From: an uncultured Prevotellaceae bacterium
Lineage (GTDB): Bacteria > Bacteroidota > Bacteroidia > Bacteroidales > Bacteroidaceae
Length of the DNA stretch: 64,000 nt
Reading direction: 5' to 3'
Assembly: GCA_902779455.1 (NCBI GenBank)
Contig: CACZBS010000006.1
Location: 62,001 to 126,000 of the forward strand
Position numbers and translations under genes: made by a program. Of the stretch, positions 1-64,000 are shown piece after piece. Each line of letters begins with the position of its first letter. Position 1 is the first letter of the stretch. Under the pieces are notes generated by a model, which worked only from the letters and a program-made list of their open reading frames with translations, was not told the origin of the DNA and made no database searches.

Positions 1-226
1 GGTCCAAAGATTCGTTCGGGAGCATTGTGATTCCCTCTCCTCTCTCAATCTGTCTTTCAGCCTCCTCGATGCCTGCAAAGAATTCCTCTTTGGTCATCAG
101 CGTGGGGTCGGGCTTCTTTGCCACCAGCTTCTTGATGTATTTCATGAGCTGTGCCGACAAAGCCTCGTCCTCAGCAATGATACTCAGGTCGCGCAGAAAC
201 TCAGCGTTCAGTTGTAATGTGTTCAT
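1..226 (-). CDS. Antitoxin-like small protein (3' truncated by window edge)
   Basis: The reverse strand reads an open frame from ATG at 226 to the window edge (75 codons, no stop). It starts MNTLQLNAEFLRDL and continues with a helical, charged stretch and a KKEEFF-like motif followed by EEAERQIERGEG. From memory this resembles small Bacteroidales proteins encoded just upstream of RelE/ParE-type toxins, so an antitoxin role is likely. The partner toxin would lie to the left, outside the window. The gene begins 11 bp after the stop of the MscS gene on the same strand, separated by a TTCACT-type microrepeat. Confidence 0.6.
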   Translation of the reverse strand, partial: MNTLQLNAEFLRDLSIIAEDEALSAQLMKYIKKLVAKKPDPTLMTKEEFFAGIEEAERQIERGEGITMLPNESLD

Positions 227-237
227 TGTGTCACCTT

Positions 238-1092
238 TCACTTTTCACTATTCACTATATTGACGTCCATGCGGTTGAAGGGGAACATGAAGCCGCCGTC
301 CTTCAGCGTCTGGTAGACCGTCTCGTTCATATAGCCGGCGACGGTCCAGTAGTCGGCCGACTTGCACCACTGGCGCGTCGTGGCCACGCAGCCGCTGTCG
401 CCCAGCTTCGTCAGTCCGATCCAGGGCGCGCTGACGACGTCGCTGTCGCTGACGGGTCCCTGCATGATGAGCGGCGAGGCGGCCTGAATCTTGCCGATGG
501 CCGCCTTCACCTCGTTCAGGTCGGCCCCGTAGGCAAACTGGAAGTCGAGGTCGACGCGGCGATAAGGCTCCGTCGAGTAGTTCTTCATCGAGCCCGTCGA
601 CAGTCCGCCGTTGGGGATGATGATGGTCTGTGCGTCGAGCGTGCGGATGATGGTGTTGAAGATCTGGATCTCCTTCACCGTGCCGGCATAGCCCTGCGCC
701 TCGATATAGTCGCCCACGCGGAAGGGCTTGAACAGCAGGATTATCACGCCGCCGGCGAAGTTCTGCAGCGTGCCGCTCAGGGCCATGCCGATGGCCACGC
801 CGGCCGATGCGAAGAGGGCGATGAACGACGAAGTCTCGATGCCGAGGACGGAGATGATGACGATGATGAGGCAGAACCACAGCACGACGCGGACGATGCT
901 CGTCAGGAAGGTGTAGAGCGTGCGCTCGACGTTGGCGCGCTCGAGCAGCTTGGTGATCAGGCGCGTGATCCACTTGATGAGGAAGCTGCCGATGTAGTAG
1001 ACCACGATGGCCACGATGAGGTTCTTGACGAACCCGAAGGCCCACTGACCCAGCATGCTGTAGGTCTCGGGCGAGAAGATCTTGTCAATCAT
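238..1092 (-). CDS. MscS-family small-conductance mechanosensitive channel
   Basis: A 284-residue inner-membrane channel that should release solutes on hypo-osmotic shock. Three hydrophobic segments are visible at about residues 20-42, 60-85 and 88-118. The third is the Gly/Ala-rich pore helix (AGVAIGMALSGTLQNFAGG) typical of MscS. It is followed by the beta domain (FRVGDYIEAQGYAGTVKEI and a PNGGLSTGSMKNYS motif) and a C-terminal alpha/beta part. The length is typical of the short MscS class. A -7 box at 1122-1129 gives it its own promoter. The last residues (NIVNSEK) and the stop codon are read from an AGTGAA microrepeat, so the C-terminal tail seems to have drifted into intergenic repeat DNA. 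Confidence 0.93.
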   Translation of the reverse strand: MIDKIFSPETYSMLGQWAFGFVKNLIVAIVVYYIGSFLIKWITRLITKLLERANVERTLYTFLTSIVRVVLWFCLIIVIISVLGIETSSFIALFASAGVAIGMALSGTLQNFAGGVIILLFKPFRVGDYIEAQGYAGTVKEIQIFNTIIRTLDAQTIIIPNGGLSTGSMKNYSTEPYRRVDLDFQFAYGADLNEVKAAIGKIQAASPLIMQGPVSDSDVVSAPWIGLTKLGDSGCVATTRQWCKSADYWTVAGYMNETVYQTLKDGGFMFPFNRMDVNIVNSEK

Positions 1093-1121
1093 ATTGTCTG
1101 GCTTGGTTGAAATTTCGCGTG

Positions 1122-1129
1122 CAAAGGTA
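1122..1129 (-). promoter_or_regulatory. Bacteroidales -7 promoter box for the MscS gene
   Basis: The reverse strand reads TACCTTTG, matching the Bacteroidota -7 consensus TAnnTTTG, 30 bp upstream of the MscS start. No clear -33 element is visible. Confidence 0.6.
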
Positions 1130-1176
1130 CTAATAAAAAATGAAATATGCGTAAGGTCGGCCTCTTTTTTTCTTCG

Positions 1177-1968
1177 TCAGACCATGTCGAGCAGCTGGCC
1201 GAAGTGGCTGATCTGCACCATCCGCTCGTGGTCGAAGTGCTCCGTGTGCTCCAGCTCCCACGTCACGTGGAAGGGGATATAGACGCCCCAAGCGCCGATG
1301 GCCAGGGCCGGCGCGATGTCGCTCTTGAGCGAGTTGCCCACCATGAGCAGCTCGCCGGGGACGATGGCATAGCGGTCGCAGAGGTCGCGGAACTCGCGCT
1401 GCGTCTTGTCGCTCGTGATGACCACGTCGTCGAAGTAGTCCTTCAGGCCCGACCGCTCCAGCTTGTGCTCCTGGTCGAGCAGCTCGCCCTTGGTGAAGCA
1501 GACGAGCTTTTGAAGTGAGAAGTGAGAAGTGAGAGGTGAGAGGTGGGCTGGCGCATGAGGGCCGTAGCCTGATGCATGAGCGTCATCTGCTGACTGTCTC
1601 TGGCTGTCCACATAGTGTCGCAGCTCTTCTAGCGTCTCCTTGACCTCGGGCAGGGGCGTGCATGGAAACTCGTTGAGCGTGTAGCACAGCTGCTGAATCT
1701 CGCTGACCTTCGCGGCCGTCATCTCGTAGTGGCTGGCGCGCAGGGCCGTCTCGATCATCGACAGGGTGAAGGCCTTGGTGCCGAAGCCCAGCAGCGGCAT
1801 GTTCTTGCGCTCGGTGGCGAAGAGCTGGCGGGCGGCCTCCTCGCGGGTGCCCGTCCAGGGCAGCAACTCGGTGTAGAGCTGCTGCATGACGCGCTCGAAG
1901 TGTCCCTGGCAGTCCCAGAGGGTGTCGTCGGCGTCGAATGCAATGATTTTGATATTCTTATTCATCAT
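1177..1968 (-). CDS. HAD-superfamily hydrolase carrying an in-frame repeat insertion
   Basis: A cytoplasmic haloacid-dehalogenase-like phosphatase, probably for a small phosphorylated metabolite. Motif I (IAFDADDTLWD) is at residues 8-18, a cap follows, and motifs VCFTKGE, TSDKTQ and MVGNSLKSDIAPA come later. The start is placed at ATG 1968 (or 1965) because this overlaps the upstream gene's stop (stop at 1958-1960), suggesting translational coupling. An unusual segment of about 30 residues lies just before motif II (about residues 122-153). Part of it (LSPLTSHFSLQ) is encoded by a GTGAGAA-type microrepeat otherwise found between genes. The conserved motifs are intact on both sides. Confidence 0.87.
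   Translation of the reverse strand: MMNKNIKIIAFDADDTLWDCQGHFERVMQQLYTELLPWTGTREEAARQLFATERKNMPLLGFGTKAFTLSMIETALRASHYEMTAAKVSEIQQLCYTLNEFPCTPLPEVKETLEELRHYVDSQRQSADDAHASGYGPHAPAHLSPLTSHFSLQKLVCFTKGELLDQEHKLERSGLKDYFDDVVITSDKTQREFRDLCDRYAIVPGELLMVGNSLKSDIAPALAIGAWGVYIPFHVTWELEHTEHFDHERMVQISHFGQLLDMV
1511..1545. repeat. GTGAGAA/GTGAGAG microrepeat inside the HAD gene
   Basis: About five 7-bp units of the type GTGAGAA or GTGAGAG lie inside the HAD coding sequence and keep its frame. The same kind of microrepeat occurs between genes at about 229-257 (TTCACTT units) and 50575-50597. Confidence 0.75.
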
Positions 1969-3133
1969 AGATCTCGAATGTGGCGGGCAGTCCTGACAGG
2001 TGGACGTCGTGCTCGCGCTCTGCATCGCTGCTCAGCCGCAGGTACCACGCAGGGGGGAGCACTTCCCAGGTGAGGGGTGAGGCGCCGGTGGTGGGAGGAC
2101 GGAGGTCGAGCGTCGCCTCCATGTTGGGGAATCCGCCGCCTGTCTGCTCGCTGAATTCCTGCTGGTCCTTCGTCACCTCGCCGTCAGTGTTGGCGAAATA
2201 CATCTTATACGTCACGCGGGTGGGGTAGAGCGTGCCGTCCGGGCGCAAGGCATACATGACGCGATAGTCGCGCGTCCACTGCGTCACCTTGTAGCCCGAC
2301 ATGAGCTGCGCCATGCTGTAGAGCACGGCCGACATGCGCTCGTGGCGGTTCGTGCGGGTGCCCGTCTGGCGGGTGGCCTCGAGGATGACGCAGCGGGCCG
2401 TGTCGATGACGATGCGGCCGCGGTCGTCCGTGCGGTTCTTCGAGCGGAAGAGCAGTTCCACCTCCGCCTTCGTCTGTCCCTGGAAATCAGGGTTCTCGCC
2501 CCATTTGTGCGACGCGATGAAGCCGTTGTCCAGCTCCATGATGAAGTCCTCGTAGAGCATGCGGCGCAGGTTCTGCGTGTCAGTCAGCCGCGTCGTGTCG
2601 GCGCTCGTGATGTGGCTCGTGTCAGCCGCGATGGCGTAGCGCTTCTGCCCGTCCGACCGCATGGCCATCAGTCCCGTGAGGTGGTAGCGGTAGAGGCTGT
2701 TCGTGCCGATGCTCTGCGTCCGGTAGCTGAAGCCGAGCGTGTCCTGGCGCGAGAAGTAACGCTCCTCTTTCGTCCTGACCACCTGGCGCAGCTTGCGGCG
2801 GATCCACTCCGGCTCCTTGTTCGTCACGACCACCTCGGCCGTGCTCCTGTATCGCGGCTGCAGCCAGATGGTGTCGCTCAGCCGCCGCACGATGGTCGTC
2901 TCGTAGTTCAGGTGCGAGACGGTCAGCCGTCGGAACTCAAACGCCACGCGGGCCACGCCGTCGGTGCCGCTGATGGCCGAGCGGAAGCGCCCCTGCTCCT
3001 TGGCGTAGAGCGAGGCGTGGGCGACGGGCGCACGCGTCACGGCGTCGGCCACCACCGTCGTCCTCCCCGCGGTCTGTCCCCACGTCGTGAGCACAGCCGT
3101 CCATGCCATCCATAACAGCATCATTCGTCTCAT
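1958..3133 (-). CDS. Secreted protein with carboxypeptidase-regulatory-like domain
   Basis: A 391-residue protein with an N-terminal signal peptide (about residues 1-20). Next comes an Ig-like carboxypeptidase-regulatory fold at about 24-100 (TTVVADAVTRAPVAHASLYA, then FRRLTVSHLNYETTIV). This fold is shared by many exported Bacteroidota proteins. The remaining 290 residues look like a soluble beta-rich domain that I cannot assign. The frame overlaps the HAD gene by about 11 bp, so the two form a transcription unit led by a promoter at 3254-3261. Starts at 3133, 3127 or 3124 are all possible. The function is unknown and no catalytic motif was seen. Confidence 0.85.
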   Translation of the reverse strand: MRRMMLLWMAWTAVLTTWGQTAGRTTVVADAVTRAPVAHASLYAKEQGRFRSAISGTDGVARVAFEFRRLTVSHLNYETTIVRRLSDTIWLQPRYRSTAEVVVTNKEPEWIRRKLRQVVRTKEERYFSRQDTLGFSYRTQSIGTNSLYRYHLTGLMAMRSDGQKRYAIAADTSHITSADTTRLTDTQNLRRMLYEDFIMELDNGFIASHKWGENPDFQGQTKAEVELLFRSKNRTDDRGRIVIDTARCVILEATRQTGTRTNRHERMSAVLYSMAQLMSGYKVTQWTRDYRVMYALRPDGTLYPTRVTYKMYFANTDGEVTKDQQEFSEQTGGGFPNMEATLDLRPPTTGASPLTWEVLPPAWYLRLSSDAEREHDVHLSGLPATFEIYDE

Positions 3134-3178
3134 CTGGCTTCTTCTATTGACTAATGATTATTCCACCGCTTTGCAGTT

Positions 3179-3240
3179 GGAGGCGACGTGTCTCACGTCG
3201 CAACAAGCTGCCAGATTGCGACGTGAGACACGTCGCCTCC
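3179..3240. repeat. Perfect 25-bp inverted repeat in a 5' leader
   Basis: Arms 3179-3203 and 3216-3240 are exact reverse complements (core CGACGTGTCTCACGTCG) with a 12-nt loop. The repeat lies between the minus-strand promoter at 3254-3261 and the gene starting at 3133, so its transcript would carry a very stable hairpin near the 5' end. Confidence 0.9.
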
Positions 3241-3253
3241 TACTTGTGCGCTG

Positions 3254-3261
3254 CAAAGTTA
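3254..3261 (-). promoter_or_regulatory. -7 promoter box for the 3133-1177 operon
   Basis: The reverse strand reads TAACTTTG, a match to TAnnTTTG. It is preceded by a T-rich stretch and followed by GCAGC, about 120 bp upstream of the start at 3133. Confidence 0.6.
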
Positions 3262-3352
3262 CGACTTTTTTCCCTTTTTTCAGCAGGATTGTCCTTTTAA
3301 TTTTCGTATCGACCAGAGAGAGCGGACGGAAGGCCCCGCGGAAAACTCTCGT

Positions 3353-3437
3353 CACGTCGTGACGGCATGAAACCACGTCGTGACGTCATGAAATCACGCC
3401 GTGACGCCATGCCGTCACGACGTGACGAGAGTTTCCG
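3353..3437. repeat. Four-unit 21-bp palindrome array (CACGnCGTGACG type)
   Basis: CACG-n-CGTGACG cores start at 3353, 3374, 3395 and 3416, exactly 21 bp apart. Units are joined by GCATGAAA- or CATGCCGT-type spacers. The array is enclosed by an inverted repeat (AAACTCTCGTCACG to the left, CGTGACGAGAGTTT to the right). It lies 71 bp upstream of the -7 box at 3508 in the 428-bp gap between divergent genes. A second array of the same family is at 43853-43931. Confidence 0.9.
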
Positions 3438-3507
3438 GCATGCCTCGCGCTGCCAAATTTCACATTATTTTTAGCATAAAATCGTGTTCCGTTTCGAAAA
3501 AAATGCG

Positions 3508-3515
3508 TAACTTTG
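3508..3515 (+). promoter_or_regulatory. -7 promoter box for the giant PL11 gene
   Basis: TAACTTTG, followed by CCCCCG, 47 bp upstream of the start at 3562. The flanks are AT-rich. A -33 element is weak (GTGTT near 3484). Confidence 0.65.
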
Positions 3516-3561
3516 CCCCCGAATTATGTGAATAAACTAAAAACTAACATACTAATAAACA

Positions 3562-6500
3562 ATGAGACGTCTACTGCTACTGGCAATCTTGACATTCGCT
3601 TTCACAGGCGTAACCCATGCCCAGCGCTTCACTGACAAGGTGGACCGCGGCCTCGTCGCCGTCCCGTCGAACAACGGCGGCTATCTGGTGTCATGGCGAC
3701 TGATGGGCGAAGAATACTACGATACGAAATACAACCTCTATCGTGACGGCGCCCTCATCGCCTCCGACCTGACCAAGACCAACTTCCTCGACGGCTCGGG
3801 AAAGGCGGCGTCAGTCTATCAGGTGGAGCCCGTCGTGCGCGGCAAGTCGCAGGGACTGTCGGCCGAGGTGAAGGCCTGGGCACAGCAATACCTGTCGGTG
3901 CCCGTGCTGCCCGTGGTCAACCGCGCGGGCAAGACCATCGGCAACGCCGTGACCAACGGCGATAGCAATACGTCGGGCTATATCCTGAACGACGTGACGC
4001 TGGCCGACGTTGACGGCGACGGCATCGTCGAGTTCATCGTCAAGCGCAACAACGTGCAGGGCAACCTGACCAGCGAGGGCAACAAGACCGACTTCAACCT
4101 CTATGAGTGCTACAAGATGGACGGCACCCGCCTCTGGTGGATCGACCTGGGGCCCAACCTCATGGCCGGCCCTGACGAGCAGTGGGACATGATCGGCTAC
4201 GACTGGGACCAGGACGGACGCGCCGAGATGCTGATGCGTGCTGCCGACAACATGATCATCCACACGGCCTCGGGCCGCACCATCAACATCGGCGACATGA
4301 ACTACTATGCGCCGCGATTCGAGTACACCCGCAACGGTCGCGAATACCTCCTCTACCTCAACGGCGCGACGGGCGAGCCCTACGGATGGGACGGCACGAG
4401 CGACAGCTTCACGCCCGAGGCGTTCCCCCTGCCGCGATTCGAGCAGGGCGAGGCCAAGGACGTGCTCAACCCCACCGATGCCGAGTATAAGGCCGTCTGG
4501 GGCGACAACGACACGGGCCACCGCTCACTGAAGATCTACATGGGTGCGCCCTATATCGACGGCCGCAACCCCGCCATCTTCCTCGGCCGCGGATGCTACA
4601 CGCGCCATAAGTTCTGCGCCCTCAGCGTCGACCCCGCCACCCATCAGCTCACCCAGCTGTGGCGATGGAACTGCTACGACTCCAAGTCGGCCTGGTATGG
4701 CAACGGATTCCATAACTTCGCCATCGCCGACGTCGACATGGACGGCCGCGACGAGATCGTCTTCGGCTCGATGATCATCGACGACACGGGCTACGGACTC
4801 TGCGCCACGGGCTACGGCCACGGCGACGCTCAGCACTGCGGCGACCTCGACCCCTACCGCTGGGGACTGGAGCAGTTCACCTGTCTCGAGGGTCTGGCCA
4901 TGCCTAACAACTGCTACTACAACGCCACCACCGGCGAGGTCTACTATCAGGCCTCGCCCGGCTCCGACGACGGCCGCTGCCTGGCCGGCAACTTCACCAA
5001 CGACATTCCCGGCTGCCAGGGACGCTCCGTCGCCACAGGCATCATCGCCCTCTCGGCCGACAAGGTCGTCTATACCAACGGCGACGCCTACATGGCCTGG
5101 GGCGACCTGAACAACCGCATCTACTGGGACGGCGACCTCTGCGACGAGATCATGAACTCGCCTGGCGTGCAGCGCTCGGTCAAGATCACCAAGTGGGGCA
5201 ACGGCCGAATGACGTTCTTCAACAGCTCGGGCCTCTACACACCCACGGGCATCCTCAACAACTCGTCGAAGAACAACCCGTCGGCGCAGGGCGACATCAT
5301 CGGCGACTGGCGCGAGGAACTCGTGCTGCGCACCAGCGACAACTCGGCACTCCATGTCTACACGACGAACTACGCCTCTGACTACGGCATCTATACCCTC
5401 TGGCACGACCATGAGTATCGCAACGGCATGTGCTGGCAGAACGTGGGCTACAACCAGCCGCCGCACGTCAGCTACTTCCTCGGCGAACTGGAGGGCATCA
5501 CCCAGGCTCCGCCCCCACTGATGCTCAACGGCCGCACCGAGGTCGGCGCCACCATCTCGACCACCAGCGACCACCTGCTCGTCTCGGGCTATGAGGACAA
5601 GACAATCGCCGTCGAGGACGGTGCAGAGCCTTACATCCTGACGGTCAACACCCCCGCATGGGTGCAGGGCAGCGGCTCGCAGCAGGCCACGAGCGCTACG
5701 CCGAAGTCGCCCGCGCGTACCATTATTAATTATACGACGACCCTCACCGGCGGTGCCTTCAGCGGCACCACACGACTGGTGAAGCAGGGCGAGGGCACCC
5801 TCGTGCTGCCCAACGTCACCGAGCACCACACCGGAGAGACCAGCATCTGGCAGGGCACCTTGCGCTTCGACGGCACGATGGAGGCATCGCCCGTCTGGCT
5901 CAACCGCCACACCACGCTCCTCAGCGACGGCGGACGCTTCATGGGCGGACTCAGGGCCGACTACGGCGCTACCATCCACCCCTGTGGCTCGGCCGCCCAG
6001 CCCTCGCAGTCGGGCATCACCGTCTCGACGCTCACGCTGGGCTTCGGCTCGCGGGTCGTCCTCGACGCCTATAATGCTGGCGACGGCTTCGTCTTCTCGC
6101 AGTTCAACGCCCAGAAGCTCGTCATCGACACGCGCGACTGGGAGAACGGACCCAAGTATAAGGCACCTGTCATTCAGTTTGCCGTCAGCGGCGACATCGT
6201 TGCCGGACGCTATCTGCTGGGTAGCATCGCCGAAGTGGTGGGCGACATCGACAACATCGTCCTCGAGGGCATCGGCGACAAGCGCCACTTCCTCAGCCTT
6301 GAGGACGGCCAGCTCTACCTCGTCGTCGAGGACATGCGCGCCGCCACCACCGTCGTCTGGAACGGTACGACGGAGAGCAGCATCTGGGACTTCGGCGTGA
6401 CCAAGAACTTCCTCAACGATGGTAAGGCCGACTATGCCGGACAGGGCGACGACGTCGTGTTCGACGATGAGGCCGAGGTCACCAACGTCGTCATCAAGGG

Positions 6501-8250
6501 CGGCGTGCGGCCTAAGTCGGTCACCTTCAACAACGAGAAGAAGGCCTACACCCTGACGGGCGACAGCATCCTCGGCGGTGGGACGATCACCAAGAACGGC
6601 GCTGCCACCGTCACCATCAACACCGAGAACCGCACCGGCGCCACCTATATCAACGGCGGCCGGCTGGTGGTCAACATGCTGGCCAACAAGAGCGGCCAGA
6701 CCTACGGCGCACTGGGCGATGCCAACCAGGTGATCAATATCACCGACGCCATGCTCACGGCCAACGGCACCATCACCACTGACCAGCCCTTCAAGGTGGG
6801 CGGCGACGCCACCATCGACGTGCCCAAGAGCATGGCCCTGACGATGAACAACAGCATCAAGGGCGTGGGCGCCACGGTCATCAAGACGGGCGAGGGCTCG
6901 TTCATGATGGGTCAGAACAACACGTTCACCAAGCTCGTCGTCAAGACAGGCACGGTCAGATCGCAGGAGAACTCCAGCGCCGTCATCCAGGTGCCTGACA
7001 CCATCGAGCTGCAGGGCGGCACGTTCAGCGACGTGGCCAACGAGAACACCTACTCGTCGAACCGTGTCAACTTCGTCGTGCCGGCTGGCAAGACGGGCAC
7101 CTTCTACGGCGACCCCCGCTGCGAATACACAGGCACGCTGACAGGCGCCGGCACGTTCAATGTCTACGGCACGTGGATCCGCTGCCGCTACAAGGGCGAC
7201 TGGAGCCAGTTTGAGGGCACCGTCGTGCCCGGCCTGCAGGACCGCTCCGTCAAGCATGGCTACGACCCTGAGTTCTCGTTCTGCAACAACTACGGCCTGC
7301 CCAAGGCTACGCTGAAGCTCAATGACGGCATCACCGTCTACAACCGCGACCCGGAGAGCGGCACCAAGTATAACGTAGCCATCGGCAACGTCACCGGCAC
7401 CGGCACACTGGCCGGCGGCGGCACCTACACCATCGGAATGTTGGGCAAGAACATGATTGCCTCGTTCCATTCCACGGCTCCCATCGTCAAGCGTGGCGAG
7501 GGCTACCTGCAGGTCTCCGGCATCGGAAACCTCAGTGGCGCCGTCACCATCGAGGAAGGTCAGCTGCGCTTCAATGACGTCAAGCTCGAACAGCCCTATT
7601 TCGGCGCCGTCACCCTCAAGGAGAAAGGCACGATGCAGGGCGGTGGACTGCTGCCCTCGCTGACCATGGAGAGCGGCACCGAGGCCACGGCCGCCAGCAT
7701 GTATTCGGCCGCGACGCCGCGCATCGTCAAGGTGAACGCTGCCGCCAACGTCAAGAAGGGCGCCACGTTTAACTTCATCGTCAAGAGTGCCACCCTCGGC
7801 CAGCAGTCGGCTCCCGGCTATTCACAGCTCAACGCCCGCTTCCTGACCTTCAACGGCACGGTGAAGGTCACCCTGGCCGACAGCTACACCCCGAAGGCCG
7901 GCGACGAGCTGAAGCTCTGGTCCGCCACCAGCAGCTTCTCCGGCACGCCCGAGTTCGAACTGCCCGAGCTGCCGTTGGGCCTCTGGTGGGACACCACCGG
8001 CATGGCCCAGAAGAGCGGTGTGCTGCGCATCACCGACGTGGCTCCTGACGCCATTGCCGCCATTGCTGCCGACGCCGTCGTCGATGCCGAGATCTATGAC
8101 CTTGGCGGCACGCCGCTCGGCACCGTCCGTTGCGAGCGCCGCGCCCTGGCGTCGGCCGTCCGCCAGCTGGGCCTGCGTCCCGGCCTCTATATCGCCCGCA
8201 TGCAGCAGGGCCAGCACCGTGCTGCCGAGACCATCGTGGTGGGCAAGTGA
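3562..8250 (+). CDS. Giant PL11 rhamnogalacturonan lyase with beta-strand repeats
   Basis: A 1562-residue exported protein. Residues 1-21 are a signal peptide. Residues about 22-640 match family PL11 rhamnogalacturonan endolyase, with DxDxDG-type calcium-binding loops (ADVDGDGIVEF, YDWDQDGRAEM, ADVDMDGRDEI). PL11 enzymes cleave the rhamnosyl-galacturonate backbone of rhamnogalacturonan-I by beta-elimination. About 900 residues that stand-alone PL11 enzymes lack follow. They show recurring GxGTLVLPN/GxGYLQVSG and TGETSIWQGTLRF/TGATYINGGRLVV motifs, the pattern of autotransporter-associated beta-strand repeats, which suggests a long beta-solenoid stalk. The last 70 residues (EIYDLGGTPLG, then GLYIARM) look like a T9SS type-A sorting domain, so surface anchoring or secretion by T9SS is inferred. 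It is probably followed in the same transcript by 8298. Confidence 0.9.
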   Translation: MRRLLLLAILTFAFTGVTHAQRFTDKVDRGLVAVPSNNGGYLVSWRLMGEEYYDTKYNLYRDGALIASDLTKTNFLDGSGKAASVYQVEPVVRGKSQGLSAEVKAWAQQYLSVPVLPVVNRAGKTIGNAVTNGDSNTSGYILNDVTLADVDGDGIVEFIVKRNNVQGNLTSEGNKTDFNLYECYKMDGTRLWWIDLGPNLMAGPDEQWDMIGYDWDQDGRAEMLMRAADNMIIHTASGRTINIGDMNYYAPRFEYTRNGREYLLYLNGATGEPYGWDGTSDSFTPEAFPLPRFEQGEAKDVLNPTDAEYKAVWGDNDTGHRSLKIYMGAPYIDGRNPAIFLGRGCYTRHKFCALSVDPATHQLTQLWRWNCYDSKSAWYGNGFHNFAIADVDMDGRDEIVFGSMIIDDTGYGLCATGYGHGDAQHCGDLDPYRWGLEQFTCLEGLAMPNNCYYNATTGEVYYQASPGSDDGRCLAGNFTNDIPGCQGRSVATGIIALSADKVVYTNGDAYMAWGDLNNRIYWDGDLCDEIMNSPGVQRSVKITKWGNGRMTFFNSSGLYTPTGILNNSSKNNPSAQGDIIGDWREELVLRTSDNSALHVYTTNYASDYGIYTLWHDHEYRNGMCWQNVGYNQPPHVSYFLGELEGITQAPPPLMLNGRTEVGATISTTSDHLLVSGYEDKTIAVEDGAEPYILTVNTPAWVQGSGSQQATSATPKSPARTIINYTTTLTGGAFSGTTRLVKQGEGTLVLPNVTEHHTGETSIWQGTLRFDGTMEASPVWLNRHTTLLSDGGRFMGGLRADYGATIHPCGSAAQPSQSGITVSTLTLGFGSRVVLDAYNAGDGFVFSQFNAQKLVIDTRDWENGPKYKAPVIQFAVSGDIVAGRYLLGSIAEVVGDIDNIVLEGIGDKRHFLSLEDGQLYLVVEDMRAATTVVWNGTTESSIWDFGVTKNFLNDGKADYAGQGDDVVFDDEAEVTNVVIKGGVRPKSVTFNNEKKAYTLTGDSILGGGTITKNGAATVTINTENRTGATYINGGRLVVNMLANKSGQTYGALGDANQVINITDAMLTANGTITTDQPFKVGGDATIDVPKSMALTMNNSIKGVGATVIKTGEGSFMMGQNNTFTKLVVKTGTVRSQENSSAVIQVPDTIELQGGTFSDVANENTYSSNRVNFVVPAGKTGTFYGDPRCEYTGTLTGAGTFNVYGTWIRCRYKGDWSQFEGTVVPGLQDRSVKHGYDPEFSFCNNYGLPKATLKLNDGITVYNRDPESGTKYNVAIGNVTGTGTLAGGGTYTIGMLGKNMIASFHSTAPIVKRGEGYLQVSGIGNLSGAVTIEEGQLRFNDVKLEQPYFGAVTLKEKGTMQGGGLLPSLTMESGTEATAASMYSAATPRIVKVNAAANVKKGATFNFIVKSATLGQQSAPGYSQLNARFLTFNGTVKVTLADSYTPKAGDELKLWSATSSFSGTPEFELPELPLGLWWDTTGMAQKSGVLRITDVAPDAIAAIAADAVVDAEIYDLGGTPLGTVRCERRALASAVRQLGLRPGLYIARMQQGQHRAAETIVVGK

Positions 8251-8297
8251 TATGATAACTCTTTATACTATTATTTTATTTATTAACAAAAACAATT

Positions 8298-11249
8298 ATG
8301 AAAAGACTATTTACTCAACTGTTGGCCCTGATGGCTGTCGTCAGTGCCAACGCACTTGAGGTGGACGAGTACATCTACTCGAACACCAACAAGTTCAAGG
8401 TGACCGGTCAGAACATTGTCGTCAACGGCAACTTCGCCAACCTCTTTGAGGACGGTTGGACCAACGAGGAAGGTGGAGCCGTCGATGGCGCTGTGTGGGA
8501 AACCACGACGACCGAGGACGGTCGCACCGTCGTGAACTCTGCCGCCCAGACCTCTGAGGCTACGAAGGCCCTGGCCAACGTCTGGGAGCTCCAGAACGGC
8601 CTCTATGTCGTCAGCTACTGGGCCAAGGCTGCTTCCGGCAGTATTGTGACCACCACCACGGCCGGTCAGAACAACTACGTCAACTTCTTCGCCAGCACCG
8701 ACGGCACCACCAACAGCCGTGCCATCAGCGGTGCTGAGAGCATCGGCACTGATTGGACGCAGGTGGTCGACACCATCTTCGTCGGCGTCGAGAAGGAGTT
8801 CCTCGTGTTCAATGCCAGCGGCATCCCCTCGGGAACGATGTTCACCGACTTCGAGATCTATCCCGTCGTCGAGGTCTACGACACCCGCATCGTCGACCGT
8901 CTGATCAAGTATGCCGAGGACCTGCTTGCCGAGCCCGACCTGGTGAACGGTAAGGACGACTTCGGCGGCATCGTCGAGATGATGAAGGGCATGGTCGAGG
9001 ATCCCAGCCAGTCTGAGGACGCCGACGCCATGCAGGCCCTGATCGACAACTTCAACGAGGAGTTCAACAACTACATGAACCTCAACGGCGGTAACATGAA
9101 CGCTGGCGACTGGACGACCGTCAAATCGCTGGGCTTCAACAAACTGAAGAACACGACGCTCGTCGGCAGCTGGGCTGTCGTCGGCGATCGCTGGGGCTTC
9201 TCTGCCAACGATGCCTCTCTGGAGCGTCCGGCCAACGACGGCTATGTCGCTTCTGCCGGTATTCAGCAGACCTTCGACCTCGGCGAGAAGGGTATCAAGG
9301 TTGAGAATGCTGCCTGGGCTCCCGGCAAGTATTTCTTCGCCATCGAGGCCCAGGAGGTTGCTGCCTCTGCCAAGAGTTCGCCTTACGGAGCCGACCACAC
9401 CAAGCTGTTCATCGGCCCGAAGCTCTACATCGGTAGCGACACCCTCGTGATGCGTCCCGCCACCGAGGCTGAGCTGGCTGCTGCCAACCCCAACTTCCGC
9501 TATGCTGAGACGCCCGACACGCTGAACGGCTACTACTGGAAGCGCTACTACATGATCGGCGAGGTGAAGGCAGGCGAGACCGTGCGTGCCGGATTCATCT
9601 TCCCCGGATACACCGACAAGCGCGGTGGTCGCGCCAGCCTGCGCAACCCCGAATTCCGTATGCTTGGCAAGACCGAGCTGCAGCTCAAGTATGAGCAGGC
9701 CGTCAAGGAGGTCATCACGCAGCAGATCGAGCTGAAGGCTCGTCTGGACAACTATCAGAACGACGTGGCCGAGTACATCTGGTCGAAGGATTCCGTCGAC
9801 CGTGCCGTGGCCAACGCCCTGCCCGTCTATGAGGCTTCGCTGGCCATCGTCAATCCCGTCGACAGCACCTGCACGCTGCCTGTCAGCGAGGAGAGCCTGG
9901 AGCAGCTGGGTGCCTATGCCAGCAACGAGAACAATGCTACCGGTCTGGTCAAGGAGCTGATGATCCAGGTCAATGAGCTGGGCCGTGCCAAGAACTATGT
10001 CATCAACCAGAACGCCATTCAGGAGACCCTGAAGAACACCATCGCTGAGGGTCAGGCCGTTCTCGACGATCCCCTGAACGCTGGTGGCGACGCCGCCAAG
10101 CGTGCTGAGCTGCAGTCGGCTGTCAGCGCTGCCCAGTCGCTGATCGACAACATCTCGGCTACCAACCAGTACGACGAGTTCCAGGCTGCCATCGACGCCA
10201 TCAAGGCTGCCATCGTGGCCTTCAAGATCACAGCTGCTGCCCGCAACAATCCTGCCGACATCGCTCTCGTCAACGCTGACTTCGCAGCTAACTCCAGCAA
10301 GATCACTACGACGACCCCGTTCACCAACAACGGTTGGAACTACACCCCCGCCGGCACCTTCAAGCAGTGGGAGTATGGTGGTCCCTCCGACGAATGGGAA
10401 GGCAGCAAGAGGTGCAGCCAGTGGCGCGGCTCGACCGTGACCCTCGGCGGCAAGGTGCAGCAGACGGTCACCCTGACCGATCCCGGTGTCTATGAGTATC
10501 GTGCCATGGCTTATGCCCACAACGACAACCTGGGCTATCTGCAGGCCAGCGCTGAGTATGTCGTCGACGAGGAGGGCGTCCAGATCGACACCATCTACAC
10601 CAACATGCCCGCACGCCTCTTCTTCGGTCCCGACGGTCTGCCCGACAGCATCCGCGTCACCAAGAGCATCGCTCCCGGTGCCAACAGCAGCGCCGTGGCC
10701 AACCGTCCTTGGCGCAACATCAGCGGCTTCACGCCCTGGCACTACTCTGTCTTCTTCGTCAAGAAGAACGCTGAGCCTGTGACCGTCGAGCTCGGCTTCG
10801 AGGTCGACGCCCTCGAGGTGGGTAAGGGCCTGAACGGCTTCGGCTTCGGTGCCAACCACCTCTTCTTCGTTGGCGACGAGGCTAAGTACACCGCCGACAC
10901 CAAGGCCGAGCTGGCTGCTGAGGTGGCCAAGGCCAAGGCCGTCGTCGCTGCCGCTGCCGACAATGCAGAAGTGGCCTTCCTCGTGGTGAAGCTCAACCGC
11001 TACATCGCCAACGCCGAGGCTGCCACCACCATCAAGGACATGCAGAACGCCTACCTGAGCCTGCTGGAGGTAGAGGGCCTGATCAACGGCGTCATTGCCG
11101 ACGTTGAGGGCATCGCCGCTACCTTCGCTCAGCCCGTCGAGGCTGTCAAGGGCGTCTACACCATCTCCGGCCTGAAGGTCGGCAACAGCGTGGACAACCT
11201 GAAGGCCGGTCTCTACATCATCAACGGCAAGAAGTACGTGGTGAAGTAA
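8298..11249 (+). CDS. Large secreted binding-type protein with T9SS-like C-terminus
   Basis: A 983-residue protein with a signal peptide (residues 1-20, cleaved near SANA-LE). Residues about 32-200 resemble a carbohydrate-binding jelly roll of the CBM4/9 type (VVNGNFANLFEDGWTNEEGG). A second beta-rich region spans about 265-450. Residues 450-660 are helical (repeated KAELQSAVSAAQSLID and EFQAAIDAIKAAI), similar to FIVAR-type helical linkers. A third beta-rich domain spans 670-860, more helices follow, and the final 40 residues (GVYTISGLKVG, LKAGLYIINGKKYVVK) fit a T9SS sorting signal. No catalytic motif was recognised. Its position 47 bp after the PL11 gene suggests a surface pectin-binding role (inference). 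A strong terminator follows. Confidence 0.75.
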   Translation: MKRLFTQLLALMAVVSANALEVDEYIYSNTNKFKVTGQNIVVNGNFANLFEDGWTNEEGGAVDGAVWETTTTEDGRTVVNSAAQTSEATKALANVWELQNGLYVVSYWAKAASGSIVTTTTAGQNNYVNFFASTDGTTNSRAISGAESIGTDWTQVVDTIFVGVEKEFLVFNASGIPSGTMFTDFEIYPVVEVYDTRIVDRLIKYAEDLLAEPDLVNGKDDFGGIVEMMKGMVEDPSQSEDADAMQALIDNFNEEFNNYMNLNGGNMNAGDWTTVKSLGFNKLKNTTLVGSWAVVGDRWGFSANDASLERPANDGYVASAGIQQTFDLGEKGIKVENAAWAPGKYFFAIEAQEVAASAKSSPYGADHTKLFIGPKLYIGSDTLVMRPATEAELAAANPNFRYAETPDTLNGYYWKRYYMIGEVKAGETVRAGFIFPGYTDKRGGRASLRNPEFRMLGKTELQLKYEQAVKEVITQQIELKARLDNYQNDVAEYIWSKDSVDRAVANALPVYEASLAIVNPVDSTCTLPVSEESLEQLGAYASNENNATGLVKELMIQVNELGRAKNYVINQNAIQETLKNTIAEGQAVLDDPLNAGGDAAKRAELQSAVSAAQSLIDNISATNQYDEFQAAIDAIKAAIVAFKITAAARNNPADIALVNADFAANSSKITTTTPFTNNGWNYTPAGTFKQWEYGGPSDEWEGSKRCSQWRGSTVTLGGKVQQTVTLTDPGVYEYRAMAYAHNDNLGYLQASAEYVVDEEGVQIDTIYTNMPARLFFGPDGLPDSIRVTKSIAPGANSSAVANRPWRNISGFTPWHYSVFFVKKNAEPVTVELGFEVDALEVGKGLNGFGFGANHLFFVGDEAKYTADTKAELAAEVAKAKAVVAAAADNAEVAFLVVKLNRYIANAEAATTIKDMQNAYLSLLEVEGLINGVIADVEGIAATFAQPVEAVKGVYTISGLKVGNSVDNLKAGLYIINGKKYVVK

Positions 11250-11279
11250 GACTGCACCGACAGACCATATCATTTAGGC

Positions 11280-11326
11280 AGTGCCGCCTTTCGGAGCTTC
11301 AGTCTCCGAAGGGCGGCACTCTTTTT
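11280..11326 (+). terminator. Rho-independent terminator
   Basis: A 17-bp stem (11280-11296 with 11304-11320, one G-U pair) and 7-nt loop are followed by TTTTT. It lies 30 bp after the stop at 11249 and ends the PL11 transcription unit. The stem core GTGCCGCC resembles the neighbouring 22-bp repeat units. Confidence 0.88.
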
Positions 11327-11375
11327 GTGTGGCAAAGTGTCAGTTTATTTTACATCCGTGGCAACGGCGAAAAAG

Positions 11376-11455
11376 AAGTGCCGCTTTTCGGGTCGAGAAG
11401 TGCCGCTTTTCGGGTCAAGAAGTGCCGCTTTTTCCATCGAGAAGTGCCGCTTCTT
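11376..11455. repeat. Four-unit 22-bp array (AAGTGCCGCTT type)
   Basis: AAGTGCCGCTT occurs at 11376, 11398, 11420 and 11442, exactly 22 bp apart. The linkers vary (TTCGGGTCGAG, TTCGGGTCAAG, TTTCCATCGAG). The core is the exact reverse complement of AAGCGGCACTT found in the arrays at 53469 and 61627, so the three belong to one family. From here to the element at 11599 there is only AT-rich sequence with nothing I recognise. Confidence 0.9.
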
Positions 11456-11598
11456 TGGGCGGATTTTGTAAATGGTTGATTATTAGGCGATTTAGAAAAA
11501 TGAGATCTTGGCTCGAATAAAACTTTACAATTTCTGCGTCAATTGTGAAGGCGAAGTCTGTCCTGTAAGGCCTCGTGTTATATATACATTCGCATAAA

Positions 11599-11791
11599 GT
11601 TACAGACCCCACCCCCAACCCCTCCCCTTGAAGGGAGGGGAGCAGCTGCGCCGTCATTCCCGTCGGACAGTGCGCCAGCCAACTCCCCTCCTTTGGAGGG
11701 GTCGGGGGAGGCCACCCCCCTCCTTCGGAGGGGTTGGGGGAGGCTTTCTCCCCTCCCTTCAAGGGGAGGGGCTGGGGGTGGGGTCTGTAAC
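11599..11791. repeat. Long palindromic element PE-1, copy 1
   Basis: A 193-bp element bounded by GTTACAGACCCC and GGGGTCTGTAAC. The outer arms (about 44 bp each) are nearly perfect inverted repeats of C-rich sequence. The centre holds CAGCTGCGCCGTCAT and CCGTCGGACA, shared with copy 2, plus smaller internal palindromes. No open reading frame or clear target-site duplication is seen. Between the element and the gene at 12103 there is AT-rich leader DNA with a near-consensus -7 (TTATTTTG at about 12027-12034). Confidence 0.9.
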
Positions 11792-12102
11792 TTCCAACCG
11801 GTGGTGAAATCAGATTTTTATCTTTTCAGCTCATCGCCCAGCTACCTCCCAAATGTCAAGACAAGCGCTAAATCCATTGGATTTCTTAGTTTTTTTATGA
11901 TCATTCCTTCAGCCGACCATTGGCGCTTCATACGTTTTTTCGTCATGTATGGTGCAGTTTTCAAAAAATGTAGTCTAAAGTGCAAAAAATGAAGATAGTT
12001 TTTTTGGCTAATTCGTTTTTTTTTTGTTATTTTGCATCGCTTAAACAAATCTATTAAAAAAAGAAACGTTTCGAAACTATATTAAAATATTAGCTAATAA
12101 GT

Positions 12103-14946
12103 ATGAAAAAATTCATTTTCTGCATTTCTCTGTCCCTCGCGGGACTGATGACTGCCTGCGTGGACAAAAACGAGGCAGTGGATGCCGACAGCAAGCCCTC
12201 GTGGCTCGGTGGAAGCATCTATCAGGAATTGAAGAACCCGCAGTACCTCTCGGGAACGTTTACGAACTACGTGCGGCTCATCGACGACCTCAACTACGCC
12301 GAGACGCTCAACCGCACAGGTTCGAAGACCATCTTCCCCGCCAACGACGAGGCCTTCGAGCGGTTCTTCAGTGACAATGAATGGGGGGTGAGCAGCTACG
12401 ATCAGCTCACCGACGCCCAGAAGCAGCAGCTGCTCTATTCTTCGATGCTCGACAACGCCATGCTCGTCGGCATGCTCTCGAACGTCAGCAATGGTAACGA
12501 CGAGATGAACAAGGTGCGCAAGGGCATGGCCGTCAAGCACCAGTCGAACCTCCAGGTCGTCGCCACCGTCGAGCGCATGACGGCCGACGAGATGCCCAAG
12601 GGCAACCCCTACTGGGACCAGCACCGCAAGAACGGCGAGATCTACGTCGTCAGCGATGCCACCACGCCCATGCTCGTCCACTTCACCCGCGAGCACATGC
12701 TGACCAACAATATCACCACGAAGGGCGACGACAGCGACTTCGCCATCCTCACCGGCACACCCTATGAGGACGGCATGGCCTACATCTTCGACGACCAGAT
12801 CACGCACAGCGACGTCACCTGTCTGAACGGCTATGTCCATCAGGTGAAGGACGTCATCGTGCCCCCGGGCAACATGGCCCAGCGTCTGCGCGCCGACGGC
12901 CACATGAACTATTTCAGCCGCATCCTCGACTATTTCTCCGCACCCTATGAGAACCAGACGCTCACCGACGCCTACAACGCCGTGGCCCTGGAGAAAGGTC
13001 TGCCCACGATCGACATGATCTACGAGGTGCGCTACTTCAACCGCAAGCAGAACCACGCCGTGGAGCGCGATCCTGACAACAACGTCGTCGACGCCAAGTA
13101 TCGTCTCGACTACAACCCCGGCTGGAATGAGTACAGCCCCATCGACCGCGGCAACGACGGCGTCGACTGGCCTCTCTCTGACATCGGTGCCATGTTCGCC
13201 CCGACCGACGAGGCCGTCGTGAAGTTCTTCACCGAGGGTGGCGACGGCGCCTACCTCATCGACCTCTACGGATGCCACAAGGGTGCCGACAACACCGAGG
13301 CCAACCTGGCCGAGAACCTCGACACACTCTTTGCCCAGCCCAGCGGCTCGGGCTGGGAGATCCTGACCAAGTTCGTGCGCAACCTCATGAAGTCGTCCTT
13401 CGTCGAGACCGTGCCCAGCAAGTTCCACACCATCCAGAACGATGCCAAGGACTATATGGGCGTCACCACCGACCTGCTCACCAAGCGTGCCGACGGCACC
13501 TACGACATCGTCATGGCCAACAACGGCGTCATCTACAAGATGGACGAGCTCATCGCCCCCGACGAGTATCAGAGCGTCATGGCCCCCTCGTCCGTCTATC
13601 CTGACATGCACGTGATGAACTGGGGCGTGCAGGACGAGGACAACCTGAAGGTCTCGTTCCACTACTACCTCATGGCTATGAAGTCGAACTTCGCATTCTT
13701 CATCCCCGACGACGCTGCCTTCAGCCGCTACTATGTCGACCCCACCAGCCTCGGCAAGGATCTGCCACAGGCCCTGAAGTTCACCTGGGAGGGCGACACC
13801 ACCGTCAATGCCGAAGGTGAGCGCATCGTCCGCAATGTGGGCATCCGCTGCCGCGCCTACGCTTACGACAAGGCCACCAACACCGTCGGCGAAGTGCTCA
13901 ACAACGGCGGTACGCTGGCCGTCGACCAGTGGCGCACGCAGTTCATTGACATCCTGAACTACCACACCGTGGTGCTCAACGACGGCGAGACCATCGGCAC
14001 CAATAATTATTATAAGACGAAGCACGGCGGCGAAATCCGCATCACGGGCAACCGCGAGGGATGCACCGTCGCCAGCGGACAGCAGATCGACAACGGCCTG
14101 ACGCCGTCACTCATCACCCGCGTCTACGACGAGAAGAACGGTCAGGCCTTCCGCATCGATCACGTCATCGAGTCGCCCCGCAACTCCGTCAGCAAGACCC
14201 TCGAGATGCACTCCGACCGCTTCTCCGAGTTCTACGACCTCTGCAACGGCTTCGACCCCGAGCTGCTCGCCTGGGCCGGCATCAGCAACGAGCAGAACTC
14301 GTTCGGCACCACCGAGCAGGACAACTACATCGTCTTCACCGCTGACCGCGGCTCCGGCTCCAACAAGGTGGCCCGCAGCTGTCTCGACTACAACGTGAAG
14401 ATGTTCAACACCTACAACTACACCCTCTATGCTCCCAACAACGCAGCCATGCAGAAGGCCTACGCAGCTGGGCTGCCCAAGTGGGATGAGATCAACGCCC
14501 TGCGCGAGACCTATCAGGACGACCTCGACGCTGACGGCAACCCCACCGAGGCTGCACTCATGGCCAAGGCTGACTGCAAGCGCATGATCGACATCATCCG
14601 CGACTTCGTCCGCTACCACTTCCAGAACAGCTCCGTCTATGCCGACAACGTCGTCGAGAGCAACCGCTACAACAGCCTGAGCACCGACGACATGGGACTG
14701 GCCATCGAGATGCAGGTCAGCGGCGGCAGCGGCAAGATCCAGGTCACCGATGCCACCGGCGCCACACGCACCGTCGACGCCGCCGACACGTCGAAGCTCT
14801 CGAACCTCATGTGCCGCGACTACTGGTTCGACGGCTCCCGCGACGCTCGCGACACCCACGGCATCTACACCTCGTCGTTCTGTGTCATCCACGAGCTCTC
14901 CGAGCCCCTCTGCTCAGGAGCCTTCGCCAAGTCGTGGTCAAACTAA
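12103..14946 (+). CDS. Fasciclin (FAS1)-domain lipoprotein, large
   Basis: A 947-residue lipoprotein. The signal peptide ends in a lipobox (GLMTAC, Cys19), so it is probably on the cell surface. Several FAS1-like modules can be seen: TIFPANDEAFERFF near residue 75, MFAPTDEAVVKFF near 365, FFIPDDAAFSRYY near 530 and TLYAPNNAAMQKAY near 765. FAS1 domains are adhesion or ligand-binding folds without catalysis. Its start codes the first gene of a run of eight same-strand genes (fasciclin, SusC, SusD, fasciclin, fasciclin, SusC, SusD, GH115). The 28-bp gap to SusC points to one operon and a role as a surface glycan-binding partner of the transporter (inference). Confidence 0.85.
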   Translation: MKKFIFCISLSLAGLMTACVDKNEAVDADSKPSWLGGSIYQELKNPQYLSGTFTNYVRLIDDLNYAETLNRTGSKTIFPANDEAFERFFSDNEWGVSSYDQLTDAQKQQLLYSSMLDNAMLVGMLSNVSNGNDEMNKVRKGMAVKHQSNLQVVATVERMTADEMPKGNPYWDQHRKNGEIYVVSDATTPMLVHFTREHMLTNNITTKGDDSDFAILTGTPYEDGMAYIFDDQITHSDVTCLNGYVHQVKDVIVPPGNMAQRLRADGHMNYFSRILDYFSAPYENQTLTDAYNAVALEKGLPTIDMIYEVRYFNRKQNHAVERDPDNNVVDAKYRLDYNPGWNEYSPIDRGNDGVDWPLSDIGAMFAPTDEAVVKFFTEGGDGAYLIDLYGCHKGADNTEANLAENLDTLFAQPSGSGWEILTKFVRNLMKSSFVETVPSKFHTIQNDAKDYMGVTTDLLTKRADGTYDIVMANNGVIYKMDELIAPDEYQSVMAPSSVYPDMHVMNWGVQDEDNLKVSFHYYLMAMKSNFAFFIPDDAAFSRYYVDPTSLGKDLPQALKFTWEGDTTVNAEGERIVRNVGIRCRAYAYDKATNTVGEVLNNGGTLAVDQWRTQFIDILNYHTVVLNDGETIGTNNYYKTKHGGEIRITGNREGCTVASGQQIDNGLTPSLITRVYDEKNGQAFRIDHVIESPRNSVSKTLEMHSDRFSEFYDLCNGFDPELLAWAGISNEQNSFGTTEQDNYIVFTADRGSGSNKVARSCLDYNVKMFNTYNYTLYAPNNAAMQKAYAAGLPKWDEINALRETYQDDLDADGNPTEAALMAKADCKRMIDIIRDFVRYHFQNSSVYADNVVESNRYNSLSTDDMGLAIEMQVSGGSGKIQVTDATGATRTVDAADTSKLSNLMCRDYWFDGSRDARDTHGIYTSSFCVIHELSEPLCSGAFAKSWSN

Positions 14947-14974
14947 CAGTCATTCACCTAAAAAGCCAAGATAA

Positions 14975-17900
14975 ATGGAACTAAAGAAAATATTGCTTAC
15001 GGCTTTGATGGGCATCATCTGCCAGACCCTGCTGGCGCAGGGCGTGCGCATATCGGGTACGCTGACCGACAACGAGGGCCCCGTCATGATGGGTAACGTC
15101 GTTGAGCGCGATGCCAACAACCGTATTGTCTCGGCCGCACAGACCGACTTCAATGGTAACTTCTCGATGCAGATCAAGAGCACCAAGAACAAGCTCGTCT
15201 TCTCATACGTGGGCGACAAGACCAAGGTCATCACCATCGGCAACCAGACCGTCTTCAAGGTGAAGCTCGAACCTGAGAACACCCAGATCAAGGAGGTCGT
15301 CGTCACCTCCAAGCGCCAGAACAACGGCGGTCTGATGATTCAGAAGAAGGAAATCTCGGTCTCGCAGCAGACCTTCAACATGGAGCAGGTCGAAGGTCTC
15401 GCCTTCACCTCGGCCGACGAGGCCCTGCAGGGTGAGATCGCCGGTCTCGACATCGTGTCGAACTCGGGTAACCTCGGTGCCGGAACGACCATGCGCCTGC
15501 GTGGTGTCACCACCATCTCGGGCGATGCCAACCCCCTCATCGTCGTCGACGACAAGATCTTCGACAACCCCGACGAGGACTTCGACTTCGCCAATGCCAA
15601 CGAGGAGCAGTATGCCTCGCTGCTGTCGGTCAACGTCGAGGATATCGCCTCCATCACCGTTCTCAAGGACGCCGCCGCCACCGCCGTCTGGGGCTCGCAG
15701 GGCTCCAACGGTGTCATCATGATCACCACCAAGCACGGTACGCGTGGCAAACCACGCGTCAACTTCTCGTATAAGTTCACCGGCACCTGGCAGCCCGACG
15801 GCTACAAGCTGCTCAACGGTGACGACTACACCATGCTGATGAAGGAGGAGTTCTACAACCCCACCCAGAGCAGCACCGCCACCACCTCGCTCAAGGAACT
15901 GAACTACGACATCAACTGGCCCGACTTCGAGAACTGGAACAACAACACCGACTGGGTCTCGGCCGTCAAGCAGTTCGGTGCCATGCACGACTGGAACGTC
16001 AACCTCACCGGTGGCGGCCAGAAGGCCACCTTCCGCATCTCTGCCGGCTACAAGCATCAGACCGGTTCGATCATCAAGCAGAAGTTCCAGCAGTTCACCA
16101 CCCGCATGGTGCTCGACTACAACGTCTCTGACCGCATCCGCTTCTCGACCAACTTTGCCTTCACCTACACCGGCAACGACAAGAACTACAGCGGACTGCT
16201 CGGCATCGCACAGCGCATTGCCCCGAACATGAACATCTACCGCCAGAACAGCGACGGCTCCTACAGCGACGACTTCTACATCATGAACCCGCTGTCGACC
16301 AACCCCAGCCTCGTCGAGACCGGCACCTACATGTCGAACGCCCTCTCGGCTATCCACGGACTGGGCAACCCCGTCGCCATCGCCGAGATGGCCTGGGCCA
16401 AGGAGAACACCTACCGACTGACGCCCGACTTCAGCATCAAGTACGAACTGCTGGGCGTCGAGGCCGAGAAGAGCCGACTGACGCTCAACGGCCGCGTCGA
16501 CTTCGATATCTTTGCCAGCAGCTCGCCCTCATACTGGCCTGCAGCACTGGCCAGCGACAAGTGGAGCTCGAACAAGTACAACCAGACCACCAACGCCGAG
16601 TCGAACCGCGTCAAGGTTGGCGGCCGCGTCGAGCTCGTCTTCACCCCTTATTTCCGCAATCAGGACTGGTCGGCCACGATGCTCGCCCGCTATGAGATGA
16701 GCACGTCGAAGCAGAACAAGCAGAACATCACGATGAACAACCTGCCTAACGGCATCACCGCACCCACCGTCTACGGATGGCTCGTCGACGACGGCTACGG
16801 CAGCAGCAACGGGCGCAGCGCATCGCAGAACCTGCTCTACAACGGCCACGTCTCCTACAAGGACGGCCGCTACAGCGTAGGCGTCTCGCTGCGCGCCGAC
16901 GGCGACTCGAAGTTCGGACCTAAGAACAAGTGGGCCTACTTCCCTGGCGTCTCGCTCCGCTATAACATCAGCGACGAACCTTTCTTCACACCCATCAAGG
17001 GCAACTGGCTCTCGATGCTCGGTCTGCGTGCCTCATGGGGTATCGTCGGTAGGGCTCCGTCGAGCAACACCCTCTTCTACAACACCTACAACACGTCGAA
17101 CGGCTTCTACGGATCAAACTCTTATTCAAGCACCCCGCGCCCGACGGCCTCGCTCAGCGGCCTGAAGCTCGACGACCTGAAGTGGGAGAAGACCACCAGC
17201 TACAACCTCGGCTTCAACCTCGGACTGCTCAACGACCGCCTCGAGGTCGACTTCGACTATTACCACAAGGAGACCCGCGACCTGCTGATGAAGAACGTCA
17301 ACATCCCCAGCTACACCGGCTTTGCCACGATGGCCTACAAGAACGTCGGACGCATGGACAACGACGGTTGGGAGATGAACATCAATGCCCGACGCATCAT
17401 CAAGGTCGGCAAGTTCTCCGTCGACGCCGGATTCAACATCGCCCAGAACTCCAACCTCCTCAAGGAGATGGACCAGAGCGTGCTCGACGACCTGAACAAC
17501 AACAACTGGAACGTCACTCAGCGCGGCTCATGGCCCCTGCGCGTGCAGCTGAACAATGCTCTCGGATCCATCTACGGCTTCCGCTATGAGGGCGTCTATC
17601 AGTACAGCTATGACTATCTGGAGAACCTGCAGAAGGAGAACGGATGGGATGCCGTCACCTACGAGGCAAAGATCAACGAGTTCCTCGCTCAGGGACAGAC
17701 CTTCCCCATCGTCACCAATGCCGACGGCACCGTCCTCATGGACGAGCAGGGACACCCCAAGCACCAGGTGCTCAACTATCAGAACAACAACGGCACGGGC
17801 TCGCAGACCTACGTCTTCCAGGGTGGTGACGCCAAGTATCAGGACGTCAACCACGACGGTCAGATCAACGAGCTCGACGTGGTCTACCTGGGCAACTCGC

Positions 17901-18391
17901 TGCCGAAGGTCAACGGTGGCTTCAACTTCACCTTCCGCTATGGCCCCTGGAGCGTCAAGACCCGCTTCATGTACCGCTTCGGCAACAAGGTGGTCAACGT
18001 GGCCCGTCAGAACCTGGAGAAGATGTTCGACACCAACAACCAGTGTGCCTCGGTCAACTACCGCTGGCGTAAGGACGGCGACATCACGCCCATTCCGCGT
18101 GCCATGTACAACTCGTCCTACAACTACCAGGCCAGCGACCGCTTCGTAGAGAACGGCGGCTTCGTCCGCTTCCAGAACCTGCAGATTGCCTATAACTTTG
18201 ACAAGAAGCTCATCAAGAGCCTCGGTCTGAACCAGTTGCAGGCCTATGCCTCGCTCAACAACCTCTACGTCTGGACCAAGTATAGCGGCGTCGACCCCGA
18301 GGTTTCTCCGAGTGGCTACGGCGTGGCTTCCGACAACTCGCAGACGCCCCGCTCGAAGCAGTTCACCGTCACGCTGAACATCGGATTCTGA
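14975..18391 (+). CDS. SusC/RagA-type TonB-dependent outer-membrane transporter 1
   Basis: An 1138-residue outer-membrane barrel for oligosaccharide uptake. After the signal peptide (about 1-21) there is a carboxypeptidase-regulatory-like domain (VRISGTLTDNEGPVMMGNVV, about 24-98), then the plug (EGLAFTSADEALQGEIAGLDI, LRGVTTISGDANPLIVVDD, SITVLKDAAATAVWGSQGSNGVIMITT), and then the beta-barrel. The final residue is Phe (TVTLNIGF), as in outer-membrane barrels. The length is typical. The SusD lid protein follows 41 bp downstream. Confidence 0.96.
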   Translation: MELKKILLTALMGIICQTLLAQGVRISGTLTDNEGPVMMGNVVERDANNRIVSAAQTDFNGNFSMQIKSTKNKLVFSYVGDKTKVITIGNQTVFKVKLEPENTQIKEVVVTSKRQNNGGLMIQKKEISVSQQTFNMEQVEGLAFTSADEALQGEIAGLDIVSNSGNLGAGTTMRLRGVTTISGDANPLIVVDDKIFDNPDEDFDFANANEEQYASLLSVNVEDIASITVLKDAAATAVWGSQGSNGVIMITTKHGTRGKPRVNFSYKFTGTWQPDGYKLLNGDDYTMLMKEEFYNPTQSSTATTSLKELNYDINWPDFENWNNNTDWVSAVKQFGAMHDWNVNLTGGGQKATFRISAGYKHQTGSIIKQKFQQFTTRMVLDYNVSDRIRFSTNFAFTYTGNDKNYSGLLGIAQRIAPNMNIYRQNSDGSYSDDFYIMNPLSTNPSLVETGTYMSNALSAIHGLGNPVAIAEMAWAKENTYRLTPDFSIKYELLGVEAEKSRLTLNGRVDFDIFASSSPSYWPAALASDKWSSNKYNQTTNAESNRVKVGGRVELVFTPYFRNQDWSATMLARYEMSTSKQNKQNITMNNLPNGITAPTVYGWLVDDGYGSSNGRSASQNLLYNGHVSYKDGRYSVGVSLRADGDSKFGPKNKWAYFPGVSLRYNISDEPFFTPIKGNWLSMLGLRASWGIVGRAPSSNTLFYNTYNTSNGFYGSNSYSSTPRPTASLSGLKLDDLKWEKTTSYNLGFNLGLLNDRLEVDFDYYHKETRDLLMKNVNIPSYTGFATMAYKNVGRMDNDGWEMNINARRIIKVGKFSVDAGFNIAQNSNLLKEMDQSVLDDLNNNNWNVTQRGSWPLRVQLNNALGSIYGFRYEGVYQYSYDYLENLQKENGWDAVTYEAKINEFLAQGQTFPIVTNADGTVLMDEQGHPKHQVLNYQNNNGTGSQTYVFQGGDAKYQDVNHDGQINELDVVYLGNSLPKVNGGFNFTFRYGPWSVKTRFMYRFGNKVVNVARQNLEKMFDTNNQCASVNYRWRKDGDITPIPRAMYNSSYNYQASDRFVENGGFVRFQNLQIAYNFDKKLIKSLGLNQLQAYASLNNLYVWTKYSGVDPEVSPSGYGVASDNSQTPRSKQFTVTLNIGF

Positions 18392-18393
18392 TC

Positions 18394-18432
18394 AATTGAG
18401 AAGTGAAAATTGAGAATAGAAAATTGAACATT
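18394..18432. repeat. AATTGAGAA-type microrepeat before SusD 1
   Basis: About four degenerate 8-10 bp units (ATTGAGAAGTGAAA, ATTGAGAATAGAAA, ATTGAACAT) fill the SusC-SusD gap. A similar run (ATTGAAA units) fills the second SusC-SusD gap at 27616-27652. They decide the start choice: the longer open frame begins inside the repeat. Confidence 0.7.
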
Positions 18433-20202
18433 ATGATTACCAAAGCATATATATATAATAAGGTGAAGGCCCTCGGAGCCTTGCTGACGATGCCTTTGCT
18501 CTTCGCGTCGTGCGTCGACACCATCATCCTGCCTGACAACCTGACCGTCGACGAGGACTTCTGGAAGTCGAAGGACGACGTCAGCCAGATGGTCAACGGT
18601 GCCTACCGCTCGATGCTCACCGAGAATGTCATGTCGCGACTCATCGTATGGGGCGGCCTTCGTGGCGACGAGTTCGTGCCCGTCGAGGCCGTCACCGGTG
18701 CACTGGTCGAGGACCTGGTCGAAATCAATCTTGCCAACACCCAGGAGGACAACCAGTTTGCCGAGTGGGGTGGCATCTATTCGGTCATCAACAACTGCAA
18801 CATCGTGCTCGACCGCGCCGAGGCCGTCATGGCCGAAGACCCGTCGTACACCCAGGGCGACTACCTGGCCGACCGCTCACAGATGCTCGCCCTGCGGGCC
18901 CTGTGCTACTTCTATCTGGTGCGCAACTTCCGCGACGTGCCCTACATCTCCAGTTCGTATATGAACAGCAGCAAGGAGCGCTACGTGCCTCAGACGAATC
19001 CTGACTCGGTGCTCACGTGTTGCATCAACGACCTGCAGGAGGCTGAGCGCAATGCCCTCTCCGCCACGACGTTCAACGACTGGAAGCGCGTCGGCTATTT
19101 CACCCGCGACGCCATACAGACCCTGCTGGCTGACATCTATCTCTGGCGCGGCAGCGTGGAGCACAACGCCGCTGACTATCAGGCCTGCATCGACTATTGC
19201 GACCGCGTCATCGCCTCCAAGCGCGCCCAGCACAGGCCGGGTCGCGACGAGGTCGTTGCCAAGGACTATCCCTTAGAAGACGGCGAACGCATGTTCATCG
19301 AGCTCTTTGTCAGTCAGAATGCCGAGGAGAGCATCTTCGAGCTTCAGATGGACGGTTCGTCCAACGGTGCCAGCGCTCTCTGCAAATATTTCAATGCCCT
19401 GAGTACTTCTGACAGCCGCCACTACCTCTACGCACCCACCATCTTCACTTATGGCGGCGACGTCTTCACCTCGTCGAGCTCTGTCGACTGGCGCGGTGCT
19501 GAGAGCACCTATTACGGCAATACAAGCGTCAGCGTCGGCGAGAGCACGGTGCTCGAGATTCGAAAGTTCGTGTCGAACGACTACATGCCCCTGACCAGCA
19601 TCACGACTGCACCGGCAGCCAAGGCACGAGCCTTCAGCGCTAACTATGCACAGAACTATCCCGTCTACCGCCTGTCCGACGTCATGCTCATGAAGGCTGA
19701 GGCCCTCGTGGCCATCGCCTCTGCCGACGACACCGACACGGAGAGCCTGCAGAAGGCCTTCCATCTGGTCAACGCCGTCAACAAGCGCGCCAAGACGGCC
19801 GACGCCATCTCTGCCGGCGACACCCTGAAGGCTACGACCTTTGCCTCCAGTGCCACCACGATGGAGAACCTGATCCTTGCTGAGCGCCTGCGCGAGTTCG
19901 CCTTCGAGGGCAAGCGCTGGTACGACCTGCTGCGCTTTAACTACCGCCACGTCGAGGGCGTCGACTACAAGTCGACTCTCTACGAGCAGAGCGAGAAGAA
20001 CGGCTGGGCACCTGTCGCCAACTACGGCCCCATGCTCAACCTGATGAAGCGCAAACTCTCGACCAAGGGCGATGCCGTCGCTGCCAAGATAGGCGACGAG
20101 ACCAAGCTCTACATGCCTATCCCACTGAGAGACCTGAACATCACCCCCGTTCTGCACCAGAACCCGGGCTACAACTCAACCGAGACCATCAGCAAGAACT
20201 GA
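18433..20202 (+). CDS. SusD/RagB-type surface glycan-binding lipoprotein 1
   Basis: A 589-residue lipoprotein that caps the SusC barrel and binds glycan. The signal peptide ends in the lipobox LLFASC. The SusD-like N-terminal helices are clear (DDVSQMVNGAYRSM, VINNCNIVLDRAEAVM, QMLALRALCYFYLVRNFRDVP). The C-terminal RagB/SusD region carries LAERLREFAFEGKRWYDLLRF, a strong family signature. I place the start at 18433 because the ten codons before it are made of intergenic microrepeat. Its position directly after SusC is the normal arrangement. Confidence 0.95.
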   Translation: MITKAYIYNKVKALGALLTMPLLFASCVDTIILPDNLTVDEDFWKSKDDVSQMVNGAYRSMLTENVMSRLIVWGGLRGDEFVPVEAVTGALVEDLVEINLANTQEDNQFAEWGGIYSVINNCNIVLDRAEAVMAEDPSYTQGDYLADRSQMLALRALCYFYLVRNFRDVPYISSSYMNSSKERYVPQTNPDSVLTCCINDLQEAERNALSATTFNDWKRVGYFTRDAIQTLLADIYLWRGSVEHNAADYQACIDYCDRVIASKRAQHRPGRDEVVAKDYPLEDGERMFIELFVSQNAEESIFELQMDGSSNGASALCKYFNALSTSDSRHYLYAPTIFTYGGDVFTSSSSVDWRGAESTYYGNTSVSVGESTVLEIRKFVSNDYMPLTSITTAPAAKARAFSANYAQNYPVYRLSDVMLMKAEALVAIASADDTDTESLQKAFHLVNAVNKRAKTADAISAGDTLKATTFASSATTMENLILAERLREFAFEGKRWYDLLRFNYRHVEGVDYKSTLYEQSEKNGWAPVANYGPMLNLMKRKLSTKGDAVAAKIGDETKLYMPIPLRDLNITPVLHQNPGYNSTETISKN

Positions 20203-20256
20203 CAAGCTGAAGACATCAGGTCATCAATCGAAAATCGCTAAATCGAATATATAGTT

Positions 20257-22377
20257 ATGAAAACAGTAAAAATAACTTGGCGTTCGCTCCTGCTCGGAGC
20301 ATCGGCCGCCTTGATGATGACAGCCTGCAACCCTGAGCCGGACGAGAGCGATCTCTACACCTTCACCGGCGAGACCATCGAGTCGTTCATCGCCCAGGAC
20401 AGCCTGCTCACCGACTTCAACTACATCCTCGGACGCGTCGGCTATGACCGCATGATGGCGTCCTACGGTGCCTACACCATGTTCGCACCCGTCAACGATG
20501 CCGTGAAGGCTTATTGCGACAGCCTCTACAACGACCCCGAAGCCCTCATCCCCCACAACGGCATGACCGGCCCCGGCGTCGAGGGACTCACCGACAGCCT
20601 CTGCCTCAACATTGCGCGCTACCACATCTCCACGCAGTATATGAACGTGGTCTCGATGACCGGCACGGGCAATGTCAGCACCATGCTCGGATTCAACTTC
20701 ACGCACAGCGTCGACTCTGTCGGCAACATCGTCCTGGCCGACGTGGTCAAGATCATCGACTCCGACCATGAGGTGACCAACGGACTGGTGCACATCATCG
20801 ACCGCGTCATTCCCCGCTACACACGCTTCATCGGCGACATCCTCAAGCGCAACACCGACCGCTACAGCATCTTTGCCGAAGCCTTCGAGCGCACCGGATG
20901 GGCTGACTCCGTGCTGAAGTATCAGATGGAGGGCACCTATAAGTTTGAGCAGCTGCCCCGTCAGAGCTATTCGGCCGTCCTCTCATACGATGAGGTCTAC
21001 AAGGTGGGCTTCACCCTCTTTGCCGAGACCGACGAGGTGATGCGTGCCAACGGCATCAACAGCTTCGACGACCTCGTGGAGTATGCCAACAATGTCTATG
21101 GCAACGCCACGGAATGGTATGACTACATGGCCGACAACGGCCTGACCGTCAACACCGGCACCACCGACGAGGACTTCCGTCAGCCCTTCAACGCCCTCAA
21201 CATGTTTGTGGCCTACCACCTGCTGCCCATGCCTATGGACAACAACCAGCTGGTCTTCGAGAAGGGTAGCAGCACCTACTGGAACTATGCTCCCGACGCC
21301 GACCCGCAGGACTACTACGAGACGCTGCTGCCCCACACGCTGATGAAGGTCTGGAACCCCGTGGACGACGGTAACGGACGTAACGTCTACATCAACCGCT
21401 ACCGCACCTTCCACACCCTGACCAACGAGGTGGGTACGCAGGGCACCAACCACACCCTCGTCAAGCGCGGACTGAAGGTCGACAAGACCCGTGGCGCCAC
21501 CCTGCAGGCCTTCAACGGCTATATCCACAGCATCGACGGCATGATGGTCTACGACCGCGACGTGCCCCGCATGGTGCTCCATGAGCGCATGCGCTTCAAC
21601 TGCACCTCGCTCTTCCCCGAGCTCATCACCAACGGCTACCGCTACTGGACCTCCGGCGACGGTCATATCTCCTCGAACTACGACAACTCACGTCGTGGCA
21701 TCGGCTATGGCGCCATCAAGAACATCGTCCAGTATAACAAGTCCATCAACTTCGTCTATGCCCTCCACGGTGCCATGCGCTGCTTCCAGTCTGACCAGCT
21801 GCAGTATTGGGGCAACTTCGACTTCGCCTTCAAGCTGCCGCCCGTGCCCAAAGGCACCTACGAGATTCGCATCTGCTATCCGCCTGTCACCTACGGCGCC
21901 TTCATGCAGTATTACATCGGCAAGTCGAGCGACATCACTTCGATGCAGGCACTCGGCATCCCCTACGACATCCAGATTGATGCCACCGACCCCCGCATCG
22001 GTTGGACACCCGCCTACGAGGAGGACGACTACGGCATCGCTACTGATGCAGCCATGCACAACCGCGGCTTCATGCGTGCTCCCTACAGCTTCTGCGGTCA
22101 TGCCGAGGCCGGATGGGCCAAGGCTACCTATAACGAGGCCGACGGAACCTGGACGACGCCTAAGAATGGCCTGAACTGCCGCGAAGAGGGTGGTTATGGA
22201 ACGATGATCATCCGTGCCGTCCTCGGCCGCGTGGAGCTCAACCAGAAGGGCGGCGACCACTGGATGCGCGTCAAGAAGGTGGTTGAGGACAACACCCTTC
22301 TCTCTGGTATCGACTTCATCGAGCTGGTGCCCATCGACGTGGTGGACAATCAGCAGTACACTGAGGACTGGTACTAA
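20257..22377 (+). CDS. Fasciclin (FAS1)-domain lipoprotein 2
   Basis: A 706-residue lipoprotein (lipobox LMMTAC). The first FAS1 module spans about residues 30-190 (FNYILGRVGYDRMMASYGAYTMFAPVNDAVKAY, then a VLADVVKIIDSDHEVTNGLVHIIDRVI-type end). A second lies at about 195-430. The C-terminal 250 residues form a beta-rich domain with aromatic and charged residues, possibly ligand-binding. I see no enzyme motif. It is co-oriented with SusD 1, with a 54-bp gap containing an ATCGAAAATCG microrepeat. A surface-exposed accessory role in glycan capture is inferred from position. Confidence 0.84.
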   Translation: MKTVKITWRSLLLGASAALMMTACNPEPDESDLYTFTGETIESFIAQDSLLTDFNYILGRVGYDRMMASYGAYTMFAPVNDAVKAYCDSLYNDPEALIPHNGMTGPGVEGLTDSLCLNIARYHISTQYMNVVSMTGTGNVSTMLGFNFTHSVDSVGNIVLADVVKIIDSDHEVTNGLVHIIDRVIPRYTRFIGDILKRNTDRYSIFAEAFERTGWADSVLKYQMEGTYKFEQLPRQSYSAVLSYDEVYKVGFTLFAETDEVMRANGINSFDDLVEYANNVYGNATEWYDYMADNGLTVNTGTTDEDFRQPFNALNMFVAYHLLPMPMDNNQLVFEKGSSTYWNYAPDADPQDYYETLLPHTLMKVWNPVDDGNGRNVYINRYRTFHTLTNEVGTQGTNHTLVKRGLKVDKTRGATLQAFNGYIHSIDGMMVYDRDVPRMVLHERMRFNCTSLFPELITNGYRYWTSGDGHISSNYDNSRRGIGYGAIKNIVQYNKSINFVYALHGAMRCFQSDQLQYWGNFDFAFKLPPVPKGTYEIRICYPPVTYGAFMQYYIGKSSDITSMQALGIPYDIQIDATDPRIGWTPAYEEDDYGIATDAAMHNRGFMRAPYSFCGHAEAGWAKATYNEADGTWTTPKNGLNCREEGGYGTMIIRAVLGRVELNQKGGDHWMRVKKVVEDNTLLSGIDFIELVPIDVVDNQQYTEDWY

Positions 22378-22414
22378 GCAATTGAAGACAGAACATTGAA
22401 AAATGATTATTGAT

Positions 22415-24241
22415 ATGAAAATCAACAAGTATACAGGAATTATCATGATGGCGGCCGCACTGCTTACGTCATGCTCCGATTTCGACGACTACAACAAGGC
22501 CGAGATTGACGCTCAGACGGCAACGGCCAGCCAGACGATTTGGGAGAACATCAGCCAGAACGACAGACTGAAGGACTTTGCGGCCCTGGTGAAAGCTGCC
22601 GGGTTCGATCAGGCACTCAACACCACCCACTGCTACACCGTCTGGGCACCCCTCGACGGCACCTACGACGCTGCCCGCCTGCGCACCCTCGGCAATGAGG
22701 CCCTGCTCAAGCAGTTCGTGAAGAACCACATCGCCGAGTACACCCACGGCGCCTCCGGCAGCATCGACGAGCGCGTGCTGATGCTCAACGCCAAGAGCTA
22801 CGACTTCAAGGGCAACGGCACCTACGAGTTCGACGGCGTCAAGGTGCAGGAGGCTGATCCCAGCAGCAACGGCGTGATCTACCTCATCGAGGGTCAGGCC
22901 TCCTATCTGCCCAATATCTATGAGTACATCACTGACTCGCTCCTCTCGGGCGATGCCGGCATCGACTCGCTGCGCCGCTACGTCATGAAGGCCGAGCAGT
23001 CTTATCTCGACGAGGAGCGCTCGCACAAGGGCCCCATCGTCGACGGTATGCAGACCTATATCGACTCGGTCGTCGTGACCTACAACCCCATCTGGGACCA
23101 GCTCAACACCTACATGACGCTTGAGGACAGCTCCTACACCTTCCTCATGCCGACCAACAAGGCATGGAACGGGGCCTACGACCGCATCAAGTCGCACTTC
23201 AACTACGGCAAGACGCTGACCGTGCAGAACTTCAACGGTACGACGGCCACCACCGTGACCGCTCCCGCCATTGACCCGGCCTACTGGCAGGACTCGCTCA
23301 CCAGCAGCTATCTCCTGCGCTATCTGTCGTACAGCAATAACGACGGTTACAACCTCTGGCTCGATGGCCGCACGTCGCCTTATGGCACCGACACCCTGCG
23401 CACCACTCTGAACACCAAGCTCTCCAACCCGCAGGATATGCTCGCCCAGACCGTCGCCACCGTGCCTATGAGCAACGGCATTGCTCGCATCGTCGACAGC
23501 CTGGCCTTCTATTCGTGGGAGACCTTCTGTCGCCCGATGTTCGTCTCGACCAACAGCATCAACAACCGTGCCCGCGAATATCAAGGCACCGTCCAGACCG
23601 TGCGTGTGGACTATCCTGACCCCTCCAAGGTCGACCTGAACAACGTGCTGCCCAACCAGCGCGTGAACACGACCTACAGCTACACATGGATGGAGCCCTC
23701 CGGTCCGTCGGCAAAGCCTGAGCTGAACATCTATCTGCACAATGTGCAGAGCACCACCTACGACATCTACTGCATCTTCGTCCCCGAGACCGTCGACCTC
23801 CTCAAGCGCAATGTTGAGGTGCGCCCCAACCGCGTCATCTTCACCCTCAACTATTGCGACGAGAACGGCAAGCTGCAGAACAAGGAGTTCCTCAACCAGA
23901 CGCCTGAGAACGAGCAGGACGTGCTCGACCGCATCGCTCAGTGGAAGGAGCAGAACCCCGGTGTCTCTGCCGCTGCTCCCGATGCCAAGACGAAGGCCGC
24001 CTTCACCAACGACGTGACGAAGGTCGACACCGTCTACGTAGGCGAGTTCACCTTCCCCGTCAGCTATTATGGCTTGGACAAAGAGAACACCAACTATTGC
24101 CCCAACCTCAAGATCTCGTCGCCGTTCAACGTGTTCAACAAGGCGCTCATGGGCATCTATGCCCGCGAGTTCCGCATCGGTGGCATCCTTCTCATCCCGA
24201 AGGAGTATGGGGAATATGTGCAATCATCTAACAACGAATGA
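22415..24241 (+). CDS. Fasciclin (FAS1)-domain lipoprotein 3
   Basis: A 608-residue lipoprotein (lipobox LLTSC). FAS1-type segments are seen at about residues 30-190 (RLKDFAALVKAAGFDQAL, CYTVWAPLDGTYDAA, LLKQFVKNHIAEY) and about 200-390 (YTFLMPTNKAWNGAYDRI). The remainder is beta-rich with a DUF-like C-terminal part (YTWMEPSGPSAKPELNIYLHNV). The start is put at 22415 (MKINKYTG), giving a clean signal peptide; an ATG 12 bp earlier is possible. Its stop overlaps the ATG of the next SusC (ATGA), so translation of the two is probably coupled. Confidence 0.82.
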   Translation: MKINKYTGIIMMAAALLTSCSDFDDYNKAEIDAQTATASQTIWENISQNDRLKDFAALVKAAGFDQALNTTHCYTVWAPLDGTYDAARLRTLGNEALLKQFVKNHIAEYTHGASGSIDERVLMLNAKSYDFKGNGTYEFDGVKVQEADPSSNGVIYLIEGQASYLPNIYEYITDSLLSGDAGIDSLRRYVMKAEQSYLDEERSHKGPIVDGMQTYIDSVVVTYNPIWDQLNTYMTLEDSSYTFLMPTNKAWNGAYDRIKSHFNYGKTLTVQNFNGTTATTVTAPAIDPAYWQDSLTSSYLLRYLSYSNNDGYNLWLDGRTSPYGTDTLRTTLNTKLSNPQDMLAQTVATVPMSNGIARIVDSLAFYSWETFCRPMFVSTNSINNRAREYQGTVQTVRVDYPDPSKVDLNNVLPNQRVNTTYSYTWMEPSGPSAKPELNIYLHNVQSTTYDIYCIFVPETVDLLKRNVEVRPNRVIFTLNYCDENGKLQNKEFLNQTPENEQDVLDRIAQWKEQNPGVSAAAPDAKTKAAFTNDVTKVDTVYVGEFTFPVSYYGLDKENTNYCPNLKISSPFNVFNKALMGIYAREFRIGGILLIPKEYGEYVQSSNNE

Positions 24242-27200
24242 TCATGAAGCGCAATAGATTCAATTTCATTGAGCAGGGCGGCCTCAGGCTTGCCGTCTGC
24301 ACCTTAATGGTAGGACTGTCATTAGGCGTCGGCTATGCACAGTCAGAAGACGAAGCCGACGACGAGGAGTCCACGGAAGTCGCCATCAAGCAGCCGTCGC
24401 GCAGCGAGATGAAGCAGGTCAACTATCCCACGGTGACCGTCAAGGGCATCGTCCGCGACCAGGCCACGGGCAAGTCTCTGCCTGGTATCCAGCTGCGTGC
24501 CCTCAACAGCGTGCGGCATACGGCTATGACCGACGAGAACGGATGCTTCGAGATTGCCATCCCCGAGTTCACCACCGCCCTCTATGTGCATGCCCCCGAG
24601 TTTCTCTCGCAGCAGGTGCCCGTCGTGGCCGGCGACGCCTCGCAGTATCTGCAGATCAGCATGCTCTCCGACAAGTTCCAGCCCATGTATGGCGAGGGTA
24701 CCGACTACACGGCCCGCCGAACGGCTGAGATCAACCGCTTCGGCGTCACCGTCGATGCTGAGATTGCCAACAAGATGAGCGGCGACGTCAGGTCCATCAT
24801 GCGCTCGGGAGCCGTCGACGGCGGAGCCACCATGTTTATCCGCGGACTCAATAGCATCACCTCTGATGCCCAGCCCCTCATCGTCATCGACGGTGTGGAG
24901 TACGACATGCAGCGCAACCGCTCGTCGCTCCACGACGGACAGTTCAACAACATTCTGGCCAACATCGCCCCCGACGACATCGAGAAGGTCACCGTCCTGC
25001 GCAATGCCACAGCCCTCTATGGCGCTCGCGGCGCCAACGGCGTGGTCCTCATCGACACCAAGCGCGGCCACTCCATGGCCACCCGTATCGATGCCAATAT
25101 CTCGGCCGGCGTGCAGCTTATGCCGAAGCTCCCCACGATGATGGATGCCTCGCAGTATCGCACCTATGCCTCCGAGCTGCTCGGCACCGTGGCCGATATT
25201 GATGAGTACGACGGCTTCTACTTCCTCAATGACGATCCCACGAACTACTATTACAACACCTATCATAACAACACCGACTGGACGGACAAGGTCTATCGCA
25301 CGGCCCTGACGCAGAACTACAGCATCAACGTGCAGGGAGGCGACGATATAGGTATGTATAACCTTTCCGTGGGCTATGTCAACTCAAAGAACACGGTGAA
25401 GAACAGCGGCTTCGACCGCATCAACGTGCGCTTCAACACCGACATCAGCATCCTATGGAACCTGACCACTAAGTTCGACATCGCCATCGCACGTACCAAT
25501 AATAATGTCTACGACGACGGCATGCCCGCCAGCTTCACCGCCAGCACCATCACGTCGCCCTCTGCGCTGGCCCTGCTCAAGTCGCCGCTGGTGGCGCCCT
25601 ATCAGTACAATGCCATCGTGGGCGGCTTCACCAGCCTGCTCAGCGAATACGACAACGTGCTCTACAGCTCGTCGTACTATCCCTATGGCACGAATGCACT
25701 GGGCACCAAGGTCGATGCCGACCGCGCCCTCTACTACACCAGCCAGTCGCTGGCCAACCCCGTTGCCATCCTGGAGAACGGCGAAGGCGACAACAAGAAC
25801 AAGGCCGAGAACACCTACTTCACCGTGCGTGTCGCTCCGACGTATGAGATCACCCGCGACCTGAAGCTCCATGCCGACTTCAGCTATCTGCTCAACCGCA
25901 ATGCCCAGCGCTACTATCGTCCCTACAAGGGCGTCCCCCTCTTCGAGGTCGACGAGATTGGCTCTGTGTCAGCCATGGTGTCCTCGATGTTCGCCAAGGA
26001 GCAGAACTTCATGGGCCGTCTGCAGCTCGACTGGTCGCATCAGTTCGGACGCCACACTGTCGACGCCTTCGTCGGTGGACGCTATAACTACTTCTCGTTC
26101 GACAACAGCGACCTCAGCTCTACCTATCAGGGTGTGGCCGACGACAAGAACCCCCACCTGGCCACCAGCGCCATCCCCGGCATCGAGGGCGTCAGCGACA
26201 AGTGGAAGAACATCCAGTGGTATGGCAACGTCAACTATAACTACGTCAACCGCTATTATGCCACGCTCTCGCTCATGGCCGAGGCTAACAGCCGTTTCGG
26301 CGAGAATGCCGGCGGACTGGGACTCTTCGGCGTGCAGTGGGCGCTCTTCCCCAGCCTGCAGCTCGGATGGGTGATGACCAATGAGGACTGGTTCCCCAAG
26401 ACCATCGGCATCGACTATCTGCGTCTGAACGCCGGCTTCGACATCAGCGGCAACGACAATATCTCGAACTATGCCGCCCGCACCAGCTTCAACGCCGTGA
26501 AGTTCTACAACCAGGCCATGGGTATGCAGCTGACCAACATCGGTAACGACAAGATTCAGTGGGAGTCGACCAACAAGCTCAACCTCGGTCTGCAGGCCTA
26601 TCTGCTGAACAACCGCGTGGGTCTCTCGTTCGACTATTTCCTCCACAAGACCCGCAACCTGCTCACCCAGCGCACCTTCGAGAACCCCATCGGCGGTATC
26701 AACTTCTATTGGAGCAACGGCGGCGAGCTGCGCAATGAGGGCTTCGAGGCCGTCATCACTGCTAAGCCCGTCGTCACCAAGGACTGGAACGTAGAGATCG
26801 GCGCCAGCGTAGGCCACTATAAGAACAAGGTGACCAAGCTGCCCGGCGGCTTCACCAACGTGCGCTCGCTCTATGGCGACCAGAACATCCTCACCCAGGT
26901 GGGGCTCCCCGTGGCTGTCTTCTATGGCTACAAGACCGACGGCGTCTTCGCCAACGATGCCGAAGCCATGAAGGCCGGACTCGGTGGCAACCAGTACCTC
27001 TATCAGGTCGACCAGGCCGGCAACCCGCAGTATTTCAAGGCCGGCGACATGAAGTTCGTCGACCTCAACGGCGACGGCGTGATCAATGCCTCCGACAAGA
27101 CCGTCATCGGCGATCCCAATCCCGACATCTACGGCAACATCTTTGCGAACGTTGCGTGGAAGAACCTCACCCTCAACATCGGCTTCAACTACTCGCTCGG

Positions 27201-27615
27201 CAACGACGTCTACAACTATCAGCGCTCGGTGCTCAACAGCGGCGCCACGTTCTACAACCAGCAGGTGGCCGAGACCGGTCGCTGGCGCTATGAGAACCAT
27301 GTGGCCGAGCTGCCGCGTGCCGTCTTCGGCGACCCCATGGGCAACAACCGCTTCAGCGACCGCTGGATCGAGGACGGCTCCTATCTCCGCCTGAAGACCG
27401 TGCAGCTCAGTTATCAGCTGCCCATCCCCGGCTCGTGGACATGGCTGCAGGGACTCACCGTCTGGGCTGAGGCACAGAACCTGCTCACCTTCACCCACTA
27501 TCTGGGCAGCGATCCCGAATTCTCCATCGGCAGCAGCGTCTTCGCTCAGGGCATCGACTGCGGCAATGTGGCCCAGGGCCGTGCCTTCATCGGCGGTCTG
27601 AAGATCAACCTGTAA
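24238..27615 (+). CDS. SusC/RagA-type TonB-dependent outer-membrane transporter 2
   Basis: An 1125-residue outer-membrane receptor. After a signal peptide there is an acidic linker (SEDEADDEEST, about residues 36-46). A carboxypeptidase-regulatory-like domain follows (VTVKGIVRDQATGKSLPGI, about 62-145), then a plug (FIRGLNSITSDAQPLIVIDGV, KVTVLRNATALYGARGANGVVLIDT) and a barrel that includes FVDLNGDGVINASDKTVIG, a common SusC element. It diverges clearly from transporter 1. It overlaps the fasciclin gene by 4 bp and precedes a cognate SusD. The start is 24238 or 24244. Confidence 0.96.
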   Translation: MIMKRNRFNFIEQGGLRLAVCTLMVGLSLGVGYAQSEDEADDEESTEVAIKQPSRSEMKQVNYPTVTVKGIVRDQATGKSLPGIQLRALNSVRHTAMTDENGCFEIAIPEFTTALYVHAPEFLSQQVPVVAGDASQYLQISMLSDKFQPMYGEGTDYTARRTAEINRFGVTVDAEIANKMSGDVRSIMRSGAVDGGATMFIRGLNSITSDAQPLIVIDGVEYDMQRNRSSLHDGQFNNILANIAPDDIEKVTVLRNATALYGARGANGVVLIDTKRGHSMATRIDANISAGVQLMPKLPTMMDASQYRTYASELLGTVADIDEYDGFYFLNDDPTNYYYNTYHNNTDWTDKVYRTALTQNYSINVQGGDDIGMYNLSVGYVNSKNTVKNSGFDRINVRFNTDISILWNLTTKFDIAIARTNNNVYDDGMPASFTASTITSPSALALLKSPLVAPYQYNAIVGGFTSLLSEYDNVLYSSSYYPYGTNALGTKVDADRALYYTSQSLANPVAILENGEGDNKNKAENTYFTVRVAPTYEITRDLKLHADFSYLLNRNAQRYYRPYKGVPLFEVDEIGSVSAMVSSMFAKEQNFMGRLQLDWSHQFGRHTVDAFVGGRYNYFSFDNSDLSSTYQGVADDKNPHLATSAIPGIEGVSDKWKNIQWYGNVNYNYVNRYYATLSLMAEANSRFGENAGGLGLFGVQWALFPSLQLGWVMTNEDWFPKTIGIDYLRLNAGFDISGNDNISNYAARTSFNAVKFYNQAMGMQLTNIGNDKIQWESTNKLNLGLQAYLLNNRVGLSFDYFLHKTRNLLTQRTFENPIGGINFYWSNGGELRNEGFEAVITAKPVVTKDWNVEIGASVGHYKNKVTKLPGGFTNVRSLYGDQNILTQVGLPVAVFYGYKTDGVFANDAEAMKAGLGGNQYLYQVDQAGNPQYFKAGDMKFVDLNGDGVINASDKTVIGDPNPDIYGNIFANVAWKNLTLNIGFNYSLGNDVYNYQRSVLNSGATFYNQQVAETGRWRYENHVAELPRAVFGDPMGNNRFSDRWIEDGSYLRLKTVQLSYQLPIPGSWTWLQGLTVWAEAQNLLTFTHYLGSDPEFSIGSSVFAQGIDCGNVAQGRAFIGGLKINL

Positions 27616-27652
27616 ATTGTAATTGAAAATTGAAAATTGATAATTGAAGATT
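27616..27652. repeat. ATTGAAA microrepeat before SusD 2
   Basis: Four or five degenerate 10-bp units (AATTGAAAAT, ATTGATAAT, ATTGAAGAT) separate the SusC stop from the SusD start. Confidence 0.75.
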
Positions 27653-29515
27653 ATGATTACGAAAAGCATAAAACATCTTTTCATTGCATGTCTGGTCAGC
27701 TGCAATATCGTTGCAGCACTCACCTCATGCGAGGACATGCTCGAGAGTGACAGCACCCGACAGGTCTTCGACCCGGAGTTGTCGCAGAAGACCGACTCGA
27801 TCTACTATGCCCTCGGCATCATGCAGGCCATGCAGCAGCTCGCCGACCATTACGTCTTCCAGGGCGAGATGCGGGGTGAGCTCGTAGACACCACACACTA
27901 CACCGACGTCAACCTGCGCCAGCTGGCCGACTTCTCGGCCACCACGGCCAACCGCTACGACTCGGCCTACGTCTACTATCGTGTCATCAACAACTGCAAC
28001 TACTACATCGCCCATCGCGACACCACGCTCCGCACCGGTGCCACCTACGTCACCCGCAATGAGTATGCTGCCGTCAAGGCCATCCGCGCCTGGGCCTACA
28101 TGCAGCTGGCCCGCGTCTATGGCCGTGTGCCGTTCTACACCGAGCCGCTGACGCAGATCTCGCAGATCGACGACAATCAGTATCCTGAACTCACGCTGAG
28201 CGAGATCGTCGACCGTCTGGCCCCCGATCTTGAGCAGTACAGCGGTTTGCCCGTGCCTGACTTCGGCAACACCTTCCCCAACCAATCGTTCTTTGTGCCC
28301 AGCAAGTTGTTCATCCCCGTCGACGTCGTCCTCGGCGACATGTATCTCGAGAGCGGGAATTATGACATGGCTGCCAAGCACTACGTCGTCTACCTGACCC
28401 AGGTGGCCAGTGCCAACCATACCGCCTTTGCGGAGAACTATCGCCGCAGCCTCTTCCGCATGTTAAGCGGTGTTGACGACACCGACCTGCCCACCGACTA
28501 CGACATGGAAAAGAACAACCGCATTGCCTCCCAGCGTTGGGGACAGACCATCTTCCTTACCACCACCACGGGCTACAACGACGTCATCTCCTACATTCCC
28601 TTGGCTCCCAAGAGCAGCCAGGGCACCACGACGCGCGTCCCCATGGCCTATGGCTACGACCTCTACAGCACCTCCCGTCAGCAGGTTGACGAGATTCAGC
28701 TGACGCCCAGCCAGGCCTACATCGACCTGAGCCAGAACACGGACTTCTACTACATCTCGCGATTCTCCACCGCCAGCCAGACCATCGTCAATACCGCTCA
28801 GATCGGCGACTTCCGCTACAACGGCTCCGTCGACGAGACCCGTCAGGGCGACGAGGAGACCGGCACGGTCACGCGTCGTGTCAACAAGTACATCATGGGC
28901 AACATCTATCTCTATCGCAACACCACCGTGCTGCTCCACCTCGCTGAGGCCTTCAACCGCCTGGGCATGTACGATGCTGCCTTCGCCATCCTCAAGGACG
29001 GCATCAGCCGCTATCTCATCAGCGGCGACGCTGCCTACATCAGTGAGAACACGCGTTTGCTCCTGCAGACCACCTATCCGCTCCTCTCGACGGCCAATAT
29101 GGCCAAGTTTGAGGATGCCAACGCCTACTTCGGCGTCCACGGTCATGGTGCAGGCTACGTCCGCGACTACAACGGTGCCACCTACCAGCCCTACCTCTCG
29201 CCCTACCAGCTCGACACGGTGGTGGCTGTGAAGATGGCCGACATCGCTGCCGACTTCAAAGTCAGCGTCGGTGCCACCCGCGAGGACACCATCAATGCCG
29301 TCGAGGACCTGCTCTGCGACGAGTATGCACTCGAGTTCGCCTTCGAGGGCACGCGCTTCTACGACCTCTGCCGCCTGGCCCGCCACAAGAATGCCGATCC
29401 TACCTATGGCTCCAACTTCGGCAGCCAGTGGCTCGCCCGCAAGTTCCAGCTGGCTGGCAAGACGGTCACGAAGGACCTCACCGATCCGCAGAACTGGTAT
29501 CTGCCTTTCAAATAA
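27653..29515 (+). CDS. SusD/RagB-type surface glycan-binding lipoprotein 2
   Basis: A 620-residue lipoprotein with lipobox AALTSC. SusD-type helices are present (AYVYYRVINNCNYYIAHRD, AAVKAIRAWAYMQLARVYGRVPF). The C-terminal signature DEYALEFAFEGTRFYDLCRLARH is intact. The start at 27653 (MITKSIKH) is preferred over 27644 because the sequence before it is microrepeat; both SusD genes begin MITK. It partners transporter 2, and GH115 follows after 24 bp. Confidence 0.95.
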   Translation: MITKSIKHLFIACLVSCNIVAALTSCEDMLESDSTRQVFDPELSQKTDSIYYALGIMQAMQQLADHYVFQGEMRGELVDTTHYTDVNLRQLADFSATTANRYDSAYVYYRVINNCNYYIAHRDTTLRTGATYVTRNEYAAVKAIRAWAYMQLARVYGRVPFYTEPLTQISQIDDNQYPELTLSEIVDRLAPDLEQYSGLPVPDFGNTFPNQSFFVPSKLFIPVDVVLGDMYLESGNYDMAAKHYVVYLTQVASANHTAFAENYRRSLFRMLSGVDDTDLPTDYDMEKNNRIASQRWGQTIFLTTTTGYNDVISYIPLAPKSSQGTTTRVPMAYGYDLYSTSRQQVDEIQLTPSQAYIDLSQNTDFYYISRFSTASQTIVNTAQIGDFRYNGSVDETRQGDEETGTVTRRVNKYIMGNIYLYRNTTVLLHLAEAFNRLGMYDAAFAILKDGISRYLISGDAAYISENTRLLLQTTYPLLSTANMAKFEDANAYFGVHGHGAGYVRDYNGATYQPYLSPYQLDTVVAVKMADIAADFKVSVGATREDTINAVEDLLCDEYALEFAFEGTRFYDLCRLARHKNADPTYGSNFGSQWLARKFQLAGKTVTKDLTDPQNWYLPFK

Positions 29516-29539
29516 TGTAAAGCCCAAAACATTTCGCTT

Positions 29540-31885
29540 ATGAAGCGATTCATCTTCACCTGCGCCCTCACGGCTGTCCTTGCGACGGCGGTGAGGGCGC
29601 AGCTCGTCTGGTACGACGGCCAGCAGCCTGTCAGCTATGAGGTGCAGGGCCCGTCGGCCCCCGTCGTCAGCATCGCCCTCCGGATGTTCAGCGCCGACAT
29701 GCAGCTCGTCACGGGCCGTGCCGCCGTGGCCGCCAAGGATGCCACCATCCAGGTCTATCAGCTCGACCGCAACCGCGCTGCCCTCGCGTCATTGCGCAAG
29801 CAGGGCGTGCCCGTCGACGACGTCAGCCGCCAGATGGATGCCTTCTATCTCGGCGTCCACGACGGCCACATCCTCGTCGTGGGCCAGAACGGGCGCGGCT
29901 GTGCCTATGGCGTACTCGAGCTGAGCCGCATGGCCGGCGTCTCACCCTGGGTGTGGTGGGGCGACGTGCGGCCCCACAGCCGTAGCCGCCTGACGCTGCC
30001 CGACGGCTTCCGCACGCAGCAGGGCCCCTCGGTGCAGTATCGCGGCATCTTCATCAACGACGAGGACTGGTCGCTGCGCCGATGGTCGCCCGACGACATG
30101 GGGCCGCTGACCTACCGCCGCATCTTCGAACTGCTGCTGCGCCTGCGGGCCAACGCCATCTGGCCGGCCATGCACGACGTCAGCCCCGGCTTCTTCACCG
30201 TCGAGGGCAACAAGCAGGTGGCCGACTCGTTCGCCATCCTCATCGGCTCCTCCCACTGCGAGCCCCTGCTGCGCAACAATGTGGCCGAGTGGGATGTCAA
30301 GACGATGGGCCCCTACAACTACATCACCAACGGCGACCGCGTGCGCCGCTACTGGGCCGAGCGCCTCCGTGAGGTGCGCGGCTCCGAGGAGCTCTTCACC
30401 ATCGGCATGCGCGGCATCCACGACGGCTCGATGGAGGGCGTCAAGACCCCTGAGGAGAAGCTCCGCGGCCTGCAGCAGGTCATCGACGACCAGCGCCGGC
30501 TCATCCGCAAGTATTACAGCAAGCAGGTCGAGCAGGTGCCCCAGGTGTTCATTCCCTATAAAGAGGTGCTCGAGATCATGGAGAGCGGCCTGCGCGTGCC
30601 TGACGACGTCATGCTGATGTGGTGCGACGACAACTATGGCTACCTGACCCGTCTGCCCGACGCCGAGCAGCAGCAACGTAAGGGTGGGGGAGGCGTCTAC
30701 TATCACCTCAGCTATTGGGGCCGCCCGCACGACCACCTTTGGCTGACCACCACCCAGCCCGGACTCATCTACTCGGAGATGCGCGCCGCCTACGACCACA
30801 ACTGCCGGCGTCTCTGGATCGCCAATGTCCACGACCCGAAGGTGGCGGCCTACGACCTGGAGCTCTTCCTCGACATGGCGTGGGATATCGACGGACTGAA
30901 TCCGTCGACACTCTGTGCGCACCTCGAGCGCTGGCTCATGACCCAGTTCGGCGGTGTCGTCGGACGCGCCATCGCCCCGGCCATGCAGGAGTTCTATCGG
31001 CTCAATGCCATCCGCAAGCCCGAGTTCATGGGCTGGACCCAGGTGGAGCTCGACAAGAAGAAGTACCCCGGCGGCAAGTCGGTGCCCACGACCACCGAGT
31101 TCACCCTGCTCGAGGCCTACAAGCGCATGGCCGACTTCGCCAAGATCGAGGCCGTCGTCGAAACCTATCGTCCGCTGGTGCCCGACTGGCTCCAGGATGC
31201 CTACTTCGCCCATGTGCTCTATCCCGTCCATGCCTCGGCCGCCATGACGCGCAAGATGCTCGGCAACGAGACGCAGAGCCAGCAGGCCTACGACGAGATC
31301 CAGCGGCTCACCGCCCATTACGACAGCATCAGCGGCGGCAAGTGGCGCCACCTGATGTCGGCCGCACCCCGCGCCCTGCCCGTCTTTGCCCCTGGCGCCC
31401 GCACCCAGCTGCCGCAGCATCCCTCCGGCGGGCCCCTCATCGCCCGCAATGCCTCTGACTACACGAGCGCTTCCTCCGGCGTCCATACCGTCCAGATGCT
31501 GGGCCACTCGATGCAGGCCGTCGTCCTGCCCAAGGATGGCGAGCTGACCTACGACTTCGATGTGCCCGCCCGGTGGCTGGAGCAGGCGGAGACCTTCCTC
31601 TATACGGCCCTCATCCCCACGCAGCCCAGCGACCGCGGCGACCTGCGCTACAGCGTCCAGATCGACGATCAAGAGCCCGTCGTCATCTCGCTGCGCGAGC
31701 CCTACCGCTCCGAGCGCTGGAAGCAGAACGTCCTGCGCCAGCAGGCCCTCCGCCGCACGCCCGTCAGCATCAGCGCCGGCCCCCACATGCTGCGCATCCG
31801 CGCCCTCGACGACCACATCATCGTCGACCAGTGGATGCTCGACTTCCAGGCCGGCCGCCAGTTCTACGTCATCCCCGTGAAGTGA
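29540..31885 (+). CDS. GH115-family glycoside hydrolase
   Basis: A 781-residue exported enzyme with a signal peptide (1-21, cleaved after VRA). GH115 members remove glucuronic or 4-O-methyl-glucuronic acid from plant polysaccharides. The N-terminal alpha/beta domain covers about 25-165. The catalytic barrel starts at QYRGIFINDEDWSLRRW and includes LRANAIWPAMHDVSPGFF, GIHDGSMEGVKTPEEK and LMWCDDNYGYLTRLP. A helical region and a C-terminal beta domain (about 600-781) complete the family layout. It sits in the SusCD operon. In a pectin setting the substrate may be glucuronate on rhamnogalacturonan or arabinogalactan side chains (inference). A PE-1 palindrome begins 17 bp after the stop. Confidence 0.9.
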   Translation: MKRFIFTCALTAVLATAVRAQLVWYDGQQPVSYEVQGPSAPVVSIALRMFSADMQLVTGRAAVAAKDATIQVYQLDRNRAALASLRKQGVPVDDVSRQMDAFYLGVHDGHILVVGQNGRGCAYGVLELSRMAGVSPWVWWGDVRPHSRSRLTLPDGFRTQQGPSVQYRGIFINDEDWSLRRWSPDDMGPLTYRRIFELLLRLRANAIWPAMHDVSPGFFTVEGNKQVADSFAILIGSSHCEPLLRNNVAEWDVKTMGPYNYITNGDRVRRYWAERLREVRGSEELFTIGMRGIHDGSMEGVKTPEEKLRGLQQVIDDQRRLIRKYYSKQVEQVPQVFIPYKEVLEIMESGLRVPDDVMLMWCDDNYGYLTRLPDAEQQQRKGGGGVYYHLSYWGRPHDHLWLTTTQPGLIYSEMRAAYDHNCRRLWIANVHDPKVAAYDLELFLDMAWDIDGLNPSTLCAHLERWLMTQFGGVVGRAIAPAMQEFYRLNAIRKPEFMGWTQVELDKKKYPGGKSVPTTTEFTLLEAYKRMADFAKIEAVVETYRPLVPDWLQDAYFAHVLYPVHASAAMTRKMLGNETQSQQAYDEIQRLTAHYDSISGGKWRHLMSAAPRALPVFAPGARTQLPQHPSGGPLIARNASDYTSASSGVHTVQMLGHSMQAVVLPKDGELTYDFDVPARWLEQAETFLYTALIPTQPSDRGDLRYSVQIDDQEPVVISLREPYRSERWKQNVLRQQALRRTPVSISAGPHMLRIRALDDHIIVDQWMLDFQAGRQFYVIPVK

Positions 31886-31901
31886 TTGGGGGATTTAAAT
31901 T

Positions 31902-32054
31902 AGAGACCCCACCCCCTGCCCCTCCCCTTGGAGGGGAGGGGAGCAGCTGCGCCGTCATCCCCGTCGGACAAAACGGCAGCCACTCCTCCCCTCCGGGGAG
32001 GTTGGGTGGGGCCTACTCCCCTCCCCTCCAAGGGGAGGGGAGGGGGTCTGTAAC
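31902..32054. repeat. Long palindromic element PE-1, copy 2
   Basis: Bounded by TAGAGACCCCACCCCC on the left and GGGGGTCTGTAACTTG on the right, with C-rich/G-rich inverted arms. The centre carries CAGCTGCGCCGTCAT, CCGTCGGACA and a small palindrome (CCTCCCCTCCGGGGAGG). It starts 17 bp after the GH115 stop, so it would fold as a 3' hairpin on that mRNA. A truncated GGGTCTGTAGCTTC end repeat follows at about 32061. Confidence 0.87.
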
Positions 32055-32129
32055 TTGAGCTGGGTCTGTAGCTTCTTCTATTTGTACTATCCGCACCAAA
32101 TCTTGTAAAAAACCGAAAAAACTGTCACT

Positions 32130-32161
32130 CAGCGCCGGTGAGCATCGCCTCACCGGCGCTG
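32130..32161. terminator. 13-bp perfect hairpin downstream of the GH115 operon
   Basis: Arms 32130-32142 and 32149-32161 (CAGCGCCGGTGAG and its exact complement) enclose a 6-nt loop. There is no T-run on the plus strand, but the minus strand shows TTTTTT a few bases after the stem. It may be a terminator or processing hairpin. Confidence 0.5.
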
Positions 32162-32193
32162 CATATGATAGCCCCCAATGCCGCCCGCAGCTA

Positions 32194-32277
32194 TTTTCAT
32201 GCCGTGAAATATTATTTTCAAGCCTTGAAAATAAATTTCCAAGTCATGAAAATATATTTTCACGCCGTGAAAATAGT
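32194..32277. repeat. Four-unit 21-bp palindrome array (TTTTCAnnCCnTGAAAA type)
   Basis: TTTTCA (or TTTCCA) starts at 32194, 32215, 32236 and 32257, exactly 21 bp apart. Each unit is a palindrome such as TTTTCACGCCGTGAAAA. The segment TTTCATGCCGT is shared with the CACG-type array at 43853. The array ends 122 bp upstream of the -7 box at 32399. Confidence 0.88.
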
Positions 32278-32398
32278 TATTCGGGGGACAAGATAATGGT
32301 TTTCCTGGTGTTTTCCCTGAATTGCAAATAATCCCTAAATCAGCTTGTTGCTGCACATTATTTTTATTCAAGTGGGCGGTCAATTGAGAAAAAATCAC

Positions 32399-32406
32399 TA
32401 ACTTTG
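32399..32406 (+). promoter_or_regulatory. -7 promoter box upstream of the GH106-like gene
   Basis: TAACTTTG followed by CAG. It lies 442 bp upstream of the start at 32848. A PE-1 element (32461-32731) sits between promoter and gene, so the mRNA would have a long, strongly folded leader. Confidence 0.6.
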
Positions 32407-32460
32407 CAGTAAACTTTTCGATCGTCGGAAGAATGTATGGATTATAATATTACGGAGATG

Positions 32461-32731
32461 TTAGAGACCCCACCCCCGACCCCTCCCCTTCTTGCGTCCC
32501 TTCGGTAGCAAGCGTCACCCTTCGGGATGCCGAGCGGAGGGGAGGGGAGCGGCTGGCGCACTGCCCGATGGATATGGCGGCGCAGCCAAGCCGCGGGAGG
32601 AGTTGCATCGCGCTGTTTGACTGAAATGACGGCGCCAGCAGCTCCCCTCCCCTCCGCTCGGCATCCCGAAGGGTGACGCTTGCTACCGAAGGGACGCAAG
32701 AAGGGGAGGGGTTGGGGGTGGGGTCTGTAAC
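32461..32731. repeat. Long palindromic element PE-1, copy 3, with nested insertion in both arms
   Basis: A 271-bp element from TTAGAGACCCC to GGGGTCTGTAAC. The inverted arms are about 93 bp each and nearly perfect. Compared with the other copies, each arm carries the same extra block of about 49 bp (CTTGCGTCCCTTCGGTAGC to GAGCGGAG on the left, exact complement on the right), placed symmetrically. No reading frame is seen. Confidence 0.92.
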
Positions 32732-32847
32732 TCCTATAAAAGTAACCAACTCCTAAAAATAACCAACTCCTATAAGAACAACAATCTCAAATAGAAACAA
32801 CAAACTCCAATAATAACCATCTCAAAAAAAACTTATCTACGAAACAA
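32732..32847. repeat. AACCAACTCCTA microrepeat leader
   Basis: Degenerate repeats AACTCCTATAAAAGTAACC, AACTCCTAAAAATAACC and AACTCCTATAAGAAC, then looser AACAA/CTCAAA units, fill the 116 bp between PE-1 and the start codon at 32848. The region is G-poor and probably unstructured. Confidence 0.65.
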
Positions 32848-34248
32848 ATGAGAAGATTTTTGTTGCTAATCCTTTCAGTGACCGCTGGCACTCTCTGCAG
32901 CTTTGCTGACACAGGGCGCGACCGCCTGTGGCAGTCGTTCCTGTCGCCGCCCGACAGCATCCGCGTGGGCTGCTACTACTATTGGGTCAACGAGCACGTC
33001 GACCCGAAGGGCGTCGTGGCCGACCTGGAGTGGATGAAGGACAACGGCATCACGCTGGCCTTCCTCGCCACCGACATCCGCAACCGCACCGGATGGGAGA
33101 AGCCCTGGGAGGGCCAGACGTTCGGGCGTAACAAATTCCAGAGCCGCCTGTGGTGGAAGAACCTGCGCACGGCACTGCGCACGGCGGGGCGCCTCGGCAT
33201 CGAGATGGGCCTGTTCAACTGTCCCGGTTGGAGCCAGTCGGGCGGCCCGTGGGTCAGGCCCGACGAGGCCATGCGCAACTGGACGCCGCAGGGCATCGAG
33301 GTGTGCAAGACCAAGCAGGGCACCGACGTCGTCTGCAGCCCGTGCTCGCCCGAGGCCGAGGGCCTGGAGGTCGACAAGCTGTCGAAGACGCACGTCAAGA
33401 AACACTTCGAATCGTTCATCGGCGAGATTCTGCGCCGCATTCCCGCCAAGGACCGCCCGACGCTGACCACCGTCGTCGTCGACAGCTGGGAGCGCGGCAA
33501 GCAGAACTACACCGACTCTATCTTCGAGAAATTCCAGCAACGTTTCGGCTATCCCCTTGACTATCAGAACGAAGCCTGCCGCAAGGACCTCGACCGGCTG
33601 ATTGCCGAGCTCGTGGCCAGCGAGTATATGGGCGGGCTGACGGAGAAGGCCCATGAGTACGGACTGCGCACGTGGTGCGAGCCCTACGCCCACAGTCCCT
33701 TCCCCGGCAACAGCATCACCTACGGCTCGGCCGCCGACGAGGTGGCCGCCGAATTCTGGGTCGACGACAAGAAGTTTCGGCAGAAGGAGATTGACGCCGC
33801 CCTCGGTGCCGCCCGCCGCAGCGGCAAGAACCGCGTGTGGGCCGAGAGCTTCACCGACGGATGGCCTGAGCTGGCCCAGGACGACTGGAGCTTCGCGAAG
33901 CTGCGCCCCATCGCCGACCGCTACTTCCATGCCGGCGTCAATGCCAGCATCCTGCACGTCATGATCTCGCAGCCCGGCGACCCCCGCAAACCCGCCGTGC
34001 GCCCCTGGTTCGGCACCTACTTCGACCGCCGCAGCCAACATGCTGCCGACCTGAAGCCCCTCGTGGCCTACCTGCGCCGCTGCAACTTCATGCTGCAGCT
34101 GGGCCGACCGTATAATAATGCCCCCGACCAGCGCATCATGGCCGACGGCACCATCATCCGTTTCACCGCCGACTCACGCTTCGAGATCACCTTCGCAGAT
34201 GGCCGTCAGGAGACGTGGGATCCGCTTCAAAACCTATTCGACCAATGA
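32848..34248 (+). CDS. Short GH106-like glycoside hydrolase (putative alpha-L-rhamnosidase)
   Basis: A 466-residue exported protein (signal peptide about 1-20). It matches the N-terminal barrel of GH106 alpha-L-rhamnosidase-type proteins: VGCYYYWVNEHVDPKGVVADLEWMKDNGI, GLFNCPGWSQSGGPWVRP, TVVVDSWERGKQNYTD, AESFTDGWPELAQDDW and WFGTYFDRRSQHAADLKPLVAYLRRCNFMLQLG. Full GH106 enzymes are usually about 1000 residues or more; here the C-terminal accessory domains are absent. The frame ends naturally and overlaps the next GH2 start by 4 bp (ATGA), so it looks like a real short form rather than a recent truncation. Rhamnose release from rhamnogalacturonan is inferred from family and context. Confidence 0.7.
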   Translation: MRRFLLLILSVTAGTLCSFADTGRDRLWQSFLSPPDSIRVGCYYYWVNEHVDPKGVVADLEWMKDNGITLAFLATDIRNRTGWEKPWEGQTFGRNKFQSRLWWKNLRTALRTAGRLGIEMGLFNCPGWSQSGGPWVRPDEAMRNWTPQGIEVCKTKQGTDVVCSPCSPEAEGLEVDKLSKTHVKKHFESFIGEILRRIPAKDRPTLTTVVVDSWERGKQNYTDSIFEKFQQRFGYPLDYQNEACRKDLDRLIAELVASEYMGGLTEKAHEYGLRTWCEPYAHSPFPGNSITYGSAADEVAAEFWVDDKKFRQKEIDAALGAARRSGKNRVWAESFTDGWPELAQDDWSFAKLRPIADRYFHAGVNASILHVMISQPGDPRKPAVRPWFGTYFDRRSQHAADLKPLVAYLRRCNFMLQLGRPYNNAPDQRIMADGTIIRFTADSRFEITFADGRQETWDPLQNLFDQ

Positions 34249-36491
34249 CTATGAACCGACTGTCAGCTATCCTCCTCTTTGCGCTATTCACCACTATAGC
34301 CCTCGCTGCCCGCGACATCCCCCGCCGCGAGCTGCTCAACGACGGCTGGGCCTTCTGCCTCAACGACAGCAACTTCGCTGAGGCACAGAGCGTCACCCTG
34401 CCCCACGACTGGAGCATCCGTCAGCGCTTCGACCGCGAGGCGCCCGCCGGCAACGACGGCGCCTACCTGCCTACCGGCCGCGGATGGTATCGCAGGCTGA
34501 TCAACCTCAGCGCCGACTATGCCGGCAAGCGCGTGCGCCTCTACTTCGAGGGCGTCTACATGAATGCCCGCGTCTGGGTCAACGGCCACGAGGCCGGCGG
34601 CTGGCCCTACGGCTACTCGTCATTCTGGGTCGACGCCACACCTTATGTTAAGACAGGTCAGAACGAGATCGTCGTCAGCGTCGACAACTCGCAGCAGAAG
34701 AACTGCCGATGGTACAGCGGGTCGGGCATCTATCGCAACGTGTGGCTCGTGACGACGCCCATGACCTATATCGACGACTGGAGCGTCAGCATCACCACGC
34801 CCGACGTGCACACGGTAGAGATCGCGGCCGACGTGGTGAGCCCCGACGGACGGCGCACGCCCCTGCGGCGCACCATCCATGTCGCCGAGCCCCGCCTGTG
34901 GTCGCCGGCCGACCCCTATCTCTATCACACCGAACTGGCCACCGACGACGGCACCGACCGCCTCACCCTGACCTACGGCATACGCACCATCGACTACGAC
35001 GCCGACGGCGGCCTGCGACTGAACGGAAAGCCGCTGAAGCTGAACGGTGCCTGTCTGCATCACGACAACGGCATCATCGGCGCCGCCGCCCCGGATGCCG
35101 CCGAATACCGCAAGGTGAGGCTCATGAAAGAGGCCGGATTCAACGCCCTGCGCACCTCGCACAACCCGCCCTCGGAGGCCTTCCTCCGCGCCTGCGACGA
35201 GCTGGGCATGCTGGTCATCGACGAGGCCTTCGACGGCTGGCGCGAGGCGAAGAACAGCCACGACTATCATGAGCTCATCGACCAGTGGTGGCAGCGCGAC
35301 CTCGAGGCGATGGTCCGGCGCGACCGCCTGCATCCCAGCATCTTCTGCTGGTCAATCGGCAACGAGGTCATCGAGCGGAAGAAGATCGAAGTCGTCCGGA
35401 CGGCCCACCAGATGGCCACGCTCGTCAGGACGCTCGACCCCCAGCGGCGGCCCGTCACGTCGGCCTTGGCCGCCTGGGACCCCGAGTGGGACATCTACGA
35501 CCCGCTGGCCGCCGAGCACGACATCGTCGGCTATAACTACATGATGCACATGGCCGAGGGCGACCACGAGCGCGTCCCCGAAAGGGTGATGATGCAGACC
35601 GAGTCGTACCCCAACGACGCCTGGCAAAACTATGAGCGCACGATGGCCCATCCTTATATCATCGGCGACTTCGTCTGGACCGGACTCGACTATATCGGCG
35701 AGTCGGGCATCGGCCGCTGGTATTACCAGGGCGACGTCGAGGGCGAGCACTATCACCGTCCGCTCTACCCCTGGCATGCCGCCTACTGCGGCGATGTCGA
35801 CCTGACGGGCCTGCGCAAGCCTATCAGCCACTACCGTGCGCTGCTGTGGAACGACGACGAGCCGATCGCGATGGCCGTGCGCGAGCCCAACGGCTATCGC
35901 GGTGAGGTCAAGACGACGCTATGGGGCACGTGGCCCACGTTCGAGAGCTGGACATGGCCGGGATGGGAGGGCCGCGACATCACCGTCGAGGTCTATAGCC
36001 GCCAGTCGCCCGTGCGCCTTTATCTCGACGACAAACTCGTCGGCGAACAGCTGGCAGAGCAGATGAAGGCCGTCTTCACGCTGCCTTATCAGGCGGGCAC
36101 GCTGCGCGCCGAGGCCGGCGGACAGCAGGTGCGGCTGACCACGGCGGGCGCACCAGCCGCCATCCGGCTCACGGCCGACCGCACGCGTCTGACGGCCGAC
36201 GGTCAGGACCTTGCCTTCGTCACGGCCGAAGTCGTTGACGGCGAGGGGAATGTCGTGCCGACGGCCGACGACAGGCTGACGTTCAGCGTCGCTGGCGCCG
36301 GCTCACTCTTAGCTGCCGGCAATGCCGACATCAAGGACGAGGATCCCTATTTCGATGCGACGCATCGGGCATGGAAGGGCCGTGCGCTCTGCGTCGTCCG
36401 TACCTCGAAGAAGCAGGGCGCCATCCGGCTGACCGTCACCTCGCCCTCGCTGCTGAAGGCGACGATGGTGATTAAGACTGATAAGAAATAA
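34245..36491 (+). CDS. GH2-family glycoside hydrolase (beta-galactosidase-like)
   Basis: A 748-residue exported enzyme. The start is taken at 34245 (or 34251), which overlaps the upstream stop; the longer open frame from 34215 lies inside the GH106 gene. Signal peptide about 1-22. The sugar-binding jelly roll begins LNDGWAFCLND (about 30-190), an Ig-like domain follows, and then the TIM barrel. The barrel holds NGACLHHDNGIIGAA, RTSHNPPSEAFLRACDELGMLVIDEAFDGW, IFCWSIGNEV (acid/base Glu about 370) and QTES (probable nucleophile about 452). A DUF4982-like/Ig C-terminal part ends the protein. It probably removes beta-galactose from rhamnogalacturonan side chains (inference). A PE-1 element begins 15 bp after the stop. 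Confidence 0.92.
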   Translation: MTMNRLSAILLFALFTTIALAARDIPRRELLNDGWAFCLNDSNFAEAQSVTLPHDWSIRQRFDREAPAGNDGAYLPTGRGWYRRLINLSADYAGKRVRLYFEGVYMNARVWVNGHEAGGWPYGYSSFWVDATPYVKTGQNEIVVSVDNSQQKNCRWYSGSGIYRNVWLVTTPMTYIDDWSVSITTPDVHTVEIAADVVSPDGRRTPLRRTIHVAEPRLWSPADPYLYHTELATDDGTDRLTLTYGIRTIDYDADGGLRLNGKPLKLNGACLHHDNGIIGAAAPDAAEYRKVRLMKEAGFNALRTSHNPPSEAFLRACDELGMLVIDEAFDGWREAKNSHDYHELIDQWWQRDLEAMVRRDRLHPSIFCWSIGNEVIERKKIEVVRTAHQMATLVRTLDPQRRPVTSALAAWDPEWDIYDPLAAEHDIVGYNYMMHMAEGDHERVPERVMMQTESYPNDAWQNYERTMAHPYIIGDFVWTGLDYIGESGIGRWYYQGDVEGEHYHRPLYPWHAAYCGDVDLTGLRKPISHYRALLWNDDEPIAMAVREPNGYRGEVKTTLWGTWPTFESWTWPGWEGRDITVEVYSRQSPVRLYLDDKLVGEQLAEQMKAVFTLPYQAGTLRAEAGGQQVRLTTAGAPAAIRLTADRTRLTADGQDLAFVTAEVVDGEGNVVPTADDRLTFSVAGAGSLLAAGNADIKDEDPYFDATHRAWKGRALCVVRTSKKQGAIRLTVTSPSLLKATMVIKTDKK

Positions 36492-36505
36492 TATGGTATG
36501 AAGAT

Positions 36506-36660
36506 ATTACAGACCCCACCCCCAACCCCTCCCCTTGAGGGGAGGGGAGCAGCTGCGCCGTCATCCGCGGCGAACTGTGCGCCAGCTCCTCCCCTCCTTC
36601 GGAGGGGTCGGGGGAGGCTTCTCCCCTCCCTTCAAGGGGAGGGGTTGGGGGTGGGGTCTC
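36506..36660. repeat. Long palindromic element PE-1, copy 4
   Basis: From TTACAGACCCCACCCCC to GGGGGTGGGGTCTC, about 155 bp, with near-perfect C-rich/G-rich arms. The centre has CAGCTGCGCCGTCATCCGCGG and TGTGCGCCAGC. It lies 15 bp after the GH2 stop. The following 108 bp (36661-36768) are an AATCC/ATCCTCA microrepeat leader to the esterase gene. Confidence 0.9.
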
Positions 36661-36768
36661 TATCTTTTCTCAATCCTCAGAATCCACAAAATCCATAAAA
36701 TCCTCATCATCCTCACGCTCTTGCACATTCCTCATTAATAATCATTAAAACTAATCCATATAAGAACA

Positions 36769-38211
36769 ATGAAAAAGCAACTGTTATTCCTCCTGACGGT
36801 CGTGGCAGCGCTGACGGCGCAGGCACAGACCGCCCGAAAGTTCACCGTCAACATCACGGCTGACGGGGCGTCGAACATGCAGGTCTTCCTGCCCGAGCAG
36901 CCCACGGGACGCTGCGTCGTCTGCTGCCCCGGCGGCGGCTATCAGCATCTGGCCATGGCTCACGAGGGCACCGACTGGGCCCCCTATTTCAACCAGCAGG
37001 GCATCGCCCTCTGCGTGCTGAAGTATCGCATGCCGGGTGGCAACCGTGAGATTCCGATGAGCGACGCCCGCAATGCCATCCTCATGGTGCGCGACTCGGC
37101 CGACGCGTGGGCCGTCAACCCCTACGACGTGGGCATCATGGGCTTCTCCGCCGGCGGTCATCTGGCCTCGACCATCTCCACCCACGAGGAGTTTGCCTCG
37201 CGCCCTAACTTCAGCATCCTCTTCTATCCCGTCATCTCGATGAACGAGCGCGAGGGCCATCGCGGTTCGAGCCGCAACTTCCTCGGCGAGGAGGGCGTGA
37301 AGGACGAGCAGCTCGTCAAGAATTTCTCTAATCAGAACGCCGTGCGCAGCCACCTGACGCCGCCCGCCATCATCCTGACGGCCAGCGACGACGGCACCGT
37401 GCCCGTGCTCACCAACGCCATTCCGTACTACTCGGCCATGCGCCGCGCCGGTAACGACTGCTCGCTCTATATCTATCCCACTGGCGGACATGGCTTCGGA
37501 TTCCGCGACTCATGGGCCTTCCATGACCAGATGCTCAACGACCTGACCACATGGCTCAACTGTCATAAGGCGCCCCGCCAGGATGCCATCCGCGTGGCCT
37601 GCATCGGCAACAGCATCACCCACGGCTCGGGCATCGACATGCAGGAGCTCAACGGCTATCCCGCCCAGCTGCAGCGCCTGCTCGGCAGTGGCTACTACGT
37701 GAAGAACTACGGCGTCGGCGCCCGCACGATGCTCAATAATGGCGACCATCCCTACATGAAGGAGATGGCCTGGCGCGACGCTCAGGCCTTCCGCCCCGAC
37801 ATCGTCATCATCAAGCTGGGCACCAACGACTCTAAGGACTACAACTGGAATGCCCACAAGCAGGAGTTCGAGGGCGACATGCAGCAGATGATCGACGCCC
37901 TGCGCCCGATGGTGCCGAAGCTCGACAAGAAGGGTCGCCCGACGAAGAAGATGGTGCCTGCCGCCAGTCCGAAGATCTTCCTCTGCACGCCCATCCGGGC
38001 CTTCCGCGACAAGTGGGGCATCACTGACTCGGTCATCGTCAACGAGGTCATCCCCGCCATCCGCCGCGTGGCCGACCGCAACCAGCTGCCCGTCATCGAC
38101 CTCCATCCCGTCGTCGACGATGAATCCCTCATGACCAGCGACATGATCCATCCCAACGCCAAGGGCGCCGGCCGCATGGCCGAGGTCATCAGCGAGGCTA
38201 TCAAACAATAA
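36769..38211 (+). CDS. Two-domain esterase: alpha/beta hydrolase plus SGNH hydrolase
   Basis: A 480-residue exported protein with a signal peptide (1-20). Residues about 25-265 are an alpha/beta hydrolase: the oxyanion-type motif CCPGGGYQHLA, nucleophile elbow GFSAGG (about 125-130), an ASDDGTVP acid loop and HGFG at the histidine. Residues about 272-480 are an SGNH/GDSL esterase: block I GNSIT (Ser about 282), LGTND (about 350-354) and block V DMIH (Asp about 458, His about 461). Both triads look intact. Such domains deacetylate plant glycans, so this enzyme may remove two kinds of acetyl (or other) esters from pectin (inference). It is followed closely by GH28. Confidence 0.9.
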   Translation: MKKQLLFLLTVVAALTAQAQTARKFTVNITADGASNMQVFLPEQPTGRCVVCCPGGGYQHLAMAHEGTDWAPYFNQQGIALCVLKYRMPGGNREIPMSDARNAILMVRDSADAWAVNPYDVGIMGFSAGGHLASTISTHEEFASRPNFSILFYPVISMNEREGHRGSSRNFLGEEGVKDEQLVKNFSNQNAVRSHLTPPAIILTASDDGTVPVLTNAIPYYSAMRRAGNDCSLYIYPTGGHGFGFRDSWAFHDQMLNDLTTWLNCHKAPRQDAIRVACIGNSITHGSGIDMQELNGYPAQLQRLLGSGYYVKNYGVGARTMLNNGDHPYMKEMAWRDAQAFRPDIVIIKLGTNDSKDYNWNAHKQEFEGDMQQMIDALRPMVPKLDKKGRPTKKMVPAASPKIFLCTPIRAFRDKWGITDSVIVNEVIPAIRRVADRNQLPVIDLHPVVDDESLMTSDMIHPNAKGAGRMAEVISEAIKQ

Positions 38212-38232
38212 CCCCTTAATTCTATAGACAAC

Positions 38233-39711
38233 ATGAAACGGACTACTGCTATTCTACTGACAATGCTGCTCGGCGTCGTCGGCGCATGGGCCGACGGGGT
38301 GTACAACGTGCGCGACTATGGCGCCATCGGCGACGGCAAGACGCTCGACTCGCCCGCCATCAATGCGGCCATCACGGCTGCCGAGCGCAACGGCGGCGGC
38401 CAGGTGCTGCTGCCCCCGGGCACCTACCTGAGCGGCTCGATCCGCCTGAAGTCGAACATCGACCTCCACCTCATGGCTGGCTGCACCATCCTGGCGGCTC
38501 CCGCCTCGATGAAGGCCTACGACGAGAGCGAGTCGTTCGGCGGCTTCCCTGAATATCAGGACGGCGGCCACACCTACTTCCACAACTCGCTCATCTGGGC
38601 CGAGGGCCAGACGAACGTCTCGATCACCGGCCACGGCATGATCGACGGCGAGGGCCTCACCCGCAAGGACACCGAGAAGGCCGGCAACCTCGAGGGCGGC
38701 TCCATCGGCACGGGCGACAAGGCCATCGCGCTGAAGCTCTGCCGGCAGGTGACCATCCGCGACATCACCATCTATCGCGGCGGCCACTTCGCCATCATCA
38801 TGACCGGCTGCGACCTCTCGACCGTCGACAACGTGACCATCGACACCAACCGCGACGGCTTCGACATCGACTGCTGCAAGTACATGACCATCACCAACTG
38901 CCGCATCAACACGCCCCACGACGACGGCCTCGTGCTCAAGTCGTCGTATGCGCTGAAGAAGCCGGTCCTGACGGAGCACATCGCCATCTCCAACTGTAAC
39001 ATCACGGGCTTCAAGTGCGGCACGTTGCTCGACGGCACCTACGTGCCCGAGCCCGTGGGCTGGGTGTGCGGCCGCTTCAAGCTCGGCACCGAGTCGAACG
39101 GCGGCTATCGCAACATCTCGCTGACCAACTGCACGTTCATGTATTCCTCGGGCCTGGCCTTCGAGGAGGTCGACCAGGGCCGGATGGAGAACATCGTCGT
39201 GTCGAACATCACGATGTCGCACGTCCATCACTATCCTATCTACATCACGACGGGCTGCCGCAACCGCGGTCCCAAGGAGGTGACGCGCCTGTCGTCAGCC
39301 CGCGACATCCAGATTTCGAACGTCGTGGCCGACGACTGCGACTCGCTCTGCGCCATCATCGTCACGGGCATGAAGGACGAGCCCGTGCGCAACGTCTGGC
39401 TCTCGAACATCCGCCTGCAGTTCAAGGGCGGCGGCGCCCGCGAGCTGGTCAATAAGGACTATCGCGAGCAGGGCACCAACTATCCCGAGCCGAAGTTCGC
39501 CGGCCAGACGCCTGCCTACGGCCTCTATGCCCGCCACGTCGAGGGCCTGCATGTCGACGACGTCACGTTCAGCTACGAGCGCCCGGAATACCGGCCCGCC
39601 GTCGTGCTCGACGACGTGCGCCACGCCACGCTCCGAAACATCGATGCCCAGCTGGAGCCGGGCATCGAGAAGATCGTGACGTTCCGATCGGAGAATGTCG
39701 TCAGTGAATAA
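38233..39711 (+). CDS. GH28-family polygalacturonase
   Basis: A 492-residue exported enzyme that hydrolyses alpha-1,4-galacturonan or the galacturonyl-rhamnose bond of rhamnogalacturonan. Signal peptide 1-21. The family opening VRDYGAIGDGKTLDSPAINAAI is present. A right-handed beta-helix carries the catalytic motifs NRDGFDID (about 206-213) and DDGLVLKS (about 230-237), and later YPIYITTGCRNR. The 21-bp gap after the esterase gene suggests cotranscription. Exo or endo action, and whether rhamnogalacturonan is the substrate, cannot be told from sequence. Confidence 0.94.
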   Translation: MKRTTAILLTMLLGVVGAWADGVYNVRDYGAIGDGKTLDSPAINAAITAAERNGGGQVLLPPGTYLSGSIRLKSNIDLHLMAGCTILAAPASMKAYDESESFGGFPEYQDGGHTYFHNSLIWAEGQTNVSITGHGMIDGEGLTRKDTEKAGNLEGGSIGTGDKAIALKLCRQVTIRDITIYRGGHFAIIMTGCDLSTVDNVTIDTNRDGFDIDCCKYMTITNCRINTPHDDGLVLKSSYALKKPVLTEHIAISNCNITGFKCGTLLDGTYVPEPVGWVCGRFKLGTESNGGYRNISLTNCTFMYSSGLAFEEVDQGRMENIVVSNITMSHVHHYPIYITTGCRNRGPKEVTRLSSARDIQISNVVADDCDSLCAIIVTGMKDEPVRNVWLSNIRLQFKGGGARELVNKDYREQGTNYPEPKFAGQTPAYGLYARHVEGLHVDDVTFSYERPEYRPAVVLDDVRHATLRNIDAQLEPGIEKIVTFRSENVVSE

Positions 39712-39817
39712 CTTGCCACGAATAAAATTCGTGGGCAAGGGACGAAGGGAGGATTGAAGCAGGAGGCTTTGCTTCCGGATGGCAGCCAGATGGCTGCGTC
39801 AGGAAGCGAAGCCTCCT
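39712..39817. terminator. Bidirectional terminator region between GH28 and GH97
   Basis: Two hairpins fill the gap between convergent genes. The first is CTTGCCACGAAT/ATTCGTGGGCAAG (39711-39739). The second is a nested stem at 39761-39817 (AGGAGGCTTTGCTTCC pairing with GGAAGCGAAGCCTCCT, inner GGCAGCC/GGCTGC). Confidence 0.75.
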
Positions 39818-39825
39818 CATTTATA

Positions 39826-41805
39826 TTACATGACGATGAAGCCGCCGTTCGGAGCCATCGTCACCTTGAGCTGGCCTTTCTTGTTGAGCTTCACGTCGCT
39901 GCGGGTGGTACCGGCGACGGCGCCATTCTTGTTGGCGTAGTCATTGATGAGGCTGAGGGCCGGAGCGTTGAGAAAGCCGAGGTCGAGTGTCAGCGTCAGC
40001 GGCTTCTTCTCAGCGTTCAGGCCGGCGACGTACCACTGCTCGCCGTGGCGGCGGGCCAGCACGACGTAGCGGCCGGGATAGCCGTCGACGAAGCGCGTCT
40101 CGTCCCACGTCGTGGGCAGCTGGCGCAGGAAGTCGAGCTCCACGTCGGTCAGCTCGTCGAGGTTGTTAGGCTGCATGGCCACGCACTGGACGGCCGCCTG
40201 GTTGGTGATGCCCGTGGCCATCTCGAAGGCGTTGGTCGTCTGGCGCAGGTGGCGGCTGCGGTTGTCGCGCGACAGATACTTGTTCATGATGATGCCGCCC
40301 CAGTCCATCGTGCCGCCGGCGTTGCGGCAGAAGGGGTGCATCGTCAGCTGGAAGGGCTCCTGGGCGGCATGGTAGTCGGTGAAGTAGACATTCTCTGAAG
40401 CCAGGACGGCCTCGCTCGAGACGTAGTTGGGATACATCCGCTCCCATCCGCGGGGCATGGTGCAGCCGTGGAAGATGACCTGCAGTCCGTAGCGGTTGGC
40501 GTCGTAGAGGATGTCCTCGTAGAGGCGCATCGTCTCCTGCTTGTCGCCGCCGAAGAAGTCGACCTTGATGCCCTTGACGCCGATGGACTTCAGCCACGCC
40601 ATCTCGCGGTCGCGGGCCATCGAGGTGTTCATGCAGTCGCGGGGCGTCTGCGGGGCGTCGTTCTCGAATCCGTTAGAGTTGTACCAGAGCATCAGCGAGA
40701 CGCCCTTCTGCTGGGCATAGCGCGACAGCTCGGCCATCCGCTCGCGCCCGATGTTCTTGTCCCACCAGTTGTCGACGAGACAATATTCAAAGCCCATCTT
40801 CGAGGCCAGGTCGATGAACGCGACCTGGTCGTCCCAGTTGATGGAGTTGTCCTGCCAGATGAGCCACGACCACGTGTAGCGGCCCGAGCCGTAGTCCTGC
40901 GAAGGCTCATAGAGCGGCTCGACGAGGTCGTACTGGATGGTGGTCTCGACGATGGGCTTGAGGGTTGTGCCCAGCGTGATGGTGCGCCATGGTGTCTGTC
41001 CGGGCAGTGCGATGGCGGCGTAGGGCGAACCGAAGCCGTTGTTCTCGCCCTCCATGGGGTAGGCAATCTGATAGCCGAAGGGGGAACCTTCGGCCACGGG
41101 CTGGGCGATGGGTTGATAGTCAGAGAGGTGGGCGCCGCAGTATTGGCTCGTGACGCCCGTCTCAGAGATGAGCATCCATGCCGAGGGCAGATGGAACAGG
41201 CAGGGGAAGGTGTAGCCGTGGCCATACTTCGAGCGGGCCGTCATGGGCGCGTCGGGCGTGTATTCCTCCTCGTAGCTGGGCTTGGTGCGCTCCCATCCGA
41301 TCATGGGGTCGCTCTGCGGGGTGAGGAAGGTCGTCGTGCCGTCAGGCAGGCGGAAGCCCGATGCCTCGCTTCGGATGATGGCCGACTTGGGGTTGTCGCC
41401 CTTCTGGCGGGGCAGGAGGTAGCGGAAGGCCACGTCCTTGTCGCTGACGACAAACTGGATGGTCATGCGCTGCTGCTTTTGGTTCCCGACGTCGATGTCG
41501 AGCTGCGTGGCCGTGAAGTGGAACTGGCTCTGCTTCACCTGCCGCATGGTGTACTGGCGGTCGATCTGCGAGGCCCCGGTCTTGGTGATGTGCAGGCCTT
41601 GGGTGAAGTCGCCGAAGTCGGCGGTCAGTCCCAGCGGCGATGGCAGCAGGGCCGGCTGTCCGTCGAGCGCGACGGCATAGGCCAGTCGGCCTCCCTCGTC
41701 GTTGATGGTTACTACGATGTTGCCGCCCGGCGAAGCGATGGTGGCCTCGCGGGCGGCAATAGTCAGGGGCATGAGCATGCCCAGTGCTAAAGCAAGTCTT
41801 TTCAT
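39826..41805 (-). CDS. GH97-family glycoside hydrolase, retaining-type (alpha-galactosidase-like)
   Basis: A 659-residue exported enzyme (signal peptide about 1-18). The N-terminal beta-sandwich begins SPGGNIVVTINDEGGRLAYAV, the usual GH97 opening. The TIM barrel follows (RYTWSWLIWQDNSINWDDQVAFIDLASKMGFEY) and the C-terminal beta domain closes it. Asp about 416 (in IKVDFFGGD) and Glu about 465 (in VSSEAV) sit where retaining GH97 alpha-galactosidases carry nucleophile and acid/base; this assignment rests on remembered family positions. It is the second gene after PL11 at 41816-43735 (10-bp gap), so the two form a minus-strand operon. Confidence 0.9.
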   Translation of the reverse strand: MKRLALALGMLMPLTIAAREATIASPGGNIVVTINDEGGRLAYAVALDGQPALLPSPLGLTADFGDFTQGLHITKTGASQIDRQYTMRQVKQSQFHFTATQLDIDVGNQKQQRMTIQFVVSDKDVAFRYLLPRQKGDNPKSAIIRSEASGFRLPDGTTTFLTPQSDPMIGWERTKPSYEEEYTPDAPMTARSKYGHGYTFPCLFHLPSAWMLISETGVTSQYCGAHLSDYQPIAQPVAEGSPFGYQIAYPMEGENNGFGSPYAAIALPGQTPWRTITLGTTLKPIVETTIQYDLVEPLYEPSQDYGSGRYTWSWLIWQDNSINWDDQVAFIDLASKMGFEYCLVDNWWDKNIGRERMAELSRYAQQKGVSLMLWYNSNGFENDAPQTPRDCMNTSMARDREMAWLKSIGVKGIKVDFFGGDKQETMRLYEDILYDANRYGLQVIFHGCTMPRGWERMYPNYVSSEAVLASENVYFTDYHAAQEPFQLTMHPFCRNAGGTMDWGGIIMNKYLSRDNRSRHLRQTTNAFEMATGITNQAAVQCVAMQPNNLDELTDVELDFLRQLPTTWDETRFVDGYPGRYVVLARRHGEQWYVAGLNAEKKPLTLTLDLGFLNAPALSLINDYANKNGAVAGTTRSDVKLNKKGQLKVTMAPNGGFIVM

Positions 41806-41815
41806 AGCGTTTTTT

Positions 41816-43735
41816 TTATTTGTTCTTCAGATAGTCGGTGCGGTCGGGCCCTATGTAGTAGCCGGGCTCAGAAGGCTGGTTGTAGGCCACATTCTCAGCG
41901 GCCACCGAGAGGCGGTAGGGGATGTCCTGCATGAGGCAGTCGATGCGATACGTGGTGGGGATGGTGGTCGAATAGACGCGCAGCTCCGTCGACTCGCGGT
42001 TGCGGACGACGACCTCCTCGCGCCAGTCGCCCAGGATGTCGGCCGAGAGGCAGGGGTTCGACTTCGACCCGTTGTTGAACTGCCCGTCGAATATCTGCAG
42101 GTCGACGATGCTATGCTGCTGCCAGTCGTACTTCGAGACCGTCTCGTGGTCGAGCAGCTCGCGCAGCAGGTCGCCGTCCCACCAGATGCCGAAGTTGATC
42201 GAGAGCCCGCGGCCGTTCATGCGGAGGCTGTTCTGGTGCTGCGGGTCGTCGGCGTCGTTGGCCTGGCAGACGACGTCGCCCTTCATGTCGCGGATGCCGT
42301 GGCTGTCGGTCGACCACATCTCCGCGCCAGGGTTCGTCGGGTCGATGTCGGCAGCCATGCAGCGGCCCACGTCGGCCCCGCTCTTGACCTGGAACAGGAT
42401 GCGGCCCGTGCTGGCGTCGTGCAGGTCGGAGCCGTCGCGGCGGTTCTCATGGCAGTCCCAGATGTAGAGGCGGTTGTCCTTCGGGTCGGCCACGAGGTGC
42501 ATGGCGTCGCCGTGGCCCATGCGGGTGTTATAGAGTCCGCGCCCGTCGTTGTCGACGGCCATGGCGCCGTAGATGATCTCGTCGTAGCCATCGCCGTCGA
42601 CGTCGGCCACGCGCAGGTTATGGTTGCCCTGTCCGGCATAGTCGTGCCACTGCGGGTCGTCGGTGTCGAAGGTCCATCGGTTGGTGAGCGTCTGTCCGTC
42701 CCAGTCCCATGCGGCCAGGACTGAGCGGGTGTAGTAGCCGCGACAGAAGATGGCCGAGGCGTTGCGCCCGCCCAGGTAGCCGACGGCGGCCAGATAGCGC
42801 TCCGAGCGGTTGCCGCGGTCGTCGCCCCAGTCGCCGACGTTGCCGCGGTCGGGGACGTAGCAGGCCGATGCCAGTGCGCGGCCTGTCAGTCCTTCGAAGA
42901 CAGTCAGCTGCTCGGGCCCCTCCAGGATGCGGCCGCGGCTGTTGCGCCAGTCGGCCGCCGAGTCGCCCAGCACCTGGCCCACGCCGTCGCGTGTGCCGTC
43001 GGCCGTCTTGACCATGAGCTCGGCGCGGCCGTTGCCGTCGAAGTCGTAGACTATGAACTGCACGTAGTGTGCGCCCGAGCGGATGTTGGGCCCCAGGTCG
43101 ATGCGCCATAGCCGCTCGCCGCTGAGGCGGTAGCAGTCGATGAGCGTCGGACCGGTGTAGCCGTCGTGGGCATTGTCGCGCGCATTCGTCGGGTCCCACT
43201 TGACGAACAGCTCCATCTGTCCGTCGCCGTCGACGTCGCCGACGCTGCAGTCGCTGGCCGTATAGCCATACTGGCCCGTGTCCTGCCAGCGCTGGCGCCC
43301 CTGCCGGTTGCCCCCGTCAGGACGCTGCTGGCGGGCCATGACGGGCACGACGCCGCCCTCGGGCTTGTCGAGCGGGATGGCGAGATAGCCGACGGGCGTC
43401 TCCTCGCAGAGCGTGAAGTGGCCCCCGACGTTGCCGCCCCTGACCTCATAGAGGGCGTCGCCCTTCGCCGGGTGCTCGTCGATGAACCACGTGCCGCCCT
43501 CGGTGAGCGGCTCAGCATTGAGCTTCATGCCGTCGCGCAGCACGTCGAACGGTTCGCCGCGCCGGTCGCTGCGCAGCGTGCGCCATGAGACGAACACGCG
43601 GCCGTCCTCCATCCGTGTGGCCACCACGCCGCGGTCGAGCTGCTCGCATGTCAGCTGATCAAGATTGTAGCGTGTCTGTGCTTCGCCGTCGGTCAGCGAA
43701 AGCGTTGTCAGTAAGATTAGCAGTAGTCGTTTCAT
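41816..43735 (-). CDS. PL11-family rhamnogalacturonan lyase, single-domain form
   Basis: A 639-residue exported enzyme (signal peptide about 1-19) of normal PL11 length, so it gives a useful contrast with the 1562-residue fusion at 3562. It carries the same calcium-binding loops (GDVDGDGQMELFVKWDP, YDFDGNGRAELMVKT, ADVDGDGYDEIIYGAM) and the end YNQPSEPGYYIG. The reaction is eliminative cleavage of the rhamnogalacturonan-I backbone. It leads the minus-strand operon with GH97 from a -7 box at 43758-43765. Confidence 0.94.
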   Translation of the reverse strand: MKRLLLILLTTLSLTDGEAQTRYNLDQLTCEQLDRGVVATRMEDGRVFVSWRTLRSDRRGEPFDVLRDGMKLNAEPLTEGGTWFIDEHPAKGDALYEVRGGNVGGHFTLCEETPVGYLAIPLDKPEGGVVPVMARQQRPDGGNRQGRQRWQDTGQYGYTASDCSVGDVDGDGQMELFVKWDPTNARDNAHDGYTGPTLIDCYRLSGERLWRIDLGPNIRSGAHYVQFIVYDFDGNGRAELMVKTADGTRDGVGQVLGDSAADWRNSRGRILEGPEQLTVFEGLTGRALASACYVPDRGNVGDWGDDRGNRSERYLAAVGYLGGRNASAIFCRGYYTRSVLAAWDWDGQTLTNRWTFDTDDPQWHDYAGQGNHNLRVADVDGDGYDEIIYGAMAVDNDGRGLYNTRMGHGDAMHLVADPKDNRLYIWDCHENRRDGSDLHDASTGRILFQVKSGADVGRCMAADIDPTNPGAEMWSTDSHGIRDMKGDVVCQANDADDPQHQNSLRMNGRGLSINFGIWWDGDLLRELLDHETVSKYDWQQHSIVDLQIFDGQFNNGSKSNPCLSADILGDWREEVVVRNRESTELRVYSTTIPTTYRIDCLMQDIPYRLSVAAENVAYNQPSEPGYYIGPDRTDYLKNK

Positions 43736-43757
43736 GTCGATGTTGTTTTTAGTAATG

Positions 43758-43765
43758 CAAATATA
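43758..43765 (-). promoter_or_regulatory. -7 promoter box for the PL11-GH97 operon
   Basis: The reverse strand reads TATATTTG followed by CATTA, 22 bp upstream of the start at 43735. Confidence 0.65.
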
Positions 43766-43852
43766 GTAATAATAATTGGAATAAGGGGCGGTTTAGGAAA
43801 TATTAACGATTCTACAGCCGTTTATCCAATCAGCGGCCCGCAAAACTTACGC

Positions 43853-43931
43853 CACGCCGTGACGCCATGGCGTCACGGCGTGATTTCATGCCGTCACGAC
43901 GTGGCGTCATGGCGTCACGGCGTGACGGAAG
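43853..43931. repeat. Four-unit 21-bp palindrome array (CACGnCGTGACG type)
   Basis: CACG-n-CGTG cores start at 43853, 43874, 43895 and 43916, exactly 21 bp apart, separated by CATGGCGT, TTTCATGCCGT and GTCATGGCGT. It is the same family as 3353-3437. It lies between divergent genes, 78 bp upstream of the start at 44009. Confidence 0.9.
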
Positions 43932-44008
43932 TTTTTTTTTTCCCGGCTCTTTGCAACTTTCTGGGGCCTGCCTTCGTCTAATGAGTAAAACAACAACGGA
44001 AAAAAGTT

Positions 44009-44698
44009 ATGAATGATATGATGAAACAGATTCTGATCGTAATGATGCTGATGTGCGGAAAGGCCACCATGACCACGGCCACGGCTCAGCAGACCCAGGG
44101 CGACTCGACCCAGGTGACGGCCCTGGCCGCCGACTCGACGGGCCAGGACGAGGTGGAGGCCTTCTCGGACACGACGCAGACCGACACCAGCGGTGTGGTC
44201 AGCGTGACGCAGGTGGGCAACAGCCAGTTTCCCTTCGACGACGAGGACTTCATCTCGACGGACACCCTCTTCGAGAACTTCGACTTCATGGGCCTGGCGG
44301 GCATGGGCTTCGTCCTGCTCATCCTGCTCATCCTCTTCGTACTGGCGCCGGTGCTGATCATCGCGCTCATCCTCTACTTTGTCTATAAGAACCGCAAGCA
44401 GCGCATGCGGCTGGCCGAGATGGCCATCAAGAACGGACAGCCCATCCCGCAGGAGCTCGTCGACACGCCGAAGGCCATGGACGGCGACCTGCGCGCCCGT
44501 GGCATCCGCCAGGCGGCGCTGGGCATCGGACTGACGTGCTTCCTCGGATGGCTCATCGGCGACGTGGGCGCCGGCATCGGCATCCTGGTGCTCTGCATCG
44601 GACTGGGCAACCTGGTCATCGCGCGCAATGCGCAGAAGCAGCGCGAGAACCTGACCGACGCCGACTTCGACCGCCGGCCTACTGAGACTGACAACTGA
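44009..44698 (+). CDS. DUF6249-like inner-membrane protein
   Basis: A 229-residue protein with a signal-like N-terminus (1-26) and a low-complexity Thr/Asp-rich stretch to about residue 85. One long hydrophobic segment (about 93-125, MGFVLLILLILFVLAP) is followed by a basic YKNRKQRMRLAEMAIKNGQPIP motif and a second hydrophobic hairpin (about 165-198). The motif after the first membrane segment is typical of small Bacteroidota membrane proteins near PspC and ECF sigma genes. The function is unknown. It heads a four-gene cluster (33-bp gap to PspC). Confidence 0.82.
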   Translation: MNDMMKQILIVMMLMCGKATMTTATAQQTQGDSTQVTALAADSTGQDEVEAFSDTTQTDTSGVVSVTQVGNSQFPFDDEDFISTDTLFENFDFMGLAGMGFVLLILLILFVLAPVLIIALILYFVYKNRKQRMRLAEMAIKNGQPIPQELVDTPKAMDGDLRARGIRQAALGIGLTCFLGWLIGDVGAGIGILVLCIGLGNLVIARNAQKQRENLTDADFDRRPTETDN

Positions 44699-44731
44699 TT
44701 TCTCACCATATTAAATATGTAAACAGAAGCT

Positions 44732-44929
44732 ATGACACAGAAACTCTATCGTTCCAACGACCGCGTGCTGGGCGGCGTCTGCGCCGGACTGGCCGAGTAC
44801 TTCGACTTCGACCCCACGCTGGTGCGCATCGCCTATGCTGCCCTGAGCGTGATGACGGTCTTCCCGGGGATCATCCTCTACATCATCATGTGGATCGTGA
44901 TGCCGCAGAAGAACAACCTGCAGGTGTAA
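44732..44929 (+). CDS. PspC-domain protein
   Basis: A 65-residue protein made almost entirely of one PspC domain: RSNDRVLGGVCAGLAEYFDFDPTLVRIAYA, then a single membrane helix (about 40-60) and a charged tail. PspC-type proteins are linked to envelope-stress responses in other bacteria. It sits 13 bp before the ECF sigma factor, so a role in sensing envelope state for that sigma factor is plausible but not shown by the sequence. Confidence 0.92.
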   Translation: MTQKLYRSNDRVLGGVCAGLAEYFDFDPTLVRIAYAALSVMTVFPGIILYIIMWIVMPQKNNLQV

Positions 44930-44942
44930 GATACGACAAACC

Positions 44943-45542
44943 ATGGCAGCATCGCTCAGCGACATCTCACTCGTGACGCAGGTGGCGGTTTTCCGAAACA
45001 AGCGGGCCTTCGACCAGATTGTGCGGAAGTATCAGTCGCCTGTGCGTCGTTTCCTGCTCAACCTGACGTTGGGCAACGAGACGCTGAGCGACGACCTGGC
45101 CCAGGACACCTTCCTGAAGGCCTACCTCAACATCGGGCAGTTCCGTGGGCAGGCGTCGCTGCAGACGTGGCTCATGCGAATTGCCTATAACGTGTTCTAC
45201 GACTATAAAAGGAAAGCCCCCTCCAACCTCGCGGCCCCCTCCAACCTCCCCCCACTGGGGGAGGCTGCTACGCCATGGTTTTCTGCCGCTGAAGCCTCCC
45301 CCAATGGGGGGAGGTTGGAGGGGGCCGCGAGGTTGGAGGGGGCCCTGGACATCCATCGCGCCCTCTCATTGCTCCGCGCCGAGGAGCGCACCTGCGTCAC
45401 CCTGCAGCTCATCGACGGCTATGCCATCGACGAGATTGCCGACATCATGGGGATGCCGGCCAACACAGTGAAGTCGCACCTGAGACGGGGCAAGGAGCGG
45501 CTCGCAACATTTTTAAAGAAAAATGGCTATGATGGAAAATAA
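44943..45542 (+). CDS. ECF-type RNA polymerase sigma-70 factor with an in-frame palindrome insertion
   Basis: A 199-residue sigma factor. Sigma region 2 spans about 18-90 (AFDQIVRKYQSPVRRFLLNL, DDLAQDTFLKAYLNIGQFRGQASLQTWLMRIAYN). Region 4 spans about 137-192 (LSLLRAEERTCVTLQLIDGYAIDEIADIMGMPANTVKSHLRRGKERL). Between them, residues 92-134 are encoded wholly by a 129-bp palindrome (45216-45344) that repeats APSNL and GGRLEGA. Because 129 is a multiple of three and the linker is normally variable, both DNA-contacting regions stay intact. It overlaps the next gene by 20 bp, a common position for an anti-sigma factor. Confidence 0.93.
   Translation: MAASLSDISLVTQVAVFRNKRAFDQIVRKYQSPVRRFLLNLTLGNETLSDDLAQDTFLKAYLNIGQFRGQASLQTWLMRIAYNVFYDYKRKAPSNLAAPSNLPPLGEAATPWFSAAEASPNGGRLEGAARLEGALDIHRALSLLRAEERTCVTLQLIDGYAIDEIADIMGMPANTVKSHLRRGKERLATFLKKNGYDGK
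45216..45344. repeat. Palindromic element inserted in the sigma-factor gene
   Basis: 129 bp with about 50-bp inverted arms. Left arm: GCCCCCTCCAACCTCGCG, then GCCCCCTCCAACC and CCCCCCACTGGGGGAGGCT. Right arm: the complement, with one or two mismatches near the centre. An 18-bp outer block is duplicated at both ends in mirror image. The CCCTCCAACCTCCCCC core is shared with the element at 49105-49204 in topB. Confidence 0.92.
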
Positions 45543-45876
45543 TCAAGACGAGCGGCTGTTGGAGCAGTTCTTCCAGGCAGCCCGACAAGTGGAATTGGAC
45601 GACGACGGCTTCACGGAGCGCGTCATGCGACGGTTGCCCGACCGTAGCCTGCGACTGTCGCGGCTGTGGACGGCAGCCTGCATCGTCGCTGGCCTCCTGC
45701 TCTTCACGTTGCTCGGCGGATGGCAGTCGCTCCTGGCGTGGGGCCTGAGCGCGATGGCGACCCTGCCCACGACGGGCCACGTGGCACAGCTGTGGATATG
45801 CTTCGGCTTGGCCACAATCCTCATCATCGAAGAGATCCTCCGCCGCGAACATATCCTTGACATCAAGATCCTGTGA
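45523..45876 (+). CDS. Small membrane protein (DUF5056-like), possible anti-sigma partner
   Basis: A 117-residue protein. The N-terminal 45 residues are charged (LLEQFFQAARQVELDDDGFTERVMRRLPDRS), and two membrane segments follow (about 48-70 and 82-105). The gene overlaps the ECF sigma gene by 20 bp (or 11 bp if it starts at 45532), suggesting coupled translation. From position and layout an anti-sigma-like or regulatory role is possible, but there is no zinc-binding motif. The last residues (HILDIKIL) are read from a GACATCAAG repeat, so the C-terminus merges with repeat DNA. Confidence 0.8.
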   Translation: MAMMENNQDERLLEQFFQAARQVELDDDGFTERVMRRLPDRSLRLSRLWTAACIVAGLLLFTLLGGWQSLLAWGLSAMATLPTTGHVAQLWICFGLATILIIEEILRREHILDIKIL

Positions 45877-46045
45877 CGACAGGACATCAGGATTCTTCTG
45901 ACATCAAGAATTGTCTGACATCAAGACAACAAGACACCCGCTCGGCTGTATTTGCAGTCACGAGCGGGTGTCCTATTGTCTTGTTGTCTTGTTGTCAGAA
46001 TAATTATAATGTCTTGATGTCTTGATGTCAGAAAAGTCTTGATGT
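45859..46045. terminator. Large repeat hairpin between convergent genes
   Basis: The centre is a perfect 12-bp stem (GACACCCGCTCG/CGAGCGGGTGTC). Outside it the left side has GACATCAAG units at 45859, 45883, 45900 and 45917, and the right side has complementary CTTGATGTC/CTTGTTGTC units to about 46045. The whole segment could fold into a hairpin of more than 150 nt and would end transcription from both sides. Confidence 0.75.
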
Positions 46046-46052
46046 CAAGAGC

Positions 46053-48164
46053 TCAGAAGAGGAAGTCGTCGTCGAAGGACGTCGACTCTTGCTGGTCGTT
46101 GGCAGGCTTCGTGACCTCCTCCTTGACGGTGCCGTCGGCATTGAACATGCCGTAGGTGGTGCGCAGGACGATGAACTCGGTGCGGCGGTTCAGCTGGTGA
46201 CAGATCTCCTGTTTCTCCTCGTCGTCGAGCGCCGCGATATACTCGGCGGTGAGCACGTCGCCCTCCTTCATCCAGTCGTATTTCTCGGTCAGCTTCCTCT
46301 TGATCGTCTTCGGGCGCTGCTCGCCGTAGCCCACGGGCGTCAGTCGGTCCTGGGCGATGCCGTGCTCGATGAGGTAGTTGACGACGCTCTCGGCACGGCG
46401 CTGCGACAGCCGCTCGTTATACTGGTCGGAGCCGCGCTGGTCGGTGTGGGCCGACAGCTCGATGGTGACGTTGGGGTTCTCATTGAGCAGGGCGATGAGG
46501 CGGTCGAGGGCCTCGGTCGACTCTGGGCGCAGGGTGGCCTTGTCGAAGTCGTAGAAGATGTTGTCGATGAGCACGGGGGCCGTGATGGAGGCCAGGGGGA
46601 ACTGCAGGACATACTCCTGCGACTCCTTGACCGAGTCGACGCGCAGCTCCTCCTTATGGTTGAGGAATCCCTTGCAGGTGCCGAGGAAGACGTAGTCGAC
46701 GCCCGGCTGTATCTCCTGTTCGAAGGAGCCGTCGCCCTTGACGTTGAGCTTCAGGTTGGTGCCGTCGTTGCCGACCATGTAGACCAGTCCGGCGGGCAGC
46801 TCGTAGCCGTCCTGCTCGTAGACCCATCCCTTGACGGTCTGTATCACCTCATGCTTCTCGAAGGAGTAGATGTGGTCCCATCCGCGGGCGTCGCCGCGGT
46901 TCGACGAGAAGTAGCCGCGGTTGTGCAGCCCCTCGAAGGTCATGCCGAAGTCGTCGCCGGCGGAGTTCAGCGGATAGCCGGGATGCTCCAGTTCATATTG
47001 GTTGCTCAACTCCTCACTTTGTACGGGCTTCGCAATAAAGATGTCGAGTCCGCCCATGCCGGGATGTCCGTCGGAGGAGAAGTAGAGGTCGCCGTTGGGG
47101 CGGAACGTGGGGAACATCTCGTTGCCGGGCGTGTTGACGGGCTCGCCGACATTCTCGAGTCCCACCATGCCCTTCGACGTCAGCTGGATGCGCCAGATGT
47201 CGTAGCCGCCCATGCCGCCGGGCATGTCGCTGACGAAGTAGAGCCACATGCCGTCGGGCGAGACGGCAGGATGGGCAAAGGCGGAGAGCGTGTCGCGGGT
47301 GATCTCCTGCACCGTCGCCTTGCCCCACGAGGCGTCGCTGCGCTGCGACGTGGCTATCTGGGCGTAGCGCGGATACTGCGGGTCAGTCTTACAGATGGTC
47401 AGATACATCGTCTTGCCGTCGGGGGTGAAGGCGCAGGCGCCCTCGTCCTCGTCGCTGTTGAGCTCGCTGTCGATGGCTTCGGGCTTGACCCACTTGCCCT
47501 TGTCGTCCTTCACGGCGACAAAGATGTCGGCATTCTTCGTGCCGGTGATGCCACTGAGCTCGTCGCCCTTGGCGTCGTTGCGTGTGCTGGAGAAGAAGAG
47601 CTGGTCGTAGTCGTCGCCGCAGAGCATGGGCGAATATTCCGAGCGGCGCGAATTGAAGAAGTCCTGCCGCTTCACCGTGTAGCCCGAGAACTCCGCGTTG
47701 GCCTTCCACTGCGGGGCCTTGCGGGCCGACTCGAGGCCGTTGCGGATGAGCTGCACGGTCTGGTCCGACAGGGTCGAGGCGTAGGCCGGGTCGAGCAGCT
47801 CGCTGAACGTCCGTTCGGCCTCCTTGTAGGAGCCGTTCTTCAGCAGCAGCTGTCCGAGGTGGAACATGGAGAGAGTGTCGGCCTGCTTGAAGCGCACCGC
47901 ATTGTTGTAGGCGGCGATGGCCCGCTGCGTGTGGTTGATGCGGCGGTAGCAGTCGGCCATGCGCAGGGCCCGCAGTCCGCGCAGGGGCCGGTCCTTGGAA
48001 GGTGTCTGAGAATAAGCTTTCTTGTATTGGGTCGCAGCGTCATAGTATTCGCCCAGGGCGAAATATTTGTCGCCCTTCTTCATAGCCGAGTCGGCCCCAC
48101 ATGAGGCCATGACGACGGCTATGACAATCCATGAGATGATGCTGCAGATGTTACGCATACCCAA
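46053..48164 (-). CDS. PorE-like type IX secretion protein (TPR, PD40 propeller, CRD, OmpA)
   Basis: A 703-residue lipoprotein (lipobox VVMASC, Cys about 22). It has TPR helices (about 30-170), PD40/WD40-like beta-propeller blades (about 185-440; SPMLCGDDYDQLFFSSTRND, FTPDGKTMYLTIC, PTFRPNGDLYFSSDGHPGMGGLDIF), a carboxypeptidase-regulatory-type domain (about 445-520) and a C-terminal OmpA peptidoglycan-binding domain (IELSAHTDQRGSDQYNERLSQRRAESVVNYL). This order is the one described for PorE of Porphyromonas gingivalis, which ties the type IX secretion machine to peptidoglycan. The T9SS-like tails on the proteins at 3562 and 8298 agree with this. Generic OmpA/PD40 proteins of other function are the alternative. 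Confidence 0.85.
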   Translation of the reverse strand: MGMRNICSIISWIVIAVVMASCGADSAMKKGDKYFALGEYYDAATQYKKAYSQTPSKDRPLRGLRALRMADCYRRINHTQRAIAAYNNAVRFKQADTLSMFHLGQLLLKNGSYKEAERTFSELLDPAYASTLSDQTVQLIRNGLESARKAPQWKANAEFSGYTVKRQDFFNSRRSEYSPMLCGDDYDQLFFSSTRNDAKGDELSGITGTKNADIFVAVKDDKGKWVKPEAIDSELNSDEDEGACAFTPDGKTMYLTICKTDPQYPRYAQIATSQRSDASWGKATVQEITRDTLSAFAHPAVSPDGMWLYFVSDMPGGMGGYDIWRIQLTSKGMVGLENVGEPVNTPGNEMFPTFRPNGDLYFSSDGHPGMGGLDIFIAKPVQSEELSNQYELEHPGYPLNSAGDDFGMTFEGLHNRGYFSSNRGDARGWDHIYSFEKHEVIQTVKGWVYEQDGYELPAGLVYMVGNDGTNLKLNVKGDGSFEQEIQPGVDYVFLGTCKGFLNHKEELRVDSVKESQEYVLQFPLASITAPVLIDNIFYDFDKATLRPESTEALDRLIALLNENPNVTIELSAHTDQRGSDQYNERLSQRRAESVVNYLIEHGIAQDRLTPVGYGEQRPKTIKRKLTEKYDWMKEGDVLTAEYIAALDDEEKQEICHQLNRRTEFIVLRTTYGMFNADGTVKEEVTKPANDQQESTSFDDDFLF

Positions 48165-48186
48165 TAATAACGCAGTGTCGACGGAT

Positions 48187-50460
48187 TTATTGTGTAAAGG
48201 GCTGCCGCCATGTGCATCCTTCTTTCCATCGTGAGCAGCCGTAGGCCGTCTTGCCGCGGATGATGTGGCCCTGGCCGCAGAGGGGACAAGGCTGGCCGAC
48301 GAGGGGAGAAGCCCCCCCTACGGCCCCCGAGGGCGAGGCCCCCCCTACGGCCCCCGAGGGGGCTTCTATAGTTTTGGAGGCCGACTTGGGCGTTTTTTTC
48401 TTTGCTTCTTTCTTCTTTGCTTTTTTCTGGGCTGTGTCTATAGAAGCCCCCTCGGGGGCCGTAGGGGGGGCTTTTGGGGCTTTCGGGTCTTTCGGGCCTT
48501 TTGAGCCTTTTGGGGTCTCTGGTGCGGCCGCCACATGCCTGTTCGACTGGTCGGCGATGACCTGCCGGACGATCTCCGTCACCTGTTCCTTCAGCTCGCC
48601 AATGAACTGGGCGGGCTCATATTTGTTGGCTTCGATGTCGCGCAGCTTCTTCTCCCAGATGCCTGTCAGCTCGGCGCTCTTGAGCAGATCCTCGTGGATG
48701 AGGTCGATGAGCTCGATGCCCGTGGGCGTGGCCACGAGGCGCTTGCGCTCCTTTCTGATATAATGGCGCTTGAAGAGCGTCTCGATGATGGCGGCGCGCG
48801 TCGAGGGGCGGCCGATGCCGTTCTCCTTCATGGCGGCGCGCAGCTCCTCGTCGTCGACGAGTCGGCCGGCGGTCTCCATGGCGCGCAGCAGCGTCGCCTC
48901 GGTGTAGTAGGGTGGGGGCGTGGTCCACTTCTCTGTCAGCGTCGGCTGGTGCGGGCCGCTCTCGCCCTTCACGAAGGCGGGCAGTGTGCGTTCTTCCTCC
49001 TCCTTCTTCTTCTCGTCCTCGTCATCAGTCTGCGCATCCTTCATGTAAACGGTGCGCCAGCCCGGGTCGAGAATGGTCTTGCCTGTCACCTTAAAGACCA
49101 CTGGCTCGGCCCCCTCCAACCTCCCCCCACTGGGGGAGGCTTCTCCGTCGGATTCCATTGGCGCAGCAGCCTCCCCCAGTTGGGGGAGGTTGGAGGGGGC
49201 CGAGGGCTGCGTTTCAGCTTTTACCTCCCCCAGCACCGTCGTCTGTGCAAACCGGCAGTCGGGATAGAAGGCGGCAATGAAGCGGCGTGCGACGAGGTCG
49301 TAGACCTTCTGCTGCAGGTCGGTCAGGGGGCCGGGAATCTGGCCCGTGGGGATGATGGCGTGGTGGTCGGTCACCTTCGACGAGTCGAACACCTTCTTCG
49401 ACTTCGGCAGCTGCTTGCCCCCGAGGGGGCGCACCAGCTCGGCATAAGGCGCCTGGCCGCCGAAGCGCACCTGGAACAGGCCGTTCATCGTCTGCGGACA
49501 CTTGGGATAGACGTCGTCAGGCAGGAATGTGGTGTCGACGCGCGGATAGGTTGTCAGCTTCAGTTCGTAGAGCTGCTGGATGAGCTGTAGGGTCAGGTCG
49601 GCCGAGAAGCCGAACTTCTTGTTGCAGTCGACCTGCAGCGACGTCAGGTCGTAGAGCGAGGGCGGCGCCTCGCGGCCCTGCTTCTTCTGCACGTCGGTGA
49701 TGGTGAAGGGGCGTCCCTCGATGGTCTTGAAGGCCGCCTCGCCCTCCTCCTTGCTGGTGAACTTGCCTTTCGTGGCAGTGAAGGTCGTGTCGCGATAGAC
49801 GGTGGCCAGCACCCAGTTGGGCTCCGGCTTAAACGTGTCGATCTCCTTCTGGCGGTTGACGATGAGGGCCAGCGTGGGCGTCTGCACGCGGCCGATGGAG
49901 AGCACCTGGCGGTTCTGGCCGTACTTGATGGTGTAGAGGCGCGTGGCATTGATGCCCAGGAGCCAGTCGCCCACGGCGCGCGACAGGCCAGCCATGTAGA
50001 GCGACTGGTATTCGCTCTGGTCCTTGAGCGTGGCAAAGCCCTCGCGGATGGCCTCGTCAGTCATCGACGAGATCCACAGGCGCCGCACGGGGCACGTCAC
50101 CTGTGCCTTCTGCATCACCCACCGCTGGATGAGCTCACCCTCCTGGCCGGCGTCGCCGCAGTTGATGATGCCGTCGGCCGCGCGGAAGAGCTGCTCAATG
50201 ATGGCAAACTGCTTCTTGATGCCTTCGTCCTCCTTCAGCCGGATGCCGAACTTGGGCGGTATCATAGGCAATGCCGAAAGACTCCACGTCCGCCACATCG
50301 GCGTGTAGTCTTCCGGCATCTTCAGCTCGCACAGGTGGCCGAACGTCCATGTCACCTGGTAGCCATTACCTTCCCAGTAGCCGTCCTTGCGATAGTTAGC
50401 TCCGATGATGCGTGCGATGTCTTGTGCTACGCTGGGTTTCTCTGCAATACAAACAATCAT
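48187..50460 (-). CDS. topB: DNA topoisomerase III with two in-frame palindrome insertions
   Basis: A 757-residue type IA topoisomerase. The Toprim domain (about 1-140) includes CGDAGQEGEL with its acidic triad. SIGRVQTPTLALIVNRQKEID (about 188-208) and the active-site Tyr305 in LTTYPRVDTTFLP follow, then domain motifs NGIGRPSTRAAIIETL (about 547-562) and a C-terminal Cys-rich zinc-type motif CPLCGQGH...CSRWKEGC (about 725-749). Two segments look foreign. Residues about 420-452 (APSNLPQLGE to GGRLEGA) come from a 100-bp palindrome. Residues about 664-721 (APPTAPEG, then APSGAVGGASPSGAVGGASP) come from a second palindrome type around a Lys-rich linker. Catalytic residues are unaffected. Promoter at 50514-50521. 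Confidence 0.95.
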   Translation of the reverse strand: MIVCIAEKPSVAQDIARIIGANYRKDGYWEGNGYQVTWTFGHLCELKMPEDYTPMWRTWSLSALPMIPPKFGIRLKEDEGIKKQFAIIEQLFRAADGIINCGDAGQEGELIQRWVMQKAQVTCPVRRLWISSMTDEAIREGFATLKDQSEYQSLYMAGLSRAVGDWLLGINATRLYTIKYGQNRQVLSIGRVQTPTLALIVNRQKEIDTFKPEPNWVLATVYRDTTFTATKGKFTSKEEGEAAFKTIEGRPFTITDVQKKQGREAPPSLYDLTSLQVDCNKKFGFSADLTLQLIQQLYELKLTTYPRVDTTFLPDDVYPKCPQTMNGLFQVRFGGQAPYAELVRPLGGKQLPKSKKVFDSSKVTDHHAIIPTGQIPGPLTDLQQKVYDLVARRFIAAFYPDCRFAQTTVLGEVKAETQPSAPSNLPQLGEAAAPMESDGEASPSGGRLEGAEPVVFKVTGKTILDPGWRTVYMKDAQTDDEDEKKKEEEERTLPAFVKGESGPHQPTLTEKWTTPPPYYTEATLLRAMETAGRLVDDEELRAAMKENGIGRPSTRAAIIETLFKRHYIRKERKRLVATPTGIELIDLIHEDLLKSAELTGIWEKKLRDIEANKYEPAQFIGELKEQVTEIVRQVIADQSNRHVAAAPETPKGSKGPKDPKAPKAPPTAPEGASIDTAQKKAKKKEAKKKTPKSASKTIEAPSGAVGGASPSGAVGGASPLVGQPCPLCGQGHIIRGKTAYGCSRWKEGCTWRQPFTQ
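48338..48471. repeat. CCCCCCTACGGCCCCCGAGG palindrome inside topB (3' part)
   Basis: Perfect 34-bp inverted arms at 48338-48371 and 48438-48471 flank 66 bp that encode a Lys/Ala linker. A further half-copy of the left arm (GCCCCCCCTACGGCCCCCGAGG) is duplicated in tandem at about 48310-48332. All of it is read in frame. Confidence 0.9.
49105..49204. repeat. CCCCCTCCAACCTCCCCC palindrome inside topB (middle)
   Basis: A 100-bp element with arms beginning CTCGGCCCCCTCCAACC and ending GGTTGGAGGGGGCCGAG and an inner ACTGGGGGAGGCT stem. Its core is the same family as the sigma-factor element at 45216-45344. Confidence 0.9.
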
Positions 50461-50513
50461 TCCTTACTCGTGTGGTCTCCGCTGTTTGTCGCCAGCGGAA
50501 GTCAATGATTGTG

Positions 50514-50521
50514 CAAAGGTA
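50514..50521 (-). promoter_or_regulatory. -7 promoter box for topB
   Basis: The reverse strand reads TACCTTTG followed by CACAATC, 53 bp upstream of the topB start at 50460. Confidence 0.65.
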
Positions 50522-50599
50522 GCAATAATTTGGCATCCTCGGGCCAACAGGCTTCCAATTTTTTGTTTCTTTAATCTTTCACTTTCATCTTTCACCTCC

Positions 50600-51736
50600 C
50601 TAAAGGTTCTTAGCGAAGAATTCGGCCAGCGTGTCCCATGGAATCAGGTTCTTCGGCTCGCCCTTGCCCTGAGCCTCAGTGAAGCCGCCGTCGTAGAGGT
50701 CGCAGTGGGAGGCGCCGGGGATGATGAGCAGCTGCTTGTTCTCAGGCACGGGGTTGGGCTTCACCGTTGTGTTGTAGCCCTCGGCCTTGCCCTCCACCAT
50801 ATATTTATAGGCAGCCTCGCCGAAGTAGCGCGAGTGGGCCTTCTCGCCGTGCATGACGAGGACGGCCGAGCGGATCTCGTTGATGTAGTAGAGGAAGCGG
50901 GCGTTGCTGAAGGCTTGCGTGCCGATGACGCGCCATCCGTCGTTGGAGTTGCCGCTGCGCTGGTGGTAGCCGCGTGGCGTCTTGTAGTAGTCGAAATAGT
51001 CCTTGACAAACTGCGGGGCGTCGTCAGGCAGGGGGTCGACGACACCGCCGGCCATGGCCTTCGGGTCGGCGAGGCGCTGGCGGCTCATGGCCTCACGCGC
51101 GGCATGGCGGTCGGCCTCGTTGTCGTTGGCGTCGAAATAGCCGTTGCCGCTGACGCGCGTCATGTCATACATCGTCGAGGCGACGGTGGCCTTGATGCGG
51201 GTGTCGGCAGCGGCCGCGTTGAGGGCGATGCCGCCCCATCCGCAGATGCCGATGATGCCGATGCGCTCAGCGTCGACGTCAGGCAGCTGTGCGAGGTAGT
51301 CGACGGCGGCCATGAAGTCCTCGGTGTTGATGTCGGGCGAGGCCGTCCGGCGCGGCTCACCGCTACTCTCGCCCGTGTAGGAGGGGTCGAAGGCCAGCGC
51401 CACGAAGCCGCGCTCCGCCATCCGCATGGCGTAGAGTCCGCTCGACTGCTCCTTGGTGGCGCCAAAGGGGCCGCTGACGGCAATGGCAGCCAGTTTCTCC
51501 CCCTCGGGGGCGTTGAGGGGTGTATACAGGTCGGCGGCGAGCGTCAGCCCATACTGTGTTTCAAACGTCACCTTGCGGTGGTTCACTTTGTCGCTCAGGG
51601 GGAACACCTTGTCCCACTCCTGCGTCAGTGTCAGTTGTGTCATATCTTCTTTGTTGGTTTGTTGGTCGTTCTTTGGCTGATGGCATGCCGCGAGCACTCC
51701 GGCTGCGAGCATGGCCGACAGGATTAAGTGTTTCAT
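50600..51736 (-). CDS. Alpha/beta hydrolase lipoprotein (YcjY/dienelactone-hydrolase-like)
   Basis: A 378-residue lipoprotein (lipobox GVLAACHQ, Cys about 18). The alpha/beta-hydrolase core includes IAVSGPFGATKEQSSGLYAMRMAERGFVALAFDPSYTGESSG and a nucleophile-elbow region IIGICGWGG, where Cys replaces the usual Ser, as in dienelactone-hydrolase-like proteins. LVMHGEKAHSR gives the acid region and PGASHCDLYD the histidine. This family (YcjY type) includes esterases of unsettled substrate. It follows the cupin gene by 26 bp on the same strand and probably shares its promoter. Confidence 0.85.
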   Translation of the reverse strand: MKHLILSAMLAAGVLAACHQPKNDQQTNKEDMTQLTLTQEWDKVFPLSDKVNHRKVTFETQYGLTLAADLYTPLNAPEGEKLAAIAVSGPFGATKEQSSGLYAMRMAERGFVALAFDPSYTGESSGEPRRTASPDINTEDFMAAVDYLAQLPDVDAERIGIIGICGWGGIALNAAAADTRIKATVASTMYDMTRVSGNGYFDANDNEADRHAAREAMSRQRLADPKAMAGGVVDPLPDDAPQFVKDYFDYYKTPRGYHQRSGNSNDGWRVIGTQAFSNARFLYYINEIRSAVLVMHGEKAHSRYFGEAAYKYMVEGKAEGYNTTVKPNPVPENKQLLIIPGASHCDLYDGGFTEAQGKGEPKNLIPWDTLAEFFAKNL

Positions 51737-51762
51737 TGTCGTAGGGTTATGTTTAGCTTATA

Positions 51763-52962
51763 TTACTTCACCTCGCGGATGCAGTTGAGGGCGTTGAGCG
51801 TGCGCGGATAGCCGATGAAGGGGAGGTCGGCGCTGACGACGGCGATGAGCATCTCCTTCGTGTTGCCCACATGGTAGTTGCCTGCGATGTGGCCCTTCAG
51901 CTGAGGCTCGCAGCCGCCTTGGGCAGCGAGAAAGCAGAAGGTGATCAGCTCGCGCATCCGTAGGTCGAGTCCGCCGCGCGTATAGTAGTCGCCGAAGCAG
52001 TTATCGGCCAGCCAGAGGTTGATGTGTGGGGCATCGGCAGGACCCGACTTCCAGAAGTCGCGCATCCCCTCGCCGAAGCAGCCCACCTGCGCCTCCGTGC
52101 CCCGCTCGCGGCGGTTGGCGGCCGTCGTCGTGGCCTGACCTTCGAGGGGCAGGGCGACGCCTCGCTGGCGCAGGATGTCGTTGGTGGCCGTCAGGAACGG
52201 GCGCACACGACCCAGTCCTAGGTAGGCCGTGGCCTGATAGACAATCTCCTTCGCCTCGACGGGCGTGACGCCATGGTCGAGGGCCTGGGGCAGCATCTCA
52301 CGATATTCGTCGATGCCCTGACAGCCCAGCAGCGTGGCCAGATAGCCGATGTGGCGCGTGCGGTCGTCCAGTCGGGCCTTCACCTCGCTGACCACCTCGC
52401 CGAAGGCAAACGCCTCAAATCGCTCCGCGAACTCAGGGTCGGTCTGGCTGAGCAGCTCCTGGCTGGCCGGCAGCTTGTCGTACTCCGCGTCGCTGACGGC
52501 CTCGAGCCATTCGTTGGAGGCGCCCTCTTCGACGTGCGTCATATAGGTCAGGTGCTGAAACCACGAGTCGCGGGCGGCGCCGTGCCAGTGCTTGGCCTCG
52601 GCAGGTATGGCGACGACGGAACCGGGGTGCATCGCCACGGGCTGCTTGCCCTCCTCGACATACCATCCGTGGCCGGCCACGCAGACGAGCACCTGCACCG
52701 ACTTGTGATGCACGTGCCAGTTGTTGCGGCAGCGCGGCTCGAACGTCACGTTCACCAGTCCGCCCTCCTGGCCGCCCATCGGGGCCAGGTAGCTGTTGCC
52801 TGTGAAATACTTGGCGTAGGCTGTGTTGGGCTCGCCCTTAGGCCATACGCTGAAGTCAACTTCCTTTACTTTCATATCCTCATTTGTTTTAGTGGTTGTC
52901 ACTTGTGCGCCGACTCCGATGCTCAACATCGCGGCCGCCATCCATGTCATGATTCTCTTCAT
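51763..52962 (-). CDS. Secreted cupin plus carboxymuconolactone-decarboxylase fusion
   Basis: A 399-residue exported protein. The start at 52962 (MKRIMTWM) gives a signal peptide (1-20) and lies downstream of the promoter box, unlike the longer frame from 53025. Residues about 30-140 are a cupin: NNWHVHHKSVQVLVCVAGHGWYVEEG and HPGSVVAIPAEAKHWHGA supply the His/Glu metal ligands. Residues about 160-280 and 295-395 are two carboxymuconolactone-decarboxylase/AhpD-like units (EVVSEVKARLDDRTRHIGYLATLLG; MRELITFCFLAAQGGCEPQLKGHIAGN). No CxxC redox pair is seen. The physiological substrate is unknown. Confidence 0.88.
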   Translation of the reverse strand: MKRIMTWMAAAMLSIGVGAQVTTTKTNEDMKVKEVDFSVWPKGEPNTAYAKYFTGNSYLAPMGGQEGGLVNVTFEPRCRNNWHVHHKSVQVLVCVAGHGWYVEEGKQPVAMHPGSVVAIPAEAKHWHGAARDSWFQHLTYMTHVEEGASNEWLEAVSDAEYDKLPASQELLSQTDPEFAERFEAFAFGEVVSEVKARLDDRTRHIGYLATLLGCQGIDEYREMLPQALDHGVTPVEAKEIVYQATAYLGLGRVRPFLTATNDILRQRGVALPLEGQATTTAANRRERGTEAQVGCFGEGMRDFWKSGPADAPHINLWLADNCFGDYYTRGGLDLRMRELITFCFLAAQGGCEPQLKGHIAGNYHVGNTKEMLIAVVSADLPFIGYPRTLNALNCIREVK

Positions 52963-52989
52963 AAGCGTAAATATGATAGTTGGACGGTG

Positions 52990-52997
52990 CAAAAATA
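52990..52997 (-). promoter_or_regulatory. -7 promoter box for the cupin-CMD/hydrolase operon
   Basis: The reverse strand reads TATTTTTG followed by CACCG. TTG lies 18 bp upstream (53016-53018). It sits 27 bp before the start at 52962. Confidence 0.65.
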
Positions 52998-53064
52998 CGA
53001 ATAAAAAACGAAACGCAATATGCAAATAATGCGGAAGTTTTTACCATTTTTACTTTTTTTCTCG

Positions 53065-53072
53065 TACCTTTG
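53065..53072 (+). promoter_or_regulatory. -7 promoter box for the PAS-domain gene
   Basis: TACCTTTG followed by CACTC, 36 bp upstream of the start at 53109 and divergent from the promoter at 52990. Confidence 0.65.
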
Positions 53073-53108
53073 CACTCATCATTCCTAAATTCCTGAAACT
53101 AATCACAC

Positions 53109-53462
53109 ATGACTATGCAACAATTCAACTGGGCAGAAGACATCGACGGCGCCATCACCGTATGTGATGCTGAGGGCACCGTCGTCTACATGAACAAGCG
53201 TTCGCGCGAGACCTTCAACCGCGACGGACAGTCAATGGTCGGCCAATCGATGATGCCGTGCCACAGCGAGCGCTCGCAGGCCATCATCCGCCATATGCTC
53301 GAATCCGGCGAGAGCCACGCCTACACCATCACCAAGCAAGGGCGGCGCAAGCTCATCTTCCAGACCCCCTGGCGCGAGGACGGCGAGGTGCGCGGACTCG
53401 TCGAGTTCTCCTTCGTCCTGCCTGACGAGATGCCCCACTACGACCGCGACGCGCAGAAGTAG
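53109..53462 (+). CDS. Small PAS-domain protein
   Basis: A 117-residue cytoplasmic protein that is essentially one PAS domain: AITVCDAEGTVVYMNKRSRETFNRDGQSMVGQSMMPCHSE, then AYTITKQGRRKLIFQTPWRED and GLVEFSF. No kinase, DNA-binding or cyclase domain is attached, so it must act through a partner. The PCHSERSQAIIRHMLE segment is well kept among Bacteroidales homologues as I recall them. It is a single gene with its own promoter. The stop is 6 bp before a 22-bp palindrome array. Confidence 0.88.
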   Translation: MTMQQFNWAEDIDGAITVCDAEGTVVYMNKRSRETFNRDGQSMVGQSMMPCHSERSQAIIRHMLESGESHAYTITKQGRRKLIFQTPWREDGEVRGLVEFSFVLPDEMPHYDRDAQK

Positions 53463-53468
53463 AAAAAC

Positions 53469-53556
53469 AAAGCGGCACTTCGTGGCCCTCGAAACGGTCC
53501 TTTGCGGCCTTCAAAGCGGTCCTTTGCGACCCTCAAAGCGGTCCTTCGTCCAGCAC
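53469..53556. repeat. Four-unit 22-bp array (AAGCGGCACTT/AAGCGGTCCTT type)
   Basis: Units start at 53469, 53491, 53513 and 53535, exactly 22 bp apart, each beginning AAAGCGG or GAAACGG; a degraded fifth unit (GAGGCGTCGCTTTGAGG) follows. The first unit contains AAGCGGCACTT, the same word as in 61674-61684 and the reverse complement of the 11376 array. Confidence 0.88.
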
Positions 53557-53663
53557 GAGGCGTCGCTTTGAGGAAGAAGGCCGTACGGGGCGCGTTGTGT
53601 TAATGTTTGTTATAGATTTAAACTTTATTACCTATATATAATATATGTATACATTCTTTTTGC

Positions 53664-53671
53664 TATTTTTG
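53664..53671 (+). promoter_or_regulatory. -7 promoter box for the CHASE2-caspase operon
   Basis: TATTTTTG followed by TAGCC, 81 bp upstream of the start at 53753. About 70 bp just upstream are strongly AT-rich (ATATATAATATATGTATAC) in otherwise GC-rich DNA. Confidence 0.6.
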
Positions 53672-53752
53672 TAGCCTCAAAGCGTCAGATCAGCTACTTT
53701 CTGACGACGAATGGCTATTGGAATTAACAAATCTGAATAAAAAAGGCGAAAG

Positions 53753-54907
53753 ATGAGAAAAGTGTCAAGCCAATGGTGGGACCACCTGCTGGTCTGCCTC
53801 GTGGTCTTCGTTCTGGGCTACGTGCTGTGGCTGGCATCGCTCAACCTGAGCATCTTTAACCCCCTGAAGCAGGCCCTCGAGGACTTCAAGATGACTGACG
53901 TCTACTTCGAGATGCTGCGTGGCGGCGAGAAGGACAGGGCCTTCAGCGACAAGATCGTGCTGGTGGACATGACCAAGCAGACGCGGCGCAGCGACATCGC
54001 ACGCACTATCAGCGACATCAACGCCTGCCAACCGCGGGTGCTGATGGTCGACCTCGTGTTCCAGCGCCCCAATGCCGACCTGAGCGACGACATGCCGCTG
54101 ACGGATGCCGTCGTCGAGGGCGCTGCCGACGATGTGTTCTCATTCAAGCTGGTCGACTACGACCCTGAGCGCGCCGCCTTCCGAGGCAGCGTCAAGTCAT
54201 ATTTCAGCGATGCGGCCGACTTCGTCTGGGGCTACAGCAACATCCTGCAGACCCATCCGGGCGGCAGCGTCAGGCTCTACACGCTGACGCAGCACCTGGG
54301 CGACACGCTGGTCTGGTCGATGCCCTATCTGGCCGCCTGCCGCTATCTGGGGCGTGAGCCTCAAGCTGAGGACACGGACCAGCGCCTCATCGTCTACAGC
54401 GACCTCGACTTCCACGTCATCGACTGCGACAGCGTCGCCAGCCATGCCGACCTGCTGCGCGACAAGGTGGTCATCCTTGGCGCCCTCGACGAGGAGGCCG
54501 ACAAGCACATCACGCCCATCGGCAAGAAGCCGGGCATGGTGATCCAGGCCTACTCCACGCTGTCCTACATCGACCACCCGACGGTGCGCACGATGAGCGG
54601 CACGACCAGCTTCCTGCTCGCCTTCGTCGTCTGCATGTTCTGTGCCTGGGCCGGATGGCGCATCCGCCAGCGCTATCCCTCGACCTACAGCTACGTGCTG
54701 AAGCTCTTCTACTTCGGACTGACGGCCCTCTTCGTCTGGCTGTCGTTCATCAGTTTCGTCTATCTCGACTATGAGGTCGACCTGCTCTATCCGCTCCTGG
54801 GCATGGCCCTGGTCGAGGAGGGCCGGCTGCAATATATGTTCATCGTGCGCGGCCCGCTGACGAAGTGGCGCCGCCGACTGGCTGAGAAATCTATTTACTA
54901 CCAATGA
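53753..54907 (+). CDS. CHASE2-domain membrane protein without an output domain
   Basis: A 384-residue inner-membrane protein. It has an N-terminal membrane helix (about 12-32) and a periplasmic CHASE2-type sensor (about 35-270; DKIVLVDMTKQTRRSDIARTISDINACQPRVLMVDLVFQRP, LLRDKVVILGALDEEADKHITPIG, PGMVIQAYSTLSYI). Three C-terminal membrane helices follow (about 283-305, 318-340, 342-362) and a short basic tail. Most CHASE2 proteins carry a cyclase, kinase or phosphatase at the C-terminus; none is present here, so the signal must pass to other proteins. It is the first gene of a six-gene unit and overlaps the caspase gene by 4 bp. Confidence 0.9.
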   Translation: MRKVSSQWWDHLLVCLVVFVLGYVLWLASLNLSIFNPLKQALEDFKMTDVYFEMLRGGEKDRAFSDKIVLVDMTKQTRRSDIARTISDINACQPRVLMVDLVFQRPNADLSDDMPLTDAVVEGAADDVFSFKLVDYDPERAAFRGSVKSYFSDAADFVWGYSNILQTHPGGSVRLYTLTQHLGDTLVWSMPYLAACRYLGREPQAEDTDQRLIVYSDLDFHVIDCDSVASHADLLRDKVVILGALDEEADKHITPIGKKPGMVIQAYSTLSYIDHPTVRTMSGTTSFLLAFVVCMFCAWAGWRIRQRYPSTYSYVLKLFYFGLTALFVWLSFISFVYLDYEVDLLYPLLGMALVEEGRLQYMFIVRGPLTKWRRRLAEKSIYYQ

Positions 54908-56748
54908 CAAGAAGAATCCTTTCCATACTGCTCGTCACGCTGATGGCCCTGGCCGCCGGCTGGGCCGACGACTTCGAGACGGAGGGCCGCGCCTGGCTGA
55001 AGAAGGCCAACGACAACTACGCCCGCGGCTACTACGACGTGGCGGTGGGCTACTACCTCAAGGCGGCCGAGTTCCATATCGTCGAGGCGCAGTTCTATCT
55101 CGGTTATGCCCTCTATACGGGCGAAGGCATCGACCAGAGCTATCCCTCGGCAGCCATGTGGTTCAAGCGCGCCGCGGCCCAGGGCTACCCGCAGGCGGAG
55201 TATAACCTGGCCTACTGCTACATGGAGGGCCACGGCGTGCCGCGCGACTACGACAAGGCGCAGCAGTGGCTCCTCGCCTCAGCCCGGCATGGCTATGTGG
55301 AGGCCCAGAAGACGTTGGCCGAATGTTACGAGAAGGGCATCCTCTTCGAGCAGAACGAGGCCGAGAGCCGGCGATGGCTCGAACTGGCCTCGAAGCAGTC
55401 TGCCGCCCAGCCCGCTACGCCAGCGACGCCTGCCCAGCCCGCAACGCCCGCCAAACCTGCAACACCTGCAACGCCTGCCACCCCTCAGACAGATGCCTCC
55501 GAGACGATTGCCCCAGACTTAGGTCAGATCGATCTCGTGCTCGACGGCCCACTGACGGAGCGCAAGGACCTGAAGCCCGAGCCCGTCGCTGCTGAGGCCA
55601 AGCCATCGACGGCCGAACCCGCCGCTCCAGCGACGCCGGCCACTGAAACCGCCCAGGCGACAGCCCAGCGCGAGCCCCTCATCCTCTATCCTCCTGGCCA
55701 GGAGCCCAAGAAGGCGGCCCCCGTGCTGAAGATTCTCTTCCCCAAGGACCAGTCGTTCTTCCATACGGACGTGGTGAAGGTGAAGTATCAGTTGCTGGCC
55801 GACGGACTGGAGGGCAGCACCAAGGTGACGGCCCTCGTCAACGGCATGAAGAAAGAACTCGACACCCGCGCCGTACGCCAGGCCAACAGCATCGACGTGG
55901 AGGTGCCCAACAGCGACTGCACCGTCACGCTCTATGCCTCCAATGAGGCAGGCAACAGCGAGCCCGTCAGCATACGCCTCATCCGCGAGAACGTCGCTCA
56001 GGGCGACCTGCCCCGACTGTTCTGCGTCGCCATCGGCGTGGGCGACTACAACGACGAGAAGCTGCAGCCCCTCAAGCTGGCCACCAAGGACGCCAGCGAC
56101 TTCGCCGACGTGGTGGCCAAGAAGAAAGGGCTGCCCTTCGCTGACGTGCAGGTGAAGCTGCTGACCAACGCCGAGGCCACCCGCGCCGACATCTTCGAGG
56201 CCATGGAGTGGCTCCAGCAGGAGACCACGCCCAACGACGTCTGTATCTTCTATTATGCGGGCCATGGATTCCGCGACGAGCGCGACCGTTTCTATTTCAT
56301 GCCCTACGGAGGCACCACCGACAAGCTCTACAACTGCTTCAGCGCAGCCGACTTCCGCAACATGGCCGACGACATCAACTGCAAGCTCATCGTCTTTGCC
56401 GACGCCTGCTTCTCGGCCGCTCTGCTCGAGGGCAGCCGCTCGGCTGCCGCCAGCCACTTCGTAGAGCAGCTCCGTCGCACGAAGAACGGCATCATGCTCT
56501 ACGCCTCGAGCGCCAGCGACACCAAGTCGAAGGAGGACACCCAATGGGGCAACGGCGCCTTCACCAAGGCCCTCGTGCAGGCCTTCAACGGCGGCGCCCG
56601 CCAGCAGTTCGACGAGGGCCTCTCGACGCAGGTGCTCGAGATGTACCTCTACAAGGAGGTGCGCCGTCTGACCAACTTCAAGCAGACGCCCATCTTCATC
56701 AATCCCAACGGAATGGAACACTTCAACATCTTTATCTATGAAGAATAG
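54904..56748 (+). CDS. Secreted SEL1-repeat protein with a caspase (C14) protease domain
   Basis: A 614-residue exported protein. Signal peptide 1-22. SEL1/TPR-like repeats span about 28-155 (FYLGYALYTGEGIDQSYPSAAMWFKRAAAQGY and YNLAYCYMEGHGVPRDYDKAQQWLLASARHGY), followed by a Pro/Thr/Ala-rich linker (about 160-265, repeated PATPAT) and an Ig-like beta domain (about 275-360). The caspase-like domain (about 365-610) has His454 in YYAGHG and Cys502 in FADACFSA, so it should be an active cysteine protease, probably in the periplasm. It is coupled to the CHASE2 gene (ATGA overlap) and to the next gene (11-bp overlap). A signal-controlled proteolysis role is inferred. Confidence 0.92.
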   Translation: MTRRILSILLVTLMALAAGWADDFETEGRAWLKKANDNYARGYYDVAVGYYLKAAEFHIVEAQFYLGYALYTGEGIDQSYPSAAMWFKRAAAQGYPQAEYNLAYCYMEGHGVPRDYDKAQQWLLASARHGYVEAQKTLAECYEKGILFEQNEAESRRWLELASKQSAAQPATPATPAQPATPAKPATPATPATPQTDASETIAPDLGQIDLVLDGPLTERKDLKPEPVAAEAKPSTAEPAAPATPATETAQATAQREPLILYPPGQEPKKAAPVLKILFPKDQSFFHTDVVKVKYQLLADGLEGSTKVTALVNGMKKELDTRAVRQANSIDVEVPNSDCTVTLYASNEAGNSEPVSIRLIRENVAQGDLPRLFCVAIGVGDYNDEKLQPLKLATKDASDFADVVAKKKGLPFADVQVKLLTNAEATRADIFEAMEWLQQETTPNDVCIFYYAGHGFRDERDRFYFMPYGGTTDKLYNCFSAADFRNMADDINCKLIVFADACFSAALLEGSRSAAASHFVEQLRRTKNGIMLYASSASDTKSKEDTQWGNGAFTKALVQAFNGGARQQFDEGLSTQVLEMYLYKEVRRLTNFKQTPIFINPNGMEHFNIFIYEE

Positions 56749-57649
56749 AATCATTGCAACGCTCTTCTGCCTCATGGCCGTCGCCATCGGCACCGTCGTG
56801 GCACAGACCTATACGGTCTACTCCGTCGTCGGCTCAGCCAAGATCGTCAAGGGCAAGGGCACGTCGCCACTGACCGCCCGCCAGCAGATCACCACCGCCA
56901 CACGCCTGATGATCGGGCCGGAGACGGCCGTCACCGTGCTCGACGAGAAGAACAGCCGCACCTACTACTTCGCCTCTGAGGGCACCCACACCGTCGGCGA
57001 GCTCGTCGAGAAGACCCGCAGCAGGGCCAAGCACGTCTCGCGCCAGTACATGAGCTATATGGTGAAACAGCTCTTCGACAGCGGCAGCACGAAGATGTCG
57101 CACCCTGACACCTACATGCAGGTGACGGCCACCTCCTATCGCTCCGCCTCGCAGGACTCCATGCTCGTGGCCAGCCTCACGCAGCTGCTGCCCCAGGGCA
57201 CAGGCGTCACCACCGAGCAATACCTCTGTGCGCCCGACACGCAGATCGGCAGCGAGTTCGACGTCAGCTTCGACCTCGTCTCCTGCGACACGGGCTACCT
57301 CGTCGAAGGGCAGGTGCCGGCCGGCACGGGCTGCTACGTCCGCGTGCATAACCACTCCGACGAGGCCCTCTACGTCAACGTGCTCGACATCGACGACCAG
57401 GGCGGCAAGTATCTTGTCCTGCCCGTCGACTCGGCCGCCACGTGCGCCCATCTGCTCGTGCCGCCCCTGAGCACCGTGGCGTTCAAGTCGGAGCCCTTCA
57501 TCTTCGAGAAAGGCAACTACGACAATGAGACCTTCGTGCTCGTCTCGAGCCTGGAGCCCGTCGACTTCAGCATCCTGATGAACCCCATCCGCGGCGGGCG
57601 CAAGGCGATGAAGACAGGCCTCTACAAGAAAACACTCCACGTCAAATGA
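56738..57649 (+). CDS. Secreted FecR-like/DUF4384-like protein
   Basis: A 303-residue exported protein (signal peptide 1-22). The N-terminal part (about 23-92; TVYSVVGSAKIVKGKGTSPLTARQQI and GPETAVTVLDEKNSRTYYF) resembles a FecR-type beta domain. The C-terminal part (about 168-285; GSEFDVSFDLVSCDTGYLV, CYVRVHNHSDEALYVNVLDIDDQGGKYLVLPVD, FIFEKGNYDNETFVLVSS) resembles DUF4384, a domain often seen with caspase-like and CHASE2 proteins as I recall. No catalytic residues were seen. The gene overlaps its neighbours by 11 and 4 bp and is translationally coupled to both. Confidence 0.82.
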   Translation: MKNRIIATLFCLMAVAIGTVVAQTYTVYSVVGSAKIVKGKGTSPLTARQQITTATRLMIGPETAVTVLDEKNSRTYYFASEGTHTVGELVEKTRSRAKHVSRQYMSYMVKQLFDSGSTKMSHPDTYMQVTATSYRSASQDSMLVASLTQLLPQGTGVTTEQYLCAPDTQIGSEFDVSFDLVSCDTGYLVEGQVPAGTGCYVRVHNHSDEALYVNVLDIDDQGGKYLVLPVDSAATCAHLLVPPLSTVAFKSEPFIFEKGNYDNETFVLVSSLEPVDFSILMNPIRGGRKAMKTGLYKKTLHVK

Positions 57650-58305
57650 ACATGATGCGACTCGCACTCACCACCTGCCTCGTGCTGCTCGCGGCCACGC
57701 TCCACGTCGCAGCACAGGCCACCGACAAGGCCGATGCCGACAAGCTGGTGTTCCAGGAACTCAGTGCGCAGCACGAGGTCGAGAACTGGCACCCCGAGCT
57801 CATCGTCCGCGCCGAGCGGCTCGAGGAGACGGCCGAGCAGGGCGTCTACGTCTTGCGCGGCGACTCCTTCCAGGTCAGTTCGCTGCGCTCCGACGTCTAT
57901 CTGCGCCAGGCCGACCGCGAGTGGACCCCCATCTTCGACGGCCGCTATCCCGTGGAGTCGCTCGTCAACCTGCTGATGAACCGCGTCGCTGACAACCGCC
58001 ATCTGCTGACCCTCCACCATCATCAGTACGGCGGCGCCGTGCCCACCATCATCATGCCCATGCAGACCCTCTTCGACGTGCTGGGCCGCACCACTGACAG
58101 CTACTGCAGCGTCAACGCCGTCACCAGAGACGAGATGCGGGCCGTGCTCGTCTTCCATCAGCGTCGCCTCAACTATATCCACATGCTCGAGCTCCGCGTC
58201 GCCATGAACCAGCTGACCCGCCCCGACGGCATGCTGACGGCCGACCTCTACACCAACATCCCGCAGAACGGCGTGCTCAACGTGTTTACAGAACGGAAAA
58301 AATAA
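57646..58305 (+). CDS. Secreted protein of unknown function in the caspase operon
   Basis: A 219-residue protein with a signal peptide (about 1-23) and a mostly alpha/beta soluble body. The segment GRYPVESLVNLLMNRVADNRHLLTLHHHQYGG is the most distinctive; it also has a PTIIMPMQTLFDVLGRTTD stretch. I recognise no family. Overlapping starts (ATGA with the upstream stop) show it belongs to the operon, and periplasmic location is expected. Confidence 0.8.
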   Translation: MNMMRLALTTCLVLLAATLHVAAQATDKADADKLVFQELSAQHEVENWHPELIVRAERLEETAEQGVYVLRGDSFQVSSLRSDVYLRQADREWTPIFDGRYPVESLVNLLMNRVADNRHLLTLHHHQYGGAVPTIIMPMQTLFDVLGRTTDSYCSVNAVTRDEMRAVLVFHQRRLNYIHMLELRVAMNQLTRPDGMLTADLYTNIPQNGVLNVFTERKK

Positions 58306-58317
58306 CCAACAGTCAAT

Positions 58318-59319
58318 ATGAAAACCATTATCAATGCAAAAGTCCTCATGGCGGCCCTACTCATGCTCGTGCTGGCCGCCACGACGGTACGGGCCGACAG
58401 CCTGTTCCGCATCGTCGAGGGCATGGACGACGCCCGGCTGCGGGGCGTCATGGAAAACAACGTCGCGACGATGCTCGCCACCTTCAACACCGCAGCCAGC
58501 CAGCAGCAGCGCAACCTGAAGCTGTCGAAGGACAACTTCACCCCCGACGCCATCCGCAGCCTCAGCCTCGTATGGAAGAGCAGCGCCATGATCTTCCCGC
58601 CCGTCAACATCATGGGCCGCTGCCTACGCACATCGGCAGGCTATCAGGTGCGTGGCATACCCGTCGACATGGTCGAGGCGGCCAAGGACGAGGCGCGCCA
58701 GGAACTGACCGTCGACTTCACCCCCGAGGGCAAGATCAGCAACGTCTCCATCGCCATCGACATGCACCGCTACGACATGATCATGGCCGAGAAGGCGTCG
58801 GACATCGACTATGCCCGCCGCCAGGTCATCATCGACTTCGTCGAGAACTTCCGCACTGCCTACAACCGCAAGGACATCGACCTGCTCACCAGGGTCTTCA
58901 GCGACAAGGCCCTCATCATCACCGGGCGCGTCGTCAGCGAGAAACCCAACACCGACATCGACCGCATGACGCTCTACAACAACAAGGTGGTCTACATCAA
59001 GCAGTCGAAGCAGGAATACCTCGGGCGCCTCTCCTCCGTCTTCAAGAACACGAAGTACATCAACGTCAAGTTCGACGAGATCGAGGTGATGCAGCATCCC
59101 AAGTACGACGACATCTACGGCGTCACACTCAAGCAGTACTGGCACACCGACCGCTACAGCGACGAGGGCTATCTCTTCCTGCTCGTCGACTTCCGCGACG
59201 ACAACCAGCCCCTCATCCAGGTGCGCACCTGGCAGCCCTTCAAGGACCAGGCCGGCAACGTCGTGACCAAGCGCGAGGACGTCTATCACCTCGGATCCTT
59301 CCGAATTGTTAGACAATGA
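58318..59319 (+). CDS. Secreted protein with NTF2/SnoaL-like domain in the caspase operon
   Basis: A 333-residue exported protein (signal peptide about 1-26). Residues 27-150 are mixed alpha/beta, including FSPE-like DFTPEGKISNVSIAID. Residues about 170-330 resemble an NTF2/SnoaL-like fold (RRQVIIDFVENFRTAYNRKDIDLLTRVFSDKALIITGRVV) followed by a VYIKQSKQEYLGRLSSVFKNTKYINVKFDEIEV segment common in Bacteroidota secreted proteins. There is no obvious active site, so a binding role is likely. It begins 12 bp after the previous gene. A microrepeat of 84 bp separates it from the last gene. Confidence 0.82.
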   Translation: MKTIINAKVLMAALLMLVLAATTVRADSLFRIVEGMDDARLRGVMENNVATMLATFNTAASQQQRNLKLSKDNFTPDAIRSLSLVWKSSAMIFPPVNIMGRCLRTSAGYQVRGIPVDMVEAAKDEARQELTVDFTPEGKISNVSIAIDMHRYDMIMAEKASDIDYARRQVIIDFVENFRTAYNRKDIDLLTRVFSDKALIITGRVVSEKPNTDIDRMTLYNNKVVYIKQSKQEYLGRLSSVFKNTKYINVKFDEIEVMQHPKYDDIYGVTLKQYWHTDRYSDEGYLFLLVDFRDDNQPLIQVRTWQPFKDQAGNVVTKREDVYHLGSFRIVRQ

Positions 59320-59396
59320 ACAATGTACAATGAACAATGTACAATGTACAATGTACAATGAACAATGTATAATGAATAATGTACAATGAACTAAAT
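59320..59396. repeat. ACAATGTACAATGAACAATG microrepeat
   Basis: About nine degenerate 7-10 bp units of ACAATGT/ACAATGA fill the gap between 58318-59319 and 59403-60800. A short stretch of the same repeat lies at 61240-61262, next to the PE-2 elements. Confidence 0.8.
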
Positions 59397-59402
59397 ACCG
59401 CT

Positions 59403-60800
59403 ATGCTAAGAAAACTATTCCTCTTCGTGGCCCTCATGGCCACCACCATGGCAGCCAACGCCCAGAACGTGCTGGAAGTGAAGGACGTGTCGCAACCCAA
59501 CGACGTCTATTCCAGCGACGCAGGCGAAGCCGCCGTCATCGTCAGATGTCATGCCAGCATCCCCCTGAAGTTCTCCTCGACCATGGACAAGCGCGTCGTG
59601 CCCTTCCGCACCGACCTGCAGGGCTCCGACTCCGTCTACTACATCGCCTTCCCAACGGGCAACCGCTATCGCGGGCGCATCCTCTCGATCATGTCGCCGG
59701 GCTACATCACCGTCGAGCATGCACTCGAGCTGCAGCCCAAGCAGATCGTCTCGCTCGAGCTCACCGACCCCAACGCCCTCGTCGATGCAGGCTGCTACCG
59801 TGAGCACCGCAATCGCGGCGTCCTCGAGTTCAAGAACATGAACTACGACGAGGCGCGCAACCAGTTCGTCGTGGCCCGCCAGTGCAGCGACGTCGACATG
59901 CAGGAGAACGACCGCAACATACAGCTCGTCGACTCCATCCTCGCCCTCCGACGTCAGGGCGACCAGGCCTTCAACCTGCTCGACTATCGCAAGGCTGCCG
60001 ACTACTACGACGCCATGCAAGCCCTCAACCCCAACGACCGCTATGCCTCCGAGCGCTACGCCCTCTGCATGCGCAACTTCCGCCAGGACTGCGACGTCAC
60101 CTTCACCCAGGCCGAGTTCTACTTCAACGAGCGCGCCTACGACAAGGCCAAGGAGCTCTACCAGCGCGTCATCAACGACGACTGCAACCAGAAGGCACTG
60201 GCCACCGACCGCCTCAACTATATCACGATGAGCCAGACGACGAAGAAGGACCACGCCCGCGTCTTCACCTACGAATATCGCAAGGACGTGCCCTACGGAT
60301 TCTCCTACGGTAAGTACAACATGCACAAGGTCGGCGGATTCTTCTCCCTCGACATCAGCCCCAAGGTGTTCGACGCCGTCCGCTCCGAGTGCCGCTACGG
60401 CGACGAGAAGTTCCCCGAGTTCAACGTCGGCTTCGGCTGGACCGTCAAGATAGCCAACCCCGTCTGGATCTTCTTCGGACCCGGATTCACCGGCAAGATG
60501 TACTACGGCAAGTACAAGGAGAACAGCGGCTCGGAGAAGCACTATCCTAACGCGAAGGGCCTGGCCCGCAACGACTCTGACCTCGACAAGGACATGTTCC
60601 TCAACGACCCGGAGGAGCGCGATGAGGCCGAGCGGCACATCAACTTCGCCCCCGCCATCTCACCCGTCGGCGGAATCTGCATCAAGTACAGCTTCTTCGC
60701 CCTCCGCGTCAGCTATCAGTATCGCTTCACCCTCCAGAAAGACCTCTCCGACTTCATAGGCCCCCAGCGCCTATCCGTCGGATTCGGTGTCGCATTCTGA
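59403..60800 (+). CDS. TPR-containing outer-membrane-barrel-like protein, last gene of the caspase operon
   Basis: A 465-residue exported protein; start at 59403 (MLRKLFLF) after the microrepeat. Signal peptide 1-21. A PEGA-like beta domain lies at about 25-130, a TPR-like helical region at about 135-285 (RRQGDQAFNLLDYRKAADYYDAMQALNPNDRYASERYALC; FYFNERAYDKAKELYQRVI) and a C-terminal beta-rich part (about 300-465) with alternating aromatics that ends in Phe (LSVGFGVAF), as outer-membrane barrels do. It may sense or anchor the system at the outer membrane (inference). A terminator follows at 60843. Confidence 0.84.
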   Translation: MLRKLFLFVALMATTMAANAQNVLEVKDVSQPNDVYSSDAGEAAVIVRCHASIPLKFSSTMDKRVVPFRTDLQGSDSVYYIAFPTGNRYRGRILSIMSPGYITVEHALELQPKQIVSLELTDPNALVDAGCYREHRNRGVLEFKNMNYDEARNQFVVARQCSDVDMQENDRNIQLVDSILALRRQGDQAFNLLDYRKAADYYDAMQALNPNDRYASERYALCMRNFRQDCDVTFTQAEFYFNERAYDKAKELYQRVINDDCNQKALATDRLNYITMSQTTKKDHARVFTYEYRKDVPYGFSYGKYNMHKVGGFFSLDISPKVFDAVRSECRYGDEKFPEFNVGFGWTVKIANPVWIFFGPGFTGKMYYGKYKENSGSEKHYPNAKGLARNDSDLDKDMFLNDPEERDEAERHINFAPAISPVGGICIKYSFFALRVSYQYRFTLQKDLSDFIGPQRLSVGFGVAF

Positions 60801-60842
60801 CGGCCAGGAAATTGGACTAATGCCAACGAGGGCATGTCAATA

Positions 60843-60886
60843 ATGAAGCGGATGGTCTGTGCAGACCATCCGCTTCATTTTTTTGC
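60843..60886 (+). terminator. Rho-independent terminator of the CHASE2-caspase operon
   Basis: A 17-bp perfect stem (60843-60859 with 60864-60880; core GAAGCGGATGGTCT) with a GTGC loop is followed by a run of seven T. Confidence 0.95.
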
Positions 60887-60957
60887 ACATCCATCTGGGG
60901 ACAAGGGCTGCAGCTTAGAATAAGGACATACCCCCCCACAAAATATTACTCAATGCG

Positions 60958-61219
60958 GTGATAAATGCCCGAGATTTTCAACGCCCCCCTGCCCCCCTCT
61001 AATCTTAGAGGGGGAGTTAGATAGCGTGCATGCCGCCCGCCTCCGCTGTTGTCACTGCGCTCATCTGCTCCTGCGGTGGTATCCAACTCCCCCTCTAAGC
61101 ATCTACTCCTGCGGTGGTATCCAACTCCCCCTCTAAGCATCTGCTCCTGCGGTGGTAACCAACTCCCCCTCTAAGATTAGAGGGGGGTAGGGGGGCGTTG
61201 AAATCTCAGCATTTATCAC
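60958..61219. repeat. Long palindromic element PE-2, copy 1
   Basis: Ends are GTGATAAATGC and GCATTTATCAC. Inverted arms of about 57 bp contain CTCTAATCTTAGAGGGGGAG. The centre has TAGCGTGCATGCCGCCCGCC and three tandem 38-bp units starting at 61063, 61101 and 61139 (ATCTGCTCCTGCGGTGGTAT type). No open reading frame was found, and the sequence is unrelated to PE-1. Confidence 0.9.
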
Positions 61220-61274
61220 TATAATTGATATGAACGAAGAATAATGAACAATGTACAATGAATAACTTAATGCG

Positions 61275-61513
61275 GTGATAAGTTCCCGGCAGCAGTCAAC
61301 GCCCCCCAGCCCCCTCTAATCTTAGAGGGGGAGTCAGATAGCGTGCATGCCGCCCGCCTCCGCTGTTGTCACTGCGCTCATCTACTCAACTCCTCCCTCT
61401 AAGCATCTGCTCCTGCTCCCCCCTCTAAGTATCTGCTCCTGCGGTGGTATCCAATTCCCCCTCTAAGATTAGAGGGGGGCAGGGGGGCGTTGGAAATCTC
61501 GGGCATTTATCAC
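61275..61513. repeat. Long palindromic element PE-2, copy 2
   Basis: A second copy in the same orientation, GTGATAAG at the left and GCATTTATCAC at the right, with the same TAGCGTGCATGCCGCCCGCC centre. Its internal 38-bp units are degraded to two short and one full unit. The 55 bp between copies carry an ACAATGTACAATG microrepeat. Confidence 0.88.
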
Positions 61514-61626
61514 CATGTTGCTAAATATTATATTTTCTTTTGTGTTCTGTTTGTAAGAAAAATTCTGACTATTTTGTCAATAAATCACAAGTCATTGGTT
61601 TTCAGGGATTTTATGGTCGCGAAGAA

Positions 61627-61714
61627 GAGAAGCGGCGCTTCTCGATGCGAGAAGCGGTCCTTTTCGACTCAAAAAGCGGCACTTCTCTGACCGAGAAGCG
61701 CCGCTTTTTCATAG
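61627..61714. repeat. Four-unit 22-bp palindrome array (GAGAAGCGGCGCTTCTC type)
   Basis: Units start at 61627, 61649, 61671 and 61693, exactly 22 bp apart (GAGAAGCGGCGCTTCTCGAT, GAGAAGCGGTCCTTTTCGAC, AAAAAGCGGCACTTCTCTGA, GAGAAGCGCCGCTTTTTCAT). The array ends 132 bp upstream of the -7 box at 61846. Confidence 0.9.
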
Positions 61715-61821
61715 ATGTGGCGCATGGTTGTAAAAATTATTCCGAATTAAACCGCGGGCTGGCGAGTGCGGCCTCATCTTTCTGTTCTTCACACGTCACT
61801 TCCCAGTTTTTCTCTATTTTC

Positions 61822-61853
61822 TTTGGTCGTTTCAGGAAAAGTTCGTATCTTTG
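61822..61853 (+). promoter_or_regulatory. Bacteroidales promoter (-33 and -7) of the structured RNA
   Basis: TTTG at 61822-61825, 20 bp spacer, then TATCTTTG at 61846-61853, a good match to TTTG-N20-TAnnTTTG. Transcription should start near 61858-61862. Confidence 0.75.
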
Positions 61854-61857
61854 CCCC

Positions 61858-62197
61858 GACCAAGCCAGTCCCCAGAGGTACAGGGCGGGTCAAAAGACAT
61901 CGATGGAATGAGGCCTTAGCTGTTGTAGGGCGGGTCTCGGAAAGGCGTTTACGAACGTTACCGTTCTGTGAGTTCAAACTTCGCAAACTTGAAACCATAC
62001 ACAGAGGTGATGCAACGGTAAGCGTCTGCGTGGGTGTTTTATATCCCCATTGTGGCTATATGTATTGATGTATAGCCAGTAGTGGCATATATAATTCACT
62101 TGGCGTGGGCTGGCTGCGTTGCTTATCCTTGTATGGGGGCAATGCGAAGGCCTGAATGCAGGGATGGGCGAGAGTGGATTCTCCCATGCCTTTTTTG
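61858..62197 (+). ncRNA. Candidate structured RNA upstream of the lectin-like gene
   Basis: An approximately 340-nt stretch between a consensus promoter and a terminator-like hairpin, with no convincing reading frame. Visible pairing: GACC/GGGTC near the 5' end; CCGTT (61961)/AACGG (62014) enclosing CTGTG (61966)/CACAG (62000) and TTCAA (61973)/TTGAA (61989); TAAGC (62019)/GCTTA (62121) enclosing ATAT/ATAT, CCA/TGG and GGCTATA (62054)/TATAGCC (62071). I do not recognise tmRNA, RNase P, 6S or SRP RNA. It may be a free small RNA, or a leader or attenuator for the gene at 62476, which has no promoter of its own nearby. The 280 bp after it (62198-62475) show no other clear feature. Confidence 0.6.
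62161..62197 (+). terminator. Terminator-like hairpin ending the structured RNA
   Basis: A GGGATGGG/CCCATGCC stem with one internal mismatch is followed directly by TTTTTTG. It could be a full terminator or an attenuator for the downstream gene. Confidence 0.65.
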
Positions 62198-62475
62198 TTT
62201 CCGGACAGTTTCTATTCAATGACCAGACCTAAGACGAGAGTCTATGAGAAGACGTATCACGATATCCGATGGTGCTCAGGCAGTCTCTTGCTGTCCGACA
62301 TTACGGCGCGTGAGTCACTCCGATACAGTCATCGTGCGAGCCTGCCTCTTCCCTCCTTATCGCGGGCTATTCCAGGGCCTTCCAGTAAAGGGAAACAAGG
62401 TGGCTAGCACTTTTCGTGTCGTTACAGGTGCAGCCTTAGGGAATGATTAACAACAACAATATCAAAAAAAGAACT

Positions 62476-63531
62476 ATGAGAAAAGCTTTCTTTACCCTGA
62501 TGTTGCTCTTCGCAGCAACAGCCATGAACGCCCAGACCATCGTGAAGGGCGACATGAACGACGACAAAGAGCTCACCATCACTGATGCCGTGAGCGTAGT
62601 AGACGTAATCCTGGGCAATGCTCCCAAACAGACCATCGGCATTGGGGGCGATCCCTACATGGTGGACAACACACTGGTGGTGGGCAGATGGAAATCATCT
62701 GGTGGCTCGTCATTTACCCTGAATGAAGATGGCAGCACCAACTTACCTGAGTTCGCAACCTACAAGTTCCGCCCTTATCAAGGCACGCTCATGTTCTTCG
62801 ATAGCCAAGGCAAGCCTGTCAAGACGATTGTACTGGGCGAAGTGGAGAAGGGACGCTATCTGCTGGCTGCCAATTATAACACGGATACCTATATCTACTA
62901 TTATCGTGATGGATCAGGTTCTATTGGTGGCCGAGACTACGTCGACCTCGGCCTTCCCAGCGGCACGTTGTGGGCCACATGCAATGTTGGTGCCAGCAGC
63001 CCTGAGGACTATGGCAACTATATCGCTTGGGGTGAGATGAGTTCCAAGTCCACGTACGGTTGGAGCACCTACAAGTGGTGTAATGGCTCTAAGACTACAA
63101 TGACCAAGTACTGCACTGAGAGCAGTTATGGCAATAACGGCTTTACCGACAACAAGAAGGAACTCGATCCGGAGGACGATGCCGCTTACGTGAACTGGGG
63201 GCGTGACTGGCGCATGCCGAGTCAGGAGCAGTTCGAAGAACTCATCAACAGCAGCTACACCACTACCGAATGGACAACCCAAAACGGTGTCAACGGTCGC
63301 CTGATTACCAGCAAGTCGAATGGCAACTCCATTTTCCTTCCCGCAGCAGGGGACCGCAGCGGTAGTTCGCTCGAATATCCGGGCTCCGGCTACTACTGGT
63401 CGCGCACGCTCCACGAGAGCTACCCGAGCCACGCGTGGAGCCTGTACTTCTATTCGAGCAGCATCGACGCGGGCACCGGCTACTCCCGTTTCTACGGCTA
63501 TAGTGTGCGCCCTGTACGCTTCTCAGAATAG
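62476..63531 (+). CDS. Secreted dockerin-like/Fibrobacter-major-domain (C-type-lectin-fold) protein
   Basis: A 351-residue exported protein; start at 62476 (MRKAFFTL) gives a signal peptide (1-20). Residues about 22-48 (KGDMNDDKELTITDAVSVVDVILG) resemble a single dockerin-type calcium-binding repeat, and a beta-rich domain follows (about 55-145). Residues about 153-351 match the Fibrobacter succinogenes major paralogous domain: YVDLGLPSGTLWATCNVGASSPEDYGNYIAWGE, NWGRDWRMPSQEQFEELI, LPAAGDRSGSSLEY, YYWSRTLHESYP and SVRPVRF. This fold is related to the C-type-lectin/FGE type used by many variable proteins. Codons in the last 40 residues are nearly all NNC or NNG with no AAC or AAT, so a diversity-generating-retroelement target is possible (see findings). 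Confidence 0.85.
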   Translation: MRKAFFTLMLLFAATAMNAQTIVKGDMNDDKELTITDAVSVVDVILGNAPKQTIGIGGDPYMVDNTLVVGRWKSSGGSSFTLNEDGSTNLPEFATYKFRPYQGTLMFFDSQGKPVKTIVLGEVEKGRYLLAANYNTDTYIYYYRDGSGSIGGRDYVDLGLPSGTLWATCNVGASSPEDYGNYIAWGEMSSKSTYGWSTYKWCNGSKTTMTKYCTESSYGNNGFTDNKKELDPEDDAAYVNWGRDWRMPSQEQFEELINSSYTTTEWTTQNGVNGRLITSKSNGNSIFLPAAGDRSGSSLEYPGSGYYWSRTLHESYPSHAWSLYFYSSSIDAGTGYSRFYGYSVRPVRFSE

Positions 63532-63547
63532 TGCATCCTCTCCTTCC

Positions 63548-63555
63548 TACCTTTG
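63548..63555 (+). promoter_or_regulatory. -7 promoter box before a broken gene
   Basis: TACCTTTG followed by CCC, 25 bp upstream of the ATG at 63581. Confidence 0.6.
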
Positions 63556-63580
63556 CCCATATTTACAAAACCAACCAATC

Positions 63581-63640
63581 ATGAAGAAGACTTTATTTAC
63601 ATTCTTGTTGCTCTTCGCAGCAGATGCACCACGTTTTTAA
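63581..63640 (+). pseudogene. Broken 5' end of a secreted-protein gene
   Basis: A promoter, a start codon and a signal-peptide sequence (MKKTLFTFLLLFAA) are followed after 19 codons by a stop within an inverted repeat. The 15-bp word TTGCTCTTCGCAGCA is identical to one in the signal peptide of the gene at 62476. The rest of the gene is missing, consistent with deletion or insertion at about 63622. The alternative, a functional 19-residue peptide, is unlikely. Confidence 0.5.
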
Positions 63641-63651
63641 CGTGTTGCATC
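63623..63651. repeat. 13-bp inverted repeat at the break point
   Basis: GATGCACCACGTT and AACGTGTTGCATC (one mismatch) surround a 3-nt T loop, exactly where the signal-peptide coding stops matching its paralogue. Confidence 0.75.
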
Positions 63652-63802
63652 GCTATCATGGTTGAGCAGAGAACCAAATACGGCTCACCTGTCACATATT
63701 ATTTCGTGCTTGTTATACCAATTGAGTTTCCTAGGCTTGCTTGGCTGAACGCGAAATAATAGCGAATGCTTACTGTCGGTCCGGATTTCTCCCCGAACCG
63801 AC
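63652..63802 (-). ncRNA. Candidate minus-strand structured RNA
   Basis: A -7 box lies at 63805-63812 and a stem (63775-63780 with 63797-63802, plus inner CGG/CCG) sits at the expected 5' end. A perfect 10-bp pairing (TATTATTTCG 63697-63706 with CGAAATAATA 63752-63761) could form a long arm, with CGCTAT/ATAGCG as an alternative pairing. No reading frame is apparent. It is not a recognised RNA class. Confidence 0.35.
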
Positions 63803-63804
63803 GG

Positions 63805-63812
63805 CAAAGTTA
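63805..63812 (-). promoter_or_regulatory. -7 promoter box, minus strand
   Basis: The reverse strand reads TAACTTTG followed by CCGTCGG. It is the only promoter-like match pointing into the gene-free stretch 63641-63804. Confidence 0.5.
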
Positions 63813-63835
63813 CAAAAAAACTGGGAATAAAGAAT

Positions 63836-63867
63836 AAAAAAACGGGGAAAAGTTTTTCTTTTCCCCG
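63836..63867 (-). terminator. Terminator for a leftward transcript from outside the window
   Basis: Perfect 10-bp arms (63843-63852 with 63858-63867, CGGGGAAAAG) and a 5-nt loop. On the minus strand the stem is followed by seven T, which fits a rho-independent terminator. Confidence 0.65.
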
Positions 63868-63934
63868 AAAAGTGATGCCCCCGATGCGCTATGATGGCAT
63901 GAACGCTTTAGTAATTTTTTATGTGATATGAAAA

Positions 63935-64000
63935 GTTACAGACCCCACCCCCAACCCCTCCCCTTGAAGGGAGGGGAGCTGCTGCGCCGTTATCCGCGGC
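63935..64000. repeat. Long palindromic element PE-1, copy 5 (cut by window end)
   Basis: Starts GTTACAGACCCCACCCCC and continues through CCCTCCCCTTGAAGGGAGGGG to CTGCTGCGCCGTTATCCGCGG. The right arm is outside the window. Confidence 0.88.

Follow-up and report, generated by a model that had tools for sequence, protein, structure and literature searches.

Closest described systems

Interspersed palindromes of bacteria are, as a rule, linked to transposases or to the ends of RNAs. REP/BIME sequences are described as GTAG-/CGTC-tagged palindromes, the large clusters of which are variable in composition (PMC3733652). The arrays reported in this study resemble them in being short palindromic interspersed repeats that are mostly extragenic and lineage-specific, with clusters known in REP/BIME as well (PMC3733652), whereas the present arrays have four units at a fixed 21 or 22 bp and no Y1 transposase match was found in their source genome. 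The PINSR repeat of Prevotella intermedia/nigrescens is likewise a lineage-specific intergenic repeat, with about three quarters of its sites common to two strains; however, it is 188 bp long, lacks terminal inverted repeats, and phased palindromes are absent from its description in the sections drawn on (PMC4755523). The BrickBuilt MITE of Porphyromonas gingivalis is similar in being interspersed and in having a short tandem repeat and inverted ends, but target duplications were reported in 3/4 copies examined, while none was found here, and the string "palindrom" does not occur in the main text of that report (PMC4596501).

Among regulators, a close system is BarR, an Lrp/AsnC-type protein that forms an octamer; atomic force microscopy (AFM) of Ah-BarR showed DNA that is apparently wrapped (PMC10201364). 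Its sites are 15 bp long with 15–17-bp spacers and lie in one intergenic region, four to five of them being predicted for Sa-/St-BarR and three found for Ah-BarR (PMC10201364). They are half-palindromic and regularly spaced, and one dimer of the octamer is presumed to contact each of them (PMC10201364). They offer a partial precedent for the present arrays, which differ in having 11-bp sites, 10–11-bp spacers and dozens of loci.

Design of the arrays and proposed reading

The window, i.e., the whole stretch of 64,000 nucleotides that was analysed, corresponds to G000:C6:62001-126000, where G000 is the source genome, a 3.7-Mb assembly of 49 contigs with a completeness of 93%. Gene models were obtained with our own hexamer-based gene caller, and no annotation was used. 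The sequence-only reading of this window had reported palindromic cores at 3353, 3374, 3395 and 3416, 21 bp apart, as one of six loci with three core types. Both statements are borne out: the cores are CACGNCGTG at 3353 and 43853 (class A), AAG-N5-CTT at 11376, 53470 and 61630 (class B), and TTCAAG-N-CTTGAA at 32192 (class C). The array at 3353 represents one copy of a discrete element that spans 92 bp (3343–3434) and has AAACT and AGTTT ends. The features are as follows.

3343–3434, no strand assigned: class A element, 92 bp, palindromes at 3353, 3374, 3395 and 3416, asymmetric spacer 2 on the minus strand
43843–43934, no strand assigned: the window's second class A element, with its asymmetric spacer 2 on the plus strand
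3253–3261, minus strand: TAACTTTGC, probable −7 box of a minus-strand gene, with the array at 3353 on its upstream side
3508–3516, plus strand: TAACTTTGC, probable −7 box of a plus-strand gene, with the array at 3353 on its upstream side
11376–11452, no strand assigned: class B array, four units, past a separate terminator-like hairpin (11280–11320); a weaker terminator-like site (11447–11462) overlaps the last unit
53470–53546, no strand assigned: class B array of four units, AAA replacing AAG in unit 2, 7 bp past the stop codon at 53462
61630–61706, no strand assigned: class B array, four units of AAG-N5-CTT at 22 bp
32192–32275, no strand assigned: class C array, core TTCAAG-N-CTTGAA, four units resembling TATTTTCAAGNCTTGAAAATA with a 21-bp period

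Class A consists of four CACGNCGTG palindromes with a 21-bp period, and its template, which spans 72 bp between the outer ends of palindromes 1 and 4, reads CACGNCGTG ACGNCATGNCGT CACGNCGTG ATTTCATGNCGT CACGNCGTG ACGNCATGNCGT CACGNCGTG. Dyad symmetry is present in the 9-bp palindrome and in spacers 1 and 3, while spacer 2 is asymmetric and thus gives the element an orientation. The flanks differ among the copies, most of which have the AAACT/AGTTT ends in common as short terminal inverted repeats. Class B (AAG-N5-CTT, 22 bp) and the rarer classes have the layout of class A, and nearly every class B unit listed carries CGG beside one AAG arm and a looser partner, in either orientation, although the scan did not require CGG. 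The class A sequence contains CGTCACG...CGTGACG, which bears on the REP tag (GTAG/CGTC), and the class B units carry no such tag. Membership in the CRISPR arrays is unsupported, as the spacers of class A are conserved, in part palindromic, and not unique. At locus L182 (11778–11971), a single convergent gap contains two arrays, one of class B and one of class A, placed back to back.

With a probability of about one half, the array is a double-stranded binding platform for four putative protein dimers at the borders of transcription units. A sequence-specific DNA-binding protein would place one dimer on each 11-bp palindrome, and the 21/22-bp period, equal to two helical turns, would bring the four dimers onto about one helix face; because the period aligns the helix face, they would be able to pack together or to wrap about 90 bp of DNA. 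This reading builds on what was observed, namely the design, how many copies the samples contain, where they lie, and fixed bases that are conserved while the remaining ones are free to vary; from this we infer a protein that would bind as dimers and cooperatively, and its effect. CGG with a looser partner is the expectation for a dimer site and is thus counted in its favour. Of the three options that the sequence-only reading had offered, a protein-binding platform is the best supported one, with the binding itself as its putative part.

Unit number and period

Period scans covered 855 kb of G000, with a Markov shuffle of the identical sequence as the control; the stretches came from contigs with class A matches and several were picked for holding class A, so that class A is over-represented in this sample. 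Four-palindrome arrays were found 26 times at period 21 and at most three times at any other period, compared with none at period 21 and two in total (periods 15 and 20) in the shuffled sequence. A similarity-filtered rescan of the same 855 kb gave 27 arrays at period 21, six at 22 and nine at all other periods, i.e., 33/42 at 21 or 22. When three units with 4-bp arms that are identical were required (a strict test, G000 samples), 14 arrays at 21 bp and four at 22 bp were obtained, all intergenic, versus seven arrays at the remaining periods between 13 and 45.

Class A arrays number 33 in G000, of which about a quarter was sampled, and 30 in G041, a relative within the genus. With at most one mismatch per unit, four consecutive units were found in 31/33 and 30/30 of them, respectively, a tally that is biased because the template favours four-unit arrays. 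A scan from at least three units returned 41 distinct rows, a few of them overlapping or off-class, and among them one plain three-unit array, L004. Across the whole of G000, a search with one class A unit pattern gave 118 exact matches over both strands, and none when the pattern was read backwards. Class B, scanned as AAG-N5-CTT at 22 bp from three units up, gave 27 arrays in G000, all intergenic, with four units in 22, three units in three and five units in two; a rescan with another core expression again gave 27 arrays, one of them within a coding region.

The possibility raised in the sequence-only reading that these are ordinary simple repeats is not borne out by the scan on samples, since unit number (four) and period (21/22) hardly vary and the arrays lie between genes, G110 with up to at least seven units being the exception. 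A period mostly of 21/22 bp with four units favours the binding platform.

Conservation and turnover

Between G000 and G041, 12.6% of four-fold sites differ (20,562 sites in 94 genes near arrays). In 23 orthologous class A arrays, 67/207 N positions (32.4%) have changed, compared with 45/1,449 fixed positions (3.1%), a contrast that favours the platform. The elements appear to be maintained by selection. These 23 were retained out of 27 orthologous pairs: window array/L202, L079/L201 and L176/L186 were dropped as doubtful, and L181/L200 was dropped for the worse fit of its template orientation. Before the doubtful pairs were removed, the 21 same-orientation pairs gave 28% (N) and 2.8% (fixed). 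The excess of the N positions over the four-fold sites may come from gene conversion, codon constraint or chance, and gene conversion among copies could be an alternative source of the low fixed-position change, the fast N change and the flipped pair L087/L090. In this pair, the class A interior (L087, 11610–11683) is flipped between conserved flanks, by inversion or by conversion from an opposite copy. A general inversion mechanism is not supported: six pairs were first scored as flipped, and re-scoring left L087/L090 alone as clear.

All class A loci of G000 with both flanks mapped in G041 are occupied there (14/14, of which 13 were scored as occupied and one, negative by the template, shows its array by eye in the printed sequence; 19 unmapped), as are those of G041 mapped in G000 (16/16; 14 unmapped). 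No empty class A site was thus seen among the 14 and 16 mapped loci, and this retention also favours the platform. The class B rows compared with G041 (n = 26) comprise 22 that are unmapped, two occupied, one changed three-unit row and one, L064, that is absent along with about 230 bp of its surroundings. In the pair L004/L046, the array has one unit fewer in G000 than in G041.

The arrays might instead be MITE- or REP-like relics that once spread, persist where harmless and are homogenised by gene conversion, the four units being the sites of their transposase. We regard this as a serious alternative, if a somewhat improbable one. It would account for class A flanks that differ around common AAACT/AGTTT ends, for the flipped L087/L090, for the absence of L064 from the relative, for neighbours without a single theme, and for array positions that avoid genes and promoters. 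However, no target-site duplication was found at 61 class A arrays (the best 2-bp offset, 11/61 with 3.8 expected, is the best of more than 2,000 combinations), none of the mapped class A loci is empty, the Y1 (RAYT) transposase family PF01797 has no match in G000 (10 candidates scored, in an assembly 93% complete), and the four-unit 21/22-bp layout occurs with unrelated cores elsewhere in the genus. Membership in the REP/RAYT system is unsupported for want of a PF01797 match in G000, as is membership in the MITEs, given that there is no target duplication and no empty class A site, though most class A copies have short inverted ends. The mobile or expanding element proposed in the sequence-only reading accordingly finds little support, with 14/14 and 16/16 mapped loci occupied and no target duplication.

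Position relative to genes and promoters

The array at 3353 sits between two outward-facing copies of TAACTTTGC, a motif that we take to be the Bacteroidetes −7 box, and would therefore be transcribed from neither flanking promoter; its place upstream of both divergent boxes favours the platform. In G000, class A arrays (n = 33) lie in same-strand gaps (15), convergent gaps (nine) and divergent gaps (eight), with one at a contig edge. Within same-strand gaps, 14/15 elements have their edge 2–62 bp from the upstream stop, and the stop is closer than the next start in 15/15; for the divergent arrays, the distance to the nearest start is 74–227 bp. Of the starts facing class A, 25/31 gave a TAnnTTTGC box, compared with 297/864 random intergenic windows, and 20 of these 25 boxes are at a distance of 37–136 bp from the array. 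Class A is located between transcription units: its arrays either follow a stop closely, without reaching into the next promoter, or separate divergent starts.

For class B, the box was found for 9/16 starts facing an array, and the stop is the closer end for 10/13 four-unit arrays in same-strand gaps, a trend weaker than that of class A. None of the 27 class B arrays is in a divergent gap and 9/27 are in convergent gaps, while 58/206 background gaps are divergent. The statement that all six window loci lie upstream of a plus-strand transcription unit is literally true but misleading, because 4/6 are also behind a plus-strand stop codon. As a rule, it fails: 9/33 class A and 9/27 class B arrays are in convergent gaps with no start facing them, and a transcription-unit border fits better.

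No shared neighbour-gene family was found among 243 neighbouring proteins, where the largest cluster has nine members and recurrence is limited to large families, and the domains of 18 neighbouring proteins, including divergent neighbours, showed no common pathway or regulon. Element edges that hug stops, boxes that face the arrays and neighbours without a single family all favour the platform. Two rhamnogalacturonan lyase family 11 genes (3562–8250 and 41816–43735) each adjoin a class A array, and other polysaccharide enzymes (GH106, GH115) are encoded in the stretch of both genes.

RNA folding and hairpin pairing

As a single strand, the array folds into a long predicted hairpin with a z score of −9.6, and its position is in part what would be expected of an RNA element at mRNA 3′ ends, i.e., a terminator or a transcript-protecting hairpin, an explanation that we consider unlikely. 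Consistent with it, 24/33 class A arrays are in same-strand or convergent gaps, 14 of the 15 same-strand ones hug the stop, and class B is absent from divergent gaps. However, 8/33 class A arrays are divergent, both TAACTTTGC boxes have the array at 3353 on their upstream side, and a hairpin requires complementarity rather than fixed letters.

The pairs of the long hairpin were examined by covariation, using sets from which class A arrays with more than eight mismatches to the template were dropped (1/33 in G000, 1/30 in G041). The centre bases of units 1 and 4 are complementary in 10 arrays of G000 (9.2 expected) and 11 of G041 (8.6 expected), and those of units 2 and 3 in five (7.7 expected) and none (6.9 expected), respectively, showing no covariation. 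The exception is the pair of units 1 and 2, whose centre bases are complementary in 17/32 class A arrays of G000 (8.6 expected, 0/2,000 permutations) and 16/29 of G041 (9.0 expected, p = 0.0025), in sets that are partly orthologous and with 36 pairs tested. These centres are template positions 4 and 25; the centres of units 3 and 4 do not covary. This complementarity fits an RNA and counts against the platform, as independent dimers do not predict it.

The class B pairing set from G000 comprised arrays of exactly four units, three of whose cores fit a CGG/CCG-type expression (n = 25), and its variable bases showed no hairpin pairing at the five dyad centres, which favours the platform over a folded transcript. 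In G188, the unit order is + + − − in 3/5 class B arrays (L250 2977, L252 3507, L253 3763), and the spacers are also complementary in L250, L251 and L253 (five arrays in all). By their unit order and complementary spacers, these arrays resemble long inverted repeats, which counts against the platform and is in line with an RNA.

A terminator scan of window positions 1–16000 gave 10 terminator-like sites, compared with 11.4 in shuffles, and none at 3353. At 11376, a terminator-like site overlaps the class B array, as an RNA element would predict, but the array also lies past a separate terminator-like hairpin. A terminator role for class B (a hairpin followed by a T-run), given this one weak overlapping site and the 0/27 divergent arrays, shares the low probability of the RNA explanation as a whole. 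Rfam 15 covariance models at the gathering score had no match in the window, leaving membership in a known RNA family unsupported, and no tRNA was found there. The reading as a long-hairpin RNA is thus weakened, and recognition as double-stranded DNA is favoured over RNA on balance.

Candidate protein and possible role

If the binding platform is correct, the arrays would mark transcription-unit borders, behind stops, upstream of promoters and between divergent promoters, with a role that is probably architectural or insulating rather than that of operators of a single pathway; alternatively, their positions could be places that tolerate insertions. That they serve an ordinary global regulator as operators for the genes downstream is very improbable, since, despite the 20/25 boxes facing class A at 37–136 bp, 9/33 class A and 9/27 class B arrays occupy convergent gaps and the examined neighbours have no common pathway. 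No candidate binding protein was found. Some Lrp/AsnC proteins form octamers of four dimers, and three PF01037 (Lrp/AsnC) matches in G000 provide a lead only. Should a border or wrapping protein bind these arrays, that protein would offer a way to study how the chromosome is organised in a dominant gut and rumen genus, as well as a natural case of one protein and many sites changing specificity together.

Distribution in the genus

The class A unit pattern was found in only 2/150 genus genomes sampled, G000 and G041, and a longer class A pattern searched against named genomes was present in Prevotella sp. RGIG4424 and one more metagenome-assembled genome (MAG), RGIG3793. A third species, G188, gave longer blastn matches to G000/G041 loci at 71–81% identity and has a four-unit class B array in 5/5 stretches, which were chosen for holding class B units. 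In a TCA-TGA triple scan of 200 genus genomes, the reversed control itself matched in five genomes, and following these matches revealed arrays of 21-bp period in G110, G040 and G115, with cores like AGTGGCTTACT; in G110 the unit number is variable. G003, G042, G119, G120 and G173 have further cores, repeated in about four units with a period of 21 or 22 bp. Genus stretches of 654 kb, including those of G110 and G040, which were known beforehand to carry arrays, gave three four-palindrome arrays at period 21, one of them a 7-bp simple repeat (the period-21 hits L120 and L231 being repeats of this kind), seven at 22 and four elsewhere. No four-palindrome array of any period was found in 311 kb from 19 genomes of the order's other genera.

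The arrays are a real and regular element family with conserved fixed bases, and their layout recurs in the genus with differing sequences. The layout kept by Prevotella relatives with unrelated cores suggests that a protein and its sites change specificity together, and geometry rather than sequence being common to the species points to a protein assembly. A genus-wide Prevotella DNA-packaging or border system is a tentative possibility, in which an oligomeric protein family would clamp four phased palindromes, and the protein and dozens of sites would switch recognition together between species while the layout of 4 × 21/22 bp stays. No comparable assembly was matched in Rfam (window) or returned by a literature search on titles and the beginnings of abstracts, the scope of which left out preprints and most subscription journals.

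Other repeats nearby

A second element consists of paired 19-bp palindromes, GCGACGTGTCTCACGTCGC / GCGACGTGAGACACGTCGC, within GGAGG...CCTCC, and lies close behind a TAnnTTTGC-like box, probably in the 5′ UTR. It occurs at 3178–3242 in the window and at L068 16375, L084 11407, L085 15842, L177 8921, L179 4061 and others. The sampled G000 loci hold 12 copies, of which seven share a gap with class A and none with class B. This element appears to have been gained or lost recently, because 4/6 mappable loci lack a copy in G041 and 2/6 have one. Plainer tandem repeats (7/14 bp, ACAATGT; 16/24 bp, TTCGTTATAACG) were also observed at 59313–59391 in the window and at L052 11208, L051 10518 and L084 6402.
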